From contig JAHBWR010000009.1 of the NCBI GenBank assembly GCA_019636875.1, positions 1 to 63,237 of the forward strand: a stretch of DNA of 63,237 nt. Direction: 5' to 3'. The notes under the pieces are model-generated. The model searched no databases and was not told where the DNA came from. It was given only the letters and a program-made list of their open reading frames with translations. Each line of letters opens with the position of its first letter. The first letter of the stretch is position 1. Shown piece by piece: positions 1 through 63,237 of the stretch. This DNA comes from Nitrospira sp. GTDB taxonomy: Bacteria > Nitrospirota > Nitrospiria > Nitrospirales > Nitrospiraceae. Made by a program: the position numbers and the translations under genes.

Positions 1-459
1 GACACCATCCCAACCAGTGTGCCATGAAGAGAGGTTACGGGAATATGGTGAAAGCGTTTCTGAGACATGATAACCCAGGCATCGAGTAACATACTGTCCG
101 ATGAAAGAGAGACGACCGGAGCGTTCATGAGATCTCTGGCTAAAACGGCCGGTCTTGGGTGTCGTTGTTGGACGCCGGTTTGACGGTAAGCAGTCTGTGC
201 GGTCAAGGCTGAGTGATCCAATGACGGAGAGTGTTGGCCGTGAGGTTCGCCATCTCCGGCAGTTTCAGCGCGGCTAGACCGTGAGCCCACCTGCTTTGTC
301 GGATAGATTTCAGTTATTCCATTGATCGCCAGATTAATAGGCATGCGGCGCACTCTCCAACGTCCGTATCGGAACTCTTGGGAAATACTTAAGCCGTAGG
401 AAAGTAGTGAGTTGGAGAAGAGCGGAAACACTCTCTGGACCTAAGCAGCTCCTAATTGG
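1..459. other. Intergenic stretch without a recognisable gene
   Basis: No open frame with a plausible start, ribosome binding site and recognisable product is seen on either strand. A weak inverted repeat (an eight-base arm near 352-359 and its complement near 412-419) is about 50 bases apart and not obviously functional. Together with the promoter-bearing part downstream this gives over 600 non-coding bases, long for this compact window, so an undetected small RNA or decayed gene cannot be excluded. Confidence 0.4.
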
Positions 460-488
460 TTGCTTCCCTTTTAATCCCTGTGTTATAA
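460..488 (+). promoter_or_regulatory. Candidate sigma70 promoter of the cupredoxin gene
   Basis: TTGCTT at 460-465 and TTATAA at 483-488 are separated by exactly 17 bases. Transcription would start near 495 and give a leader of about 140 bases before the cupredoxin start at 638. Identified by eye only. Confidence 0.35.
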
Positions 489-637
489 GGTTTGCGACGC
501 CGTATATGGAGTCCTGAAGAAGCTACAGAGAAAAGATATGCCTTAACAAATAAAGCCTGCACGTCCTCCAGAGTTTGGCGACACATATTCACAAGCCTCT
601 TTTCCATATCTCTTCATTTTTTGTAAGGGGGGTAGTC

Positions 638-1114
638 ATGGGCAAGACAATGTTGGCGGTTTTTCTTGGCCTAGGGATGGTCTTAGTTGGGGCCTCGGGT
701 TCGTATGCGCTGCAAGCAGGCGGTGTTGAAGTTGGGGATTTGGAAACTGGATCGGTGGTAGGCCAGCCTTTTAAAGAACTGCCGGTAGATCTTACGTTCT
801 ATGCCGTTGAAATTGGGAATATGAAGGTGTGGTATCCGCCTATGACAGTCATTGATTTCAAGACGCGTACGGGTTCACCCGTTCTCTTGAAGGTGACGAA
901 TAATGCGACGGCTGAACATGGGTTCCATCTCAGCGCGGCGGTGAATCAGTCTGCCCCCACCGTTTTAGACACTAAATTGGTCCTGAAACCAGGAGAAACA
1001 CGCTACATCGGTATTCCGACCAGCGACTTATTTTATGCGGCTGGAAGCGTTCTGGAATATCGTTGTCATTTGCATGCCGGGCATGTCGGCGGTAAGTTGC
1101 TAATGCTGAAGTAA
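638..1114 (+). CDS. Exported cupredoxin-domain protein
   Basis: Protein of 158 residues with an N-terminal signal peptide (hydrophobic stretch up to about residue 25, ending SYALQAG) followed by a cupredoxin-like beta-barrel. Candidate type-1 copper ligands are the His in EHGFH in the middle of the protein and the C-terminal CHLHAGH segment, which carries one Cys and several His. The ATG at 638 is chosen over the in-frame ATG at 575 because AAGGGGGG lies just upstream and because it puts the signal sequence at the N terminus. The likely role is periplasmic electron transfer or copper binding. The gene stands alone, with a promoter candidate upstream and a terminator directly downstream. The ligand spacing is not the classical C-x4-H-x4-M, so the copper centre type is uncertain. 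Confidence 0.8.
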   Translation: MGKTMLAVFLGLGMVLVGASGSYALQAGGVEVGDLETGSVVGQPFKELPVDLTFYAVEIGNMKVWYPPMTVIDFKTRTGSPVLLKVTNNATAEHGFHLSAAVNQSAPTVLDTKLVLKPGETRYIGIPTSDLFYAAGSVLEYRCHLHAGHVGGKLLMLK

Positions 1115-1143
1115 TCTGCAACGGCGCTCTCGAATAAGTAGAG

Positions 1144-1179
1144 AAAAAGGCCTCGGTTAACCAAACCGAGGCCTTTTTC
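1144..1179. terminator. Bidirectional intrinsic terminator
   Basis: A perfect 15-base inverted repeat, AAAAAGGCCTCGGTT and its complement, surrounds a five-base loop and ends in a T-run on either strand. It lies between the cupredoxin gene (plus) and the ferredoxin gene (minus). Confidence 0.9.
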
Positions 1180-1190
1180 ATGGAGAAGCA

Positions 1191-1230
1191 AAACAACCCC
1201 GGTTCAGTCCAAAACCGAGGTTGGGTTTTA
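1191..1230 (-). terminator. Intrinsic terminator of the ferredoxin gene
   Basis: CAACCCCGGTT (1194-1204) pairs with AACCGAGGTTG (1213-1223), ten of eleven positions. Read on the minus strand the stem is followed by GTTTTG. It is placed 25-60 bases after the stop codon of the minus-strand ferredoxin gene. Confidence 0.65.
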
Positions 1231-1254
1231 AGAATAAAGAGCGAATAACCAGGA

Positions 1255-1602
1255 TCAGTTTCTTACTCCGCTCCACACCTTGGCAGCATCTATCTCTTTA
1301 TCAGGATTCAACGTCTTTGCCTTGTCAAGAAGTACTTCCGTCGTCTCTGGGTAGGCAGGGTCTGAGATGCAACAATTATCGACAGGACACACCGCTGCAC
1401 ATTGAGGCTCGTCAAAGTGACCGACGCATTCAGTGCACCGATCATGTGCGATGACATAGATGTTGTCTCCAACACCTTGTCCGTCACCCACGTGATTACC
1501 CTTGCTTTCGGCGTCGCTTCTGGTCTCAAAGATTGCTTCATTCGGACATTCCGGCAAGCATGCTCCACAAGAGATACATTCATCCGTGATCAACAACGCC
1601 AT
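1255..1602 (-). CDS. 2[4Fe-4S] ferredoxin (Allochromatium/YfhL type)
   Basis: Protein of 115 residues carrying two four-iron cluster motifs. The first is C9-x2-C12-x2-C15-x3-C19-P. The second is C-x2-C-x8-C-x3-C-P, whose eight-residue insertion between its second and third Cys is the hallmark of the Allochromatium vinosum/YfhL-type ferredoxins. It is a low-potential cytoplasmic electron carrier; such carriers serve ferredoxin-dependent reductases, for example in the reductive TCA cycle, but no partner enzyme is in the window. The ATG at 1602 is preferred over the TTG two codons earlier because GAAGGAG sits nine bases upstream. The gene is monocistronic with its own promoter and terminator. 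Confidence 0.9.
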   Translation of the reverse strand: MALLITDECISCGACLPECPNEAIFETRSDAESKGNHVGDGQGVGDNIYVIAHDRCTECVGHFDEPQCAAVCPVDNCCISDPAYPETTEVLLDKAKTLNPDKEIDAAKVWSGVRN

Positions 1603-1635
1603 GATCAAAGTCTCCTTCTCACCCTCAAAAACTAA

Positions 1636-1664
1636 ACAATATTGACAAGTTCACATCACTCCAA
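1636..1664 (-). promoter_or_regulatory. Candidate promoter of the ferredoxin gene
   Basis: On the minus strand TTGGAG and TATTGT are separated by 17 bases, upstream of the ferredoxin start at 1602. The match is moderate. Confidence 0.35.
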
Positions 1665-1746
1665 CCATAGTGCGCTCGGGAAGACATTTTATTCTCCGAT
1701 TCTTTTTCAAGTCAACAGAATGCCATGTTGCCAAAAGGCCTAGGTT

Positions 1747-1774
1747 TTGCCAAGATTTGTACCTTAGGTACTAA
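1747..1774 (+). promoter_or_regulatory. Candidate promoter of the DUF192 operon
   Basis: TTGCCA at 1747-1752 and TACTAA at 1769-1774 have a 16-base spacer, about 30 bases before the start at 1804. Confidence 0.3.
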
Positions 1775-1803
1775 CATGGAAAAGGATAGTTTGAACGTTA
1801 CCG

Positions 1804-2304
1804 ATGAGCTCTAATCAGACACAGCCGGGAAATCGGGAACAGCGAAACAAGCGGATCATTATGATGGTCTTGCTGGCACTTCTTTTGATGAGCGCGTCTG
1901 TCTTCCTGGGCGAACGCAAGGAATCGAGTATCATTGTCGTCACGTTCCCCAGTGGCACTCAGCTTGAGGCTGAAGTAGCGGATACCCCTGAGAAATTGCT
2001 TTTTGGGTTGGCTTTTCGCGATACACTGCCTCCCAATGGCGGCATGCTCTACATTTTCGAGCAAAATGGTTTGCACCGGATCAAGACCAGGGAATATCGA
2101 TTCCCTATCGATATTCTTTGGATAGACGAAAGTCATCATGTCGTCCATATGCTGGAGCATGCGGAACCTTGTCGAAAAGAGCCATGCCCCTTCCTTGGGC
2201 CACCACCTGAACCAGCCCGTTATGTCATCCAAGCGGAATCAGGATTTATTCAGAAGGCACGGGTTGCCCCCGATGATGAACTCAAATACACACTCCGTAT
2301 GTAG
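1804..2304 (+). CDS. Membrane-anchored DUF192 protein
   Basis: Protein of 166 residues. A basic N terminus is followed by a hydrophobic anchor at about residues 18-35, then a DUF192 domain facing the periplasm. The domain is recognised by the run T-P-E-K-L-L-F-G-L-A-F-R-D, by GGMLYIF, and by the later FPIDILWID segment. The function of DUF192 proteins is not established. A CRKEPC pair of cysteines around residues 123-128 could form a disulfide in the periplasm. It is the first gene of a short plus-strand run with the Rieske protein, a chagasin-like protein and an aminotransferase, which may be co-transcribed up to the terminator at 3937. Confidence 0.8.
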   Translation: MSSNQTQPGNREQRNKRIIMMVLLALLLMSASVFLGERKESSIIVVTFPSGTQLEAEVADTPEKLLFGLAFRDTLPPNGGMLYIFEQNGLHRIKTREYRFPIDILWIDESHHVVHMLEHAEPCRKEPCPFLGPPPEPARYVIQAESGFIQKARVAPDDELKYTLRM

Positions 2305-2342
2305 GATGTAGCTGCTGGGAACCTCAATAAAGGATATTAGCG

Positions 2343-2663
2343 ATGACAAATAGCTTTCAGAAAGTTGCGCAGATCGAAGAGTTGCCGCCAGGTCAGTCGA
2401 AAATCGTGAAGGTCAATGGCAGGCCGATCGCATTGTTTAATATTGACGGCACGTTTTACGCCATTCATAACAGCTGCCCTCATGAGGGCGGACCGCTTAT
2501 TGAAGGAAGACTCAAGGGTTTTATCATTGCCTGTCCATGGCACGATCTTGCGTTTGATATTCGAAACGGCCAAGGTACGGATGGTGGTGGTTACTGCGTG
2601 GGAAGCTACGAAGTACAGGTTGAAGGAGCCGACATTCTAATCGGTCCACGCAAAAAGATATGA
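2343..2663 (+). CDS. Rieske-type [2Fe-2S] ferredoxin (NirD/biphenyl-dioxygenase ferredoxin family)
   Basis: Protein of 106 residues, the normal size for a free-standing Rieske ferredoxin. The cluster ligands are visible as C45-P-H47 and C64-P-W-H67, which is the C-x-H-x16-C-x2-H pattern. There is no signal peptide, so it is cytoplasmic, resembling NirD or dioxygenase ferredoxins rather than the membrane-bound bc1 Rieske protein. It should carry one electron at a time to an unknown partner; no nitrite reductase or dioxygenase subunit is adjacent. It lies 38 bases after the DUF192 gene. Confidence 0.9.
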   Translation: MTNSFQKVAQIEELPPGQSKIVKVNGRPIALFNIDGTFYAIHNSCPHEGGPLIEGRLKGFIIACPWHDLAFDIRNGQGTDGGGYCVGSYEVQVEGADILIGPRKKI

Positions 2664-2708
2664 GCATCAGAGCAGCCTCGAGGAAAGTTCTCACGGGAAA
2701 GAGCAGGC

Positions 2709-3047
2709 GTGAGCATTTCTAACACAGACCACAATCCAACCCTGGATGCTGCCGATTGCCGCACGGTTGTCGTCGAACAGCCGTTTGTCATTCGTCTGTG
2801 GGAAGATCGAACCAGAGGCGAACAATGGGTGCCGACGTATGACACAAAAGCTCTCACACTCCTGAGCGACGAATTCCTCCGTATTGCGAGTAACAATGCC
2901 GTGGAGAATGGCCAACGCATCTTTGAGCTCAAGGCCGTTCAGCCAGGGGTATATCATCTCGTGTTTGAAAAGCGCATGGGATGGAAATTTACCGCCGAAG
3001 AACGGCGAGCCTTCAAAATAGAGGCCCAGCTGTTCACTGGGAGTTGA
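2709..3047 (+). CDS. Chagasin/I42-like protease-inhibitor fold protein
   Basis: Protein of 112 residues starting at GTG. The order of motifs resembles the chagasin (MEROPS I42) family: a W-containing loop (GEQWVPTYD, about residues 37-45) where the family has NP-T-T-G-Y-W, then the strand GQRIFELKAV and the sequence GVYHLVFEKRMGW near residues 80-92 where the family has its R-P-W loop. The family normally inhibits papain-like cysteine peptidases, but the diagnostic loops are altered here, so only the fold is suggested. There is no signal peptide, which is unusual because most bacterial chagasin-like proteins are exported. It ends four bases before the aminotransferase start, indicating co-translation. 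Confidence 0.5.
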   Translation: MSISNTDHNPTLDAADCRTVVVEQPFVIRLWEDRTRGEQWVPTYDTKALTLLSDEFLRIASNNAVENGQRIFELKAVQPGVYHLVFEKRMGWKFTAEERRAFKIEAQLFTGS

Positions 3048-3051
3048 GGTT

Positions 3052-3891
3052 ATGCCCGATGTCGCGTTTATCAATGGCAGTTTTGTTCCGTGGCAGGATG
3101 CGACGGTGTCGATTGATGACCGAGGATTTCAGTTTGGTGACGCAGTCTACGAAGTGGTCAGGACCTATCGCGGTATACCTTTCCAGCTGGAGGCGCATCT
3201 TGTGCGACTGGAACGGAGTTCGCGGGAACTCTGCATTCCCTTTCCATATTCAAAGTCGGAGTGGATGCAGTGGATTAAACATGGGCTCAGCCTTGCTGAA
3301 TACCAAGACGCCAAGGTCTATATCCAGATTACCCGCGGGGTGGCTCCTCGGGAACACACCTTCCCCTCTCAGAACCAACCCACGATCGTAATGACAATTA
3401 GAGAATTGCAGGGTCTGCCATCTGAGATGCGCCGGGTCGGCGTCAGGGCATGTACTCGCGAAGACCTTCGATGGGGACGATGTGATATCAAGAGCGTTAA
3501 TCTGCTTGCCAATGTTCTTGCACGGGAAGAAGCCAAAAAAGCCGGGGTGTTCGAGACTATTTTCGTTCGGGAAGGCCTCGTCATGGAAGGAGCGCTCAGT
3601 AATGTCATGGCTGTGCGGAACGGAGTCCTTATGACGGCTCCCGAAGGTCCCAGAATCTTATCTGGGGTCACAAGAACAGTGGTCTTGGATTTGGCCAGAA
3701 AGGAGGAGATTCCAATTGAGGAACAGTTCGTACGAGTCAGTGAACTGTACGCTGCAGATGAGGTCTTTCTGACGGGGACCACACTCGAAGTGCTCGGCGT
3801 CGTTCAGATTGATGGGAAGACAATTGGCAATGGTCAGCCCGGCCCTGTCACGAAAGCGTTGGCTGCCCAGTGGGCACTTGTGACCGGTTAG
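3052..3891 (+). CDS. dat: D-amino-acid (D-alanine) aminotransferase, PLP fold type IV
   Basis: Protein of 279 residues, the usual family length. K147, in CDIKSVN, is the expected lysine that binds pyridoxal phosphate. The N-terminal DRGFQFGDAVYEVV segment with Y33, and the pair R100 and H102 in the loop RGVAPREHTFP, match the carboxylate-trap residues described for Bacillus D-amino-acid aminotransferase. These favour dat over the related branched-chain enzyme IlvE or aminodeoxychorismate lyase PabC. The reaction is D-alanine plus 2-oxoglutarate to pyruvate plus D-glutamate, supplying D-glutamate for peptidoglycan. It is the last gene before the terminator at 3937. Confidence 0.85.
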   Translation: MPDVAFINGSFVPWQDATVSIDDRGFQFGDAVYEVVRTYRGIPFQLEAHLVRLERSSRELCIPFPYSKSEWMQWIKHGLSLAEYQDAKVYIQITRGVAPREHTFPSQNQPTIVMTIRELQGLPSEMRRVGVRACTREDLRWGRCDIKSVNLLANVLAREEAKKAGVFETIFVREGLVMEGALSNVMAVRNGVLMTAPEGPRILSGVTRTVVLDLARKEEIPIEEQFVRVSELYAADEVFLTGTTLEVLGVVQIDGKTIGNGQPGPVTKALAAQWALVTG

Positions 3892-3936
3892 TGCTCTTGC
3901 TTTGCTTCTGGGTGCATGATATGTTGCTGCCTCTGT

Positions 3937-3960
3937 AAGTGGGCTCATGCCCACTTTTTT
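3937..3960 (+). terminator. Intrinsic terminator between dat and rimP
   Basis: AAGTGGGC (3937-3944), loop TCAT, GCCCACTT (3949-3956), merging into six T residues (3955-3960). It closes the dat operon. An apparent in-frame ATG for rimP at 3947 lies in the loop, which argues for the downstream start. A second copy of AGTGGGC at 3869-3875, inside the end of dat, could pair with the same right arm. Confidence 0.8.
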
Positions 3961-3970
3961 GTTTGGACAC

Positions 3971-4477
3971 ATGTCGAAAGACGTATGGTTGAGCATGCCG
4001 GGCGATGGTTCGGAACCGGTTGCCGACCGGTTGCAAAAAATTGTTTCCCCGATTTTGTGGACGTTAGGGCTTGAGTTAGTAGATGTGGTCTGTGTCGGTC
4101 AAGGTTCTCGTTCAGTCGTTCGTGTTCTGATCAATAAGCCTGGTGGAGTCACCATCGCAGATTGTGAGCAAGCACATAAGGCCCTGGGACCGGCTCTGGA
4201 TGTCGCTGATCCTTTTCCCCACGCCTATACGCTAGAGGTCTCTTCACCGGGTCTTGATCGGCCATTTAAAGGACTTCAAGACTATCAACGGGCAATTGGC
4301 AAGGAAGTGATTCTCAAGCTTCGCGAGCCACTCGAAGGGCAGTGGAAGATTACGGGGCGATTAATGAATGCGGATGAGCAAGCCGTCGTGCTGGATCTCA
4401 TCATGTCAAAGATGACGAAGTCGATAAGGCTGGATCGAGAAGTAATCGCTGAGGCAAAACTGGTTGTGAGGCCGTAG
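3971..4477 (+). CDS. rimP: Ribosome maturation factor RimP
   Basis: Protein of 168 residues needed for maturation of the 30S subunit. Recognisable family segments are LGLELVDV near the N terminus, VRVLINKPGGVTIADCE, and the well conserved LEVSSPGLDRP in the middle, followed by the Sm-like C-terminal domain. The start at 3971 is chosen because the earlier ATG at 3947 falls inside the terminator hairpin. It opens the conserved rimP-nusA-infB operon; nusA begins 51 bases downstream. Confidence 0.9.
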   Translation: MSKDVWLSMPGDGSEPVADRLQKIVSPILWTLGLELVDVVCVGQGSRSVVRVLINKPGGVTIADCEQAHKALGPALDVADPFPHAYTLEVSSPGLDRPFKGLQDYQRAIGKEVILKLREPLEGQWKITGRLMNADEQAVVLDLIMSKMTKSIRLDREVIAEAKLVVRP

Positions 4478-4528
4478 GTACGTGAAGTCCAGCGTATGGA
4501 TGCGTACATGGATGCAGGAGCGTGAGGT

Positions 4529-5680
4529 ATGAACCGAGAACTGATTTCAGTCATCGATGAAATCGGGCGTCAAAAAGGAATCGACAAGACCCGTGTGATC
4601 GGGGCCATTGAATCTGCCCTGCAGACTGCCGCCAAGAAGCGCTTTGGTCAGGCTGAAAACATTCAAGTGGAAATCGATCCCAAGACAGGGGAAATTTCCG
4701 TCGTCTCCAAAAAGACGATTGTCGAAACGGTGACCAACCCCAAAGCTGAAATTTCACTTCAAGAAGCGCGTTATTACGACAGTGAAGCGGAAGTCGGCGA
4801 TGAAATTGGATCACTGATCGAGATGAACGAATTGGGGCGAATCGCTGCGCAAACGGCGAAGCAAGTCATCTTTCAGAAAGTCCGGGAAGCCGAATGGGAA
4901 GCGGTTCAAAAGGAGTACTCGACGCGGCAGGGAGATCTCGTTACGGGGATCATTCTCGGTATGGAGCGTCGGAATTATCTCGTCGATCTTGGAAAGACCG
5001 AGGCTATTCTCCCAATTCAGGAACAGATACCTCGCGAAACCTATCGGCGTGGGGATCGCGTGAAGGCCATGTTGCTGGAAGTTCGTCGTACGCCGAAGGA
5101 CGTTCAGGTCATATTATCGCGAAGTCATCCGCAATTCGTGGCGAAACTTTTCGAGCTCGAAGTGCCAGAGGTGATGGAGAAGATCATTGAAATTAAATCG
5201 GTCGTTCGAGAACCTGGTGATCGAACAAAAATAGCAGTCACGTCACGTGAAAAGGCAGTCGATCCGGTCGGGGCCTGCGTTGGGATCAAAGGGTCCCGTG
5301 TTCAAGCGGTGGTTCGTGAATTGCGGGGTGAGAAAATAGACATCATCACTTGGACGCAGGACCCTCGTGTATTCATCGCTGAAGCGTTGAACCCAGCGAC
5401 GATCGAAAAGGTGGGGATCGACGAAGAGAAAAAGTCGGCCCTCGTCGTTGCGGCTGACTCACAATTGTCCCTGGCTATCGGTAAGAACGGACAGAATGTC
5501 CGACTTGCCGCACGATTGACCGGGTGGAAAATTGATATCATCAGCGCAACCGAATACGAAAAAGAAAAAGTCGAGCGGGACAAGGAAATAAAAGCGGCTC
5601 TAGCAGAAGAGGCAGAAGCGCAACGGCTCCAGGAGGAGGCGCGTCAAGCGGCAAGAGCCGAGGAAGCGACGAGCGAATAA
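4529..5680 (+). CDS. nusA: Transcription termination/antitermination factor NusA
   Basis: Protein of 383 residues. It has the N-terminal RNA-polymerase-binding domain (residues 1-130), an S1 domain (about 133-198), and two KH domains (about 225-345, with [14 protein letters not shown] and [14 protein letters not shown]). It ends in a short charged helix of Glu, Ala and Arg instead of the C-terminal acidic repeats of the E. coli protein, as in many other phyla. NusA controls pausing, Rho-independent termination and antitermination. AGGAGCGTGAGGT precedes the ATG. Confidence 0.97.
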
Positions 5681-5696
5681 CAGACGGAACCATTTG

Positions 5697-8264
5697 ATGG
5701 CTATGCGCGTATACGAACTCGCCAAACAGTTAGGAATGGAAAATCGTGTGCTCATCCCTGAGCTGAAGAAAATGGGTGTGTCGGTTTCATCCCATAGCAG
5801 CGCCCTGGACGATGAGACGGTGCAAAAAGTATTGGAAGCAATCGGTTCAAAATCCAATGAGCCATTACGGGTACCAGAAGGAGGTGCCGCTCCAAAGTCA
5901 GCTCGTGAGGGGTTGCGCAGTAAAGATGTGGCAGCCAAGGCACAGTCGCTCGCGGAGCCCCCTAAGTCAGACAAACGGCGGATCTTGATTAAGCGCAAGA
6001 AGGAGGATGAACCGGCCGAAGTTCCTCCTCCTGCGCCCGTGGCTGAAGATGAGTGTTCGACACAAATCGGAGCGGACGCTTCCGTAGAGACCTCCTCGAC
6101 ATCTGTGGATCAGGTCAGTGTCGCCTCGGAGACCGGGCAAGCTTCTCCCGTGGAGGAAGCTCAACCTACGATAGTTCCGACTGAACCATCTCCCATTGTT
6201 TCGCAGCAGGAAGCAGTACCGCAAAAGCCAGCGACGACTCCGCCTAACCTCGCAGCAGGAACAGTGGAGGCAGTGGCTGCCAAAAAGAAAAGCATGGCCT
6301 TTGAGGCCATTGAGGCTGAGGGGCAGAAAGATAAGGCTAAAAAAGTTCGAAAACCGGGTCGTCCCAAAGACGATCAACAGGATGTGAAATTCCGTGAAGA
6401 TGCCGCCCGGTGGCAGGATCTTCGTGCAATCCCGGTGCAGCGGCGGGATGACCGATCCAAGCACTTGCACCAAAGTGCCCCCGCTGAAATCACGAAACCT
6501 CGTCGAAAAAGTGTCAAGGTCACCCCACGGACCACGGTCAAGGAGTTTGCCGAACTCATCGGTCAACGGCCAGCCGACATCGTACGCAAATTGATGGACA
6601 TGGGCCAAATGTTGACCTTTCAGCAGCCGATGAATCTTGATGCGGCCTCGATTTTCGCAGAAGAAAGCGGGGTCAAAATCGAAATAGCCGTTGAGCGAGG
6701 AGGAGAGGAGCTACTGCAGGATCTCGTTGAGACGGGAGAGGATGAACGCCCTGAACCTCGACCTCCGGTCGTCACCATTATGGGACACGTCGATCACGGG
6801 AAGACTTCCTTGCTCGATGCGATTCGTCAAACGAATGTCGCCGAGGGTGAGGCTGGCGGGATCACTCAGCATATTGGCGCTTACACAGTTTCAGTGCATG
6901 GGAAGCAAGTCACGTTTCTGGACACACCTGGCCATGAGGCCTTCACCGCAATGCGAGCGCGTGGCGCAAAAGTCACTGACATCGTCATTCTGGTTGTGGC
7001 TGCGGATGACGGTGTTATGCCACAGACGGTCGAAGCGATTCATCACGCCAAAGCCGCCGGAGTGTCGTTGATTGTTGCGATCAATAAAATCGACAAACCC
7101 GGTGCAAACTCAGAACGAGTCAAGACCGCGCTCTCGGAGCACGGGTTAATTTCGGAGGCCTGGGGAGGTGACACCATTATGGTGGAAGTCTCCGCGAAAC
7201 AGAAAACGGGCCTTGACACTCTGCTGGAAATGATCCTGCTCCAGGCCGAAGTACTTGAGTTTAAGGCGGATCCCCACCGACCAGCTCGGGGCATCGTGAT
7301 CGAAGCTAAGATTGAACGAGGCAGGGGGCCGGTCGCAACGGTTTTGGTGCAAAGCGGGACTCTTAAGGTAGCCGATGCCTATGTCGTGGGTCCATATAGC
7401 GGGCGGGTCCGGGCTCTCATCAATGACCGCGGGGAAAAGACGCAGCAAGCCGGCCCATCGATTCCTGTGGAAGTCATCGGATTGCCCGGAGTTCCCTCGG
7501 CGGGAGATGTCTTCCACGTCGTCTCAAATGAGCGAGTGGCACGCGAGATTGCTGAGGAGCGAGCACAAAAACGACGGGCGGCTGAGTTAGGCGGCCCGGC
7601 AAAGGTGTCGCTGGATGATCTCTTCGCGAAAATCCAAGAAGGGTCGGTCAAGGAATTAGCCATCGTAATTAAAGCCGATGTTCAAGGCTCATCTGAAGCG
7701 TTAGCTGGCGCCGTTGAGAAGCTCTCGACCGACGCAGTCAAGCTCCGTGTGATTCATAACGGGGTCGGGGGTATCATGGAGTCCGATGTCCTCCTTGCCG
7801 CTGCATCACGCGCGATCATTATCGGTTTCAACATCAGGCCTGAACCTAAGGCAACCGCATTGGCGGAGCAGCAAGGCGTTGATATTAGGCTTTATACCAT
7901 CATCTACGACGCGATTGCCGACATCAAGGCTGCGATGGAAGGATTGCTGGAGCCCACACTTAAGGAACGAGTCTTGGGACGAGCCGAAGTGCGGCAAGTC
8001 TTTACGATTCCCAAGGTAGGTGCGGTGGCCGGGGCGTATGTCGTCGACGGCACAATTGCCCGATCGAGCGCTGGGGCCCGGGTCATTCGAGATAATGTCG
8101 TGGTCTATCAGGGGAAGTTGGGTTCGCTCAGGCGATTCAAGGACGATGTGCGAGAAGTTCAACAGGGGTATGAGTGTGGATTGAGCGTTGAAAATTTCAA
8201 TGATGTCAAGACCGGAGACATCATAGAGACCTATGCAATCGATAAGATTGCAGCAAAGCTCTAG
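5697..8264 (+). CDS. infB: Translation initiation factor IF-2
   Basis: Protein of about 855 residues. An N-terminal IF2 module ([16 protein letters not shown]) is followed by a long Pro/Ala/Glu/Lys-rich variable region, a second IF2_N module ([13 protein letters not shown], about residue 280), the GTPase domain with G1 GHVDHGKT at residues 363-370, G3 DTPGH and G4 NKID, then domains II to IV that bind fMet-tRNA. ATG codons at 5697 and 5703 and a TTG at 5694 are all possible starts. The gene begins 16 bases after nusA. The variable region differs in composition from the rest, as is usual for IF-2. Confidence 0.97.
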
Positions 8265-8364
8265 CCACGATTGCCACGCTAGCACCGTCAATGCGCGGTA
8301 GAGTCCCCTTAGGGGGAGACATTACAAAGACTCATCGGTTGTCTAATCTGAATGAGCAATCGAT

Positions 8365-8646
8365 ATGGTCGTCGGGCTCTGTACCGTAGAATTATTCATG
8401 GCGGGGAGCCAGTCGTTAAAAGATAAGCGCCAGGTGTTGCACTCGTTGAAGGATCGACTTCGAGGCAAGTTTAATCTCTCCATCGCCGAAGTGGACGGCC
8501 AAGATCTGTGGCAGAGAGCTGTTCTGAGTATGGCCTGTGTCGCCAATGACGGTGGTCATGTGAATCAGGTGCTCGACCAAGCGTTGAACACGATCCGAGG
8601 CATGCCGGCGGTCGAGGTTGTCCGGACCCAGTTGGAATTGCTTTAA
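8365..8646 (+). CDS. DUF503 (YlxP-like) protein
   Basis: Protein of 93 residues matching DUF503: an N-terminal strand GLCTVELFMAGSQSLKDKR, where the SLKDKR turn is typical, and a ferredoxin-like alpha/beta fold. It lies between infB and rbfA exactly where ylxP is found in Bacillus. The YlxP/DUF503 family is associated with ribosome assembly factors by gene order only; a role in 30S maturation is inferred. The 100-base gap before it holds a short hairpin (CCCC-TTA-GGGG near 8305-8315) without a T-run, so read-through from infB is expected. Confidence 0.85.
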   Translation: MVVGLCTVELFMAGSQSLKDKRQVLHSLKDRLRGKFNLSIAEVDGQDLWQRAVLSMACVANDGGHVNQVLDQALNTIRGMPAVEVVRTQLELL

Positions 8647-8689
8647 CCCTCGTTGTAATGCGTGTGAGTGTTAGCGACACGCAGATAAG

Positions 8690-9085
8690 ATGTCAAAGGC
8701 AACTTACAAAAGAGCCGATCGGGTGGCTGATCAAATCAGGATGGAGGTCGCTGACATCCTTATGCGAAAAGTCAGAGATCCTCGTGTGCACGATGTCACA
8801 GTCACCGATGTGGATTTGACCGGTGATTTGCGCACCGCCTATGTGTTTATTACCACAATGGAAACCGGCGAGGCAGAACGAAACGTTTTTTCCGGGCTCT
8901 CGAAGGCTAGTGGCTTCGTGCGGGCAGAGTTGGGACGTCGACTGTCACTTCGCTATCTTCCCGATCTCATCTTTAAAAAAGATGTCAGTGGCCCTCGTGG
9001 TGATCGTATTATGCAGTTGCTCGAAGGGCTGCATGGGGAATCTGAAGGCCACGCGACAGGCGAGTCTCAGAGCAAAAGAGCGTAG
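8690..9085 (+). CDS. rbfA: 30S ribosome-binding factor RbfA
   Basis: Protein of 131 residues, a single KH-like domain with the family landmarks RVADQIRMEVADIL, VRDPRV and VTVTDVDLTGDLR, and the later LRYLPDLIFKKD. It binds the 30S subunit during late maturation of 16S rRNA. The C terminus is a short, polar, probably disordered tail. It sits between the DUF503 gene and truB in the standard order. Confidence 0.95.
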   Translation: MSKATYKRADRVADQIRMEVADILMRKVRDPRVHDVTVTDVDLTGDLRTAYVFITTMETGEAERNVFSGLSKASGFVRAELGRRLSLRYLPDLIFKKDVSGPRGDRIMQLLEGLHGESEGHATGESQSKRA

Positions 9086-9105
9086 GCAACTAACTCCTAA
9101 GAATT

Positions 9106-10056
9106 ATGAAGATCCATGGCATCACAATCGATCGTCGAGCCGGTCTAGATGGCGTCCTTGTCGTTTACAAGGAAACCGGATGGACTTCGCATGATGTCGT
9201 GGCTAAGCTCCGGAAGGTACTTGGAGAAAGTAAGGTCGGTCATGCCGGTACACTAGACCCCACTGCGACGGGTGTGCTTCCTATTTTGGTCGGTCGGGCT
9301 ACGAGAATTGCCGAGTACCTCATAGATTGGGATAAGGAATACCGAGCGGTGTTGCGGCTCGGAGAAACGACTGATACGCAAGATGCTGCCGGCACGGTGC
9401 TCACAACGAACGACCCATTCCACGTGGACGAAGATGCGATTCAAACGATTGTGGCCAAGTTCAGAGGGGCGCAATCTCAATTACCTCCGATGTATTCCGC
9501 TGTCAAAATTAGTGGCCAACCGCTGTATAAAGCGGCCAGAATGGGAAAGGTCCTCGACAGAGCCGAACGGTCTATAACCATCCACAAGCTTGAGGTTGTG
9601 GCCATTAACGGTCGTGACGTAACGATGCATGTTGTGTGTTCAAAAGGAACCTATGTGCGCACTTTGTGTGCGGATATCGGACAGTCCTTAGGGGTCGGTG
9701 GACATCTCTGTGCGTTGGAACGTACTCGTGTTGGTCCTCTTTCGATTGATCAGGCCTTGACGATCGATCAAATTGCAGATCATCTCGCCATGGGCACACT
9801 CGAACATCACGTCCTTTCGGTGGACCATCTCTTATCCCAGCTTCCGGCCGTGGTCGTTAACGCGGAACAGGCCGAGCGGGTGATGCATGGGAACCCTGTC
9901 TCTCCGGTTGGAATCCCCCAGCTCCCGGTTTCGCCGAATCCTGTGTTTGTGCGGCTAAAGAATGAAGCCGGTCAACTGCTGGCAATTGGTACACACGATA
10001 CTTGTGGTTTAGGACCGATTAAGATTCGTAAAGTATTCAGTCTCTTGACCCATTAG
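9106..10056 (+). CDS. truB: tRNA pseudouridine-55 synthase
   Basis: Protein of 316 residues. The catalytic Asp is D51 in [14 protein letters not shown], and the [12 protein letters not shown] motif precedes it. [15 protein letters not shown] and [13 protein letters not shown] are further family motifs, and a PUA-like C-terminal region is present. It makes pseudouridine 55 in the T-loop of tRNAs. The first 14 residues are a short extension before the usual start of the domain. rpsO follows within 16 bases. Confidence 0.96.
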
Positions 10057-10072
10057 AATGGAAGGAACCATT

Positions 10073-10342
10073 ATGGCCTTACTCAAGGAAGCCAAGACAG
10101 AGCTCATTAGACAATTTCAACAGCATGATAAGGATTCGGGTTCTCCCGAAGTCCAGATTGCGGTCTTGACCAACCGGATTACGTATCTGACCGAACATTT
10201 CAAGACGCATAAGAAAGATCACCATTCTCGTCGAGGGCTCTTGCAGCTGGTCGGACGGAGACGTCGGTTGCTCGACTATCTTCGCGGTGTAGATGAAGCC
10301 CGATACCGAGCGGTGATTGATCGCCTCGGCATTCGGAAGTAA
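10073..10342 (+). CDS. rpsO: 30S ribosomal protein S15
   Basis: Protein of 89 residues, the standard S15 size. Recognisable are [35 protein letters not shown] and [10 protein letters not shown]. The ATG at 10073 is chosen over the in-frame ATG at 10058 because GGAAGGAA lies just upstream and the family starts there. S15 binds the central domain of 16S rRNA. It is followed by pnp, the classical rpsO-pnp arrangement. Confidence 0.97.
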
Positions 10343-10533
10343 GCGGTTACCACAAGAGTCGGGTGGGCTGTGGCCGTCGCCGGGCCCACATAATTCCACA
10401 GGTGAACACCGACATGCGTTCTAATTCTGCGATGTTTGATGCCGTCAGGCCGGCTTTTTCGGCTGATCGGACGACTTGCACGTTCGAGCGTATCTCAGTG
10501 GGCATCTGTGGATCTAACCAGAGGAGACCATAG
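10343..10533 (+). other. rpsO-pnp intergenic region
   Basis: This gap of about 190 bases contains GC-rich short hairpins (GTGGGC..GCCCAC around 10364-10390; GCC-GTCA-GGC and CGGCTTTTTCGG around 10441-10462). In enterobacteria this interval carries a promoter, a terminator and the RNase III site that autoregulates pnp. A weak terminator-like element followed by T5 is visible near 10453-10459, but no strong match, so autoregulation is only a possibility. Confidence 0.3.
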
Positions 10534-12651
10534 ATGGTACATGTTGTAGAAGTGGACATTGCTGGCCGTACACTTCGCCTTGAAACTGGTCGTGTTGCCA
10601 AGCAAGCTGACGGATCAGTTTGGGCGACATACGGAGACACTGTCGTCCTGGCGACGGCTGTGGCTGCACAGACGGCCAAACCAGGAACCGACTTTCTTCC
10701 ACTCACCGTCGACTATCAGGAAAAGGCTTACGCAGCGGGGAAAATTCCAGGCGGCTATTTTAAACGTGAAGGTCGTCCGGCTGAAAAAGAAGTCTTGACC
10801 AGCCGATTGATCGACCGCCCCATACGGCCACTCTTTCCGGAAGGCTACTATTTCGAAACACAGGTCATTGCCTCGGTGCTCTCGGCAGATAAGACCGGGT
10901 CTTCTGATGTGATCGGAATCACTGCGGCATCCGCCGCCCTGGCAGTCTCGAACATTCCGTTCAATGGGCCGGTCGCCGGAGTGAAGATCGGCCGTATCAA
11001 GGGACAGCTTGTCGTCAATCCAGACCTTGAGTCAATGGAGCAGAGCGACCTTCACCTGGTGGTCGCAGGTACCGCCGATGCGGTTATGATGGTTGAAGCA
11101 GGGGCGAACGAGTTGCCCGAACAGACGATGCTCGAAGCGCTGGAACTGGCTCACGCAGAGATCAAGAAAATTGTGAAGAAGATCGGTGAATTGGCGAAAA
11201 AAGTCGGTAAGGTGAAACGAGAAGTGGTGGCTGAGTCGATCGATCCGCAATTGCAGGCAGAGGTCAAAACGCTGGTTGCCCAGCCGATTCGCGAAGCGAT
11301 CATGATCTCCAACAAGACCGCTCGCCAAGAACGGCTAGATCAGATTCTAGAAGACGCCATTGAAAAGCTGAAAAAGACGGATGACCTGTCACGTGAGCGA
11401 CATGTGAAGATTGTGTTTCATGAGCTTGAGTACACCGAAGTCCGAAAAATGATTTTGGAGAACCAGTCTCGAGCCGATGGGCGTGGTCCTACAGACATCC
11501 GCCCGATTACCTGTGAAGTTGGTGCGCTACCAAGGGCCCACGGATCGGCCATTTTTACCCGCGGCGAAACACAGAGCTTGGCGGTTGTTACGTTGGGAAC
11601 AACCGACGATGAACAACGCATCGACGCACTAGAAGGTGAATACACCCGCACCTTCATGCTCCACTACAACTTTCCACCGTTCAGCGTGGGAGAGGCTCGA
11701 CCCTTGCGCTCGCCGGGTCGACGGGAAGTTGGGCATGGCGCATTGGCTGAACGGGCGTTGAAGCCAGTCATTCCAGATAAAGATGCCTTTCCCTATACGC
11801 TACGGATTGTGTCTGAGATTTTAGAATCAAATGGGTCGTCGTCGATGGCGACGGTCTGTGGGGGTACACTGGCTATGATGGATGCCGGTGTTCCGATCAA
11901 GGAGCCAGTGGCAGGCATTGCGATGGGTTTGATCAAGGAGGGCGACGACGTCATCATTCTGTCTGACATTCTTGGTCTGGAAGATCATTTAGGGGATATG
12001 GACTTCAAGGTCTGTGGAACAAAGAACGGAGTCACGGCACTCCAAATGGATATTAAAATTGGGGGAATTACGACCGTGCTAATGCAGCGGGCCTTGGAGC
12101 AAGCTCGCCTGGGACGATTGCATATCCTTGATCATATGTCGAAGGCCCTTGCTGGAGCCAGGACCGCGCTATCCCCATTTGCCCCACGGATCCATACGAT
12201 GAAGGTCAAACAGGATAAAATTCGAGACATCATCGGGCAGGGGGGGAAAACGATTCGAGGTATTCAATCCGATTGCGGAGTCAAAATTAGTGTTGAGGAT
12301 ACGGGTGTCGTCACCATTGCCTCTTCCGATGAGGCGTCATTACAAAAAGCCAAAGACATCATCGGTCGCTTGACGGAAGAAGTCGAAGTGGGGAAAGTTT
12401 ATACAGGGACCGTCAGAAAAATCATGGACTTCGGCGCATTTGTGGAGGTCTTGCCGGGGACGGATGGGTTGGTCCATATCTCTCAACTAGCGCATCACCG
12501 TGTGAAAGCGGTGTCAGACGAAGTCTCAGAAGGGGATCAAATTCTGGTGAAAGTTTTGGAAATCGACAAGCAAGGCAAAATTCGGCTGAGTCGAAAAGAG
12601 ACGCTTCCTATGCCGACAGGAAGCGGCACCAAGGATTCGTCCGGCGAGTAA
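10534..12651 (+). CDS. pnp: Polyribonucleotide nucleotidyltransferase (PNPase)
   Basis: Protein of 705 residues, full length. Domain order: RNase PH domain 1 (about 10-145), all-helical linker (about 150-230), catalytic RNase PH domain 2 (about 310-520), KH domain (about 550-610, IIGQGGKTIRGIQ) and S1 domain (about 617-690). It degrades RNA 3' to 5' by phosphorolysis as a trimer. GGAGACC precedes the ATG at 10534. It is the last canonical member of the operon that begins with rimP. Confidence 0.97.
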   Translation: MVHVVEVDIAGRTLRLETGRVAKQADGSVWATYGDTVVLATAVAAQTAKPGTDFLPLTVDYQEKAYAAGKIPGGYFKREGRPAEKEVLTSRLIDRPIRPLFPEGYYFETQVIASVLSADKTGSSDVIGITAASAALAVSNIPFNGPVAGVKIGRIKGQLVVNPDLESMEQSDLHLVVAGTADAVMMVEAGANELPEQTMLEALELAHAEIKKIVKKIGELAKKVGKVKREVVAESIDPQLQAEVKTLVAQPIREAIMISNKTARQERLDQILEDAIEKLKKTDDLSRERHVKIVFHELEYTEVRKMILENQSRADGRGPTDIRPITCEVGALPRAHGSAIFTRGETQSLAVVTLGTTDDEQRIDALEGEYTRTFMLHYNFPPFSVGEARPLRSPGRREVGHGALAERALKPVIPDKDAFPYTLRIVSEILESNGSSSMATVCGGTLAMMDAGVPIKEPVAGIAMGLIKEGDDVIILSDILGLEDHLGDMDFKVCGTKNGVTALQMDIKIGGITTVLMQRALEQARLGRLHILDHMSKALAGARTALSPFAPRIHTMKVKQDKIRDIIGQGGKTIRGIQSDCGVKISVEDTGVVTIASSDEASLQKAKDIIGRLTEEVEVGKVYTGTVRKIMDFGAFVEVLPGTDGLVHISQLAHHRVKAVSDEVSEGDQILVKVLEIDKQGKIRLSRKETLPMPTGSGTKDSSGE

Positions 12652-12654
12652 CTC

Positions 12655-13920
12655 TTGTACCGCAAGCTCATTCTCGATAACGGGATTCGCCTCGTCACCG
12701 AGCGAATCCCGACTCTCAAATCCGTCACCATAGGCATCTGGGTTGATGTAGGCTCTCGTGATGAAGTCCCCGTCGAGGCCGGGTATTCCCACTTCATTGA
12801 GCATATGTTTTTTAAGGGGACGACCACTCGGTCTGCTACAGATATCTCTAAAGAAATCGATGGCTTAGGTGGGGAGATTAACGCCTTCACTACGCGGGAG
12901 ACAACGACATTCTACGTGAAAGTATTAGATCAACACTTGCCTCAGGCCCTAGATCTTCTTTCCGACCTCTTCCTCCGATCACGCCTCGAGAAAAAGGAAA
13001 TTGAAAAAGAGAAACAGGTGATTCGTGAGGAAATCCGGATGGTCCAAGATGATCCGGAAGATCTGGTCCAGGATCTTCATACAAAATTGGTGATGGGCAG
13101 GCATCCACTGAGCCGCCCGATTCTTGGGAAGGAATCGACTATTGCTCAAATCACTCGGCAGGACCTGTTACGATACATTGATACCCACTATCGACCAGAA
13201 AGGATCGTGATTGCCGTTGCCGGAAATTTTGATCAACTCAAACTCGAAGCCACGGTCGCCCACATGTTCGCAAAGTATGGGCATACAAGTCGGGCGCTAC
13301 CTTCAAAACGGTCGCCTCCCAACATCTACTGTGGCGTGACCATGAAACAAAAGCCATTAGAGCAAGTGCATCTCTGTGTAGGCTTGCCAGGGGTTGCAGC
13401 CGGTCATAAGGATCGATACGCAGTCTATGCCCTGAACAGTGTGTTGGGTGGCAGTGTCAGCTCAAGACTTTTTCAGGAGATACGAGAAAAACGAGGGTTG
13501 TCCTATTCGATCTATTCCTTCTTGTCGGGCTATTCTGATGGTGGAACCATCACGATTTATGCAGGGACTCAGGCGAGAGAAGTTGAGCGTGTGCTTGATC
13601 TCATTTATCGTGAAATTCGAAAGTTAGCCAGGCAGGGTATCGATTCTACTGAATTGAAGCGCACGAAGGATCAGATGAAAGGGGGCCTCATGCTCAGTTT
13701 GGAAAGTTCCCATAGTCGTATGAATAAGCTTGCCAAAGATGAACTCATAGCGGGGGCCCATACAACCCTCGAAGACATGCTCAAAGAAATTGATGCCGTG
13801 ACAGAGCAGCAGATATCTCGCGTTGCGCAGGATTCATTTATCTCCAAGCGCATAGCATTAACTGCGCTAGGGCCGATTACCTCTCGACAGGGGCATGCAT
13901 TGAGTGCGCGATATGGGTGA
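12655..13920 (+). CDS. M16-family zinc peptidase (processing-peptidase-like)
   Basis: Protein of 421 residues, a one-chain M16B enzyme. The inverted zinc motif H46-F-I-E49-H50 is intact and the downstream ligand glutamate lies in the EKQVIREEI segment (E125/E126). The C-terminal half carries the typical SSRLFQEIREKRGLSYSIYSF motif of the second, inactive repeat. There is no signal peptide, so it is predicted cytoplasmic. The gene starts at TTG three bases after pnp ends and has only a weak ribosome binding site, implying translational coupling to pnp. Its substrate is unknown; the pnp-M16 pairing is widespread in bacteria. Confidence 0.9.
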   Translation: MYRKLILDNGIRLVTERIPTLKSVTIGIWVDVGSRDEVPVEAGYSHFIEHMFFKGTTTRSATDISKEIDGLGGEINAFTTRETTTFYVKVLDQHLPQALDLLSDLFLRSRLEKKEIEKEKQVIREEIRMVQDDPEDLVQDLHTKLVMGRHPLSRPILGKESTIAQITRQDLLRYIDTHYRPERIVIAVAGNFDQLKLEATVAHMFAKYGHTSRALPSKRSPPNIYCGVTMKQKPLEQVHLCVGLPGVAAGHKDRYAVYALNSVLGGSVSSRLFQEIREKRGLSYSIYSFLSGYSDGGTITIYAGTQAREVERVLDLIYREIRKLARQGIDSTELKRTKDQMKGGLMLSLESSHSRMNKLAKDELIAGAHTTLEDMLKEIDAVTEQQISRVAQDSFISKRIALTALGPITSRQGHALSARYG

Positions 13921-14216
13921 TCAGCTGCTAGATCTTCCGACAGTGGCCATGTAACCTATTGTTTATTAATCATATAATAGAGAACCGTTCACTGATCTGC
14001 TCAACCAAACATTTCCTTGACTTGACATCGCAGTTTCAGTACCGTTCCGATACTATTGGCCGGGCTTTGTGCCTGGTTTTGAGGAACTTGTACAGCCCAA
14101 AGTGAGTAATAGATTCACTTGGGTATCGACGCCAGTGCTTGAATACATCGCGAATCCTGAATAATTATTGGCGGGTCAACCTATCGTGTTCAATTTGATC
14201 TAAGGAGGGAAGAGGT
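13921..14216. other. Intergenic region upstream of the secreted-protein pair
   Basis: AT-richer than its surroundings. TTGAC-like hexamers occur near 14017-14027 and a TACTAT at about 14051, but no pair has a 16-18 base spacer, so I do not call a promoter. No gene is seen. Confidence 0.4.
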
Positions 14217-14735
14217 ATGAAGAGGGCTGTCGTTCTAGCTGCCGTAGCGGTATTTTGTGGGTTCGGCTTGCTAGCAGCCGAATCGTCATTTGCCGCGGGG
14301 GCAATTGAAAAATTAGGACTTGCTGATGCGGTCGTTGGCGGGAAACCACTGAAGGCCGAAGCTGGCCTGAAGACGCTGCAAGGACGGGTTTGGTCGCAAT
14401 GGGCTGATAATCCCGATGGAGAACTTCTGTTTGGGATCCAGTACTGGAATACTGGAGAACCAGGTTCTGGTGACACAGGTGGCCGGTCCTCGACCATGCT
14501 TGATGTGAAACCGCCAGATCCTTTGTTCAGCTGCTGTGCATGGGGATTTTCTGGTGGAGCCGAAAAGAATTCGACATACTCTGGCTGGTACCACGCAGCG
14601 ACCACCGTCCGCCTGGCTGTCAAGGACAAGGCGCTAATGGACCAGATCATCAAGGCTTCGCAGGAACTGGTGGCTATGGAAGTCACGTTGAGTGGCCGAA
14701 CCATTACCGCTTTCAAAGTGCTGAAGGAAGACTAG
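14217..14735 (+). CDS. Secreted protein of unknown function (172 residues)
   Basis: I do not recognise the family. A clear signal peptide covers about residues 1-27 and ends SFAAGA. The mature part of about 145 residues contains a Gly/Ser-rich loop, a vicinal cysteine pair in LFSCCAWGF, several Trp residues (QGRVWSQWA, SGWYHAA), and a C-terminal region of alternating charged and hydrophobic residues that suggests beta and alpha elements. AAGGAGGGAAGAGGT directly before the ATG is an almost ideal ribosome binding site, suggesting high translation. It lies 41 bases before another secreted protein with an equally strong site, so the two are probably one transcript. A periplasmic location is likely. 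Confidence 0.7.
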   Translation: MKRAVVLAAVAVFCGFGLLAAESSFAAGAIEKLGLADAVVGGKPLKAEAGLKTLQGRVWSQWADNPDGELLFGIQYWNTGEPGSGDTGGRSSTMLDVKPPDPLFSCCAWGFSGGAEKNSTYSGWYHAATTVRLAVKDKALMDQIIKASQELVAMEVTLSGRTITAFKVLKED

Positions 14736-14776
14736 ACATTCCCAACGGCGGAAGATGTTTTAAGGAGGGTGTGATC

Positions 14777-15439
14777 ATGATGTTGCAGAAGCAAGGTGCA
14801 GCCATTCTTGCAGCCGTCGCGCTGCTACTCGGTATGGCTTCGACGGCTCCGGCGATCGAATCATTTCAGGAACGGTTTGAGTGGGGCGATATGAGCAAGC
14901 CGACCACTATCCAAGGTCGGGTCATCGTGTTGGACCCCTATGAAGAAGCAGTCTGGATCAACGTTGCCGTCTACGGCGGTAATGCCGAGAGCGGCTTGTT
15001 TTGGCAAAAAGTTCACCCAGGGAAAACGCTAAAGTTTTATGCTGAAAAATCTGCCTGGCAGGAACTCAAGAAGATGGGGCGACCCCATGCGGGACCGGCA
15101 GCAGCCAAAGAAGTGCCTCCTGGTAGCACCACGGATTTGATCGAATTCGTTGCCGTAGAAAGTGATCAGAACCATCGTGTCATCTCGTCGGTGAAAAAGA
15201 TTCCCGAGGTGTCCGGGACAATGGGCAAGCCGCTAAGTATCACGGGCCTTCGATTTAAAGAATGTGCGGGGAAGAACGAGTTTGACGCAACGTGTTCAAA
15301 GGCTAAAACAACTCTCAATGAATCTCCGGTCTCACCGGATGGGAGCAACGTCGGTATGCAATATGATGTCATGCTTCCTGGTGGGAAAACAGTTGGTGGA
15401 TTGATTCCTTGGACTGCGTCCTATAATCAAGCCCACTAA
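14777..15439 (+). CDS. Secreted protein of unknown function (220 residues)
   Basis: I do not recognise the family. A signal peptide spans about residues 1-27 (ATG-ATG start, hydrophobic core LAAVALLLGMA, ending APAIES). The mature protein of about 190 residues looks mostly beta-rich, with GRVIVLDPYEEAVWINVAVYGG near the N terminus and two cysteines about a dozen residues apart (KECAG and DATCS) that could form a disulfide. The start at 14777 is chosen because TAAGGAGGGTGTGATC lies directly upstream; a longer in-frame extension back to 14540 overlaps the preceding gene and is rejected. It shares an operon with the secreted protein ending at 14735 and is closed by the terminator at 15459. Confidence 0.75.
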   Translation: MMLQKQGAAILAAVALLLGMASTAPAIESFQERFEWGDMSKPTTIQGRVIVLDPYEEAVWINVAVYGGNAESGLFWQKVHPGKTLKFYAEKSAWQELKKMGRPHAGPAAAKEVPPGSTTDLIEFVAVESDQNHRVISSVKKIPEVSGTMGKPLSITGLRFKECAGKNEFDATCSKAKTTLNESPVSPDGSNVGMQYDVMLPGGKTVGGLIPWTASYNQAH

Positions 15440-15458
15440 CCTATAGAACCAGATAGAT

Positions 15459-15502
15459 AAAAAGGCGGCCTCCCCCTTGTGAGGGGAGCCGCCTTTTTCT
15501 TT
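15459..15502. terminator. Bidirectional intrinsic terminator between convergent operons
   Basis: AAAAAGGCGGC plus CTCCCCC pairs with GGGGAG plus CCGCCTTTTT around a short loop at about 15478-15481. The long GC stem with T-run on both strands separates the plus-strand secreted-protein pair from the minus-strand mutS. Confidence 0.9.
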
Positions 15503-15524
15503 ATCTCATCAACGCGTCCAGTTC

Positions 15525-18179
15525 CTAGGTGCTGGATTTGTGGCCGGAGTCCTGATTGACCAGGCGTTGGAGGTCCGCAAGGCGATTCATCGCATCCAGC
15601 GGTGTTATTGAAAATAGATCGATCTGCTTTACCTCATCGATGATTGGATGAGGGTGAGGGAGAGCATGGTTCGTCTTGGAGGGGTGTTCTTGTGTGAACT
15701 CGGAACGCACTGAATCGGGCTGCTCCAGTTGGCACAGGACAGCTTGTGCTCTGTGAATAACCGTGGGCGGTAATCCGGCAAGCTTGGCCACATGAATACC
15801 GTAACTCCGGTCTGCTTTTCCCGCCACGATCTTTCGAAGAAAGACGACATCTCCACCACGCTCCTGAACCGCCACGCGATAATTTTTGATCCCGGTCCGC
15901 TGCTGTTCGAGATTGGTCATTTCATGATAGTGCGTGGCAAACAAGGTCCGTGCCCCTAATCGTGTGCAGTCATGGATATACTCTGCGATGGCCCAGGCAA
16001 TGCTCAGCCCATCATAAGTGCTTGTGCCTCGACCGATTTCATCCAACAAGATCAAACTCCGCCGTGTGGCAGTTTCGAGGATTTGGGCCGTCTCGACCAT
16101 TTCAACCATGAAGGTGCTCTGGCCTCCAGCGAGATTGTCAGAGGCCCCCACTCGTGTGAAAATACGGTCAGTGACTCCGATTCTGGCCTCCGCTGCAGGA
16201 ACAAAGCTACCAATCTGCGCCATCAGAACAATCAATGCGACTTGCCGAAGATAGGTGCTCTTTCCTGCCATGTTTGGTCCGGTAATGATTAAGAGACGGT
16301 TCATACTCAGATCCAGACAGGTGTCATTTGGGACGAAGGTGGAATCGATGCCAAGACATTCGACAACAGGATGACGACCTTCGTGAATACTGAGCATTCC
16401 CTCATCCGTCACCGTTGGCTTCACGTATCGATGGAGGGCAGCAACTTCTGCCAACCCAGCTACGACGTCAATAAGGGAAAGAGTGGTGGCTATTCTGTCC
16501 AGCCGATGCGCGCTATCGGCCAAACGTGACCGAAGACGAACAAACGCGTCCTGCTCGCTGGCAACAAGTTTGACATCAGCCCCGATGACACGCTCTTCAA
16601 GCGCTTTCAACTCCGCTGTCATGAATCGCTCGGCGTTCACGAGGGTTTGCTTGCGGATATAGTCGGGCGGGACACGATGCAGATTGGCCTTGGTCACCTC
16701 GAGATAATAGCCATAGACCTGGTTGTAACGCACCTTCAGCGATTCAATGCCGGATCGTTCCCGTTCGCGAACTTCAAGCGCAGCAATCCATCCCTTACCT
16801 TCTTTACTCGCCTTGCGCCACTCATCAATGTGAGGATCGTAGCCTTCTTTAAAAATGTTGCCATCTCGGATCGAAAGCGGCGCATCTGGGAGGATGGATT
16901 GGTCGATCAGCTCATGGAGATCTTGAGCACTATCCCACGAAGCTCGTGCATCACAAAACAGTTGGCTTTGAAGGTGATCTAATTGAAGGAGAACTTCTGG
17001 TAAGGCGCTGAGTGATCGTTTCAGGGCAAGCAGCTCACGCGGGCCTGACAACCCCAGGACAAGACGACTCCCAAGTCGTGCGATGTCTTGAATCTCCCGC
17101 AAGGCAGTTCGGAGAGCCGTTCGGACTATCATCTGGTCTTTCAATTCCTCGACGGCATCCAATCTGGGGCGGATCTGTTCGCAGCGAATCAACGGCCTCA
17201 TCAGCCACTGGCGGAGAAGACGGCTACCCATGGCCGTGATAGTGCGATCGAGGATACTGACGAGGGTTGTCGAGTGTGAATTGGGCGAAGCCTCTCCTCC
17301 GGTCAATGGTTTAAGCAATTCGAGATTGCGAATGGTGGCACTATCCAGCTGCATGCACTCGTTCGTCCCCCGTGGTAGAATCCGACGGATGTGAGTTAAC
17401 GGAACCGCCGGCTGGGTCTCGCGGAGGTATTCCAGTACCGCACCAGCTGCCCCGATGCCTGCAGACAGATGTTGACAGCCGATACTTGCAAGAGATTCCA
17501 CGCCGAAGTGCTTGTAGAGCACACGGGTAGCATGTTGTGGGTCAAATGAGCACGAGGGACGGAGGCACAACCGAGCCTCGACGACCTCGTCAATCCAGCG
17601 GAAGCGTTGGCGATCCAAATTGTCGGGAAGCAACAATTCTCGAGGATCCGACCGCGTGAGCTCATCTCTGAGTTGGTGAACGGCTTGGGGACCGTCCGTC
17701 TCCATGACCCAAAATTCGCCCGTAGATACCTCAAGGGTAGCCAGGCCAATAATAAATCCTCGGGCTGAATCCGGAAGAATAGCCAGCGACATTAAATAGT
17801 TGAACTCGCCAGGAGACAGAAACTCAGTATCGACCAGTGTGCCAGGAGTATATAGTCTCACGACCTCGCGCCGAACCAGGCCTTTCGCAGCCTTGGGATC
17901 TTCGACCTGCTCACAGAGGGCCACAATCCGTCCGGCTTTCAATAACCTCGCGATGTAGCCGGTCGCGGCATGAAATGGAACGCCACACAGGGGAACTGGA
18001 TCAGCACTATTCTTATCGCGTGAGGTTAGGGCAATGGAGAGAATCCCAGAGGCCACCTGAGCATCTTCATAGAACATCTCATAAAAATCTCCGACACGGA
18101 AAAACAGGATTGCATCAGGATATCCCTGCTTGATGTCGCGATATTGTCGCATCAATGGACTCAGGTTGAGATCATTCAT
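15525..18179 (-). CDS. mutS: DNA mismatch repair protein MutS
   Basis: Protein of 884 residues, standard for bacterial MutS1. It begins NDLNLSPLMRQYRDIK with the mismatch-binding FYEMF motif shortly after, and ends with the ABC-type ATPase: Walker A TGPNMAGKST and Walker B LILLDEIGRGTSTYDG. It recognises mismatches and recruits MutL, which is not in the window. The ATG at 18179 (or 18182) is chosen by homology to the MutS N terminus; the frame stays open another 78 codons upstream, but that part overlaps the LapA-like gene and does not resemble MutS. The start overlaps the end of the upstream gene by about eight bases, so translation is coupled. Confidence 0.95.
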   Translation of the reverse strand: MNDLNLSPLMRQYRDIKQGYPDAILFFRVGDFYEMFYEDAQVASGILSIALTSRDKNSADPVPLCGVPFHAATGYIARLLKAGRIVALCEQVEDPKAAKGLVRREVVRLYTPGTLVDTEFLSPGEFNYLMSLAILPDSARGFIIGLATLEVSTGEFWVMETDGPQAVHQLRDELTRSDPRELLLPDNLDRQRFRWIDEVVEARLCLRPSCSFDPQHATRVLYKHFGVESLASIGCQHLSAGIGAAGAVLEYLRETQPAVPLTHIRRILPRGTNECMQLDSATIRNLELLKPLTGGEASPNSHSTTLVSILDRTITAMGSRLLRQWLMRPLIRCEQIRPRLDAVEELKDQMIVRTALRTALREIQDIARLGSRLVLGLSGPRELLALKRSLSALPEVLLQLDHLQSQLFCDARASWDSAQDLHELIDQSILPDAPLSIRDGNIFKEGYDPHIDEWRKASKEGKGWIAALEVRERERSGIESLKVRYNQVYGYYLEVTKANLHRVPPDYIRKQTLVNAERFMTAELKALEERVIGADVKLVASEQDAFVRLRSRLADSAHRLDRIATTLSLIDVVAGLAEVAALHRYVKPTVTDEGMLSIHEGRHPVVECLGIDSTFVPNDTCLDLSMNRLLIITGPNMAGKSTYLRQVALIVLMAQIGSFVPAAEARIGVTDRIFTRVGASDNLAGGQSTFMVEMVETAQILETATRRSLILLDEIGRGTSTYDGLSIAWAIAEYIHDCTRLGARTLFATHYHEMTNLEQQRTGIKNYRVAVQERGGDVVFLRKIVAGKADRSYGIHVAKLAGLPPTVIHRAQAVLCQLEQPDSVRSEFTQEHPSKTNHALPHPHPIIDEVKQIDLFSITPLDAMNRLADLQRLVNQDSGHKSST

Positions 18180-18516
18180 CATGAAAGCCCACAGAAGCTT
18201 CAAGTTGGGAGCCAGCAGATGATCGGCCAGAGATCCGTTCCAGAGATTCCCGGAGTCGTTCCAAATCGACCTCGGCTTGCTGTAAGGCCTTTGTTTTTCG
18301 TTTAAGGTCGATTCGTGCTCGTACCCAAGGGGGAAACAATAAGATAGCTGCGACAAGGAGACCGACGAGGAAACCAGCCATGATGGGTTGGTAAATGGGA
18401 GTCGAGGCTTCAAGTAAACCGAAGAAATATCTCAGGGTGACTTCCTCTTCCTGGTTTTGAAGGAAAAACGCCAGTGAGAGCAGCAAGAGGATCCCGATTA
18501 AGACAACACGAATCAT
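18172..18516 (-). CDS. LapA-domain (DUF1049) inner-membrane protein
   Basis: Protein of 114 residues with two membrane helices (about residues 3-20 and 44-63) and a cytoplasmic C-terminal coiled coil rich in Lys, Glu and Arg (about 68-95). The first helix followed by FFLQNQEEEVTLRYF is typical of LapA/DUF1049. LapA works with LapB in control of lipopolysaccharide synthesis in E. coli, but no lapB is adjacent and the role here is uncertain. The gene overlaps tsaE by four bases and mutS by about eight, inside the minus-strand operon. Confidence 0.8.
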   Translation of the reverse strand: MIRVVLIGILLLLSLAFFLQNQEEEVTLRYFFGLLEASTPIYQPIMAGFLVGLLVAAILLFPPWVRARIDLKRKTKALQQAEVDLERLRESLERISGRSSAGSQLEASVGFHDE

Positions 18517-19064
18517 CGACCAGAAACCTTTCCACTGGCTCGCCCCCCCGATTGAGGCGAGCGTGATCGCCGACCTCTGGAATAACGAGCCTTACGAATC
18601 CGCATCAAAAGCGATCGAGCCTCAGTCCCTCGGGCCTTCAGCCGCGCCATTCTGGTCGTTCTGGTTCGATGAATCAACTCGATGTCGAGGCGATCTGCTG
18701 GGAGTAACTCAGGGAATCGATCGGCCCATTCAATCGCGGTCGCGGTCTCACCTGAAAAGCAGGCCGATAATCCGATTGCCTCAGCTTCTGCAGGTTGGTG
18801 TAATCGATAGAGATCAAGGTGAATGAGCGAAAGTCTTCCTTGGTACTCATGCATGAGCATGAACGTGGGACTGGAGACGGCTGACGTTGATCCACCAAGC
18901 CCGGCCACGATCCCACGGACCAGGGCAGTTTTGCCTGCACCCAATTCTCCGATCAAGGTGAGTACGTTGCCTCCTCGCAGCACGGTCCCGATAGTCCGGC
19001 CAAACAAATCTGTCTCACGAGGAGATGCAAGCGTCACATCCAGGAGGTCGCGAGTGTTAGACAT
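18513..19064 (-). CDS. tsaE: tRNA threonylcarbamoyladenosine biosynthesis protein TsaE
   Basis: Protein of about 183 residues if started at the ATG at 19064. The P-loop GELGAGKT, the SSPTF motif, HLDLYRL and IEWADR are all characteristic of TsaE, the ATPase that supports t6A37 synthesis with TsaB and TsaD (not in this window). The C-terminal extension of about 35 residues is rich in Arg, Gly and Ser, probably disordered, and longer than in E. coli TsaE. A TTG start at 19109 would extend the N terminus and overlap nnr, but homology supports the later start. Confidence 0.9.
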   Translation of the reverse strand: MSNTRDLLDVTLASPRETDLFGRTIGTVLRGGNVLTLIGELGAGKTALVRGIVAGLGGSTSAVSSPTFMLMHEYQGRLSLIHLDLYRLHQPAEAEAIGLSACFSGETATAIEWADRFPELLPADRLDIELIHRTRTTRMARLKARGTEARSLLMRIRKARYSRGRRSRSPQSGGRASGKVSGR

Positions 19065-19105
19065 AGAAACGGTAGCGGACGGGCGCGTCGCATTCCAAAA
19101 TCGAA

Positions 19106-20671
19106 TCAATTTTCTGCGGTCTCGCGAACAAGTTTGAGCGCATAGGGAATCTGTTCCACCAGATCTCCCGCGATCATGCCGGCTTGTCCCTTGTCGGCAG
19201 CCGCCAAATCACCCGCTAATCCATGGAGGTAGGTTGCGGCGGAGGCCGCCTCCCATGAAGGAAGGCCTTGTGCAAGAAGTCCTGCTATCATGCCCGTCAA
19301 CACATCCCCTGTTCCCGCCGTCGCCATACCTGGATTTCCTGTCGGACAGATCGCAACCGCACCGTCCGGTCGTGCCACCACCGTTCTGGAGCCTTTTAAC
19401 ACAACGAACAAACCGCGTTCTCGGGCAAAGCGTGTGGCAATACCAATCCGGTCATTATTGACGGTGTGAGACGTGGCATCCGGCTCGAGTCGGGCCATCT
19501 CACCAGGATGGGGTGTAATGATCGGGGGAGTTTTGCAGGATGAGAGCAAACCAATACGTCCGGATAAGGCGTTCAGCGCGTCGGCGTCAAACACCGATGG
19601 TCGGTCAACGTGTTTGGTCAGGGCCTGAATGAGCTCGACTGTCTCTGGGGCCGTTGAGAGGCCTGGCCCGATCGCGATGGCCGTTTTGGCCGTTATGAAC
19701 GAGATCAACCGGTCCAAGCCAGTCCTCGCCAACGTCCTCGCCTTTGTTTCCGGCATGGGGACGGTCATGGCCTCAAGCAATTTGGATTCCAGTACATCAT
19801 TGACGCTAGAGGGTGTTGCGACAGTTACCAACCCTGTTCCCACACGGAGCGCGGCCCGAGCGGCAAGCGCAGCGGCACCGGTTTTTCCCACTGACCCTGC
19901 GATGATACCGGCATGCCCAAACGTTCCTTTATGACTTGATGGACGTCGCTTGGGGAGGAATGCCTCCACCGTTGTTCGGTTCATCAAGGTGATACGACTG
20001 GCCACAGCGTCGACGTAGGTAGACGGTATACCGATATCAATAACCCTGATCTCCCCCGCGTGATCCATTCCCTGACCTTGATAGAGCCCTAATTTAGGGA
20101 GGCCGAATGTGACCGTGAGGGATGCGCGAACCGTTCGCCCAAGGATAGCCCCGGTGTCTGCATGGAGCCCAGATGGAAGATCGACGGCTACCACGGGATG
20201 AAGGGCGTCGTTGATACCGTCAATGACGTCCGCATAGCGACCAGTGACTGGGGAGGAAAGCCCCGTTCCTAGGAGTGCATCAATCAGAATGTCACTGTCG
20301 TTCACAAGCGTTTGTGTCTGAGCCTTTGACGTGAAGGGATACACGGAACCAGTGCCTGCTCCACGAACGAATTGCTTATACATCGTGGCGGCATCGCGAC
20401 TGAGTTCCCGGGGGGATGCAAGCATGAGGACACGCACCTTCGCATGACGTCGGCGAAGAAGACGAGCTGCCACAAACCCATCACCACCGTTATTTCCTTT
20501 CCCGCAGGCGATGGTTACCGTCTTGCCGCGAACAGATCCCCACCGTTCCTCAAGGGAAGAGACAATCCCCATTCCGGCTCGTTCCATCAAGGTCGTGGCC
20601 GGCACGCGAGCCTCGGTGATCGTTCTCCGATCAAGCTCCTGCATCTGTGCGGCGGTGACGATTTTGGTCAT
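19106..20671 (-). CDS. nnr: Bifunctional NAD(P)H-hydrate repair enzyme (epimerase + ADP-dependent dehydratase)
   Basis: Protein of 521 residues. The N-terminal YjeF_N epimerase domain (about 1-215) shows CGKGNNGGDGFVAARLL; the C-terminal dehydratase domain (about 235-515) shows FDADALNAL, ITPHPGEMARL and the nucleotide-binding GTGDVLTGMIAG. The protein repairs NADH and NADPH damaged by hydration: one domain epimerises the R and S hydrates, the other dehydrates S-NAD(P)HX. The fusion is standard. The gene lies between pdxJ and tsaE, an arrangement seen in many bacteria. Confidence 0.95.
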   Translation of the reverse strand: MTKIVTAAQMQELDRRTITEARVPATTLMERAGMGIVSSLEERWGSVRGKTVTIACGKGNNGGDGFVAARLLRRRHAKVRVLMLASPRELSRDAATMYKQFVRGAGTGSVYPFTSKAQTQTLVNDSDILIDALLGTGLSSPVTGRYADVIDGINDALHPVVAVDLPSGLHADTGAILGRTVRASLTVTFGLPKLGLYQGQGMDHAGEIRVIDIGIPSTYVDAVASRITLMNRTTVEAFLPKRRPSSHKGTFGHAGIIAGSVGKTGAAALAARAALRVGTGLVTVATPSSVNDVLESKLLEAMTVPMPETKARTLARTGLDRLISFITAKTAIAIGPGLSTAPETVELIQALTKHVDRPSVFDADALNALSGRIGLLSSCKTPPIITPHPGEMARLEPDATSHTVNNDRIGIATRFARERGLFVVLKGSRTVVARPDGAVAICPTGNPGMATAGTGDVLTGMIAGLLAQGLPSWEAASAATYLHGLAGDLAAADKGQAGMIAGDLVEQIPYALKLVRETAEN

Positions 20672-20716
20672 GATGTACCGAGGATGATGAACGGACAGAC
20701 TCGTAGGCCTATGGCG

Positions 20717-21430
20717 TTAGCCCAGGAGGGCCTTCATTTCTTTGACAGCCTGAACAATCCCCACAAGGACGGCCCGGGCGATGATACTATGGCCGATGTT
20801 GTACTCGACGATTTCTGCAATATGCGTCAAGCGCTTGACGTTGCGATAATCCAGTCCGTGGCCAGCATTGACTCCAATCCCTAACTTGTACGCCAGCCTT
20901 GCAGCTTGCGTGATGGATTCGAACTCGGTATCAGCTTCTTTGGATCGTGTGGCGTTTGCATAGCGACCGGTGTGCAGCTCCACAAAATCTGCGGAGATTT
21001 TGTGTGCCGCCTTCACTTGGCCGAGATCAGGCTCGATAAAGACGCTGACCGGAATTCCGCCGCCATGCAACTCGGAGATGATGTGTTGAATCCGATCCCG
21101 CTGCCCGGCCACATCGAGACCTCCTTCGGTGGTTAGTTCCTGTCGCTTTTCCGGTACCAATGTGACCAGATCCGGTCTAACATTGAGTGCGATTTTCACC
21201 ATCTCATCGTCCGCAGCCATTTCTAGATCAAGCTTGGTACGGGTGACTTCGCGGAGAAGACGGAGATCGCGATCTTGAATATGCCGACGGTCCTCTCGCA
21301 AGTGCACGACCAACCCGTCGGCTCCCGCGAGCTCCACGAGAATCGCTGCAGCCAATGGATCCGGATCGGTCCCCCCGCGAGCCTGTCTCAAAGTCGCAAC
21401 ATGGTCGACGTTTACACCAAGCCGAGGCAT
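20717..21430 (-). CDS. pdxJ: Pyridoxine 5'-phosphate synthase
   Basis: Protein of 237 residues, a TIM barrel. The N terminus [17 protein letters not shown], the [12 protein letters not shown] segment, TLVPEKRQE and the C-terminal GHGLDYRNV are PdxJ signatures. It condenses 1-deoxy-D-xylulose 5-phosphate with 3-amino-2-oxopropyl phosphate to form pyridoxine phosphate in the DXP-dependent vitamin B6 pathway. AAGGAGGGGCG precedes the ATG on the minus strand. It is the first gene of the pdxJ-nnr-tsaE-lapA-mutS run, with its promoter in the divergent region 21431-21741. Confidence 0.97.
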
Positions 21431-21635
21431 CGCCCCTCCTTGTTCTAGAAACCAAGCCCCTATCGGATAATGTGAAGGTGGAACTTTTTGGGGCTCAAGA
21501 GAAAATCACCCATCTGTATTACTAGCAGAAAGGAATCAGAGGGGGCAAGGAGAGGATTGCCGAATCATGCAGCAGCCGCTCTGGTGCACGCCCGATCCGG
21601 TACTTTTTTCAGTAGCCTAGAGAAAATAACGCAAA

Positions 21636-21664
21636 TTGACTCGACCACGGCCCTGAATTAGAAT
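21636..21664 (+). promoter_or_regulatory. Sigma70-type promoter of the alaC-hom-thrC operon
   Basis: TTGACT at 21636-21641 and TAGAAT at 21659-21664 are separated by 17 bases, the best promoter match seen in the window. Transcription would start near 21671, giving a leader of about 70 bases before alaC. It lies in the 311-base divergent region between pdxJ and alaC, which otherwise holds no recognisable gene; I found no leader peptide rich in Thr or Ile. Confidence 0.6.
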
Positions 21665-21741
21665 ATGCGACTCTCGTCCCCTCGCTCATTCAGGGCGATG
21701 AGTCCTACTTCTAATTTTCTAGAAACGGTCAAGGGAAGTTC

Positions 21742-22938
21742 ATGGGGTTGGGCGAAGGTTTCTATCGGATTAAACGACTGCCCCCGTATGTCTTCGCCCA
21801 GGTTCAATCCCTGAAGCTTGAAGCACGGCAACGCGGTGAGGACATTATCGATTTCGGGATGGGTAATCCCGATCAGCCGACTCCGTCCCATATCGTCGAA
21901 AAGATGATCGAGGCGGCCCGAAAGGGTAAGAACCATCGGTACTCGGCGTCGAGAGGAATAACCAAGCTGCGCCATGCAATTTGCAGTTGGTATAAGCGAA
22001 ACTATGATGTCGAGTTGGATCCAGAAACAGAAGCCATCGTTACCATCGGATCCAAAGAAGGGCTCGCCCACCTGGCCTTGGCCATGATTGGTCCGGGTGA
22101 TGTCGTCCTGACCCCGACACCCACATATCCGATCCATATGTACAGTTTCATCATCGCCGGTGGAGAAGTTCGTGGAATCGAACTTCGGCAGGACAGCGAT
22201 TTTTTCGAAGACCTGACCCGTGTGTATCGGCAGACGTTCCCAAGGCCAAAGATTCTCGTCATTAATTTTCCGCATAACCCAACTACCGCTGTCGTCGATC
22301 TGGAGTTTTTTAAGAAGATCGTGGTCTTTGCCAAAGAGCATAACGTCATCGTCATTCACGATCTTGCCTATGCCGATCTGGTATTTGACGGGTACAAGGC
22401 TCCCAGTTTTCTCCAGGTCCCTGGCGCCAAGGACTGTGGCGTGGAGTTCTATACACTCTCCAAAGCCTACAATATGCCCGGCTGGCGGGTTGGGTTCTGT
22501 GTGGGTAATCGAGAGGTGGTCGGGGCCTTGGCAAAGATCAAAAGCTATCTTGATTATGGGATTTTTCAACCGCTGCAGATCGCGAGTGTGATCGCGCTGA
22601 ACGGTCCTCAGGACTGCGTCAAAGAGACTGTGCAGCGGTATCAAAAACGCCGCGATGTGTTGGTGGGAGGACTTAATCGAATCGGATGGCACGTTGCCAA
22701 ACCGCTAGCCACGATGTTTGTCTGGGCGCCTATCCCTGTACCCTACCGACATATGGGGTCATTGGAGTTTTCAAAATTGTTGCTCAAGGAGGCGAAGGTG
22801 GCTGTATCGCCCGGCATCGGATTCGGCGAAGGTGGAGACGACTATGTGCGATTTGGTCTCGTGGAAAACGAGCATCGGACCAGGCAAGCCGTGCGAGGGA
22901 TCCGCAAGGCCCTCAAACTCGATGGGGGTGACGAGTGA
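21742..22938 (+). CDS. alaC: PLP-dependent class I aminotransferase (AlaC/YfdZ type)
   Basis: Protein of 398 residues, fold type I. The PLP lysine is in [28 protein letters not shown] near the N terminus and NFPHNPT in the middle are typical of the AlaC group (glutamate-pyruvate transaminase). It begins [11 protein letters not shown] like AlaC. The reaction is probably pyruvate plus glutamate to alanine plus 2-oxoglutarate. Its position as first gene before hom and thrC is often seen and might mean use of another amino-acid pair in the aspartate family. The stop overlaps the GTG start of hom. Confidence 0.85.
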
Positions 22939-24248
22939 AGTCGCGTATCGGAGTCGGGATCATCGGATTCGGCACAGTCGGGACCGGAGTCGCGAAGATT
23001 CTGCTGAACAGTGCGGCCCTCATCACCCGTCGCGTGGGTGTGTCGATCGAGCTGGTTCGCGTGGCGGATCTCGATATTACCAGAGATCGCGGTGTCGCAC
23101 TCGCGCCCGGTGTGCTTACCACCGATGTCAAACAGGTGCTGACCGATCCGAACGTCGATATCGTGATTGAACTCATCGGTGGATACGATATGGCGAAGCG
23201 GGTCATGTTGGATGCGATTGCAGCGGGAAAACATGTCGTCACCGCCAACAAGGCGCTGCTCGCGCTGCATGGAGAGGAAATTTTTCAAGCCGCCACGAGC
23301 AGGGGTGTGGAATTGGGGTTCGAGGCCAGTGTGGGCGGGGGGATTCCTGTCATTCGTGCATTGACGGAGGGGTTGGCCGCCAATAGGATTGAGTCCATCT
23401 ATGGGATCATCAACGGGACCTCGAACTACATTTTGTCCCGCATGACCCATGAAGGACACAGCTTCCAAGAGGTGCTACAGGACGCACAGCGAGCCGGCTA
23501 TGCCGAGGCCGACCCAACCTTTGACGTTGCGGGGATCGATTCGGCCCACAAGCTTGCCATTCTGGCTTGTCTTGCCTACGGCATGCCGGTTAACTTCAAG
23601 GAAGTCTATACCGAAGGCATTACCAATATCACACCGATCGACATCGCCTATGCAAAGCAGTTCGGGTATACAATCAAGCTGCTTGGTATTGCGAAGCTCA
23701 TGGATGGGGAAATCGAAGCGCGGGTTCATCCTACCATGCTTCCATCCACCTCACCGATCGCCCAAGTCGAGGATGTCTACAATGCCATTCAGCTTGTGGG
23801 GGACGCCGTTGGGGATGTTGTCCTCTATGGCCGAGGAGCGGGATCCATGCCGACCGGAAGTGCCGTGGTGAGCGACATCATCGCGATCGCCAGGAACGTG
23901 ATCAAGGGTTCCATCGGTCGTGTGCCGGTGGCCTCATTCCAGCAGGACCAGCGACGACCGCTTCGGTTGCGGCCGATGGAAGAAATCAGCTCACTCTACT
24001 ATCTCCGGTTCACGGTTGTGGATCGCCCGAGTGTGTTGGCGCAGATCGCCGGTGAGTTGGGACGCTGTGGGATCAGCATTTCGTCCATGGTGCAACAAGG
24101 GCGTTGTGAAGGACAAACGGTGCCGGTCGTCATCAAGACACACAGCGCGAAAGAACGTGATGTACAAACCGCCCTTCGTGAAATCAACCGAAAGCCGTTC
24201 GTCTCCGAGCCGACGATGTTGATTCGGGTCGAAGGCAAGGATGAGTGA
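22935..24248 (+). CDS. hom: Homoserine dehydrogenase with ACT domain
   Basis: Protein of 437 residues. It has an N-terminal Rossmann NAD(P) domain ([13 protein letters not shown], about 9-21), the catalytic homoserine dehydrogenase domain ([14 protein letters not shown], and the [19 protein letters not shown] signature), and a C-terminal ACT domain (about 350-430) that usually senses threonine. It reduces aspartate semialdehyde to homoserine. It starts with GTG, overlapping the alaC stop (GTGA), and is followed by thrC after three bases. Confidence 0.97.
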
Positions 24249-24251
24249 TCG

Positions 24252-25310
24252 ATGAATCGCTGGCGTGGGGTCATAGAGGAGTACCGGAAATTTCTCCCTG
24301 TGACCGAAAAGACTCCGGTCATCAGTTTGGGAGAGGGCAACACGCCTCTGATTTCTGCAACAAGATTGGCCAAGGCGATCGCTCCAGGAATCGAGCTCTA
24401 TCTCAAATTTGAAGGAGTCAATCCCACGGGGTCATTCAAAGATCGCGGCATGACGCTGGCCATTTCAAAGGCGGTAGAAGCCGGCGCGCGGGCTGTGATG
24501 TGCGCCTCGACAGGTAATACCTCAGCCTCAGCCGCCGCCTATGGAGCTCGTGCTGGGTTGTCTGTCTACGTCTTGATTCCAGCCGGAAAGATTGCGATGG
24601 GCAAACTCTCCCAGGCAATGATGCATCAGGCGACGGTCATTCAGATCGAGGGCAATTTTGATCAAGCCCTGGCGCTCGTAAAAGACTTTTCTACATCGCT
24701 CCACATTGAACTGGTCAACTCAGTGAACCCGTTTAGGATCGAGGGACAGAAAACTGCGGCCTTTGAGATCTGCGACCAACTCGGCGAGGCTCCGGCCCTG
24801 CATGTCTTACCGGTCGGGAATGCCGGCAACATTACCGCCTATTGGAAAGGGTACAAAGAATACCGTGCGGCGAACCAGGTCAGGCGAGTCCCACGCATGA
24901 TGGGGTTTCAGGCTTCAGGGGCAGCCCCGATCGTGTTGGGAAAAGTCGTCGAACACCCCCAAACCGTTGCCACCGCAATTCGGATCGGCAATCCTGCCAG
25001 CTGGTCGTCAGCCCTCGCAGCGGTTGACGAGTCCATCGGCCTGATCGATATGGTGACAGATGAGGAAATTCTTCAGGCGTACACTACAGTGGCGGCTACG
25101 GAAGGAGTCTTTTGCGAACCAGCGTCGGCTGCATCTGTTGCCGGGGTGGCAAAACTGCATAGAAACAAGGCTCTGAAAGAAGGGGAAACCGTCGTCTGCA
25201 CCTTGACTGGACATGGATTGAAGGATGCTGACACGGCGATCGGCGTGTCGAAACCACCACAAACTGTCAAGGCGACGCGCGAGGACGTTGCCCGGTTTTT
25301 GAAAGTCTGA
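24252..25310 (+). CDS. thrC: Threonine synthase
   Basis: Protein of 352 residues, fold type II PLP enzyme of the short class. The PLP lysine lies in [11 protein letters not shown], with the [17 protein letters not shown] loop after it. It converts O-phosphohomoserine to threonine. Its substrate requires a homoserine kinase, but no ThrB of the GHMP family, nor a choline-kinase-like one, is nearby; the gene immediately after is a phosphoglycerate-mutase-like protein instead. Confidence 0.96.
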
Positions 25311-25326
25311 GAGGCGAGTAAACTCC

Positions 25327-26535
25327 ATGAAATATGTGATTGTGCATGCCGGCGGAATCGCCCATCACCCACAAGAAGAACTCGGAGGCCGGACCCCACT
25401 CCAAACGGCCGCCACGCCCTATCTCGATCGACTGGCGCAGCGCGGAGAACTTGGACAACTGCTGATTCCCGCTGAAGGTGTTCACCCAGGTGGCGGGCTG
25501 ATCGGCACCGCGATCCTTGGCTATGACCCGAAAAGGTATTACCCCGGTCCGGGACCTCTTGAAGCGGCCAGCTTGGGGGTCTCTGCGACGGAGCAGGATG
25601 TGGTCTATCGCTGCACAATGGTCACCTTGGCACCGGAGGGAGGCAAGGGAGGGGAAATCAAAAAATTAGGCCCCCATGTCATCATGGAAGATGCAACGGC
25701 AGGGTTGATCGAGACGGAGGACGCGCGTGATTTGCTCGAGTCGATCAATGAACAGCTTGGCTCCGAAACCATCCAATTCTATCCCGGCGCCGGGCATCGG
25801 CATGTCATGGTGTGGGTGAATGGAAAACCGAGAGCTCTCTGCACCGATCCGCAGTCGATACTCGGCCAATCGATCGCTGATGCGCTACCGACCGGAGATG
25901 GGGCAGATATTCTTCGGAAGCTCATGGATGCATCCTACCTGATTTTGCGGGATCATCCGATCAATGATGAACGAGTTGCTGCCGGGAAGAGACCAGCCAA
26001 TTGCCTCTGGCTCTGGGGTGAAGGGCGGGCCGTGATCTGGCCGAGTCTGGCGGAACAATACGACATCGTGGGCTCGGTCGTGGCTACCAACGACGTCCAT
26101 CGGGGCGTTGGGATCAATGCAGGCCTCGATGCGGTGGATCCTGAACGGCTGGAAGCTGGAGACCTTCGGACTAAGGCGGCTGTAGCCTTGGAGGAATTTG
26201 CCAAGAAGGATTTTGTGTACGTCCACGCCAAGTTGACGGACGAGGTCATCTATGGCACCGACATCAAGGCTAAGGTCCGGGGAATCGAAGACTTCGATCG
26301 GAACCTGATGGGTCCCTTAGTTGACGGGTTGGACAAGCAAGGTCCCTATCGCTTCCTGGTGATCTGTGACCATAGTGCGGGCATTCAGGGGCCGGCATTC
26401 TATGCGTTCGGTGAAGGAGGCGGAAAAGATGTCGGGACTGCCGGTCGCCGTTTCACCGAGGCCGATGCAAGTGCCTCTAGCACCCCTGCTCGTGACGCGA
26501 CCAAATTCGCGAACAAATTCTTCTCAAAGAACTGA
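25327..26535 (+). CDS. Phosphoglycerate-mutase-fold protein of the threonine cluster (ApgM-like, degenerate active site; candidate homoserine kinase)
   Basis: Protein of 402 residues that aligns end to end with the archaeal-type cofactor-independent phosphoglycerate mutases (COG3635): [11 protein letters not shown] near residue 18, [18 protein letters not shown] at 63-80, DEVIYGTD near 305 and CDHSAG at 347. Against the remembered family pattern, key residues have changed: the first metal-binding Asp is G9, the nucleophilic Ser of the PGSD motif is G56, the His of DEAGHDGD is Y309, and the C-terminal His-containing motif after DHS is not found. D305, D348 and H349 are kept. It lies 16 bases after thrC and five before lysC. 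Some members of this family in threonine clusters have been proposed as alternative homoserine kinases, which fits the missing thrB. A pseudoenzyme or regulator is the alternative. Confidence 0.75.
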
Positions 26536-26540
26536 CGAGC

Positions 26541-27764
26541 GTGGCGCTGATCGTTCAAAAATACGGCGGCACCTCCGTTGGCACGATCGAGCGCATCCAT
26601 CGCGTGGCCGACCGTGTGGCCCGCACCCAAGGTGAAGGGCATCAGGTTGTCGTCGTCCTCTCGGCGATGAGCGGCGAAACGGATCGCTTGCTCAAGCTCG
26701 CCCATGAGGTCACAGGGACTCCAGATGAGCGTGAACTGGATATGTTGCTCTCGACGGGAGAGCGCGTCACGATCGCGCTGCTCGCAATGGAATTGCGTGG
26801 GCGAGGGCTTAACGCGCGGTCCTTTACGGGCCGTCAGGTCGGTATTATCACAGACAGCGCCCATACCAAAGCTCGGATCGCACGTGTCACCGCTGATCGC
26901 ATTAAGGAGGCGCTGAACGAGGGTGTCATCCCCGTCGTGGCCGGATTCCAAGGCATCAATGAACGGTCTGATGTCACCACCCTCGGCAGAGGGGGGTCCG
27001 ATCTCTCCGCCGTTGCGCTGGCGGCAGCCTTGAAGGCGAATCGGTGCGTCATCTTCACTGACGTCGACGGGGTCTATACTGCGGATCCCAACATCGTGCC
27101 CGCAGCCAAGCGGATCAACAAGATTGCCTATGAAGAGATGCTGGAGATGGCGAGTCTTGGCGCAAAAGTGCTTCAAACCAGATCGGTGGAATTTGCCGCC
27201 AAGTTCAATGTGCCTGTCGAAGTGAATTCCAGCTTTACAGAAGGGAAGGGAACGCTCGTGACGAAGGAAGACAAGGATATGGAGGCGGTAGCGGTAGCCG
27301 GGGTGACAGGAGACCGCAATCAAGCCAAAATCACGATCGTCGGAGTTCCGGACAAGCCCGGTATTGCCGGCAGAATTTTTGGTCCCGTGGCAGAGGCCCA
27401 TATCAATGTCGACATGATTATTCAGAACATCGGTCAAGCGGCCCTGACCGACCTTTCCTTTACCGTCCCCCGTGCCGATTTGAAAAAAGCCGAGCCTCTC
27501 ATTCAAAACGTGGCAAAGGACATCGAAGCCAAGTCCGTGTCGATCACCGAGGCGATTGCTAAGGTTTCGCTGATCGGCGTCGGTATGCGCTCACACTCCG
27601 GCGTGGCAGCGAAGATGTTCGAGGTGTTGTCCCGAGAGGGCATCAACATCATGATGATCAGCACGTCGGAGATCAAAATCTCCTGTGTGATCGAGGAGAA
27701 GTACTTGGAGCTGGCCATGCGCGCGCTCCATACGGCCTTCGATCTGGATCAGAGGCAGGACTGA
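26541..27764 (+). CDS. lysC: Aspartate kinase
   Basis: Protein of 407 residues starting at GTG. The kinase motif [10 protein letters not shown] is at the N terminus, and the substrate-binding [16 protein letters not shown] and [12 protein letters not shown] are intact. The C terminus has two ACT domains (about 270-400) for feedback by lysine and/or threonine. It catalyses ATP-dependent phosphorylation of aspartate, the first step to lysine, threonine and methionine. It closes the cluster with alaC, hom, thrC and the phosphoglycerate-mutase-like gene. Confidence 0.97.
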
Positions 27765-27905
27765 CACCTGTTTGGCAAAAGCCTCGACAAGGCAGGGTGC
27801 TTGAACGATACTCCCCTACGAGAATGAATCTGACCTGAATGCCCACACGAATGATGTTCCTCCCATCTCGACAGGGGAGCCCATCTCCTGATACCCTTTC
27901 TCACC

Positions 27906-29555
27906 ATGACTCGAAAATCCCATCAATCTCGTGTCCCTCGCGCCTCACGTGAGCATCCGCCCGCGCACCCACGACGGCCGTCGGCGGAACAAGCTGCGGG
28001 GTTGGAGATCTATGACACGACTTTGCGGGACGGCGCTCAGGCGGAAGACGTCAGCTTCTCGGCCGACGACAAGGTCTTAATTGCGCAGAAGCTGGACGAG
28101 TTGGGCGTCCATTTTATCGAAGGTGGGTGGCCGGGGGCGAACCCGAAGGATATTGAATTCTTCCGGATGATTAAGACCATCCCGTTGAAGCATGCGAACG
28201 TGATCGCGTTTGGGTCGACCCGGAAAGCCAGCAACACGGTCCGCAAAGATCCCAATCTCCAAGCCTTGCTCGCGGCAGAGACCACGACCATCACGCTCTT
28301 CGGGAAGACCTGGTCGTTGCATGTGACCGACGCGCTCGGTATCTCATTAGCCAAGAATTTAGAATTGATCGGCGATTCCGTTGCCTATCTGCGTAGCAAG
28401 GGACGCCGAGTGTTTTATGATGCAGAACATTTCTTCGACGGCTACAAGACCAATCCCGACTATGCGTTGGCAACGATTCATAAAGCGGTGGAGGCTGGGG
28501 CCGAGCGAGTGATCTTGTGTGATACCAACGGCGGGACGATGCCGTGGGAGATTCGTGAGATCTGCAGCGTGATTCAGCGGGAATGTGCTGTTCCGCTCGG
28601 TATACATGCCCATAACGACTGTGAAATGGCCGTGGCGAACTCACTGGTCGCGATCGAATCCGGCATTCTCCAAGTCCAGGGAACGATTAATGGGATTGGA
28701 GAGCGGTGCGGGAATGCCAACCTCTGCTCGATCATTCCCAATTTAGAATTGAAGATGAAACGCCGTGCCTTGAGTGATCGACTGAGTCACCTGAAAGACG
28801 TTTCCGGCTATGTGACGGAGATCGCGAATCTGATGCCGAATAAGCATCAGCCCTATGTCGGGGACTCAGCGTTTGCACACAAAGGGGGCGTCCACATTCA
28901 CGCTGTGCTGAAAAATCCGGCGACCTATGAGCATGTCGATCCGGCACGAGTCGGCAATCGACAGCGGATGCTGATCTCCGATTACGGAGGACGCAGCGGA
29001 CTGCTGGATAAGATTGATGCCTTTGGAATCAAACTGACGAAAGGCCACGCCAAGGTCAATGAGTTGATCCATGCCTTGAAGGATCGAGAAAGCCAGGGCT
29101 ATCAGTTCGAGGGAGCCGAAGGTTCATTTGAGCTCCTGATGCGGAAGGTCATGGGGAGTCATAAACCCTCGTTTCAGCTCCTAGGTTTTCGTGTGATTGT
29201 CGAGAAAAAACAAGAAGATGGGCCACCTCTTTCAGAAGCCACGGTGATGGTGAAGGTTGGCGAGGCGGTCGAGCATACGGCGGCCGTCGGTGCTGGGCCG
29301 GTGAATGCACTGGACCACGCCTTGCGCAAGGCTTTGGAAAAATTCTACCCACAACTACAAGAAGTCAAACTGCTTGATTATAAGGTGCGCGTCCTCGCGG
29401 CCAATAAAGGGACGGAATCTAAGGTGCGGGTCTTGATTGAATCCGGAGATCACAAGGATAAGTGGGGCACGGTTGGGGTATCGGAAAATATCATGGAGGC
29501 GACATGGCAAGCCTTGGCAGATAGCATCGAGTACAAACTGCTTGCCACGGATTAG
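27906..29555 (+). CDS. cimA: (R)-citramalate synthase
   Basis: Protein of 549 residues in the isopropylmalate-synthase family. The DTTLRDGAQ motif (about 38-46), the GIHAHNDCEMAVANSL metal-binding motif and the C-terminal regulatory LeuA-dimer domain are present. Features such as DRESQGYQFEGAEGSFELL distinguish the CimA group from LeuA. It condenses pyruvate and acetyl-CoA to citramalate, starting isoleucine synthesis without threonine deaminase. The first 32 residues are basic and Pro/Arg-rich and precede the usual family start; no good ribosome binding site is seen before the ATG at 27906, so the start may be later. It is separated from lysC by 141 bases. Confidence 0.93.
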   Translation: MTRKSHQSRVPRASREHPPAHPRRPSAEQAAGLEIYDTTLRDGAQAEDVSFSADDKVLIAQKLDELGVHFIEGGWPGANPKDIEFFRMIKTIPLKHANVIAFGSTRKASNTVRKDPNLQALLAAETTTITLFGKTWSLHVTDALGISLAKNLELIGDSVAYLRSKGRRVFYDAEHFFDGYKTNPDYALATIHKAVEAGAERVILCDTNGGTMPWEIREICSVIQRECAVPLGIHAHNDCEMAVANSLVAIESGILQVQGTINGIGERCGNANLCSIIPNLELKMKRRALSDRLSHLKDVSGYVTEIANLMPNKHQPYVGDSAFAHKGGVHIHAVLKNPATYEHVDPARVGNRQRMLISDYGGRSGLLDKIDAFGIKLTKGHAKVNELIHALKDRESQGYQFEGAEGSFELLMRKVMGSHKPSFQLLGFRVIVEKKQEDGPPLSEATVMVKVGEAVEHTAAVGAGPVNALDHALRKALEKFYPQLQEVKLLDYKVRVLAANKGTESKVRVLIESGDHKDKWGTVGVSENIMEATWQALADSIEYKLLATD

Positions 29556-29587
29556 CGTATTTTCGTAGGAATTCTCCAAATTTATTC

Positions 29588-29616
29588 TTGACAGGCTTCG
29601 TAACCTCACGTAACTT
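29588..29616 (+). promoter_or_regulatory. Candidate sigma70 promoter of ihfA
   Basis: TTGACA at 29588-29593 and TAACTT at 29611-29616 are 17 bases apart, upstream of the ihfA start at 29698. Confidence 0.5.
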
Positions 29617-29697
29617 AAGCAAAACTCATCGCAACGGGAATGGATCTCTTAAGCAGACCAGTGCGGCGAGTTATTGCGGTCACGTTGGGGGGACAGC

Positions 29698-29973
29698 ATG
29701 AGAAAGGCTGATATCGCTGAGGAAATCTTCAAGCAGGTCGGTATTTCAAAAAACGAGGCATCTGATATCGTGGAGTTTGTCTTGAATCTCCTCAAGTCTG
29801 TATTGCAAAAGGGAGACTCGGTCAAAATCGCGGGGTTTGGAAATTTTGTTGTACGCAGTAAGGGTGCCCGTAAAGGACGAAATCCTCGAACTGGAGAAGA
29901 AATTGGGATTACCCCCCGACGCGTCGTCACGTTTCGACCAAGTCAGGTGTTCAAGAAGTACGTCAATTCGTAA
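29698..29973 (+). CDS. ihfA: Integration host factor alpha-type HU/IHF protein
   Basis: Protein of 91 residues. It starts RKADIAEEIFKQVGISKNEA and has the DNA-intercalating loop RNPRTGEEIGITPRRVVTF with the expected proline. These features place it with the IHF alpha subgroup rather than HU. It bends DNA in the nucleoid and at sigma54 or recombination sites. GGGGGGAC precedes the ATG at 29698. The MerR-type gene follows after 42 bases, the same order as in proteobacteria (himA followed by a merR-like gene). Confidence 0.9.
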   Translation: MRKADIAEEIFKQVGISKNEASDIVEFVLNLLKSVLQKGDSVKIAGFGNFVVRSKGARKGRNPRTGEEIGITPRRVVTFRPSQVFKKYVNS

Positions 29974-30015
29974 GGCTACTTCACCCACATCGTCGACCGC
30001 ACCGTGAGGCCGGTC

Positions 30016-30363
30016 ATGGGAACTGAACCCAGGCTGGGGAGTAAGGTTTTCTATAAAATTGGTGAGGTGAGTCACCTAACGAAGCTTCCCGCGTACGTGC
30101 TCCGCTTTTGGGAATCGCAATTCACCTTTTTAAAGCCAAAAAAAAGTCGAGGAAATCAACGCCTTTATGTCCAACGGGATGTGGAAACCGTCCTGGAAAT
30201 CAAGCGGATGCTCTATGAAGAAGGACATACGATCGAAGGGGTGAAACGGTACTGGGTGCGTCGCAGGAGGATCAACTCACGCAAACTGCGCCCGAGGGAA
30301 ATCGCGAAAAAGGTGATGGGAGACCTTCGAATTATTCTCAAGATCCTCGACTCGCACGCATGA
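30016..30363 (+). CDS. MerR-family helix-turn-helix regulator
   Basis: Protein of about 115 residues. A MerR winged-helix domain spans about residues 10-80: FYKIGEVSHLTKLPAYVLRFWE, then KKSRGNQRLYVQRDVE and EGHTIEGVKRY. There is no long dimerisation coiled coil or effector domain beyond a short helix. It belongs to the small MerR-like group found directly after ihfA in many Gram-negative bacteria, whose target is unknown. A GTG at 30004 is an alternative start. The downstream neighbour is tRNA-Pro. Confidence 0.85.
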   Translation: MGTEPRLGSKVFYKIGEVSHLTKLPAYVLRFWESQFTFLKPKKSRGNQRLYVQRDVETVLEIKRMLYEEGHTIEGVKRYWVRRRRINSRKLRPREIAKKVMGDLRIILKILDSHA

Positions 30364-30440
30364 TCACTAAAACGCCATTTCATCGAGAACGATTCACGGA
30401 CTATTGATAAGACAGCAGATCGATTGAGATTCAGATATGT

Positions 30441-30517
30441 CGGGGCGTAGCGCAGCCCGGTAGCGCACTCGCTTGGGGTGCGAGTGGTCGTGGGTTCAAA
30501 TCCCGCCGCCCCGACCA
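30441..30517 (+). tRNA. tRNA-Pro(GGG)
   Basis: The 77-base sequence folds into a full cloverleaf: acceptor stem CGGGGCG/CGCCCCG, a D arm with GGTAGCGC, anticodon stem CTCGC/GCGAG with loop TTGGGGT giving anticodon GGG, a T arm with GGGTTCAAATCCC, and an encoded terminal CCA at 30515-30517. It decodes CCC and CCU. Confidence 0.97.
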
Positions 30518-30619
30518 GTCTCCAGTGTCACAGATGTCCGGACCTTCACCGATAATCGTAGCGAAATGAGTGCCGATCCCCGAGCTACCGCAGGCAGCTC
30601 TTTTTGTTGAATCTCCATC

Positions 30620-31432
30620 ATGCGCATTCTTGTCACCAACGACGATGGCATCCACTCGCCAGGAATCCTGACCCTCGCGAAAGGGCTGGCTAAAATTGGC
30701 GACGTCTGGGTGATCGCTCCAGATCGTGAGCGTACGGCCGTCGCCCATGCCGTGACGTTGCACAAACCACTGAGGGTTCAGGAGGTTAAACCACGATTCT
30801 TTGCGGTCAATGGGACTCCAGTGGATTGCGTGAATTTGGCGTTGCTGAAGATTATGCCTAAACCACCGCATCTTGTGGTGTCCGGGATCAATAAGGGAGT
30901 CAATCTCGGCGATGATGTGATGTATTCGGGCACCGTTTCGGCGGCTATGGAGGGAACTATCCTCGGTGTCCCATCCATCGCGGTGTCTCAAGAAGGGAAA
31001 GATAGATTTCACTTTGACGTGGGTGTCATGTACGCTGTACGGGTCGCACAGTTGGTGCTAGCCAGGGGACTGCCTGACGAGACCCTATTGAATGTGAATA
31101 TTCCTGACCGCCCACGATCGGGCATCAAAGGTGTGCGAGTCACCTGTCTCAGCCGAAGGCGATTCCAGAATCCCATTATCGAGAAGGTTGATCCTCACGG
31201 ACGAAAATACTATTGGATTGCCGGGAAACGCGTCTCGTGGAGCCGTAGTAAAGATGCGGACCATGAGGCTATCGAAGACGGGTGTATCTCCATTACACCG
31301 ATCCACCTGGATAGTACGCACTACGGGGTCCTTGATCAATTTCGCCCGTGGGAGACGATGATAAAACAGGGGGTTCGAAGGTCCGCTATCATACGGTCAA
31401 TACGGGTTGGCGCGGAGGAGTTAGAGACATGA
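30620..31432 (+). CDS. surE: 5'/3'-nucleotidase SurE
   Basis: Protein of 270 residues. The N terminus MRILVTNDDGIHSPG holds the metal-binding D8 and D9; SGINKGVNLGDDVMYSGTVSAAMEG is the second family signature. It dephosphorylates nucleoside 5'- or 3'-monophosphates. Stop and the following dedA start overlap as ATGA. Confidence 0.95.
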   Translation: MRILVTNDDGIHSPGILTLAKGLAKIGDVWVIAPDRERTAVAHAVTLHKPLRVQEVKPRFFAVNGTPVDCVNLALLKIMPKPPHLVVSGINKGVNLGDDVMYSGTVSAAMEGTILGVPSIAVSQEGKDRFHFDVGVMYAVRVAQLVLARGLPDETLLNVNIPDRPRSGIKGVRVTCLSRRRFQNPIIEKVDPHGRKYYWIAGKRVSWSRSKDADHEAIEDGCISITPIHLDSTHYGVLDQFRPWETMIKQGVRRSAIIRSIRVGAEELET

Positions 31433-32070
31433 TCGGCGAATTCATCGAAACGATCATTGGCGAACTCAGCCGATTCGTGATCGCCTGCATTTCACGATTC
31501 GGCTACGGGGGCATTCTGTTCACGATGGCCGTTGAGAGCGCCTGTATCCCGCTGCCGAGCGAAATCATCATGCCGTTTTCTGGGTATCTTGTGACGACCG
31601 GAGAATTCACCATGCTGGGGGTCACGTTGGCCGGCGCCGTTGGGAATGTACTGGGATCCATTGTCGCGTACTATGCGGGTGTCTGGGGAGGACGACCCTT
31701 TGCGGAGCGCTACGGACCGTACTTCCTAGTGTCAGAGCACGATCTGGATGTTGCCGACCGCTGGTTCGCCAAATATGGAGAGGCCGCGGTCTTTTTTGGA
31801 AGAATGCTGCCGGTCGTGCGGACGTTCATCTCACTTCCGGCCGGCATTGCAAAGATGAATTTCCCGCGCTTCGTGGTGTTTACGTTTGTCGGCGCTCTGC
31901 CCTGGTGCTATCTCCTGGCGTACATCGGCCTTCGGATGGGAGAAGAATGGGAACACCTCCGTGACTACTTTCATCAATTTGATATCCTCATCGGACTTGT
32001 CCTGGCCGTAGGCATCGGCTACTTCCTGTGGTCACATTGGCCCAAACGCAGAACGAGCGCAGAGCCCTAA
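31429..32070 (+). CDS. DedA-family membrane protein
   Basis: Protein of 213 residues with several membrane helices. The FTMAVESACIPLPSEIIMPFSG motif and the FFGRMLPVVRTFISLPAG motif (with the R-x3-R arrangement) are the DedA/SNARE-associated signatures. Some DedA members translocate undecaprenyl phosphate or other polyprenyl lipids across the inner membrane; which lipid is handled here is unknown. The ATG at 31429 is chosen because GGAGGAGTTAGAGAC precedes it and it overlaps the surE stop; an in-frame start at 31348 lies inside surE. Confidence 0.92.
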   Translation: MIGEFIETIIGELSRFVIACISRFGYGGILFTMAVESACIPLPSEIIMPFSGYLVTTGEFTMLGVTLAGAVGNVLGSIVAYYAGVWGGRPFAERYGPYFLVSEHDLDVADRWFAKYGEAAVFFGRMLPVVRTFISLPAGIAKMNFPRFVVFTFVGALPWCYLLAYIGLRMGEEWEHLRDYFHQFDILIGLVLAVGIGYFLWSHWPKRRTSAEP

Positions 32071-32075
32071 ATCGT

Positions 32076-33557
32076 ATGCTCAAACTGTTCAATACCCTGA
32101 CCGGGCGGCAAGAAGTGTTCGAGCCGATGGAACCGAAACACGTACGCATGTATGTCTGTGGCGTAACGGTCTACGACTATTGCCACATCGGTCATGCCCG
32201 TAGCGCACTGGTCTTTGACGTGCTCAGGCGCTACTTGGAATACAGTGGTTATACTGTCACCTTTGTGAAGAACTTCACGGATGTCGATGACAAGATCATC
32301 AAGCGGGCCAATGAGCAGGGTATCAACTGTGAGACGGTAACGCAGAAGTTTATCCAAGCCTATCATGACGATATGGCAAGACTCGGTGTGCGCCCAGCCT
32401 CAGTCGAACCAAAGGCGACGGAACACATGGCGGAGATCATCGAACTGACCGAGACTTTGCTCCGCAAAGGGCTGGCGTACCAGGTCGAGGGCGACGTGTA
32501 TTTTGACGTGGCTCAATATCCAGCCTATGGCGCTCTCTCCAAACGCAAGCTTGAAGATCTCCAAGCCGGAGCCCGCGTTGAAGTCGATGAGCGCAAGCAC
32601 AATCCAATGGATTTCGCCCTCTGGAAAAAAAGCAAGCCAGGCGAACCGGCATGGGAAAGCCCTTGGGGGCAAGGCCGACCAGGCTGGCATATTGAATGCT
32701 CAGCCATGTCGATCCGGCATCTTGGTGAAACCTTTGATATTCACGGTGGAGGGATGGATCTGATCTTTCCTCACCATGAGAATGAAATCGCTCAGTCATG
32801 CGGTGCGACGGGCCAGCCATTCGCCAAGTATTGGGTCCATAACGGGTTTGTCCAAATCAATAAAGAGAAGATGTCGAAGTCACTTGGCAACTTCTTCACC
32901 ATCCGCGAGATCTTTGAAAAATCTGACTGGTCCGAAGAAGTCACGGGTGAGATTCTCCGCTACTTTCTTCTATCCACTCACTATCACGGGCCCTTGGATT
33001 TCTCAGGCCAAGCGCTGAAAGAGGCCAAGAACGCTCTGAATGGTTTTTATGATCTCTTTGGGCGCTTAGCTGAATCTGACAACACAGCACGAGCGGATGC
33101 CGAACTAGATTTGCGTATAGGCCGTTGTCAAACAGGGTTCAGGACTGCGATGGATGACGACCTGAATACGCCAGCCGCTCTCGCTGCGTTGCAGGGGCTG
33201 CGAAGTGATGTGAATAAACTGGTGGGAGGGGGTCTTTCTAACGAAGGCAGAAAGTCTGCCCGTCAGGTATTTCGTGTGCTCGGTGCCGTAATGGGATTGT
33301 TTCAGCTGGAGCGATGGGATTTCAATGTGCGCGTTGAACCAAAACCCGCAGAGATTGTTATAACAACCTTCGCACCAACGGCAACAGTCGCCAGAAAACA
33401 AATGACAGACGCAGAAGTCGAAAGCAAAGTGGCAGAGCGCGTCGAGGCAAAGAAGAAAAAAGACTTCCAACGAGCCGACAAAATTCGTGCTGAACTAAAG
33501 TCGCTTGGGATCACGGTTGAGGACAAGCCAGATGGCACCAGCCGGTGGAAACGATAG
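32076..33557 (+). CDS. cysS: Cysteinyl-tRNA synthetase
   Basis: Protein of 493 residues, class Ia. C28 in YVCGVTVYDYCHIGH and the HIGH motif at 37-40, the zinc ligand region WHIECSAMS and GGGMDLIFPHHENE, and KMSKS in KEKMSKSLGN are all intact. The C-terminal part (about 370-490) carries the DALR-type and anticodon-binding regions, with a Lys/Glu-rich segment. The ATG at 32076 fits the family start; an earlier in-frame start would overlap dedA. It overlaps rlmB by 26 bases. Confidence 0.97.
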   Translation: MLKLFNTLTGRQEVFEPMEPKHVRMYVCGVTVYDYCHIGHARSALVFDVLRRYLEYSGYTVTFVKNFTDVDDKIIKRANEQGINCETVTQKFIQAYHDDMARLGVRPASVEPKATEHMAEIIELTETLLRKGLAYQVEGDVYFDVAQYPAYGALSKRKLEDLQAGARVEVDERKHNPMDFALWKKSKPGEPAWESPWGQGRPGWHIECSAMSIRHLGETFDIHGGGMDLIFPHHENEIAQSCGATGQPFAKYWVHNGFVQINKEKMSKSLGNFFTIREIFEKSDWSEEVTGEILRYFLLSTHYHGPLDFSGQALKEAKNALNGFYDLFGRLAESDNTARADAELDLRIGRCQTGFRTAMDDDLNTPAALAALQGLRSDVNKLVGGGLSNEGRKSARQVFRVLGAVMGLFQLERWDFNVRVEPKPAEIVITTFAPTATVARKQMTDAEVESKVAERVEAKKKKDFQRADKIRAELKSLGITVEDKPDGTSRWKR

Positions 33558-34305
33558 TCAACAAGAGATCCTCTACGGTCTCCATGCCGTCCGGGAAGCA
33601 CTGAAAGCTGAAAACCGACCTTTGCAGCGACTGTTGGTCCTTCGGACTGACAAACAGTACACGGATGTGGTGCAACTCGCTCGCTCACGCCGAATTCCAA
33701 TTCATGTTCAGCCGATGGCCTCCCTCGACCGGGTGGTCCCCAACGGCAGGCACCAAGGCGTTGTTGCCTTTGCCTCAGCCAAGGCCTATCAGACGGAAGA
33801 CTCGATTCTTGTGGGAGCTGCTCACCGGCAGGAGCCTCCGCTGCTGGTCATTCTGGATGGGGTGGAAGACCCTCACAACCTCGGGGCTGTGCTTCGAACG
33901 GCGGAGGGTGCGGGCGTCCACGGAGTGTTTATCCCGGAACGCAGGGCTGTCGGCTTAACCTCTGCAGTCGCGAAGGCGTCAGCAGGGGCGATCGATCACA
34001 TTCCCGTAGCGCGTGTCACCAACATGAGTAGATCGATCGAATCGTTGAAAGCAGCCGGTGTCTGGATCTACGGTGTTACTCCGTCAGCAAGTAAGGTCTT
34101 TACGGACATCGACCTCCGAGGGCCGGTTGGGCTAGTCCTGGGCGGAGAGGGAATGGGCATCAGACCAGGCGTGTTACAGCATTGCGATGACTGCATTCGC
34201 ATTCCGTTGAGAGGGCGGGTCGCATCGTTGAACGTATCGGCGGCAGCCGCAATTGTCCTCTTCGAGGCTGTTCGTCAACGAGCTGAGCAGAATCACCGGC
34301 CATGA
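33532..34305 (+). CDS. rlmB: SpoU-family 23S rRNA 2'-O-methyltransferase (RlmB/TrmH type)
   Basis: Protein of 257 residues. An N-terminal substrate-binding domain (LYGLHAVREAL, about 12-90) is followed by the SPOUT knot with motif 1 LDGVEDPHNLGAVLRTAEGAG, motif 2 LVLGGEGMGI and motif 3 IRIPLRGRVASLNVSAAAAI. It most likely methylates G2251 of 23S rRNA; a tRNA target cannot be excluded from sequence alone. The start at 33532 overlaps the end of cysS. The next gene is convergent and ends two bases away. Confidence 0.92.
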   Translation: MAPAGGNDSQQEILYGLHAVREALKAENRPLQRLLVLRTDKQYTDVVQLARSRRIPIHVQPMASLDRVVPNGRHQGVVAFASAKAYQTEDSILVGAAHRQEPPLLVILDGVEDPHNLGAVLRTAEGAGVHGVFIPERRAVGLTSAVAKASAGAIDHIPVARVTNMSRSIESLKAAGVWIYGVTPSASKVFTDIDLRGPVGLVLGGEGMGIRPGVLQHCDDCIRIPLRGRVASLNVSAAAAIVLFEAVRQRAEQNHRP

Positions 34306-34306
34306 G

Positions 34307-34585
34307 TCATCGGATTCTCAATGCCCCACCCTGGATAGCGGTCTTCAGCAGCTGAGCGGTATTCGAGACACGCATCTTCTTCATCATATTGGCCCGGTGG
34401 GCCTCGACGGTCTTGACGCTGATCTTCAGTCGGCTGCCGATTTCCTTGTTCTTAAATCCAGCCCAGATCAATTCCAGGATCTCTTGTTCCCGTGAAGTGA
34501 GCGACTCCGGACGTCTTGTGCGCGGAGGGGGTTCGAGGTTCATAAGGGATTTCCGAGGTCGTGGCTTGACACTTCCTTTCGCCAT
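34307..34585 (-). CDS. Single-domain LuxR/GerE-type transcription regulator
   Basis: Protein of 92 residues: a basic N-terminal tail (about 1-25) and then only the LuxR-type DNA-binding domain (LTSREQEILELIWAGFKNKEIGSRLKISVKTVEAHRANMM). There is no receiver or autoinducer domain. AAAGGAGAA precedes the ATG. It is divergent to the prepilin peptidase gene and could regulate the pilus genes, but that is only position. As an orphan LuxR domain it must act by abundance, a partner protein or unknown modification. Confidence 0.88.
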   Translation of the reverse strand: MAKGSVKPRPRKSLMNLEPPPRTRRPESLTSREQEILELIWAGFKNKEIGSRLKISVKTVEAHRANMMKKMRVSNTAQLLKTAIQGGALRIR

Positions 34586-34743
34586 GATGACAAGTTCTCC
34601 TTTGATCGGAATAGGTTTCAGGTATACTCGACGTGACCGCCGAGCCGATCACGCTAACATTATGGAACGATTAGAGAAGAATGTAAATTCGGGTAGTTCG
34701 GCCCTAGTAGGGTTCCTGGGTAAGGGAAGCACTCTGAGCAATT

Positions 34744-35532
34744 ATGCATGAGAGCCAGTCACTAATCTCGGCCTATTTCGTGGTCGGTCTTTTGGGGGCA
34801 CTCGTCGGCAGCTTTCTGAATGTCTGTATTTACCGATTGCCTCGACACGAATCCATCGCATGGCCAGGGTCCAATTGCCCGGCCTGTTCCCACCCTATTG
34901 CGTGGTATGACAACATCCCGGTCTTCAGCTACGTGCAACTCGGGGGGCGTTGCCGGCACTGTTCGGATGGCATTCCGTACCGCTACCCGGTGGTGGAGAC
35001 GCTGAATGCCCTGGGCTATATCGGGATCGTCTGGTTCTTTGGGATAACCTGGTCGGCGGCTGTGTACGGGGTACTATTTTCGGCGCTTTTGGTCGTTGCT
35101 GGAACGGACCTTTCCCATAAGATCATTCCGAATGCCATTACCTTCCCTGGGATTGTGGTTGGGCTCCTCAGCGCCGCGACGATCCTCCCGCTTGGATTCT
35201 ATGAGGGTGTACTGGGTATGCTCGTTGGTGGGGGTATCCTATGGCTCCTAGCCTGGGCAAGTCCGTATCTTTTCGGCAAAGAAGGGATGGGGGGGGGCGA
35301 CATCAAGCTCCTTGCGATGATCGGGGCCTTTCTTGGTTGGAAGCCAGCCTTGATGACCATCATGGTTGGTTCCTTCCTTGGGTCCCTGGTGGGAGTGGCT
35401 CTTATCGCGACAAAAGTGATACGTCGGGAAGACTATATTCCCTTCGGTCCCTTTCTCGTCTGTGGGGCTCTGGTCTCATTGTTCTTTGGTCAATCTCTCC
35501 TTGATTGGTATCAAGGCCTATTGGCTGGATAA
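34744..35532 (+). CDS. pilD: Prepilin peptidase / N-methyltransferase
   Basis: Protein of 262 residues, A24 family, with about seven to eight membrane helices. The cytoplasmic zinc-like loop has two CxxC pairs (NCPAC and CRHC, about 50-80) as in the bifunctional methylating type. The active-site aspartates are in GTDLSHKIIPN and GGGDIKLL. It cleaves the leader of type IV prepilins and methylates the new N terminus, acting on the pilins encoded downstream. It is the first gene of the pilus region. Confidence 0.95.
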   Translation: MHESQSLISAYFVVGLLGALVGSFLNVCIYRLPRHESIAWPGSNCPACSHPIAWYDNIPVFSYVQLGGRCRHCSDGIPYRYPVVETLNALGYIGIVWFFGITWSAAVYGVLFSALLVVAGTDLSHKIIPNAITFPGIVVGLLSAATILPLGFYEGVLGMLVGGGILWLLAWASPYLFGKEGMGGGDIKLLAMIGAFLGWKPALMTIMVGSFLGSLVGVALIATKVIRREDYIPFGPFLVCGALVSLFFGQSLLDWYQGLLAG

Positions 35533-35768
35533 TGGTTCCCATGGCCGATTCACAGCCAGTTAGGTGTATCTCTTTCGATAAGACCTGTATCTAATCGTGC
35601 AAGATATGGTTCCGACGTCACCTGCTCCTTCAATGAGCTGCTTCCCCGTCTCCTAAAGCATCACAATTTACCTAAAGCCACAATAAATCCATGCCTTATG
35701 GGAGCGTGGGCTGTTCGAAATAGTTCAGCCCACAACTAGGGAATGGCCAGTAGAAGAACGGCACGCAT
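35533..35768. other. Intergenic region upstream of the first minor-pilin set
   Basis: No gene seen. An inverted repeat, GTGGGCTG (35706-35713) and CAGCCCAC (35726-35733), forms a stem without a following T-run, so it is not a convincing terminator. Confidence 0.5.
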
Positions 35769-35790
35769 TTTGACATAGATATATGTCAAA
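35769..35790. promoter_or_regulatory. Perfect palindrome upstream of the minor-pilin operon (candidate operator)
   Basis: TTTGACATA (35769-35777), spacer GATA, TATGTCAAA (35782-35790): a perfect nine-base inverted repeat ending 29 bases before the first pilin start. A TTGACA lies within it, but no matching -10 follows at 16-18 bases. It looks like a dimeric-regulator binding site or an mRNA leader hairpin. Confidence 0.5.
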
Positions 35791-35819
35791 TGAGTAGGAC
35801 GTGAGCCATAGGTGAAAGT

Positions 35820-36251
35820 ATGAAGCAGGATGGAAAATCATTGGCGGAACTGATGGTGGTCGCGGGGATACTCGCCATGGTCTCGTTTCTAGCACTTCCC
35901 AACTACCTTGGACTCAATTCACGAACCCAACTTCGGTGTGTCACGGAAGAAATTGCCTCCGACCTGCGTCTCGCGAGGCAACTTGCCTTAACCAATCGAG
36001 ATCGAGTTCGAATTGTCATTGACGCAGAAAGCCAGCGGCTGGTCACACAGTTCGTCAACCAGAATTCCACTCATCACGCGTACCACTACGGGGGAAAGGG
36101 GCTCATCCTTGAAGAACCGAGTGCAGGGTGGGACATTCTGTTCCACCCAAGCGGTCGCTCAGCGACAGCAACGACAATCCAGCTTAGGAATAAGGAGGGC
36201 CAGACCCAAACACTCACGGTGAGTATGACCGGTCGGGTATCGATCTTATGA
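35820..36251 (+). CDS. Type IV minor pseudopilin, GspH/FimT-like (set A)
   Basis: Protein of 143 residues. The prepilin leader is MKQDG; cleavage after G5 leaves K-S-L-A-E with Glu at +5, then the hydrophobic helix LMVVAGILAMVSFLALPNY. The rest is a soluble GspH-type beta domain. It is probably part of the priming complex at the pilus tip. The first mature residue is Lys instead of the usual Phe, which is unusual. The stop overlaps the next gene (ATGA). First gene of a four-gene set with tight overlaps. Confidence 0.85.
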   Translation: MKQDGKSLAELMVVAGILAMVSFLALPNYLGLNSRTQLRCVTEEIASDLRLARQLALTNRDRVRIVIDAESQRLVTQFVNQNSTHHAYHYGGKGLILEEPSAGWDILFHPSGRSATATTIQLRNKEGQTQTLTVSMTGRVSIL

Positions 36252-36733
36252 GCAATCATCTTCAATGCGACGGTTTCAGCCTAATTGAAGTCATGGTGGC
36301 GATGATGATCTCGGGAATTGCGTTACTGGGGACACTGGGTGCAGTAGACATCACGTCGAGATACGTGCAGCAGGGTGGTCTCAGTAGCAAAGCGCTGGAG
36401 CTTGCACAAGGGAAACTCGAAGCGAAGCGATCCATTCGATGGTCATCTCTTATCGAGGATGATCTGGATTATGACGGTGTAGCTGATGCCACCATGGTGG
36501 ACGACGGCCAAGGGGCAGATATCAGCGCCGGCGACGGGATCTATACGGCCGGCTACGAACGCGATGGAATCACGCTGCTCTGGACCATTGAGATCGATCA
36601 TGAGAAGTCGCTCAACACCTCGGGAATCGTTGTCATCCGAGCGGTGGCTTCTTACGCCGACCGAAGAGGCCAACGACGAGAGGTGCAAGTGGCGACCCTC
36701 AGAGCGAATCCGAACTATGTGGGGCTGCGATGA
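36248..36733 (+). CDS. Type IV minor pilin, PilV-like (set A)
   Basis: Protein of 161 residues. The leader ends CDG, followed by F-S-L-I-E with Glu at +5 and a hydrophobic helix to about residue 33. The mature domain contains an Asp/Gly-rich segment (DDLDYDGVADATMVDDGQGAD, about 72-92) that looks like a calcium-binding loop. It overlaps both neighbours by four bases. PilV-like proteins are minor pilins, needed for pilus initiation and adhesion. Confidence 0.85.
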   Translation: MSNHLQCDGFSLIEVMVAMMISGIALLGTLGAVDITSRYVQQGGLSSKALELAQGKLEAKRSIRWSSLIEDDLDYDGVADATMVDDGQGADISAGDGIYTAGYERDGITLLWTIEIDHEKSLNTSGIVVIRAVASYADRRGQRREVQVATLRANPNYVGLR

Positions 36734-37488
36734 TCTGCAGGCATTCGGCTCATTCCTTTATGAGATGGCAGCCAGGAGCGCGCCGCCTATTCAATAGTGA
36801 CGGTGTCTGCATGAGTGAACTCATGATTAGTTTGGCGATCGGCTCGTTCGTGCTGGCAACGGCGTTAACCACCTTGAACATCGTCCAGACGCATGCCGGT
36901 AAGCAGCAACGCTCGCTGAATCAGCAGCAAGACTTACGACTCGGGCTCGAAGTATTTGAACAAGAGGTTAGACTCGCTACGGCCGAGACGATTGTGACGG
37001 CAGCCTCGGACCAATTTATGTTTTACGCCAATCTCAGTGACCATCGGACTGTCACGACGGCAGGGCTTAATCATGGGCAAACTGTGTTGCCGGTACTGGA
37101 CGGGAGTGGATGGGGAGAAGGTAAGACGCTCTCTGTGTGTGGGCAGCAGGGCTGCGAATCTCACCGGCTCGCCCGTGCGGGACAACGGTTTCACCTCACG
37201 CTCGTGGACCCGATTCAGTCATCATTTCCTGAAGGTGCATCCGTGCAAATCCGTAATCGAGTCGTCTACTACGTCAAGCGTCAGGAAGCCGGCCAGTCGA
37301 ATCTGATGCGAATGGTTGATGGCGGCGCGAGCGTTCTGATCGACGGACTCGACGATCTACGATTCTTATACAGGAATGACCTGGGGCAAAGCACGGCCCA
37401 GGCAGCACTTGTGAGGCGAGTCATCTTAGAAATCAATTCAGATCAACCCCTGCATCGAATGGTGCGGGAAGTCAGCATTCGATCCTAG
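36730..37488 (+). CDS. Type IV minor pilin, PilW-like (set A)
   Basis: Protein of 252 residues. It has an unusually long leader of about 24 residues ending NSDG, after which V-C-M-S-E gives Glu at +5 and the helix LMISLAIGSFVLATALTTL. A long coiled segment (QTHAGKQQRSLNQQQDLR) joins it to the beta-rich C-terminal domain. The PilW type is chosen for length and gene order (GspH, PilV, PilW, PilX). The Cys at +2 of the mature protein is unusual. Co-translated with the preceding gene. Confidence 0.8.
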   Translation: MICRHSAHSFMRWQPGARRLFNSDGVCMSELMISLAIGSFVLATALTTLNIVQTHAGKQQRSLNQQQDLRLGLEVFEQEVRLATAETIVTAASDQFMFYANLSDHRTVTTAGLNHGQTVLPVLDGSGWGEGKTLSVCGQQGCESHRLARAGQRFHLTLVDPIQSSFPEGASVQIRNRVVYYVKRQEAGQSNLMRMVDGGASVLIDGLDDLRFLYRNDLGQSTAQAALVRRVILEINSDQPLHRMVREVSIRS

Positions 37489-37501
37489 GAGGGTACCCAT
37501 T

Positions 37502-38971
37502 ATGTTCCGTAGAAACATCGGCAGTGACCAACAAGGGATTGCACTTCTGGGAGCCATGATGATCGTACTGGTCCTCTCAGTACTTGCGACGACACTCTTG
37601 AACTTGAGCGGACAGGAGGCTGTCAGTGCAAGCGCAGCCGGCCAATTGGCTATCGCCCAACAACTTGCCGACGCATCCGCCGAACTTGTGGTGGGGTGGT
37701 TTCATGAACCGTTGTCGACGAGTACGATCCCGGCGATCGTCGCATTGCGTACCAGGACTGGGCGTGACACGAACGGCGCACCCTCATTTTTTGATGCGAC
37801 TGGTCGCTCACAATTTTTGGGAACCGTGGACCGTCCAGATTTACATTTCCAGGCCAAGAATGATTCAGACAACCGACTACTGAACGATCGAAAATACGGA
37901 CTCTTTCGTGCCATGCAACACCTTGGGCACGTAGAGGAACTCAAAGTGTACGCTCCGACCGATCCAGGGTTGCTGTGTACCTTGGATACGACCGTTGCAA
38001 CCAATATAACCCCTTCTGTTCGGCAATCAGTCCGAATGCAGTTAAGCGCCTTGGGGCTGCCTGCATTGAAGACCGCGGTACAGGTTCACCGGAATCTAGG
38101 CCAGCCGCAACTCGGCGGGGAATCACCGGTCTCACTACATTGGGGTGATCTGAAGGTTGGCGGAAACCTGGTGCTCAAAACGTCCACAGATCTTCCAAGG
38201 AGAAGCGGAATTGCTCCACTCAGTGGCCAGGGCTATGAGGAGCTCGGTCAACGAGAAGATCGGTGGGTGGAGGCCTGGGTGGGAGGCGATGTCCAATTGA
38301 CTCAACCGCTTGTCCAGCCATTTACGGATGTACCCACCAACATTCATGTCGGTCAACATCCCGTTCCCGGAGTTCGCTTCGATGAATGGCCATACGAACA
38401 CCTGAAGCGAATGGCCAAACGGTTCGGTCGCTACTACGCCATCGATCGAGACGGTCTTCTCTATCCCCAAGGGATCGTGGAACCAGGCAAAGGGGTATCT
38501 CCGGATGTGGTCGTACGGTCCCAAGCTCCTGGAGATCAGTTGGGCCTGATCTTTGTCGATACCCTCGACCAGATGCCACCGCGGGCCGACAATCTTGGAG
38601 TGCTCAAGCTCAGGGCACCGTATATCGAAGGGACGGTAGTCATGCAGGGGCATATTGAACTGGCCCCCAGCGGGAGCGGTGCAGTGATTCCAGCACTGAG
38701 CCCCCCAACACTTGATCAAAGCAACTCGCTCGTGCGCACTCCAGTTCACCTCGCGGGTATCAACTTCAACGGAGTGCTACACGCCATCGGTACCATTACG
38801 CTCTCCGGAGGAGTTCGGCTCTATGGAGCGGCATTGGTAGGTGAAACAATTGCGCGATCAGATTCAGGCAGTTCGCTTGAGGTGTGGTACGACCACGATC
38901 TTGGAGAGGGTTTGTTTCGAGGGTTGCCGGTGGTCTATCGCGCTCCAGGTACCTGGATGGCACGCTTCTAA
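37502..38971 (+). CDS. PilX-like protein with very large C-terminal domain (set A)
   Basis: Protein of 489 residues. The N terminus (QQGIALLGAMMIVLVLSVLATTLLNLSGQEA, about 11-41; shown here in part) is a PilX-type pilin helix that lacks the Glu at +5, as in other PilX/GspK-like proteins. PilX proteins are usually 150-220 residues; here about 300 more follow, including regions rich in Gly and short strands near the C terminus (GVLHAIGTITLSGGVRLYGA) reminiscent of a right-handed beta-helix. The large domain may be an adhesin or tip cap. AGGAGGGTACCC precedes the ATG. It ends the first pilin set, 65 bases before the ATPase. Confidence 0.75.
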   Translation: MFRRNIGSDQQGIALLGAMMIVLVLSVLATTLLNLSGQEAVSASAAGQLAIAQQLADASAELVVGWFHEPLSTSTIPAIVALRTRTGRDTNGAPSFFDATGRSQFLGTVDRPDLHFQAKNDSDNRLLNDRKYGLFRAMQHLGHVEELKVYAPTDPGLLCTLDTTVATNITPSVRQSVRMQLSALGLPALKTAVQVHRNLGQPQLGGESPVSLHWGDLKVGGNLVLKTSTDLPRRSGIAPLSGQGYEELGQREDRWVEAWVGGDVQLTQPLVQPFTDVPTNIHVGQHPVPGVRFDEWPYEHLKRMAKRFGRYYAIDRDGLLYPQGIVEPGKGVSPDVVVRSQAPGDQLGLIFVDTLDQMPPRADNLGVLKLRAPYIEGTVVMQGHIELAPSGSGAVIPALSPPTLDQSNSLVRTPVHLAGINFNGVLHAIGTITLSGGVRLYGAALVGETIARSDSGSSLEVWYDHDLGEGLFRGLPVVYRAPGTWMARF

Positions 38972-39036
38972 GACCGACGTGAATGAGGATTCCGTAAAAG
39001 CAACTTCTTATTGGCGATGGAAAAGGATGAGCTAAA

Positions 39037-40863
39037 ATGATTGCACAAGAGCATGCGGTACGCCCAAGACGACCGATTCTATCAGGTGGAAGCCTGAAAA
39101 AACACACGATGGCAAAACAACCACGTAAGATGACGATGGAGCGCAGTCTCTTGGATTGCATCGCCTATCGAGGCTTGATGAGTCAAGCCGACTTGGATGT
39201 GGCCATAGAGGAATCATTATCACGTGAGATGGACCTCGAAACGATCCTGCTTGAAAAGTACCGGGTACCACGTGCCGCACTTGGGTCAGCACTCAGCGAG
39301 TTCTATCAGTGTCCCTATGTTCCGTACGATGAGCGGACCATTATTGACCCCGATCTCCTCAAGAATCTGAGTTTCGACTACCTGAGAAGAAATTCGTGGC
39401 TTCCCTTGAAGCGACAGGGAACGGTTCTGGATGTGGTCATCAATGATCCTCACGATTTGGAAAAGGGTCTTGATATCCGGCGTGCATTCCCGGGCATGAC
39501 CGTTCGCTTCTCGGTTGGGCTTCGGCGCGATATTGAGCAATACCTGCTTGTCGTCACAGGGCAGGCGAGTGGGGGGTCCATCACCGAGATTCTTGGGGAA
39601 CTTGTCGATGAAGCCGGTATTGAACGAAGTACGGAAGGAGAGCCAGGTGAAATCGATGAAAACGACTCGGCCATCGTACGTCTAGCCAATCAGATTATCG
39701 CGGAAGGGTACCGACTCGGTGTTTCAGATGTCCATATCGAACCCTATTCGGATCGCAAAGAAACCGCAGTTCGCTTTCGAGTCGACGGCACGTGTTTTAC
39801 CTACATGCGCATTCCCGCTGTCTATCGCCGGGCGATTGTCTCGCGTCTAAAAATCATGGCTAATTTGGACATCGCCGAACGTCGGAAGCCTCAGGATGGG
39901 AAAATCCGCTACAAGTTAGCCAAGGATCGCGAAATCGAATTGCGAGTCGCAACCTTGCCGACCGCCGGGAACAATGAGGATGTGGTGTTGCGGCTTCTGA
40001 CCGCCAAAGAAATCATGCCACTCGAGGCCATGGACTTTTCAGCGGAGACATTACAAACCGTCAAAGAGCTATCTGAACGTCCGTATGGAATCTTCCTGTG
40101 TGTTGGGCCGACAGGTTCTGGGAAAACGACCACCCTGCACGCTGTGATGAGACACATCAATACCGATGAGCGAAAAATATGGACGGCCGAGGACCCGATC
40201 GAAATCACCCAGGAGGGTTTGCGGCAGGTTCAGGTGCATCCCAAGATCGGGTTCACCTTTGCTTCGGCGATGCGCGCATTCCTCAGGGCCGACCCGGATG
40301 TCATCATGATTGGAGAGATGCGAGACAAAGAAACGGCCGATATCGCGATCGAGGCATCACTCACCGGGCATCTGGTCATGAGCACTTTACATACCAACAG
40401 CGCGGTGGAAACCGTCACCAGATTGCTGGATATGGGATGCGACTCCTTCAATTTCGCTGATGCGATGTTGGGCATCCTTGCCATGCGTCTCTGTAAGCGT
40501 ATCTGTCTCCATTGCAAGGAGAGCTATCACCCCACGCAACAGGAATACGATGAGCTGGTGCAAGGCTATGGAGCCCGGTATTGGGAAAAACTGAACGTGG
40601 CGTACACGGAAGACTTTACTCTTTCCCGCGGAAAAGGGTGTGACGCCTGTAATAATAGTGGGTTCAAGGGGCGCGTAGCCCTCCACGAACTTCTGGTAGC
40701 AACAGAAGACCTTAAGAACCTGATTCAGGGGCGAGCGCGAACTGCGGAGATTTTGAGCATGGCAATGCGTGACGGCATGGTGACCCTGCTACAAAATGGC
40801 ATTCAGAAAGTGCTGAGAGGCGTCACGACGTACCGGCAAGTACGGGCGGTCGCCGTAAAATAA
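39037..40863 (+). CDS. pilB: Type IV pilus / type II secretion assembly ATPase (PilB/GspE family)
   Basis: Protein of 608 residues. An N-terminal GspE_N/MshEN-like region (about 30-190) is followed by the motor domain: Walker A GPTGSGKTTT (about 356-365), the Asp box TAEDPIEI, Walker B VIMIGEMRDKETA and the His box LVMSTLHTNS. A C-terminal four-cysteine zinc site is made by CKRICLHC and CDACNNSG. It powers extension of the pilus built from the pilins on both sides. No pilC-like platform or pilT retraction ATPase is seen in this window, so those components must lie elsewhere. Assignment to PilB versus GspE rests on pilus context. Confidence 0.9.
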   Translation: MIAQEHAVRPRRPILSGGSLKKHTMAKQPRKMTMERSLLDCIAYRGLMSQADLDVAIEESLSREMDLETILLEKYRVPRAALGSALSEFYQCPYVPYDERTIIDPDLLKNLSFDYLRRNSWLPLKRQGTVLDVVINDPHDLEKGLDIRRAFPGMTVRFSVGLRRDIEQYLLVVTGQASGGSITEILGELVDEAGIERSTEGEPGEIDENDSAIVRLANQIIAEGYRLGVSDVHIEPYSDRKETAVRFRVDGTCFTYMRIPAVYRRAIVSRLKIMANLDIAERRKPQDGKIRYKLAKDREIELRVATLPTAGNNEDVVLRLLTAKEIMPLEAMDFSAETLQTVKELSERPYGIFLCVGPTGSGKTTTLHAVMRHINTDERKIWTAEDPIEITQEGLRQVQVHPKIGFTFASAMRAFLRADPDVIMIGEMRDKETADIAIEASLTGHLVMSTLHTNSAVETVTRLLDMGCDSFNFADAMLGILAMRLCKRICLHCKESYHPTQQEYDELVQGYGARYWEKLNVAYTEDFTLSRGKGCDACNNSGFKGRVALHELLVATEDLKNLIQGRARTAEILSMAMRDGMVTLLQNGIQKVLRGVTTYRQVRAVAVK

Positions 40864-40888
40864 TCTCATCAGCGATGAGCGAGTTCAG

Positions 40889-41248
40889 TTAGGGGGTTGT
40901 GTCCAGGACCAGCACAAAAGCCGACAATTGCCTTAATGCGTCCGATGACATCCGAATAAACTCGACTCCACATCGAGGTCCAGACACCCACCGGACACCG
41001 GCCAGCTCAATCTGAACCGGTATCTCTCCGTTCACGAGGTCAATATCAAGTGACACGTATGATCCTTTGCTGGGCAGGTGCTCAGCTGTGAGGGCGCATC
41101 CATGCGCTGAAAGATTCAAGATCGTTCCGTGGCACTTGCCCTCAGACATTCCAAACGTACAAGGAATCTGAACAGCATACCGTTGTGCCTTGCGAAACTC
41201 TCGTTTCATCAGGTCACTCGGCCTCAAGATAGATCGACATTCGTTCAT
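40889..41248 (-). CDS. PilZ-domain protein (candidate cyclic-di-GMP receptor)
   Basis: Protein of 119 residues, essentially one PilZ domain. The N-terminal R-x3-R-like motif (RKAQR) and the second motif NLSAHGC, matching the D/N-x-S-x2-G pattern, are present, so c-di-GMP binding is plausible. An in-frame ATG at 41209 is an equally likely start. It lies on the opposite strand between the pilus ATPase and the second pilin set, which suggests control of pilus assembly, though this is inferred from position only. Confidence 0.85.
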   Translation of the reverse strand: MNECRSILRPSDLMKREFRKAQRYAVQIPCTFGMSEGKCHGTILNLSAHGCALTAEHLPSKGSYVSLDIDLVNGEIPVQIELAGVRWVSGPRCGVEFIRMSSDALRQLSAFVLVLDTTP

Positions 41249-41515
41249 TCATTGAATAAGTGAAAATGCAGGTCGCGGCAATTCCTTCGGCGCTGCGAGG
41301 TGCCGGCACATTCCATCCAACAGACAGGGGATTACTCCGTACCAAACCGTACAGCCTCTGCGCCGAAATTTGTTGTTCCTGGGTACGAAAAATGGTCGAA
41401 ACGGACGACCAGAGCATTCGGATCACTGGATTTAAATCAATAGGTTACAGGAACGTGATTGCATTGGCAAAGAGGCATGTACCTTGCTCAACCCTAAGCC
41501 ATCATGAGGAAGAAC

Positions 41516-42061
41516 ATGCCAATTCTGAGCCCAGCCTCATCAAATGAGAGCGGGTTCACGCTTGTAGAAATCGCCATCGTTGGGGCAATCCTAAGTCTTG
41601 CCGCGGCGGTATCCGTCCCGAATTTTCTTCAGATGTACGCAAAGCATGAGCTATATCAAGCCACCACAAGCTTGTACAACAGACTGATCCTCGCCCGGTC
41701 CTCGGCGATTAGCCGAAATGCCATGTTCACGGCCACACCTGCCAGCGTACCTATGGGGCTCGACGTAGTGGTAGTTAGAGATGCAACGGCGGGGCTAGAA
41801 ATGGGGCGAGAAAACTTTCCGGAGAAAATTAGATTCATCACGGCACCACCTCCATCGACGCCGCCTCCGACGTTACCCCTACCAGCGTTGAGCTTCACTC
41901 CACGAGGCTTAAGTACGAATCCCAATCCGTTGGGGCAGACAATTCAATTGCAGAGCACACGAGATCCGAATTTGATCTATTCGATTTCGGTGATGCCATC
42001 GGGGAAGGTGACATGGTGTCGGCAAGCCATCAATCCCTGTCTCGTCAATGATCGGTCATGA
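41516..42061 (+). CDS. Type IV minor pseudopilin, GspH/FimT-like (set B)
   Basis: Protein of 181 residues. The leader ends NESG, followed by F-T-L-V-E with Glu at +5 and the helix IAIVGAILSLAAAVSVPNF. The mature domain contains a proline-rich stretch (APPPSTPPPTLPLP, about 115-128) not typical of the family. The ATG at 41516 is preferred over 41504 because GAGGAAG lies just before it. Counterpart of the gene at 35820, but the sequences are clearly different, so this is a second set and not a recent duplication. Confidence 0.85.
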   Translation: MPILSPASSNESGFTLVEIAIVGAILSLAAAVSVPNFLQMYAKHELYQATTSLYNRLILARSSAISRNAMFTATPASVPMGLDVVVVRDATAGLEMGRENFPEKIRFITAPPPSTPPPTLPLPALSFTPRGLSTNPNPLGQTIQLQSTRDPNLIYSISVMPSGKVTWCRQAINPCLVNDRS

Positions 42062-42077
42062 GTCAGAGGGTAAACAG

Positions 42078-42605
42078 ATGATGAAGCCACAGAATGAAAA
42101 GGGATTTACCTTGGCAGAGGTGATGATCTCTGCTGCGATTCTCGGTGTCGGAGTCATGGGGATGGCTGCCATGCAAGGCGTGTCGTTTTCAAAAAATGTC
42201 GACGCGAATGATTTGTCGATCGTCACAAATGTTACGGCAGATATGGTAGAGCGGATCCAAAGTAATAGGCGGTTCGCATGGGCGTACAACAATCTCGATA
42301 CAACGGGTCCTGGAAACTGCTTAGCAGGCGGAATTCCGGCCCCTGCCCCTCCACAGCCATTTATAGCGGCTCCCCCTGTGAGTGCCGCGACAAGGGCAAT
42401 CCAAGGCGATTGCGTTCAGTGGCGAACATTGGTCTTAGCTACCAACCTATTAAACGTTCGTGGAACTGTACAGGCTGCTCCGGTACTACCACTTAGCGCC
42501 GACTCCAAAGCTATCCAGCTAACGGTTCAGCTGCAGTGGAACGAACGAACGGGTGTCCAACGTCAACGGTCGGTAGCTTTTCGAACGGTGATCGAGCCGG
42601 AATAG
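42078..42605 (+). CDS. Type IV minor pilin, PilV-like (set B)
   Basis: Protein of 175 residues with leader ending NEKG, then F-T-L-A-E (Glu at +5) and the helix VMISAAILGVGVMGMAAMQG. The motif MVERIQSNRRFAWAYNN after the helix is typical of PilV. GAGGGTAAACAG precedes the ATG at 42078; an earlier ATG at 42048 overlaps the previous gene. The Cys pair in the mature domain (NCLAG, GDCVQW) may form the usual C-terminal disulfide loop. Confidence 0.87.
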   Translation: MMKPQNEKGFTLAEVMISAAILGVGVMGMAAMQGVSFSKNVDANDLSIVTNVTADMVERIQSNRRFAWAYNNLDTTGPGNCLAGGIPAPAPPQPFIAAPPVSAATRAIQGDCVQWRTLVLATNLLNVRGTVQAAPVLPLSADSKAIQLTVQLQWNERTGVQRQRSVAFRTVIEPE

Positions 42606-42647
42606 GGTGGATCACTGTGTGAACAAGGACTGTGTAGGGGGCTTCCC

Positions 42648-43877
42648 ATGAGACCTTCGCCGAAATCATACGGTCGGAACGAACAGGGCTTTACCCTGGT
42701 GGAAATCATGGTCGCGACGATGATGACTGCCGCCATCGTTGCGGCAGGGTTCGGTGCACTCGTCGTCAGTCAGAAGACGACGCGCATTACCGGACAGGTC
42801 AGTAGCACCCAAGCGACTGCCAGAAATGCCTTGGACATGATCACGGCTGATCTGAAACTGGCTGGGTTCGGGATGCGTGGGCTGACATCCACTGTAGGAG
42901 GGTGTCACATCAACGGCACTCCATATGCGCTCATACCAGGTGATAACAATCCGCTCGGGGCGGATACCGGGCCGGATACCATCTCGATGGTTGTGCCGAT
43001 GACCAATTCCATCACGGCAGTCGGACCGCTATGGCAAGTCTTTGTTCCAGGAGCCCCAGGGACCATCGGTGGCATGCAAACACCGATTTCGAATGTCCCC
43101 ATGCCGGCAAATGCTACCACGGCAATGGGCAATGCCATTCCTGGTGGTGGAGCTGCGTTACTCGGGATGCCGGTGTCAATTGGGGGAGTGGCTGGTTCGA
43201 CCATATCGGCCGTCAGTCCAGGAGCCTTGACATTGAACCCAGCCATTCCGACGCCTGCGGCTTTCGGGTCGGGAACACAGGTGTATCTGCTCCAATGCAT
43301 CACCTATCAAGTGATTCCACCTCCAGACAACCTCAATCTCTGTCAAGGGAATGCGCCCTGTCTTGTGCGTGGTGCTGTCCCTGCTGTGCTTGTCGGACCT
43401 GGTGGGCCACCAAACTGCAATCAGGTCAATTCAGGCTGCATCCCCATCATGGACGGAGTCGAGGACCTTCAACTGGCCTATGCGTGTGATGGCTGTGATC
43501 CACGCGTCAATAGTGGAACCCCAGACCTACAGCCGGATGACCTCAATCTGTCAAACAATTTTGACCAGGCTGACTTCATCACAGATCGAAATTGGTTCGG
43601 CACAGCAGGCCCCTATGGCTCGTTCATGACTCCGAGAACGATTCGGCTGGTGCAAGTGAATATTGTTGCGCGTCAGACGAACGCCGATCAGGGCATGGGA
43701 GAAATGCAATCGACACCCGTGCATGGCGGGAGGTTTCCAGTGATCAGCGATCACAACCATGCCACAGGGCTCTTCGCGGTGGGTGACACCGCGTCAGCAG
43801 CCCAACAGTCGGCCTATTTCCAGTTCCGTAGGCGAATTTTGACACGCACGATCGAACTCCGTAACCACAGGTTCTAA
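42648..43877 (+). CDS. Type IV minor pilin, PilW-like (set B)
   Basis: Protein of 409 residues, longer than most PilW proteins. The leader ends NEQG, then F-T-L-V-E and the helix IMVATMMTAAIVAAGFGALVV. A long Gly/Pro/Ala-rich middle (about 70-230, with MSM-like repeats such as GGPPN and PGAPGTIGG) is followed by a typical PilW C terminus (GVEDLQLAYACDGCDP). The set-A PilW has only 252 residues. It is two bases from the next open frame and clearly part of the set. Confidence 0.85.
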   Translation: MRPSPKSYGRNEQGFTLVEIMVATMMTAAIVAAGFGALVVSQKTTRITGQVSSTQATARNALDMITADLKLAGFGMRGLTSTVGGCHINGTPYALIPGDNNPLGADTGPDTISMVVPMTNSITAVGPLWQVFVPGAPGTIGGMQTPISNVPMPANATTAMGNAIPGGGAALLGMPVSIGGVAGSTISAVSPGALTLNPAIPTPAAFGSGTQVYLLQCITYQVIPPPDNLNLCQGNAPCLVRGAVPAVLVGPGGPPNCNQVNSGCIPIMDGVEDLQLAYACDGCDPRVNSGTPDLQPDDLNLSNNFDQADFITDRNWFGTAGPYGSFMTPRTIRLVQVNIVARQTNADQGMGEMQSTPVHGGRFPVISDHNHATGLFAVGDTASAAQQSAYFQFRRRILTRTIELRNHRF

Positions 43878-43903
43878 TCATGATCATTTCTCCGAGGGTT
43901 CTA

Positions 43904-44509
43904 ATGAAAAGTGAACTTGCCAGCGACGAACGAGGCACGTCCTTCATGACAGTCATGTTATTGATCCTCATCATCGGAGCTCTCGGGGTGGCTGCGCTCA
44001 CAATGACAGGTATGGAAAACTCCATGGCGGGAGCAATACGCATGGTCGAGGAAGGAACGGATGCGGCAGAAGCTTGTGTGGGGACGGCAGTCAGAGCGAT
44101 TCGTTTAACGATTGACGATCCTCAGATGACTGGGCCAGCGGCAGTCCTTCTTGCTCCGCAGGGACCGGTACCGGTTGGGAACCAGGCAGTGTTCACCCAG
44201 GAAATCAACGGCACGCTTCGGAACAATGGTGACGTTGCGGTTCAGGCTGACGGGAGGACTAAGCAGAACCCCAACCTTGAGATGAACGTCAACGGATACG
44301 CTGTGTACGGTGACATAGATTTTCTCTACTCCAAACGCCGAACCGGTAGCGATTTTGGCGATCAAGATCATCCGGCTTACGATCAATACTATCGAGTCGA
44401 CTGTGTTGCGGCCAATGCTGCCACTGGTGCGACCAGCCGTGTGATTGTGACCTTTGATTGCCTGAACACGACCGGTGAAGGATGCATGAAGCGAGGAGAT
44501 AACGGTTAA
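43904..44509 (+). CDS. PilX-like minor pilin (set B)
   Basis: Protein of 201 residues. The N-terminal helix (SFMTVMLLILIIGALGVAALTMTGMENSM, part shown) follows ERG at the expected cleavage site, and +5 is not Glu, consistent with PilX. The segment VEEGTDAAEACVGTAVRAIR after the helix is typical of PilX proteins. Normal length, in contrast with the 489-residue counterpart of set A. The ATG at 43904 is preceded by GAGGG; an ATG at 43880 is the alternative. Confidence 0.78.
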   Translation: MKSELASDERGTSFMTVMLLILIIGALGVAALTMTGMENSMAGAIRMVEEGTDAAEACVGTAVRAIRLTIDDPQMTGPAAVLLAPQGPVPVGNQAVFTQEINGTLRNNGDVAVQADGRTKQNPNLEMNVNGYAVYGDIDFLYSKRRTGSDFGDQDHPAYDQYYRVDCVAANAATGATSRVIVTFDCLNTTGEGCMKRGDNG

Positions 44510-44543
44510 GAGAGGATGGATGGATAGGAGGCGGTGTGGCGCT

Positions 44544-44897
44544 ATGAAAACAGCACCGATGCAGGGGAGGTCGTTCAGGGGCCGATACGAACTGAGGACC
44601 ATGTTGTTCTTCCTGCTCCTGGCCGGCGGGGCTACCCTGCCCCAAGGAAGTTGTGCCGAGGAACCGTTCCCTGCTGCGATGGCCAGCTACCCGACCGGTA
44701 CCATCACGGCGATCCATGAAACAACGTTTGAGATCAACGGACGAACCGTCAGCTTGGTGCCGGAAGCTGTGATCGTCGATCGCCATGGTGATGCAGTCGC
44801 ATTAACGGTCATTCGAGTCAATACCGACGTGAGATATCGCATTCAAAGAGGCACGACCGACAAGATCGACTGGATGTTGGTGATCTTACCCGAATAA
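44544..44897 (+). CDS. Small exported protein between PilX and PilY1
   Basis: Protein of about 117 residues. A hydrophobic segment around residues 20-35 (MLFFLLLAGGATLPQGSCAEE) looks like a signal peptide with a basic N region. The mature part, about 80 residues, is small and beta-rich (GTITAIHETTFEINGRTVSLVPEA, shortened here), similar in style to small OB- or SH3-like domains. I do not recognise a family. It is located between the set-B PilX and PilY1, where enterics and Pseudomonas have PilE- or FimU-like genes, so a pilus-related role is inferred. The start could also be at 44520. Confidence 0.6.
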   Translation: MKTAPMQGRSFRGRYELRTMLFFLLLAGGATLPQGSCAEEPFPAAMASYPTGTITAIHETTFEINGRTVSLVPEAVIVDRHGDAVALTVIRVNTDVRYRIQRGTTDKIDWMLVILPE

Positions 44898-44952
44898 GGG
44901 GCGACCAATGGGAAACAACAGATCACAGGCGAAAACTCCAACGGAGGGTGCG

Positions 44953-47900
44953 ATGAAACGCGGGAATCGTACAGTTTGTGGGACCGTCGCGTTTGCGTTG
45001 GCGGGAAGCCTTGTTTGTGCCGGGGCAGGACAGGCTCAGACAATGGATCAGTACTACGCGGTTCCGCCATTCGTGAGCGACCAGGTCGCCCCAAACATTA
45101 TCTTGGTGCTGGACAATTCCGGGAGCATGAGCGGCCTCGGGTGCGATCTAAATGGCGACGGAGACTGCTCCGATTCAGCAGATCTTGATTTCCTGAATAC
45201 GAAGAAGTGGTCTGGGTACTTCGACTCACTCACCTGTTATACCTATGACACGAGTGACAACCGGTTCGAGCCAACGACAGTCAGAGCGACATTGGACGCC
45301 GCCTGCAGTTCTACTCAATGGGATGGGAATTATCTCAACTGGGCCACCTTCCGCCGATTTGACGCGCTCAAGAAAGCGATGATTGGAGGAGACTGTGTCG
45401 TCGCGCGAGCCGCCGATGGCACTTGCCCAGCAACCGGAAGTCCCGCGCTCAAGACGGTACGAGCACAGGCCAATGGTGTGAATACCGAGTCGGCGGTGGC
45501 CACGTACAACGGAGGAACAGGGCCCAGTACCTATGCCGGAAGAATTCCAACAGCTGACACAAGTGGGACCCCAAACAGTCTGTATATACACACCTCCTCT
45601 GCCTATTTCTGTGTGGAAAACGATAACTCGTTCAATAGCAATTGTGGTGATAGCTATAGCGTACGGAAATACGAACTCAAAATCGGCTACACCATCGAAC
45701 CGACCGGAACGATCCAGCAAATCGGTGCGCAGGCTCGATTTGGACTATTTGAGTTCAAACCGACAGGGGATGGTGCTCGCATGTTGGTGGGGGTTGGATC
45801 TCGTCAATCTATCGATTTTAGTGGGAGCACAGTCGAAACTTTCAATACAAACACGGCTGCCATGATCGACGCCGTCCAAGAATCCTTTCCCTCAACCTGG
45901 ACACCCCTTTCCGAATCGCTGTATGAGACGACTCGCTACATCGCACAAATCAATTCCACCTATCTGTCGTCGTCCTATGTGTATCCGATTGCCTTTTCGG
46001 GTGGGAATTCAAACGGTGTAGCCTTTCAGGGAAGCGGAGTGGGCTCGATTGGTGGCTCAGAAATTACGGCGCTTACTGGGGCCGAGACGTGTCCTTCCGG
46101 GTACATCACCAATGCCTGCGGGCGAGATCCCTATTTCTTTGGTAGCAACCACACGCCCGCCTGGGCGACGACCTCAACCAAGGTAGCCTGCTGCAAGACG
46201 TTCGTCATTCTCGTGACGGATGGAGAGCCGACGCAAGACACCAATATCCCGGCCGGATTGCAGGACTATGCTCACGGCCAGCACGGTCTTCACTGTATCG
46301 GAGGTAGCTCAACGATCCATACACCGAATGGAACGTGTAACACAAATAGCGCAACGCCAGCAGCCACTCTTCTCGGTGAGCACAAGACTGATTATGGGAG
46401 CAGCGGGAACCATTATCTGGACGACGTCGCCTATTGGGCTCATACGAATGACCTTCGGCCCTGCAATGGCACGGCTGATGGACAGATCCCCGTCTTGAAT
46501 GTGACCGGGCATTGCCTCCCAGGCCTCCAAAATATCACGGTCTACACGTTCTTCGCTTTCGGGAATATCGCGGGTCGAGAGATCCTCATGCATGCCGCAC
46601 AGCTCGGAGGGTTTGAGGATACCAACGGCAATAACATTCCCGACCTGGTCTCCGAATGGGATAAGGTCATCAATGCCACCGGTGCGCCAGGCAGCGACGG
46701 AATTCCGGACAACTATTTTGAGTCGTCCAACGTCGATGATTTGCAAGACCGCCTGATGGCTACCATTACCGCGATTCTGAGGAAAAGCGCGTCGGGTACC
46801 TCCATTTCAGTCCTTGCGACGTCTGCCACTGGAGAAGGGTCGATCTATCAAGCCTATTTCTTTACGAGCGACGTAGGTCAAGGCGGAGCGAATGTGAAGT
46901 GGACCGGATATACCCACGCTCTGTTCGTCGATGGGTTCGGGAATTTCAGGGAAGATACGAATCAGGACGGAAAGCTGACCTACGACCAGGATCTGATCGT
47001 GACCACTCGGTATGACAATAATCCTACGAGTCCGACCTACAAGAAGGTCCTGGTCGATAAGTTTGCAGACATCAGTCCTGCTGATGGGGTAGCAGATAGT
47101 ACGACACCCACCTTCACCGGTGACCTCAAGTCGATCAAGCCTATTTGGGAAGCCGGCAAAGAGCTCGCGAACGTGACCTCAGCGTCTCGCAAGATCCTAA
47201 CCTGGGTCGATACCAATAACGACGGAATTGTAGGTCCGACCGAGCAAATTGACTTCAGTAGCACGAATTGCCTCCTGCTTCGTGACTACTTGCGGTATGC
47301 CTTGGACACGTGTGTGGGCAGCACCAACGCCACGAATTTGATCAACTTCATACGCGGTGATGAGATTGCCGGTTTGCGAACCCGAATGCTTGAAGTCCCC
47401 GTCGGTAGCGGGACCTACAAGGTCTGGAGGCTGGGAGATCCGATCCACTCGACACCGACAGTCGTGGGTGCTCCAAAAGCACGCTACGACTTGGCGTTCG
47501 GCGATCCAACCTACACAGCGTTTTACGCGAAATATCGAAACAGGCGTCAAGTCGTCTATGTGGGTGCGAATGACGGGATGCTCCATGCCTTCAACGGAGG
47601 CTATTATCATAAGGGCGATGATCCTTCCACGACCTCTGACGTGGAACATGGCTGGTACACCAAGAATCCCACAGACAACTCCAGCGGGGCCGCGCTTGGT
47701 TCGGAGCTCTGGTCATTCATTCCACAGGAATTGTTGCCTCATCTTCAGTGGCTTGCCAGGGCGGACTACACGCACGTGTACTATGTCGATCTGAAACCGA
47801 CGATCGCTGAAGCGAGAATCTTCACACCCGATGCGGATCATCCTGGAGGCTGGGGAACTATCTTAATCGGTGGGTTCCGGATGGGCGGCAGTTGTGGAAA

Positions 47901-49284
47901 TTGTGCTGCTGGTTCGGGAGCACCACCGATGACGGTTACGATCGGAGGAGTTTCTCGGACGTTCTACAGTGCCTACTTTGCCTTGGATATTACCAACCCA
48001 GAGGTGGATCCAAAGTTGCTGTGGGTCTTTAGCGACAGCGGACTTGGGCTCACCACCAGCTATCCAGCTGTTGCTCGCATGAATCCCAAGACGGATAGCC
48101 CCATCGATCCGACCAATGAGAAGTGGTACGCCTTATTTGGGTCGGGACCGAACGGGTATAAGGCCGATCTCACTGCGGTGTCAGCCCAGACTGCAAAACT
48201 TTATACCGTAGATCTGAAAAACGGACCAAAGTTATCCGCGGGTGGGAGTTTAACGACGATGCCTATCGGCACCTGGCAATCCTTCATGGGGCATATTGTC
48301 GCGGTCGATAAGGATTCAGACTGGAGGACCGACGTAGCGTACTCGGTACGAACGATCCACGATGGGGCTCTCCCGTGGAGAGGGAAACTCTATCGACTTA
48401 CCATGGGCTGTCCAACTGCACCCTGTGATCCGAATACGTGGGGCATCAATAACGGAGGAACTCGGACTCCGACGGAAGTGATCGATACGTTCTACGACGC
48501 GGCTAGCGGAACAACAATAGAAGTCGGTCCCTCTGCGTCCGCTCCAACTGTGACCCTAGACGATACCGAGAAAATGTGGGTCTTTTTTGGAACAGGTCGC
48601 TACTTCAGCAATGCAGATAAGGTGGATAATACCCTTCAACGGCTCTTTGGGATCAAAGATTCTGTCATGAGCAATACCTGTACTCAAACCTCGACGACGA
48701 ATTGCCAGGACGATGATCTCGTGGATGTCACCAACGCGGTGATTTGCATCGTCTGTAGCGGCAGCACCAATCAGGTGACCGATCCGACGAATCCTGGTGT
48801 CACCAGCTTCAATGGCACTGGCACCACATCGATGATCGGCCTGGTTGCCTCGAAGGATGGCTGGCGTGTGACAATGCCGGGGACGGTCAACATCACCGAT
48901 CCTGTGACACTTGTGACCACGAATTATTCAGCTGAACGTTCCGTGGTCAATCCGACTTTGGTGGCCGGAACCGTCTTCTTCCCGACATTCGCTCCCGCGA
49001 ACGATTTCTGTGCCTCGGACGGGGCAAGCTATCTCTATGCACTCTTCTATAAAACGGGAACGGCGTCGACGGCTCCCGTCATTGGGACAACGACATCCGG
49101 CAGCAATACAAACGTGAACGCCAAGACTTCGTTAGGAACTGGATTGGCATCCAGCGGAACGATCCATTGCGGTCAAGGGTGTAGCTACAACGTGCAGATG
49201 TCTACCGGCGCCTTTACACAGGGCGATGTGAAACTGGAAGGCAATTACAGCCGCTATGTGAGCTGGGTACACCAGCGGGATTAG
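44953..49284 (+). CDS. pilY1: PilY1-like pilus tip adhesin with von Willebrand A domain
   Basis: Protein of 1443 residues with a signal peptide (about 1-29). A VWA domain begins near residue 48, with the MIDAS motif D54-N-S56-G-S58. Directly after it comes an Asp-rich insertion (DLNGDGDCSD, residues 65-74). Two more EF-hand-like loops are seen at D668 (DTNQDGKLTYDQD) and D753 (DTNNDGIVGPTE). The C-terminal half is the PilC/PilY1 propeller (VVYVGANDGMLHAFNGG, MWVFFGTGRYF). It is thought to cap the pilus, help assembly, and bind calcium and surfaces. GGAGGGTGCG precedes the ATG at 44953. The many Cys are presumably disulfide-bonded. Confidence 0.92.
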   Translation: MKRGNRTVCGTVAFALAGSLVCAGAGQAQTMDQYYAVPPFVSDQVAPNIILVLDNSGSMSGLGCDLNGDGDCSDSADLDFLNTKKWSGYFDSLTCYTYDTSDNRFEPTTVRATLDAACSSTQWDGNYLNWATFRRFDALKKAMIGGDCVVARAADGTCPATGSPALKTVRAQANGVNTESAVATYNGGTGPSTYAGRIPTADTSGTPNSLYIHTSSAYFCVENDNSFNSNCGDSYSVRKYELKIGYTIEPTGTIQQIGAQARFGLFEFKPTGDGARMLVGVGSRQSIDFSGSTVETFNTNTAAMIDAVQESFPSTWTPLSESLYETTRYIAQINSTYLSSSYVYPIAFSGGNSNGVAFQGSGVGSIGGSEITALTGAETCPSGYITNACGRDPYFFGSNHTPAWATTSTKVACCKTFVILVTDGEPTQDTNIPAGLQDYAHGQHGLHCIGGSSTIHTPNGTCNTNSATPAATLLGEHKTDYGSSGNHYLDDVAYWAHTNDLRPCNGTADGQIPVLNVTGHCLPGLQNITVYTFFAFGNIAGREILMHAAQLGGFEDTNGNNIPDLVSEWDKVINATGAPGSDGIPDNYFESSNVDDLQDRLMATITAILRKSASGTSISVLATSATGEGSIYQAYFFTSDVGQGGANVKWTGYTHALFVDGFGNFREDTNQDGKLTYDQDLIVTTRYDNNPTSPTYKKVLVDKFADISPADGVADSTTPTFTGDLKSIKPIWEAGKELANVTSASRKILTWVDTNNDGIVGPTEQIDFSSTNCLLLRDYLRYALDTCVGSTNATNLINFIRGDEIAGLRTRMLEVPVGSGTYKVWRLGDPIHSTPTVVGAPKARYDLAFGDPTYTAFYAKYRNRRQVVYVGANDGMLHAFNGGYYHKGDDPSTTSDVEHGWYTKNPTDNSSGAALGSELWSFIPQELLPHLQWLARADYTHVYYVDLKPTIAEARIFTPDADHPGGWGTILIGGFRMGGSCGNCAAGSGAPPMTVTIGGVSRTFYSAYFALDITNPEVDPKLLWVFSDSGLGLTTSYPAVARMNPKTDSPIDPTNEKWYALFGSGPNGYKADLTAVSAQTAKLYTVDLKNGPKLSAGGSLTTMPIGTWQSFMGHIVAVDKDSDWRTDVAYSVRTIHDGALPWRGKLYRLTMGCPTAPCDPNTWGINNGGTRTPTEVIDTFYDAASGTTIEVGPSASAPTVTLDDTEKMWVFFGTGRYFSNADKVDNTLQRLFGIKDSVMSNTCTQTSTTNCQDDDLVDVTNAVICIVCSGSTNQVTDPTNPGVTSFNGTGTTSMIGLVASKDGWRVTMPGTVNITDPVTLVTTNYSAERSVVNPTLVAGTVFFPTFAPANDFCASDGASYLYALFYKTGTASTAPVIGTTTSGSNTNVNAKTSLGTGLASSGTIHCGQGCSYNVQMSTGAFTQGDVKLEGNYSRYVSWVHQRD

Positions 49285-49325
49285 GTATATGGAGTTGTAA
49301 ACTGGAGCCGCGAATTGACGAGAGT

Positions 49326-50297
49326 ATGAGGAACCGTAAAGGCGATGTCTTTAAAGTCTGGTTGCCGCTACTGGGGGTTACCCTCTGTTTCGCCTGTACT
49401 GACGGGGAGGTGACCGAAGGGACTGCTCCGGTCTCCCGGTCTTCAAGTAATCGACCGCCGGTTGTCACCACTGCGGTGATTGTGAATACGCCGCTTTCTC
49501 AATCAACCCCCGCTGCCGTGCAGATTCAGTCTGAGGATCCTGAGCGGGAAGCCGTCTCCTTTCACTATCAATGGTATGTGGATCATACGCCAATTGCTGG
49601 CCAAACGAGTGCAACGTTGCCGCCTGAGTTTTTTAGACGAGGGCAAACGGTGTTTGTAGAGATCATACCAACGGACGGCACGAGCAAAGGGCAACCGTAT
49701 CGAACGGCAGGCGTTGTCGTCGGAAATACTTCACCGAGAATAACGGCAGTTTCACTTGTGCCCCAGACCGCCCGAGTCGGCGATAAGATAGAAGCACGAG
49801 TGGAGGCGAGTGATCCGGAGCATGACCGTGTCGATCTCATCTATAAATGGTATCGCAATGACACGCTGATCAAGGAGGGGGAAGACCCCTTTCTCGATAC
49901 AGTCGGATTTTCCTCTCCCGACCAGGTTGCGGTTGAAGTAACGGCCAGTGACCCTACCGGCTCGGCAAGTTCCTTGAAGTCTGAATCTATTGCCTTAGGG
50001 AACAGTGGTCCAATGATCGTCTCAACCCCTCCGACCAAGGCCGTCCAAGAGCGTTTTGACTACTCGGTGAAAGCGCTCGATCCAGACGGGGATCCGTTAA
50101 CCTATCACTTGGAGATGGCTCCCCCCGGTATGACGATTAGTTCAGACACTGGTCATATCGGGTGGCAGATCCCAACGGATCAAGAGGGAACCTTTCATGT
50201 CAGAGTTGTTGCGAAAGACGGACGTGGAGGTCTCGCAACACAGGAATTCGACGTGACGCTCTCTGCGACAACTACACCTGCCCCCCGCGGAGCCTAA
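49326..50297 (+). CDS. Exported protein with cadherin/Ig-like repeats, linked to PilY1
   Basis: Protein of 323 residues. A hydrophobic N-terminal signal ends at LCFAC, a possible but imperfect lipobox with Cys24. Three repeats of about 90 residues follow: about 45-130, 135-225 and 235-318. The repeats carry DP(E)-x-(D/E) signatures such as SEDPEREAVSFHYQWYVD and ASDPEHDRVDLIYKWYRND (each cut), and the last looks like a He_PIG/dystroglycan cadherin-like domain (ALDPDGDPLTYHL). Such domains often bind calcium. It follows PilY1 by 41 bases and may be an accessory surface protein of the pilus; no characterised homologue is recognised. Confidence 0.7.
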   Translation: MRNRKGDVFKVWLPLLGVTLCFACTDGEVTEGTAPVSRSSSNRPPVVTTAVIVNTPLSQSTPAAVQIQSEDPEREAVSFHYQWYVDHTPIAGQTSATLPPEFFRRGQTVFVEIIPTDGTSKGQPYRTAGVVVGNTSPRITAVSLVPQTARVGDKIEARVEASDPEHDRVDLIYKWYRNDTLIKEGEDPFLDTVGFSSPDQVAVEVTASDPTGSASSLKSESIALGNSGPMIVSTPPTKAVQERFDYSVKALDPDGDPLTYHLEMAPPGMTISSDTGHIGWQIPTDQEGTFHVRVVAKDGRGGLATQEFDVTLSATTTPAPRGA

Positions 50298-50390
50298 CGG
50301 TTGGCTCAGGATTTTTCATCTGCTTGTCTCGTCCATTTCTTGTCTGTTACACTGGAACCAGTTATGTAGGAGGGAGACCAACCACAACTC

Positions 50391-51458
50391 GTGCGTAAGC
50401 TTAAATTACGAGAGGGCACCAACACCGCTGTCCTGTTCGGTCATCATGACCGACATCTCAAGTTGATCGAAGAGGAGTTGGGTGTACGGCTTTCCGCACG
50501 TGGCGAAGAACTTACCTTGGATGGCCTTCCCGAGGCCGTTCGTCAAGCTGAACGATTCCTCATCGAGCTCGCCGCCCTCACCAATGAGGGCGTTACGTTA
50601 CAAGCTGACGATGTGACCCATGCGCTCGGCGCCTTACGCCGGACTCCCGAAGCACCGCTCCGAGATGTGCTGGGTAAATCGGCCATGGTGGTCACCAAAA
50701 AGCGCTTCGTCGGTCCCAAATCTCCGACTCAAAAGGCATACCTTGAGGCGATCGAACAACACGACATCGTTATTGCTATTGGTCCAGCTGGGACGGGAAA
50801 AACGTATCTCGCCATGGCTATGGCTGTGAGCGCGTTGATGAACAAGGAGGTGAGCCGAATCATTCTTGCCAGGCCCGCAGTCGAAGCAGGCGAGAAACTC
50901 GGCTTCCTTCCGGGTGACATCTACGAAAAGGTGAATCCCTATCTGCGACCGCTGTATGACGCGCTGTTTGATATGATGGATATGGAACGGGCCAATCGTC
51001 TGATTGAGAGAGGTGACATCGAAATTGCGCCGCTGGCGTTCATGCGCGGGAGAACGTTGAACGATTCGTTTGTGATTCTCGATGAGGCGCAAAACGCGAC
51101 GGCCGAACAGATGAAAATGTTCCTTACTCGGTTGGGATTCCATTCGAAGGTGGTCGTCACCGGCGATATCACACAGGTCGATCTTCCTAATGACCGAGTG
51201 TCTGGCCTTATACAAGTGAAGGAGATTTTGCGCGATATCGAAGGGATCTCGTTCATCTACTTCGACGAGAAAGATGTCGTGAGGCATCGCCTCGTTCAAG
51301 ACATCATCAAGGCCTACGATCGCCATCAGGCGGTGAATGCTCCTGAATCCCACGAGACCCGCGAACCGCTCTCACCTCCTAAACGCCAACCTTCAATTTC
51401 ACGCAAGTCGACTCCAGTCGAGTTGCCGCCTGTCGGCCACGCAGGACGTTCTCATTAA
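50391..51458 (+). CDS. phoH: PhoH-family ATPase
   Basis: Protein of 355 residues starting with GTG. An N-terminal KH-like part (about 1-90) precedes the PhoH ATPase with Walker A GPAGTGKTYLA (about 128-138), GEKLGFLPGD, and Walker B SFVILDEAQNAT. It may act with YbeY in RNA metabolism. The C-terminal tail of about 45 residues is polar and rich in Pro and Ser. The stop codon overlaps the ybeY start (TAATG). Confidence 0.92.
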   Translation: MRKLKLREGTNTAVLFGHHDRHLKLIEEELGVRLSARGEELTLDGLPEAVRQAERFLIELAALTNEGVTLQADDVTHALGALRRTPEAPLRDVLGKSAMVVTKKRFVGPKSPTQKAYLEAIEQHDIVIAIGPAGTGKTYLAMAMAVSALMNKEVSRIILARPAVEAGEKLGFLPGDIYEKVNPYLRPLYDALFDMMDMERANRLIERGDIEIAPLAFMRGRTLNDSFVILDEAQNATAEQMKMFLTRLGFHSKVVVTGDITQVDLPNDRVSGLIQVKEILRDIEGISFIYFDEKDVVRHRLVQDIIKAYDRHQAVNAPESHETREPLSPPKRQPSISRKSTPVELPPVGHAGRSH

Positions 51459-51952
51459 TGGCGGTGTATCTCAGGGTGAGGCTTGTGCAGCACACCGTCC
51501 GCCAATCTTCCTTTAAACATCTGGCTCAACGTATCTTGATGGCTGTCGGGGAGACGAAGTCGGAATTGAGTGTGGAATTGATAGGAGATGCTCGGATACG
51601 ACGACTGAATCGTGAATACCGCAAACAGGATCGAGCGACCGATGTGCTGGCATTCCCGATACGAGAAGCCATCATACCACAGGGGAAGTGCCCTACGACG
51701 AATATGCTGGGAGACGTGGTTATTTCACTGCCGACCGCAGTTCGCCAAGCTCAGGAGGTTGGACGATCGATCAATGTTGAACTGGCGACGCTCTTGATCC
51801 ATGGAGTGCTTCACCTCTGTGGATACGATCATGAGCGCAGTCCACGTGAAGCGGTGAGAATGGCACGTCGCGAGCGGAAAGTCCTTGAGATGATTTCTCC
51901 GGTGCCTCAATTGATCAGTTCTTCTCCTCAACGGCAAAGGAAGGTGTGCTGA
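51458..51952 (+). CDS. ybeY: Endoribonuclease YbeY
   Basis: Protein of 164 residues. The zinc motif H115-G-x2-H119-L-x-G-Y-D124-H125 is intact. YRKQDRATDVLAFP and LGDVVIS are further signatures. It acts in 16S rRNA 3' maturation and ribosome quality control. Co-translated with phoH. The next gene, ftsY, begins three bases later. Confidence 0.96.
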   Translation: MAVYLRVRLVQHTVRQSSFKHLAQRILMAVGETKSELSVELIGDARIRRLNREYRKQDRATDVLAFPIREAIIPQGKCPTTNMLGDVVISLPTAVRQAQEVGRSINVELATLLIHGVLHLCGYDHERSPREAVRMARRERKVLEMISPVPQLISSSPQRQRKVC

Positions 51953-51954
51953 CG

Positions 51955-52890
51955 ATGGGGTGGTTCCAACGACTCAGCGATGGGTTGGGCAAGACACGCA
52001 ATGTCATGCAACAGTCGGTTGATCGATTCCTTGGGCGCACGCCGGATCAAGAGGTTCTCGAAGAGCTTGAAGCCGCATTGCTCACTGCCGATCTTGGCGC
52101 TCGGGTCGTTGATCGGCTTATTCGACAGATCAACGAAGAAACACGAGGAGCTGAGGCGCAAACTCCGGAAGGGCTACAGAATGTGCTGAGTCGGTCACTT
52201 TACAGCATCCTGAAACCTGTCTCTGGCTCCACGATTGATCAACTCATAAACGACGGCCCAAAGCCATTTGTTGTGTTAGTCGTTGGAGTCAATGGTGTTG
52301 GAAAAACGACGACGATCGCCAAGATGGCGCAACGAATGCGACAGGCGGGACGTCGACCATTGCTCGTTGCCGGTGATACTTTTCGGGCAGCTGCTATTGA
52401 GCAACTGCAAGTCTGGGGAGATCGAATCGGCGCTGAAGTCATTCGTCAACGACACGGCGCCGATCCTGCAGCCGTCGCGTTTGATGGAATTGTTGCGGCC
52501 AAGGCTCGAAAGATCGACGTCGTCCTGATCGACACTGCCGGGCGGCTGCATACGAAATCAAACCTCATGGATGAGCTACGGAAAGTAAAGCGAGTAATCG
52601 CTCAGGAATTGCCTGGAGCACCGCATGAAGTACTGTTGGTCTTAGATGCCACACTCGGACAAAATGCCTTAGGTCAAGCTCGACAGTTTCATGAAGCGAT
52701 GGGAGTTACAGGCCTTGCGTTGACGAAGCTGGACGGGACCGCTCGGGGGGGCATTGTCGTGGCGATCGCCGATGAGCTGAAACTTCCTCTCCGGTTGGTC
52801 GGTGTAGGAGAAGCCGCTGAAGACTTGCAGGACTTCAATGCCGAAGCATTCGTGGCGGCTTTGTTTGGGCGGCGCACCGCTCCCCTATAA
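51955..52890 (+). CDS. ftsY: Signal recognition particle receptor FtsY
   Basis: Protein of 311 residues, the short form without the acidic A domain of E. coli FtsY. An N-terminal helical N domain (about 1-85) precedes the GTPase G domain with GVNGVGKTTTIAKMA, DTFRAAAIEQL, DTAGRLHT and TKLDGTARGG. It delivers SRP-bound ribosomes to the Sec translocon at the inner membrane. AAGGAAGGTGTGCTGACG precedes the ATG at 51955. Confidence 0.95.
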   Translation: MGWFQRLSDGLGKTRNVMQQSVDRFLGRTPDQEVLEELEAALLTADLGARVVDRLIRQINEETRGAEAQTPEGLQNVLSRSLYSILKPVSGSTIDQLINDGPKPFVVLVVGVNGVGKTTTIAKMAQRMRQAGRRPLLVAGDTFRAAAIEQLQVWGDRIGAEVIRQRHGADPAAVAFDGIVAAKARKIDVVLIDTAGRLHTKSNLMDELRKVKRVIAQELPGAPHEVLLVLDATLGQNALGQARQFHEAMGVTGLALTKLDGTARGGIVVAIADELKLPLRLVGVGEAAEDLQDFNAEAFVAALFGRRTAPL

Positions 52891-52978
52891 ACCACGCATT
52901 TCCTTCTCTTATCCTTCGCCTCGTGCTACCCTTTTGTGAAGGCGAGCGATGCGTCGCAATTAATGAAGGTGTGGTGCA

Positions 52979-53764
52979 ATGATCAAGCTCTTGATCGTAG
53001 ACGATGACCAGATGAATTGTGATCTCCTACAGAATGTGTTTACCAGACAAGGGTATCATGTCATCACGGCGACCAGTGGCCGAGAAGGGCTTCGACTGTT
53101 CCGCACCGCCAGTCCTCGCGTCACCCTCTTGGATTTGCGAATGCCGGAAATGGACGGACTCACAGTCTTGAAAGAAATTCGAGCGATCGACCCCCATGCG
53201 CCTGTGATTATCCTGGGAGGCGGAGCGACTGAAACCCAGGAGAATCAGGCGCGAGCCCTGCGGGCGACCGACTTTATCAGGAAAGGACTGTCGCTCGATG
53301 TTCTTGTTGAGGCCGTGAATCGAATCACGCAGGTGTCGATGCAATCGGCGGTTACCTCATCCGCATCCGGTATCGGGCCATCGATTCAGCAAATTGATGA
53401 GTCGGTCTTGGTGGTCGATGACGAGCCTCTCGTATGCGATCTCCTCGTCAGATTCCTGAGTCTCCGAGGGTATCGAGCCTTTGGCGTAAACGATGGGCGA
53501 GAGGCACTCCGAATCGTAGGTGATACGCCGCCGGATGCCATCTTGCTCGACATGATCATGCCTGGGATGGCCGGGATCGATGTGCTTCGTGCACTGCGTG
53601 AGAAAGAATATCCCGGGGGGATCATCATCATGTCGGGGAGCCAAAGCGAGGAATTGCTTGAAGAGGCCTGGAACCTAGGGCCACAAGAAATTCTCCTAAA
53701 ACCGATTGATCTCGACCGCCTTTTGACAGTGATCCAGCTTGTACTCGTGTGCCGCGAGTGTTAA
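52979..53764 (+). CDS. Tandem-receiver response regulator without output domain
   Basis: Protein of 261 residues made of two receiver domains (about 2-120 and 140-258). Both keep the acidic pair (VDDDQ and VDDEP) and the phospho-acceptor Asp (LLDLRMPEMDG and LLDMIMPGMAG), and the Lys (FIRKG and LLKPID). In the first the usual Thr/Ser-Ala of the signalling strand is replaced by Gly (IILGGGATE); in the second it is IIMSGSQ. No DNA-binding or enzymatic output exists, so it acts by protein contact, or as a phosphate sink or relay. No histidine kinase is adjacent. Confidence 0.9.
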   Translation: MIKLLIVDDDQMNCDLLQNVFTRQGYHVITATSGREGLRLFRTASPRVTLLDLRMPEMDGLTVLKEIRAIDPHAPVIILGGGATETQENQARALRATDFIRKGLSLDVLVEAVNRITQVSMQSAVTSSASGIGPSIQQIDESVLVVDDEPLVCDLLVRFLSLRGYRAFGVNDGREALRIVGDTPPDAILLDMIMPGMAGIDVLRALREKEYPGGIIIMSGSQSEELLEEAWNLGPQEILLKPIDLDRLLTVIQLVLVCREC

Positions 53765-53774
53765 AAGTTTTCTG

Positions 53775-55985
53775 ATGTCTATCAGAAAACAGACGCTTGG
53801 GTCGTACTTCTTCGCGCTGCTCCTCATCTTCCTTGTCCCCCTACAGGATGGATGGGCACTTCCTGAAAGTGATGATGGCATTCTTGTTCATCACGATCTA
53901 TCGGTTGTGCTCACCCCAGCAAGCCACGAAATGACAGCAGAGGACCGAATCACACTGGAGATTGATGAGCCGGTTCAGTCCCTCACTTTCACGCTTGCAG
54001 GGACGCTGGAGATCAAATCAATTGCAGTAGAAACGCCATCGATCACCATGAGGCAAGAGAGGTCAAACCAGCGCGCGTCCTTTACGATCATGCAGAGTCC
54101 AGACACGGGCACGCAGCGGGTTGTCGTTATGCTTCCTGAGGAGCATGGCCGCAAGCTGACGTTGGCCTGGGTCTACCGCGGGTTGATCGACGACCCCCCA
54201 AGAGAACCTCGCCACTTGCGGTTTGTCACCCCGAGTGAAACAGCAGGCCATATCGGGACTGAGGGTGTGTATTTAAGCGGCGAAAGCCAATGGTACCCGG
54301 ATCTCCCGAATTCCTTCAGTACTTTTCGAGTGACTGCTGCGATTCCGGAGGAGTGGACCATGGTTGGATCGGGACGGAAAGTCACGCAGACATCCAACCC
54401 CGGTATGGTTTCTTCAACATGGGCCGTTGAACAACGGTCCGAAGCGTTCACACTCGTTGCCAACAAGTTCGTGGCTAAATCACGGGAGTGGAAAGCATCG
54501 ACGGGGCAGCAAATCGAACTACAGACCTATTTTTTGCCGGACAATGCCGCCTTGGCGGATGAGTACCTCGAGGCAACTGCGGAATATCTCGAAGCGTATA
54601 TTCGGATACTCGGCGAATATCCGTTTGAGAGATTTGCCGTCGTCGAGAACTTTTTCGCGAGTGGTCTGGGCATGCCGTCCTTCACGCTCCTCGGCAGCGG
54701 CAGCATCAGGCGGCACTATGTACAACCCTATGCTCTGGGTCACGAGATCGTGCATTCATGGATCGGGAACTCAGTCTTCAATCGGGACGGCCATGCCAAC
54801 TGGGTTGAAGGACTGACGACCTACTTGGCGAATTACTACTGGCATGAATTGGTTCAGGATGATCGCCAAGCCTTGGAGCAACGTCGGATGATGCTCCAAG
54901 GATTCAATCTCTACGTGAAGCCCGAAGAGGATTATCCGGTGTCTCAGTTTCTGAGAAAGCACGACGAGAAGGATAATGCGATCGGCTATCAGAAATCGGC
55001 CTTTGTGTTCCACCTTCTTCGACAAGCGGTCGGAGAGGAAGCATTTTGGCGGAGTCTCAAGACATTTGTCAGTCAACATCGCAATTGGCCGGCAGATTGG
55101 GGATCGATCGAGCGGGTCTTTTCGCAAGAAAGCGGAAGGAACCTCCGGTGGTTTTTTGCGCAGTGGGTCGAGCAAGCTGGAGCTCCCGTGCTCTCCATTG
55201 GAGCTGCCAGTGCCAAGCGGATGGACGGGAATGAAGACCGAGAGGCGTGGCAACTGACCCTCCGGATTGAGCAGAACGAAACTCCGTATCGGATGACAGT
55301 TCCCATCCATATCGAGATGGAGGACACCACAGAAGTGCGATCGGTGGACCTGAATCCTTCTCGAGTCACTATTGTTGAACTTCTAGTACCGAATAAACCG
55401 TTATGGGTGGAGCTCGACCCAGGGATGATGACGTTTCGACGAATGGCGAGGCATCAACTGCCGCCAGTTTTGAACAGCTACGTTACCGATCCACAGAAGA
55501 CGGTGATGAGAGCATTTTCAGACCCTGGTTCTCCATTGGAGCAGGTTGTATCCCGCCTTGCGGATCACGATCGGCCCGACTCGCAACGCACGAAGGTGTT
55601 GGCGCTCGAGGGTGCGACGCTTCCTCAGGATGGCTCGATTCTGATACTTACCGATACAGCCAACATCCATGCCGTTCACGCCTTGGTGCAAGAATCATGT
55701 GGGGATCGTGCCGCACTCAGAGAGAACGGGTTTCGGATTGATGGACAGATTTATGAGGGGCCAACGATGGCCGCGTTGTTTTCCTGCCATCGGGAGAATG
55801 TTCCAGGTAGCGTCATAACGGTCATGTATGGCGTGACATCCGACTCGGTTGCGAAAGTGGCACGACTCCTGTTTTATTATGGGTGGCACAGTTATGTTAT
55901 TTTTCAAGACGGTGCCGTCAAGAAGCGAGAGATCTGGCCCGGACAAGAGGCCACCATGGAGGTACGGATTGATGACATGTCGTAA
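53775..55985 (+). CDS. Exported M1-type zinc aminopeptidase-like protein
   Basis: Protein of 736 residues with a signal peptide (about 1-30, ending GWALPES). The gluzincin motif HEIVH-x17-E (NWVEGLTTY) sits near the middle and is complete. The usual GAMEN substrate motif is replaced by FASGLGMPSFTLL, as in the periplasmic subgroup. An N-terminal beta domain (about 40-230) precedes the catalytic domain; a Pro/Glu-containing C-terminal region of about 200 residues after VLSIGAAS has no match I recognise. It probably cleaves peptides in the periplasm. An in-frame start at 53739 overlaps the response regulator and is rejected. Confidence 0.85.
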   Translation: MSIRKQTLGSYFFALLLIFLVPLQDGWALPESDDGILVHHDLSVVLTPASHEMTAEDRITLEIDEPVQSLTFTLAGTLEIKSIAVETPSITMRQERSNQRASFTIMQSPDTGTQRVVVMLPEEHGRKLTLAWVYRGLIDDPPREPRHLRFVTPSETAGHIGTEGVYLSGESQWYPDLPNSFSTFRVTAAIPEEWTMVGSGRKVTQTSNPGMVSSTWAVEQRSEAFTLVANKFVAKSREWKASTGQQIELQTYFLPDNAALADEYLEATAEYLEAYIRILGEYPFERFAVVENFFASGLGMPSFTLLGSGSIRRHYVQPYALGHEIVHSWIGNSVFNRDGHANWVEGLTTYLANYYWHELVQDDRQALEQRRMMLQGFNLYVKPEEDYPVSQFLRKHDEKDNAIGYQKSAFVFHLLRQAVGEEAFWRSLKTFVSQHRNWPADWGSIERVFSQESGRNLRWFFAQWVEQAGAPVLSIGAASAKRMDGNEDREAWQLTLRIEQNETPYRMTVPIHIEMEDTTEVRSVDLNPSRVTIVELLVPNKPLWVELDPGMMTFRRMARHQLPPVLNSYVTDPQKTVMRAFSDPGSPLEQVVSRLADHDRPDSQRTKVLALEGATLPQDGSILILTDTANIHAVHALVQESCGDRAALRENGFRIDGQIYEGPTMAALFSCHRENVPGSVITVMYGVTSDSVAKVARLLFYYGWHSYVIFQDGAVKKREIWPGQEATMEVRIDDMS

Positions 55986-57096
55986 GATCGTCGGAGTCTG
56001 CCTAGTAGGAGTCTGTGGGTTGCTGAGCACTCCGGAATTCGGAGAGACGGCTGACAGCCAAAAAGCAAAAATGTCCCCCACGAGTTCTCCGGAACGTCAC
56101 TTGGCCAACGTTCGGCAACTAACCTTCGGCCGCCAGAATGCGGAAGCGTATTTCTCCTTTGATGGAACCAAGCTTATTTTTCAGTCGACCAATGACTGGT
56201 CGAAAGTGCCTGAGGCGAATCCGTTGAAACCGGCCGATGCCGGCCACGGGTGTTATCAGATGTATGTGATGGACCTGCAAAGCATGACGACGCGGATGGT
56301 CAGCACCGGCGTGGGTGCGACAACCTGCGGCTATTTTTTCCCAGGTGACCGGCGCGTGCTCTATTCCTCCACGCATCAGGCCGGACCCAATTGCCCACCG
56401 AAACCGAAGCGAGATGGTGCTTACCGATGGGCGCTCGACGACTACGACATTTACTCGGTACGCATCGATGGACAGCAAGTCCAGAGGTTGACGGCGACGC
56501 CGGGCTACGATGCAGAAGCGACGATCTCGCCGAACGGGAAAACCATCGTGTGGACGTCGGTCAAGGACGGAGATTTGGACTTGTATACGATGAATCTGGA
56601 TGGGACGAACGCCCAGCGCCTGACGAATGACCTGGGGTATGATGGAGGGGCGTTCTTTTCGCCGGACAGTACGCGTCTGGTCTATCGAGCGGCTCATCCG
56701 ACCGACCCAGAGGAAATCACGAAGTACAAGGAACTGCTGGCACAACGATTGGTCGAGCCGGGACAGTTAGAAATCTTCGTGATCAATGTGGATGGGTCAG
56801 GTAAGAAACAGGTCACCTCAAACGGCGCGTCGAATTTCTCCCCGTATTTTCATCCCGACGGGAAACGGATCATCTTCTCTTCCAACCTGGAAACGAGAGG
56901 AGAGGGCGGCCGCCCCAGTTTCCACTTGTATCTGGTACGAGACGACGGGACAGCTACGGAGCGGATTACAACCGAAGGCCATTTCAATAGCTTCCCCATG
57001 TTTTCGCCAGACGGGAAACGTCTCGTCTGGGTCTCGGATCGAAACGCCAACGCACCAGGTGAGTTCAACGTCTTCCTGGCGGACTGGATACCCTGA
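55972..57096 (+). CDS. TolB-like WD40/PD40 propeller protein, exported
   Basis: Protein of 374 residues with a signal peptide (about 1-25). Several PD40-type beta-propeller repeats follow, recognised by AYFSFDGTKLIFQS, ATISPNGKTIVWTS, AFFSPDSTRLVYRA, PYFHPDGKRIIFSS and PMFSPDGKRLVWVS, and by QRLTNDLGYDGG. It resembles TolB/TolB-like exported propellers but has no TolB N-terminal domain and no pal or tolA neighbour. The ATG at 55972 is preceded by ATGGAGGTACGG and overlaps the end of the M1-type gene, so the two are coupled; it may help or regulate that peptidase. Confidence 0.85.
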   Translation: MTCRKIVGVCLVGVCGLLSTPEFGETADSQKAKMSPTSSPERHLANVRQLTFGRQNAEAYFSFDGTKLIFQSTNDWSKVPEANPLKPADAGHGCYQMYVMDLQSMTTRMVSTGVGATTCGYFFPGDRRVLYSSTHQAGPNCPPKPKRDGAYRWALDDYDIYSVRIDGQQVQRLTATPGYDAEATISPNGKTIVWTSVKDGDLDLYTMNLDGTNAQRLTNDLGYDGGAFFSPDSTRLVYRAAHPTDPEEITKYKELLAQRLVEPGQLEIFVINVDGSGKKQVTSNGASNFSPYFHPDGKRIIFSSNLETRGEGGRPSFHLYLVRDDGTATERITTEGHFNSFPMFSPDGKRLVWVSDRNANAPGEFNVFLADWIP

Positions 57097-57119
57097 AGCA
57101 CGTATTCGGCCATGAGTGA

Positions 57120-58259
57120 TTGGTGACCAGCTTTGGACACTCAGAAGCTTCTGACCCGGAGCAGACCAGCCTGCGCGTGTCCTCTCCCATATCTGTGAAA
57201 AACGTTTTGTCTCTCACGGCGTTCGGCTGTTCCATTGCAGCACTGGTCATCAGCTTTCTAGGATTACAACGATTTGATCTGCCGGTTACGAAGTATGTTC
57301 GATCGGTGACGGTGCATCTCCCTTGGGACCAGCTCACCATCCCATGGATGGCCTTCACGAGTAATGCCGGGGATTGGATCGGCCAAGGGTGGCGTCTCGC
57401 CTCGGTCAGTCTCCTGCTCCTGGCTGTGGCCTGGGTGTTCAGCAGGCCGGCCCTCAAGCTCGCAGCGATTCAGACCCTCATTGCCCATGGAATTGCGGCC
57501 GTGTTGGCCAACGTTCTGAAACACCTCATCGGTCGGCCTCGCCCAAAGTTTGTGCATTCAGGAGACTGGCAGATAGCCATCTCCTGGATTTCAGGGCTGG
57601 ATTCGTTCCCTTCGGGGCACAGTACGGCCAGTTTCGCTGTTGCGACCGTCCTGGCCAAGCGATTCCCCACCTGGGGCCCGCTGTGTATGGGACTCGCGGC
57701 ATTCGTGGCACTGAGCCGCGTGCTGCGCGGATCGCATTTTCCAACGGATGTGGTGGGAGGGGCCGTCGTAGGCATACTCAGCGGATCGATCGCGGCCGCT
57801 CCACTCAAAGAATGGCGTACGTCAGTCCAGCAAGGATGTCGCGACGCAGCGATTGGGTCCTCACTGGTCCTCGCCGTGCTGTGGACACTCTCCTACAAGA
57901 TGGACGATGGTTTTGTGGGCCTGTTGTTCATCGCCGTAGGGGTAACAGCCGTGATAGCAGGGTTCTGGATACGACGGAACTATTGGCTATCCAAGGATTG
58001 GTCAAGGGAACTCTGGTCGTCGGAGACCTCCCTCTATCTGATTACGTATGGGCTAGCGGCGATGACGACAGCACCACTTGTGCATGTAGCGGTCGGGTTG
58101 ACCTGCATGGCGTTTTGTCTCGATCGGATGGGGCAAGAGCAGAGATGTCTTGGTGAATTGTCGAGTGTGTCCCTCATGAAGGAAGGCGCGTTGCTTGGGA
58201 GCGTGGCTCTTGCCGCGTTGATCCTCGTGGGTGCACGAGGAGTGTTGCCCTTTCAATAG
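57120..58259 (+). CDS. PAP2-superfamily membrane phosphatase
   Basis: Protein of 379 residues. The three motifs KHLIGRPRPK, PSGHSTASF and SRVLRGSHFPTDVVGG are intact; the domain spans about 95-225. It is followed by about 150 residues with several further membrane helices (AIGSSLVLAVLWTLSY, GLLFIAVGVTAVIAGFW), longer than the usual family member of about 200-250 residues. Likely substrates are undecaprenyl pyrophosphate or a lipid-A phosphate. The start is TTG at 57120 or GTG at 57123. The extra C-terminal membrane part has no recognised function. It converges on the ArnT-like gene across 82 bases. Confidence 0.85.
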   Translation: MVTSFGHSEASDPEQTSLRVSSPISVKNVLSLTAFGCSIAALVISFLGLQRFDLPVTKYVRSVTVHLPWDQLTIPWMAFTSNAGDWIGQGWRLASVSLLLLAVAWVFSRPALKLAAIQTLIAHGIAAVLANVLKHLIGRPRPKFVHSGDWQIAISWISGLDSFPSGHSTASFAVATVLAKRFPTWGPLCMGLAAFVALSRVLRGSHFPTDVVGGAVVGILSGSIAAAPLKEWRTSVQQGCRDAAIGSSLVLAVLWTLSYKMDDGFVGLLFIAVGVTAVIAGFWIRRNYWLSKDWSRELWSSETSLYLITYGLAAMTTAPLVHVAVGLTCMAFCLDRMGQEQRCLGELSSVSLMKEGALLGSVALAALILVGARGVLPFQ

Positions 58260-58341
58260 TGTCTGATGCGAGAATGAATCAGTGTTCCGGGCCTCGCACC
58301 CCCTACGTGGCCGACGAGACCAGCAAGAAATCTGCGTCAGC

Positions 58342-60105
58342 CTAGTGCCCAAATGACTCAGGCGGTGTGGTGGAGGGAACAGTGCTCGTACGCTGGGGAA
58401 TGTCGACCATCGGTTCGTTCGCTAACAAGACATAACCATGCCGTTTGAGAATCGGTTGAAATGCAGCCGCTTCTTTCGGTAACGCCTCCCGTAAAGACTG
58501 CGGTAGCAGAATCATCGTACGACCCTCCTTACTCAAGGCGGTACGCAGTCGGTCGAGCTCATTGGACGGAATGAACTCGACCGTCCGTCTCGCATAGAAG
58601 GCAGTCGATGGTCTGGTTGTGCCAAATGCGATCAACTGGTCGTTGGGCTCGAGATTTAGGCCGGCGGCATAGGCCAATTCCTGCGGTGGTGCGATGGCAT
58701 ACCGATTGAGATTGGGGACGACGACCAGGATGGCGAGCAGAAAGACGCTTGCGAGCGCTGCGCCGGCTACGCCAAAAGTGAGGTGGCGCTTGATATCGTT
58801 GAGACCGAAATAGCCGATGAATCCCATGGCTGCTACGACCATGGTCGCAGCCAGGTAGGGGCCGATCCCCAGTTCGAATTGGGTGGCGAGGGGAAACTCT
58901 TTGACCATCTTCCCGGAAAATTTGTGGAAGAGGTATGGGGCGCTGGCAAGCCCGATGGCGACCAGATACCCGATTCCCATCATGAAGTGAATCGATCCAC
59001 GCAGTCCTTTGGCCGAAGCATCTTTCAGACCCAGCGCCCAGTAGGAAGTGGCGAGGAGCGCACAAGCAGGAAATAGCGGACCGATATAGTGTGGGAGGCG
59101 GGTGGAGGACAAGCTGAAAAAGATGAAGACTCCGATCACCCACAAGGCTGCGAACCAATCCAAGTCATGACCGGATCCTGCCGGCTCGCTTGTTCGAGGC
59201 AAGCCATTCCGCTCCTGTAACCGACCAGGAGATTCCCGCCATGTGGCATAGGCTCGATGGAACGCGGCGGGTAAGAATGAGCTCCAGGGGTAAAAGCCCA
59301 GGAGTAAAACGGGGAAATAAAACCACCATCCCACTCCATGCCCTTCCATCGGAGCAAGAAATCGACCGACCGTGTGGACCTTGGCTTGCGAGGTGTACGC
59401 ATCCCCATGGAGTAGAAACATCGCGGTATACCAGGGGCCTGCCAAGAGGAGGAAGAGCAGGGTGCCGGCGATGGGAACGCCTCTTTGCCAAAAGACCAGC
59501 CATTGCCGAGTGGCAATGAGATAGAGCAGCGCGGTGATCAGTGGAACGGCAAATCCCACCGGTCCCTTCGTCAGGGTTGCGAAGGCCATCCCTGCATAAA
59601 ATCCCCAGATCCAGTGTCGGCCGGACCCCTGTTCGTGAATCCCCAGCCAGAAACTATACAGCGACATCGTGGTGAAGAAGATCAGCACGCTATCGGTGAT
59701 AGCCATGCGTCCCAGCGCCAGTATTTCAACATTTAACAGCAACATGAGCGCACCCATCAGACCGACCGTCGGGCCGCGGAGGCGAGAGAGAAACACGTAG
59801 TGCATCACAATCAACGCTACGCCGAAGATGGCGGAGGGCGCGCGCGCGGCAAATTCGTTGACACCAAAGACCTGATAAGACACCGTCATCAGCCAGTAGA
59901 CGAAGACCGGCTTCGCCACGCGGAGTTCGCCGTTGAAGGTCGGTGTAACGAGATCGCCGGAGGCGAACATTTCGCGTCCTGCTTCGGCGTTCCGGCCTTC
60001 ATCGCGGTCGGTCAGACCCATGCTGCCGAGACCGACAAAAAAGAGGAGACCGGACAAGAGCAACAACAGGAGAAGGTGGATTGGCTGAGGGGTCAGGCGG
60101 TCCAT
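58342..60105 (-). CDS. ArnT-like (PMT/GT83) membrane glycosyltransferase
   Basis: Protein of 587 residues with a hydrophobic N-terminal helix (HLLLLLLLSGLLFFVGL), then the essential TDRDEGRNAEAGREM loop with the acidic catalytic pair, and about 11-12 membrane helices. It belongs to the family that transfers a sugar from a polyprenyl phosphate to a lipid or protein in the periplasm; ArnT uses 4-amino-4-deoxy-L-arabinose and lipid A. The C-terminal periplasmic domain contains EFIPSNELDRLRTAL. The neighbours, a LAB_N protein and a GT2 polyprenyl-phosphate glycosyltransferase, fit a complete sugar-transfer route. The donor sugar cannot be read from sequence. Confidence 0.88.
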   Translation of the reverse strand: MDRLTPQPIHLLLLLLLSGLLFFVGLGSMGLTDRDEGRNAEAGREMFASGDLVTPTFNGELRVAKPVFVYWLMTVSYQVFGVNEFAARAPSAIFGVALIVMHYVFLSRLRGPTVGLMGALMLLLNVEILALGRMAITDSVLIFFTTMSLYSFWLGIHEQGSGRHWIWGFYAGMAFATLTKGPVGFAVPLITALLYLIATRQWLVFWQRGVPIAGTLLFLLLAGPWYTAMFLLHGDAYTSQAKVHTVGRFLAPMEGHGVGWWFYFPVLLLGFYPWSSFLPAAFHRAYATWRESPGRLQERNGLPRTSEPAGSGHDLDWFAALWVIGVFIFFSLSSTRLPHYIGPLFPACALLATSYWALGLKDASAKGLRGSIHFMMGIGYLVAIGLASAPYLFHKFSGKMVKEFPLATQFELGIGPYLAATMVVAAMGFIGYFGLNDIKRHLTFGVAGAALASVFLLAILVVVPNLNRYAIAPPQELAYAAGLNLEPNDQLIAFGTTRPSTAFYARRTVEFIPSNELDRLRTALSKEGRTMILLPQSLREALPKEAAAFQPILKRHGYVLLANEPMVDIPQRTSTVPSTTPPESFGH

Positions 60106-60169
60106 GAGTCAGTGCTAGGTTATCCGTGAGGGAGAGAGGGGACCACGTGATAGGAGGTGGCTGGATCAC

Positions 60170-60460
60170 TCATGCTTGTGGTCCCGGGGCACTCTTTGTG
60201 TGATCCGTACGGTGAATGAGGATCAGATTTCGGATATACACGACCGATCCAATCGACTGGCCCGCGATAAACACCGGATCCATTCGGTAAATCGCGTAGG
60301 TGAGCGTGATCAGCCCTCCGATGAGACTCATGTACCAGAAGGAGATGGGGACGCGGCTCTCCGCAGTTCGCTCGGAAGCGATCCATTGAACCACCCAACG
60401 GCCGAAAAAGAGTCCCTGGCCGAGGAAGCCGATACCGATCCAGATTGTCTCAGTACTCAT
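60170..60460 (-). CDS. LAB_N (lipid-A-disaccharide synthase N-terminal-like) small membrane protein
   Basis: Protein of 96 residues with three membrane helices (about 5-25, 40-58, 63-80). It matches the LAB_N domain, which is normally the membrane part of some LpxB fusions, by WIGIGFLGQGLFFGRWVVQWIASE and the later YMSLIGGLITLTYAIYRMDPVFI region (shortened here). LAB_N is related to small MtN3/SWEET-like transporters as far as I recall. Being placed between a polyprenyl-phosphate glycosyltransferase and an ArnT-like transferase, it is a candidate flippase for the lipid-linked sugar. It starts 37 bases downstream of the end of the GT2 gene. Confidence 0.85.
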   Translation of the reverse strand: MSTETIWIGIGFLGQGLFFGRWVVQWIASERTAESRVPISFWYMSLIGGLITLTYAIYRMDPVFIAGQSIGSVVYIRNLILIHRTDHTKSAPGPQA

Positions 60461-60496
60461 GAAGTGTTGGAGGGGCTGATATCACACGTGGTCGAT

Positions 60497-61237
60497 TCAC
60501 GTCGCGGGTCCTCGGAATTTATACAGAAGCACGCGTTGCTGCATCCAACGCACGGCGATCAGATCGTAGAGGGATTTGAACAAGCGGTTTCCCATCCCGT
60601 ACTTGGAGACCCCATGAATGCGGGGATAATGTCTGACGGGCACTTCGGTTACCGTGAATCCATACATTAATGCGAGGGCCGGAAAGAATCGATGCATCCC
60701 CTCAAACAGCCGGATGCGCTCCAGCACTGGGCGACGAAAGACCTTGAGCGGGCACCCCGTATCATGGACGCCGTCATGGGTGAACATATTTCGCACGCGG
60801 TTCGCAATTCGAGAAGAGATCATCTTCACGAATCCGTCCTGCCGTTGTTGCCTCCATCCGCATACCAGGTCATAAGAATTGGTCAAAGGAAGCAGCTTCA
60901 AAATATCTTCGGTATCCTGCTGAAGGTCGCCGTCGATCTGGATAATAATGTCACCGTGTGATTGACGAAAGCCAGCCTCAAGTGCACAGGTTTTGCCGTA
61001 GTTACGGTCAAAGTGGAAGACGCGGACACAGGCATGTTCGGCGGCCAAGCGGTCCAGTGCATCACTGCTGCCGTCGCTACTCCCGTCATCCACAAAGATA
61101 ATCTCATACGGGCGCGACTTCGACGCCTCATGAGAGTCCATGACCTTCAACAAACTGGCGATGAGTGGAGATAAATTGTCTCGTTCATCCTTGATGGGGA
61201 TGATTACGGAGGCCCAAGGGCTGGAAGGCAGCGTCAT
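60497..61237 (-). CDS. GT2-family polyprenyl-phosphate glycosyltransferase (ArnC/DPM1-like)
   Basis: Protein of 246 residues, a GT-A fold. ASVIIPIKDERDN at the N terminus, the nucleotide-binding DDGSSDGSSDAL, the QIDGDLQQD motif with its metal-binding Asp residues, and GMHRFFPALALMYGF are all family landmarks. It lacks the C-terminal membrane helices of longer ArnC/GtrB proteins, like soluble DPM1-type enzymes. It should make polyprenyl-phosphate-sugar at the cytoplasmic face for the ArnT-like transferase. The ATG at 61237 is preferred to a TTG at 61258. Conserved cassette with LAB_N and ArnT-like genes. Confidence 0.9.
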   Translation of the reverse strand: MTLPSSPWASVIIPIKDERDNLSPLIASLLKVMDSHEASKSRPYEIIFVDDGSSDGSSDALDRLAAEHACVRVFHFDRNYGKTCALEAGFRQSHGDIIIQIDGDLQQDTEDILKLLPLTNSYDLVCGWRQQRQDGFVKMISSRIANRVRNMFTHDGVHDTGCPLKVFRRPVLERIRLFEGMHRFFPALALMYGFTVTEVPVRHYPRIHGVSKYGMGNRLFKSLYDLIAVRWMQQRVLLYKFRGPAT

Positions 61238-61356
61238 CGTACGAAAAAGCTCCAGCAACGACCGGAGCGCATGTTGATAAGAGCAGCATTCTAGCCGAAG
61301 GTCGAAGGTTGGTCAAACGAGCGACGGTAATAATATTGATAGGGGTGATGGTCTGG

Positions 61357-61920
61357 CTATTTCTTGGCGGCCAGAACGGTGAATCGCATCGTGCCCATGA
61401 GGCTCATCTCGTTGACCTGCTCGCCGGCATGAATCTCCACCTTGTACCGTCCGGGTTTCCAGCCGCTTGGAGGTGACGACAATTTCAAATAGCCGCTCTC
61501 ATCCTCCAAGGCGATGTGCATGGCGTCTTCGGCGACGATGGTAGCTGGATCGAGCCCCGGAATTCCTTCTGGCCTGCACTGTCCGAAAACCGCAAACGCC
61601 TGATAATGTTGATGCAGCGAGAAGACGACATAAATGGCTTTGGTAGCGGCTACGAATTCATCAGTCGGCTTGATCGGTACGATCTCGTGGGACTGATGCC
61701 GCCCCATTTGTTCTTCAAACCCCTCAGCCATGACAATTGAACGGAACATGCCCTGTGGAGGGGCATCGAAATCATAGGTTGGAACCTCCTCTGGGCGGTT
61801 CTGGAACTCCGACATCGGAACGTTCTCGGTGATGGGCGGCTGTTCGGCCACGCTGACCTGAATACATGAGAGCCAGACTGAGAGGAGCGTGCAGGCACAC
61901 AGAGATGTTCGGATCATCAT
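61357..61920 (-). CDS. Secreted protein of unknown function (187 residues)
   Basis: I do not recognise a family. A signal peptide covers residues 1-25 (core LCACTLLSVWLSC, ending VSVAEQ). The mature protein has an acidic, Pro-rich N-terminal part (about 26-55), then a beta-sandwich-like domain ending PGRYKVEIHAGEQVNEM and TMRFTVLAAKK, the form seen in small periplasmic binding or Ig-like domains. One Cys is present in FGQCRPEG. It lies 98 bases upstream of the GT2 gene on the same strand and may be its operon leader gene or independent. Confidence 0.65.
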   Translation of the reverse strand: MMIRTSLCACTLLSVWLSCIQVSVAEQPPITENVPMSEFQNRPEEVPTYDFDAPPQGMFRSIVMAEGFEEQMGRHQSHEIVPIKPTDEFVAATKAIYVVFSLHQHYQAFAVFGQCRPEGIPGLDPATIVAEDAMHIALEDESGYLKLSSPPSGWKPGRYKVEIHAGEQVNEMSLMGTMRFTVLAAKK

Positions 61921-62059
61921 GGCTGTCTGCTACACCTCTAGAGACGGCGCTGTCAATCAACCCAGGGAGTTGCCCATTGCGGCGTTTTCCAGCCATCTGT
62001 TAGGATTTTGGCGGCCGTACCGCTTCTTGATGAAACCAACATGGGAGGGATCGTAGAAC

Positions 62060-63237
62060 ATGCTGCAAGACGCTGATGCTCTCCCTCAGCTTGTCGGAGA
62101 CTATAAGCCGCTTGATCAGTGGCAGACCCACCTTAACCAGCTCTTCTATGGGCTGCGAGGGGATCAACTCCGATCCTACTACCAAACCTTTGCCTCAGCA
62201 GATTTCCGGCTCGCCCATGCGCTGGCGGTCGATTACTACGAACGAGTGACGAAGCGAGAGCAGGATCGTAGTCGTCAGCCACCATCCTCCGATCGTTTAA
62301 CAATTTTGGAGCTCGGTCCCGGCAACGGGAACCTCGCCGCCTGTTTCCTCAGTCATCTCAAGACACTCGATCCACAGGGCCTCATCTACCCACGTCTGCA
62401 CTATGTTCTGATTGATTGGGAACGGCCGGTGTTAGATGGTGCTCTGGCGCACTCAGACCTGGCGGTGCATCGGGATCGGGTGGAAGCCTATTGTGGGTCC
62501 ATTGACCATGTTGCTGAGATTGCCGATGGAACGGTCGATCGCATCATCTGTAACGAACTGTGGAACGACTTGCCCACCAAACTATTGGCAAAACATGGGG
62601 GCGAGGTCGAGGAAGAACATATTCGTCCCAACCTCAGTGAAACACTGCATGCGAGGATTCAGGACTGGTCGGCATTCGTCCGAGCGTTCCAAGCTCGGGA
62701 CCTCGATGTACTCAGGACCTTTCCGCCGTTTCTCGACGAATTGGTGTGGGAAAAAGAATACCGCAAGGTCGAGTGGAAGGATGTGCCCTATCGGAAAACG
62801 ATCGTGGAGTTTCTACAACGCATCGACCAAGAGGTGCTGGTACCGGTGAATGTGGGAGCCTTCGCCACGCTCAAAGAGGCAAGACGACTCTTGGCTCCGG
62901 ACGCCATTGGATTCAGCGCCTTCGACGCAGGGACCAGTGATCTCAAGGTCCTGAACGATCCTGAGAAGCCCTGTTACGGCCAGTTCGGCGGGCAATACAG
63001 TTTCATGATCAACTTCGCGCTGATCGAAGCCGTGGCGAAGCATCTAGGACTAGCGGAGACAACGATCGAACCACAACGGGAGTTCGTAGGACGGTCGCTG
63101 AATACGAACGCGATCACGCTCATGGAGCTCTTCGCCACCCACCCGTCCGCGGGACCGAACCTGCAGCCATGGGAGCAAGACCGTCTTGTGCTCAAGACCA
63201 TCCGCGCGTTGAACGAAACATTTGAGAGTCCCTATCG
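62060..63237 (+). CDS. SAM-dependent methyltransferase, MidA/NDUFAF7-like (partial, runs off the window)
   Basis: An ATG at 62060, 12 bases after GGGAGGG, opens a frame with no stop up to the last base: at least 392 residues. The AdoMet-binding motif ELGPGNGN is at residues 84-91 and an NELWNDLP motif (165-172) follows, the pattern NEL/F-x-D-A-L-P of the MidA/DUF185 family; FGGQYSFMINFALIEAVAKHLGL (about 315-340, shortened) resembles the family DLTAHV-x-F-x-A-L region. In mitochondria NDUFAF7 methylates an Arg of NDUFS2 in complex I; bacterial substrates are unknown. The 3' end is missing. Base composition is like the neighbours. Confidence 0.8.
   Translation, partial: MLQDADALPQLVGDYKPLDQWQTHLNQLFYGLRGDQLRSYYQTFASADFRLAHALAVDYYERVTKREQDRSRQPPSSDRLTILELGPGNGNLAACFLSHLKTLDPQGLIYPRLHYVLIDWERPVLDGALAHSDLAVHRDRVEAYCGSIDHVAEIADGTVDRIICNELWNDLPTKLLAKHGGEVEEEHIRPNLSETLHARIQDWSAFVRAFQARDLDVLRTFPPFLDELVWEKEYRKVEWKDVPYRKTIVEFLQRIDQEVLVPVNVGAFATLKEARRLLAPDAIGFSAFDAGTSDLKVLNDPEKPCYGQFGGQYSFMINFALIEAVAKHLGLAETTIEPQREFVGRSLNTNAITLMELFATHPSAGPNLQPWEQDRLVLKTIRALNETFESPY

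Follow-up and report, generated by a model that had tools for sequence, protein, structure and literature searches.

Two minor-pilin sets of opposite history at one Nitrospira locus: a conserved set with a predicted ComZ-like pilin and an exchanged PilY1 cassette

Gene content of the locus

The window analysed here, a stretch of 63,237 nucleotides from a Nitrospira MAG that is 84% complete, carries two four-gene minor-pilin sets, A1–A4 and B1–B4, which flank a PilB-like ATPase (Table 1). Open reading frames and family matches bear out this arrangement of the original prediction, and all coordinates given with it match the ORF list of the window. Of the two PilX lengths reported earlier, 489 residues holds for A4, while B4 has 209 residues from its first ATG and the 201 residues given correspond to a later start. 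The same succession of eight genes is found in nearly all members of the family examined and is therefore not due to chance. PilD lies upstream of A1 in nearly all of these loci, and sets A and B are adjacent throughout the family of the source Nitrospira; the class includes further families in which they adjoin each other.

Table 1. Features of the locus, with positions in the window.
Feature	Position	Strand	Evidence or remark
PilD prepilin peptidase	34744..35532	+	PF06750/PF01478; conserved to the left of set A
Set A -24/-12-like promoter element GGCACGCATTTTGA	35760..35773	+	sigma-54-like; never C at -12 position
A1, GspH/FimT-like minor pilin, 143 aa	35820..36251	+	PF12019 (GspH) E 3e-7
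A2, PilV/GspI-like minor pilin, 161 aa	36248..36733	+	N_methyl 1.4e-7; choice-of-anchor X match
A3, PilW/GspJ-like minor pilin, 252 aa	36730..37488	+	profile match to B3, 92% on C-terminal domain
A4, PilX-like, ComZ-like tip pilin, 489 aa	37502..38971	+	predicted pilin fold with inserted beta-solenoid
PilB/GspE-type ATPase	39037..40863	+	T2SSE 1.7e-117, MshEN
PilZ-domain protein	40889..41248	-	PF07238 3.3e-15; left edge of exchanged block
Set B canonical sigma-54 promoter element GGCATGTACCTTGC	41474..41487	+	GGYAY-N5-TTGC
B1, GspH/FimU-like minor pilin	41504..42061 (start possibly 41516)	+	PF12019 1.2e-4
B2, PilV minor pilin	42048..42605	+	TIGR02523 1.1e-13, 51.9 bits vs cut-off 52.2; N_methyl
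B3, PilW minor pilin, 409 aa	42648..43877	+	PF16074 3.3e-8; N_methyl
B4, PilX-like minor pilin, 209 aa from first ATG	43880..44509	+	called from position, a prepilin-type start lacking Glu5 and a weak PilX_N score
Small secreted protein, PilY2-like by position	44520..44897	+	weak DUF5666 match
PilY1 tip adhesin	44908..49284	+	PF05567 E 1.3e-15
Ig-like (He_PIG) putative lipoprotein	49326..50297	+	PF05345 7.8e-12; right end of exchanged cassette
PhoH	50391..51458	+	right housekeeping anchor, outside cassette; tracks set A, not set B

The PilX-like assignment of A4 and B4 is based on where they lie, on a cleavage site of prepilin type that lacks Glu5, and on weak PilX_N scores (E 0.0022 and 0.24, respectively, both below the curated cut-off). 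In agreement with this, the two proteins match each other at the profile level, the match being confined to the N-terminal part. By its gene order, set B fits the T4aP type (FimU-PilV-PilW-PilX-PilY1), with four ordered minor pilins followed by a PilY1 that has a beta-propeller domain. As originally predicted, PilY1 follows set B only: in the loci examined no PilY1 comes after A4, where PilB or B1 is the next gene. The outline given earlier for set B and PilY1 is correct as far as it goes, but it omits the small secreted protein and the Ig-like protein, which share the same history.

The sets have separate promoter-like elements. Upstream of B1 the motif GGYAY-N5-TTGC was present in every locus examined and in all B classes. 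Upstream of A1, GGYAY-N5-TTG was found in 71 of 73 loci, compared to 0.6 in shuffles, and GGCAY-N5-TTGC in none of the 73. Ahead of A1 the window has a perfect inverted repeat of 9 bp, which was considered as an operator and rejected, since it is not conserved in relatives.

The genome encodes five PilB/GspE-type ATPases. For the one that lies between the sets, conservation with a relative starts near the ATG at 39109. This ATPase is missing from the locus in the sister family f2 and in genera g3, g6, g10, g16 and g18. Judged from this distribution, it looks like a later, lineage-specific insertion and not like an ancestral part of the arrangement. A role of this PilB as dedicated motor of both sets is weakened, since it is absent at the locus in relatives that have both sets. 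The presence of the PilZ gene at this position is restricted to a part of the source genus.

A predicted ComZ-like pilin in set A

A4 is present in 132 of 197 genomes of the order. In its AF2 model (pLDDT 84.2) strands at residues 142–183 are followed by a beta-solenoid (about 184–471) and by the last strand (486–488), the solenoid being inserted between the third and the last strand of the pilin domain. Foldseek searches with this model returned ComZ chains at ranks 1–3 (E 1.5e-7 to 1.4e-6, best match 6qvi at 1.5e-7), the next match having E 0.04. In VIA, ComZ reached Z 9.9 over 310 residues, spanning residues 42–489 of the A4 model, and was the only high-scoring row that covered both the pilin and the solenoid part. 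The top VIA matches to the solenoid include FfIBP, which the ComZ authors named as closest relative of the ComZ solenoid (PMC6561018). Thermus ComZ, a proposed DNA receptor at the pilus tip, likewise has its solenoid inserted ahead of the last pilin-domain strand (PMC6561018). From its model, A4 is predicted to be a pilin with an inserted beta-solenoid, and no other structure matches it nearly as well as Thermus ComZ. The A4–ComZ TM-scores from Foldseek are low (0.21–0.24), probably because the inter-domain angle differs, and an A4 profile of 57 relatives searched against the PDB up to E 10 recovered no ComZ chain and nothing relevant. Both observations count against reading set A as a ComZ-like tip for DNA uptake; a remote homology between A4 and ComZ may exist.

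The likeness to Thermus thermophilus extends to gene order. In pilA1-pilA2-pilA3-comZ, as in set A, genes of GspH, GspI and GspJ type are followed by a large pilin, and mutants in the four genes are impaired in competence while pili are kept (PMC6561018; PMC8578077). Both organisms also encode competence genes. Set A differs in that it has no detectable sequence match to the ComZ set, lies beside a PilY1 set and belongs to a nitrifier, and DNA binding is putative.

Two other proteins of set A were considered in this context. A2, of GspI type like Thermus PilA2, has a conserved Asp-rich loop after its helix, and its model is closest to GspI/XcpV/EpsI and Thermus PilA2 (Z 7–7.8). This was rejected as proof of PilA2 identity, since PilA2 ties with the GspI-type folds; that the model fits PilA2 no better than GspI counts against the DNA-uptake reading. 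The proposal that A1 is a DNA receptor by way of the GRxR motif of FimT was also rejected. Its conserved C-terminus reads TVSxTGRVS, ending in TGRVS without the terminal GRxR of DNA-binding FimT, again a point against DNA uptake.

The genome encodes ComEA (C46), ComEC (C156) and DprA (C139), together with the T4aP core genes for PilM, a PilQ-type secretin, a PilC-type protein and PilT-family ATPases. Within the family, losses of set A and of ComEC tend to coincide (123/2/4/7, hand-counted; Fisher p 8e-8). As proof of a role in competence this distribution was rejected, because genomes without both are mostly small and have lost set B, too. Relatives that lack set A also have ComEC and ComEA, which are hence not specific, PilY1-type tips can serve DNA uptake as well, as in Acinetobacter, where ComC forms the tip (PMC8578077), and the literature searched contained no report of transformation in any Nitrospira; all three points weigh against the DNA-uptake reading.

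Opposite histories of the two sets

Within the genus, pairwise distances of A1–A4 correlate with those of PhoH and YbeY at 0.87–0.94, whereas the values for B1–B4 are only 0.25–0.32 (0.25–0.26 for PhoH alone). Distances of B1–B4 follow those of PilY1 (0.88–0.91) and of the Ig-like protein (0.86–0.90), and the small secreted protein co-varies with set B and PilY1 (r 0.74–0.88). Trees of 60 taxa gave the same picture, with topology distances of 0.33 between set A and housekeeping genes, 0.70 between set B and housekeeping genes and 0.37 between set B and PilY1 plus Ig-like protein. When the B alignment was constrained to the A-side trees, the cost was 6,737–8,242 lnL units, compared to 726 for the tree of PilY1 and Ig-like protein.

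The edges of the exchanged block are sharp in the pairs aligned. Loci L033 and L036 share 84% DNA identity up to the end of the PilZ gene and 84.5% from just before phoH; the cassette between is unalignable but for two weak scraps in pilY1, and identity resumes 32 bp past the stop of the Ig-like gene. L030 and L037 are 84% identical in set A and 39% in set B, while L031 and L061 are 50% identical in set A and 82% in set B. Comparisons at the sequence level strongly show set A to be inherited with its housekeeping neighbours, and set B, PilY1 and the Ig-like protein to form a cassette of ∼9 kb that is replaced as a unit between lineages.

Interpretation and comparison with known systems

With moderate confidence we favour a single type IVa pilus system whose two tip sets are transcribed separately, a fixed ComZ-like tip for DNA uptake (A) and an exchangeable PilY1 tip for adhesion (B). 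A1–A4 would build a constant tip crowned by A4, a pilin in GspK/PilX position with ComZ-like beta-solenoid, which probably captures DNA for uptake through ComEA, ComEC and DprA. B1–B4, the small protein and PilY1, perhaps with the Ig-like protein, would build an adhesive tip with which cells attach to surfaces and twitch. The set B cassette would be exchanged between Nitrospira lineages by recombination in its conserved flanking regions, altering what the pilus sticks to and leaving set A unchanged. DNA binding by A4, adhesion by set B, the use of the same fibre and motor, and recombination as route are what we infer. Of the original proposal of two alternative tip sets around one ATPase, the two distinct sets stand, given their unlike histories, tip-protein architectures and separate promoter-like elements, but the intervening ATPase does not appear to be ancestral.

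The eight minor pilins and PilY1 might instead form one composite tip, or act sequentially in the same fibre, with set A as structural or priming sub-complex and set B as adhesive crown, and without a special role in DNA uptake. Throughout the class the two sets lie next to each other, whichever comes first, and genomes without A usually also lack B, both of which favour this explanation. We nevertheless consider it unlikely, because set B is replaced wholesale without a matching change in set A (distance correlation within the genus 0.25–0.35), which argues against the shared specific interface of a composite tip, and because the sets have separate promoter elements and each a cap-type pilin in PilX/GspK position. 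Less probable still are two alternative adhesive tips of one T4aP, in which the A4 solenoid would replace PilY1 and bind a mineral, polymer or sugar. Solenoids are common in binding proteins, tapirin adhesins are among the A4 matches (Z 5–7), and Myxococcus, for which such alternative tips have been proposed, has three minor-pilin/PilY1 clusters on one machine (PMC7541494). However, ComZ is clearly the best match of A4 and the sole one spanning both domains, the gene order of set A is that of the Thermus DNA-uptake set, and A4 evolves like a core gene and not like a variable adhesin.

We regard a type II secretion-like pseudopilus, a possibility raised in the original prediction, as a very improbable identity for set A. 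In subunit order and basic fold the four GspH-I-J-K proteins agree with set A, A1 has weak GspH/XpsH matches, and the A2 model resembles GspI/XcpV. However, the C-terminal domains of A1 and A3 match those of B1 and B3 (96 and 92%), whereas no set A C-terminal domain exceeds 5% with H, I, J or K of the genome's own T2SS, for which single sequences were used. The GspK insert is helical, in contrast to the solenoid predicted for A4 ahead of its last strand. No secretin, GspF, GspL or GspM-like gene adjoins set A among the window ORFs, the secretins and GspF/PilC-type genes of the genome being located on other contigs. The double-tip idea was originally to fall if set A grouped with secretion pseudopilins and a complete second secretion system existed elsewhere; contig C153 does carry a T2SS-like cluster that includes G, H, I, J and K genes of its own, but set A does not group with such pseudopilins.

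The fixed and exchangeable tips of our preferred reading have partial counterparts. In Myxococcus xanthus, clusters 1–3 provide several FimU-PilV-PilW-PilX sets for one type IVa machine, and some PilY1 lineages look horizontally acquired (PMC7541494; PMC13190605). There, however, each cluster is separate and has its own PilY1, whereas in Nitrospira the sets are adjacent, set A has no PilY1, and the set with PilY1 is exchanged in allelic fashion at a constant position. Duplicate minor pilins divided between motility and DNA uptake are also found in Xylella fastidiosa (PMC9956873), where a single FimT paralogue, FimT3, is the DNA receptor, while in Nitrospira the candidate is the ComZ-like A4, A1 lacking the GRxR motif.

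More tentatively, a vertically inherited DNA-catching tip (A4) may let cells swap tip B via natural transformation, so that one pilus system would remodel its own adhesive end. Members of Nitrospira, which grow in biofilms and flocs, rank among the major nitrite oxidisers and complete ammonia oxidisers. The first reading of this sequence covered neither the ComZ-like fold predicted for A4 nor the exchange of set B as a cassette, and the predicted architecture extends ComZ-like pilins beyond Thermus. The locus suggests a route for gene exchange in a group for which we found no report of transformation, and an adhesive tip swapped as a cassette beside a fixed ComZ-like tip would provide a testable case of function divided between pilus tips.

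The locus and its conservation

The window, 63 kb on contig C189, belongs to a 3.55 Mb Nitrospira MAG that is 84% complete, and its open reading frames are arranged as the original prediction had laid them out (see table). The family-wide order in 80 relatives is CysS-RlmB-(LuxR)-PilD-A1-A2-A3-A4-PilB-(PilZ)-B1-B2-B3-B4-small-PilY1-Ig-PhoH-YbeY, with A1-A4 and B1-B4 denoting the minor pilins of the two sets; exceptions are contig ends and single genes that are absent or broken. In named records A4 matched 80 loci, almost all of them from Nitrospira or Nitrospiraceae/Nitrospirae, with N. moscoviensis, N. lenta and N. defluvii represented. Among the compared genomes, which include incomplete MAGs, 197 come from the order; A4 was present in 132 of these and B3 in 130, and A4-like proteins, some of them partial matches, in 111 of 296 sampled across the phylum. 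In f2, the sister family, and in five genera (g3, g6, g10, g16, g18) B1 directly follows A4, so the ATPase between the sets is lineage-specific. Other families of the class have the sets adjacent or nearly so, in either order, with certainty at four of seven loci and on weaker assignments at a fifth. In one Nitrospira relative (G092; locus L032, about 7328-16500) the intervening pilB breaks off after codon 260; the following open reading frames resemble, as judged by eye, a Mu-like transposable phage, and set B lies 44 kb farther on the contig.

Features of the minor-pilin locus on contig C189
Feature	Position	Strand	Description
Element 5' of A1	35760-35773		GGYAY-N5-TTG(A/G) form
Set A (A1-A4)	35820-38971	+	GspH/FimT-, PilV-, PilW- and PilX-position minor pilins
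A2	36248-36733	+	PilV-like protein of set A
PilB/GspE ATPase			After set A, before PilZ
PilZ protein		-	Between ATPase and set B
Element 5' of B1	41474-41487		Canonical sigma-54 element
Set B (B1-B4)	41504-44509	+	Second minor-pilin set
Small secreted protein, PilY1, Ig-like protein			After set B, in this order

All family and f2 loci examined have a canonical sigma-54 element, GGYAY-N5-TTGC, 5' of B1. Its -24 half and spacing recur 5' of A1 in 71 of 73 loci (0.6 expected from shuffles) with a systematic change at the -12 C; GGCAY-N5-TTGC preceded A1 in none of the 73 loci, and in a further family of the class three loci carry TTGT at the -12 place. The A element may also be read by sigma-54. 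Because each set has an upstream element of its own, the two are probably transcribed separately, also in loci where they directly adjoin.

Two histories and exchange of the set B cassette

Inside the genus, the distances between pairs of A1-A4 sequences correlated strongly with those of PhoH/YbeY (r 0.87-0.94), while those of B1-B4 did so weakly (r 0.25-0.32) and followed each other (0.90-0.98), PilY1 (0.88-0.91) and the Ig-like protein (0.86-0.90). Because such pairwise values are non-independent, trees weigh more. The 60-taxon trees give set A, PilD+PilB and the housekeeping genes a common history (topology distances 0.23-0.33) and assign a second one to set B with PilY1+Ig (0.37); A-side and B-side topologies differ by 0.61-0.70. 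The B alignment paid a likelihood penalty of 6,737-8,242 on A-side trees versus 726 on the PilY1+Ig tree, and concatenated sets A and B, with few AU replicates, each rejected the other's tree.

The cassette, from set B to the Ig-like gene, has sharp boundaries in locus pairs aligned at the DNA level. Loci L033 and L036 are 84% identical from RlmB through the end of PilZ; over the following ~9 kb only a 173-bp piece at the B1 start (70%) and two 64% scraps in pilY1 could be aligned, and identity returns (84.5%) 32 bp past the Ig-like gene, ahead of phoH. Between L030 and L033 the switch lies just within B1 and the return just ahead of phoH. The threshold used separates at least 17 divergent classes of set B. 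Exchange is seen in both directions: A is close (84%) and B distant (39%) in L030/L037, whereas A is distant (50%) and B close (82%) in L031/L061, and likewise between genera (L039 of g1, L094 of g7) A shares 39%, B 68% and PilY1 76%. The simplest account is allelic replacement of set B, presumably via recombination in the conserved flanks.

Set A and the other pilus machinery

The original prediction had also considered one set as a secretion-like pseudopilus. For set A this reading did not hold up: with profiles lacking the N-terminal helices, A1 matched B1 at 96% and A3 matched B3 at 92%, while set A domains gave no match (5% or less) to the type II secretion proteins of the same genome, represented by single sequences. 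Judged by these comparisons, set A does not appear to be a secretion pseudopilus. The genome encodes five PilB/GspE-type ATPases, a type II secretion-like cluster (C153) that has G-H-I-J-K genes of its own, and, on C129, a smaller cluster of secretin, pilin, E and F genes. Type IVa pilus parts are found elsewhere, namely PilM and a PilQ-type secretin (C24), a PilC-type protein (C118) and PilT-family ATPases (C156), and ComEC, ComEA and DprA are encoded as well.

Some further genes were also noted. On C151 (L019, 4306-7122 and 14632-17074) an HDOD-like gene occurs twice, each adjoining a PilT-family ATPase that has a long extension at its N-terminus (513-644 aa), and one pair also adjoins a PilB-like ATPase. 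C178 (L020, 7560-9881) carries a PilB/GspE-type ATPase of 773 aa with ~200 extra N-terminal residues, alone among unrelated genes. A 264-aa pilin-like protein on C119 (L021, 6824-7618) is rich in glycine over a long part of its C-terminal half; its gene adjoins two short membrane-protein genes and that of a large sensor protein.

ComZ-like A4 and two putative pilus tips

The single-chain AlphaFold2 model of A4 is confident (pLDDT 84.2, pTM 0.79; 57 aligned relatives). Its long N-terminal helix leads into three strands (142-183), and a beta-solenoid (about 184-471) and then a final C-terminal strand follow. Foldseek placed three Thermus ComZ chains on top (E 1.5e-7 to 1.4e-6), followed by an ice-binding protein (E 0.04). 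The solenoid by itself matches ice-binding solenoids (VIA-align, Z about 10-11), and among high-scoring rows only ComZ covers both parts of A4 (model 42-489, Z 9.9, 310 residues, rmsd 13); the large rmsd suggests a different inter-domain angle. ComZ is a GspK-like pilin whose solenoid, akin to ice-binding proteins, is inserted between the last two strands (PMC6561018), and the A4 model shares this overall plan. Since a sequence-level relation between A4 and ComZ was not detected, we call A4 ComZ-like. The order A1-A2-A3-A4 equals that of Thermus pilA1-pilA2-pilA3-comZ (PMC8578077). The A2 model has a GspI-type fold, as close to PilA2 as to GspI proteins of type II secretion. Residues 70-100 of A2 form a strongly conserved loop rich in Asp and Gly, DDLDxDG...DDGxGxD...GDG, that is similar to calcium-binding loops and lies close to the site of a small subdomain in Thermus PilA2.

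In Thermus, ComZ binds DNA and PilA2, and mutants in comZ, pilA1, pilA2 or pilA3 still make pili but show impaired competence (PMC6561018). We propose that each set would prime or crown a pilus with its own tip, ComZ-like and DNA-capturing for set A, adhesive and PilY1-based for set B, possibly on a common fibre and motor, with set B being swapped while set A is kept.
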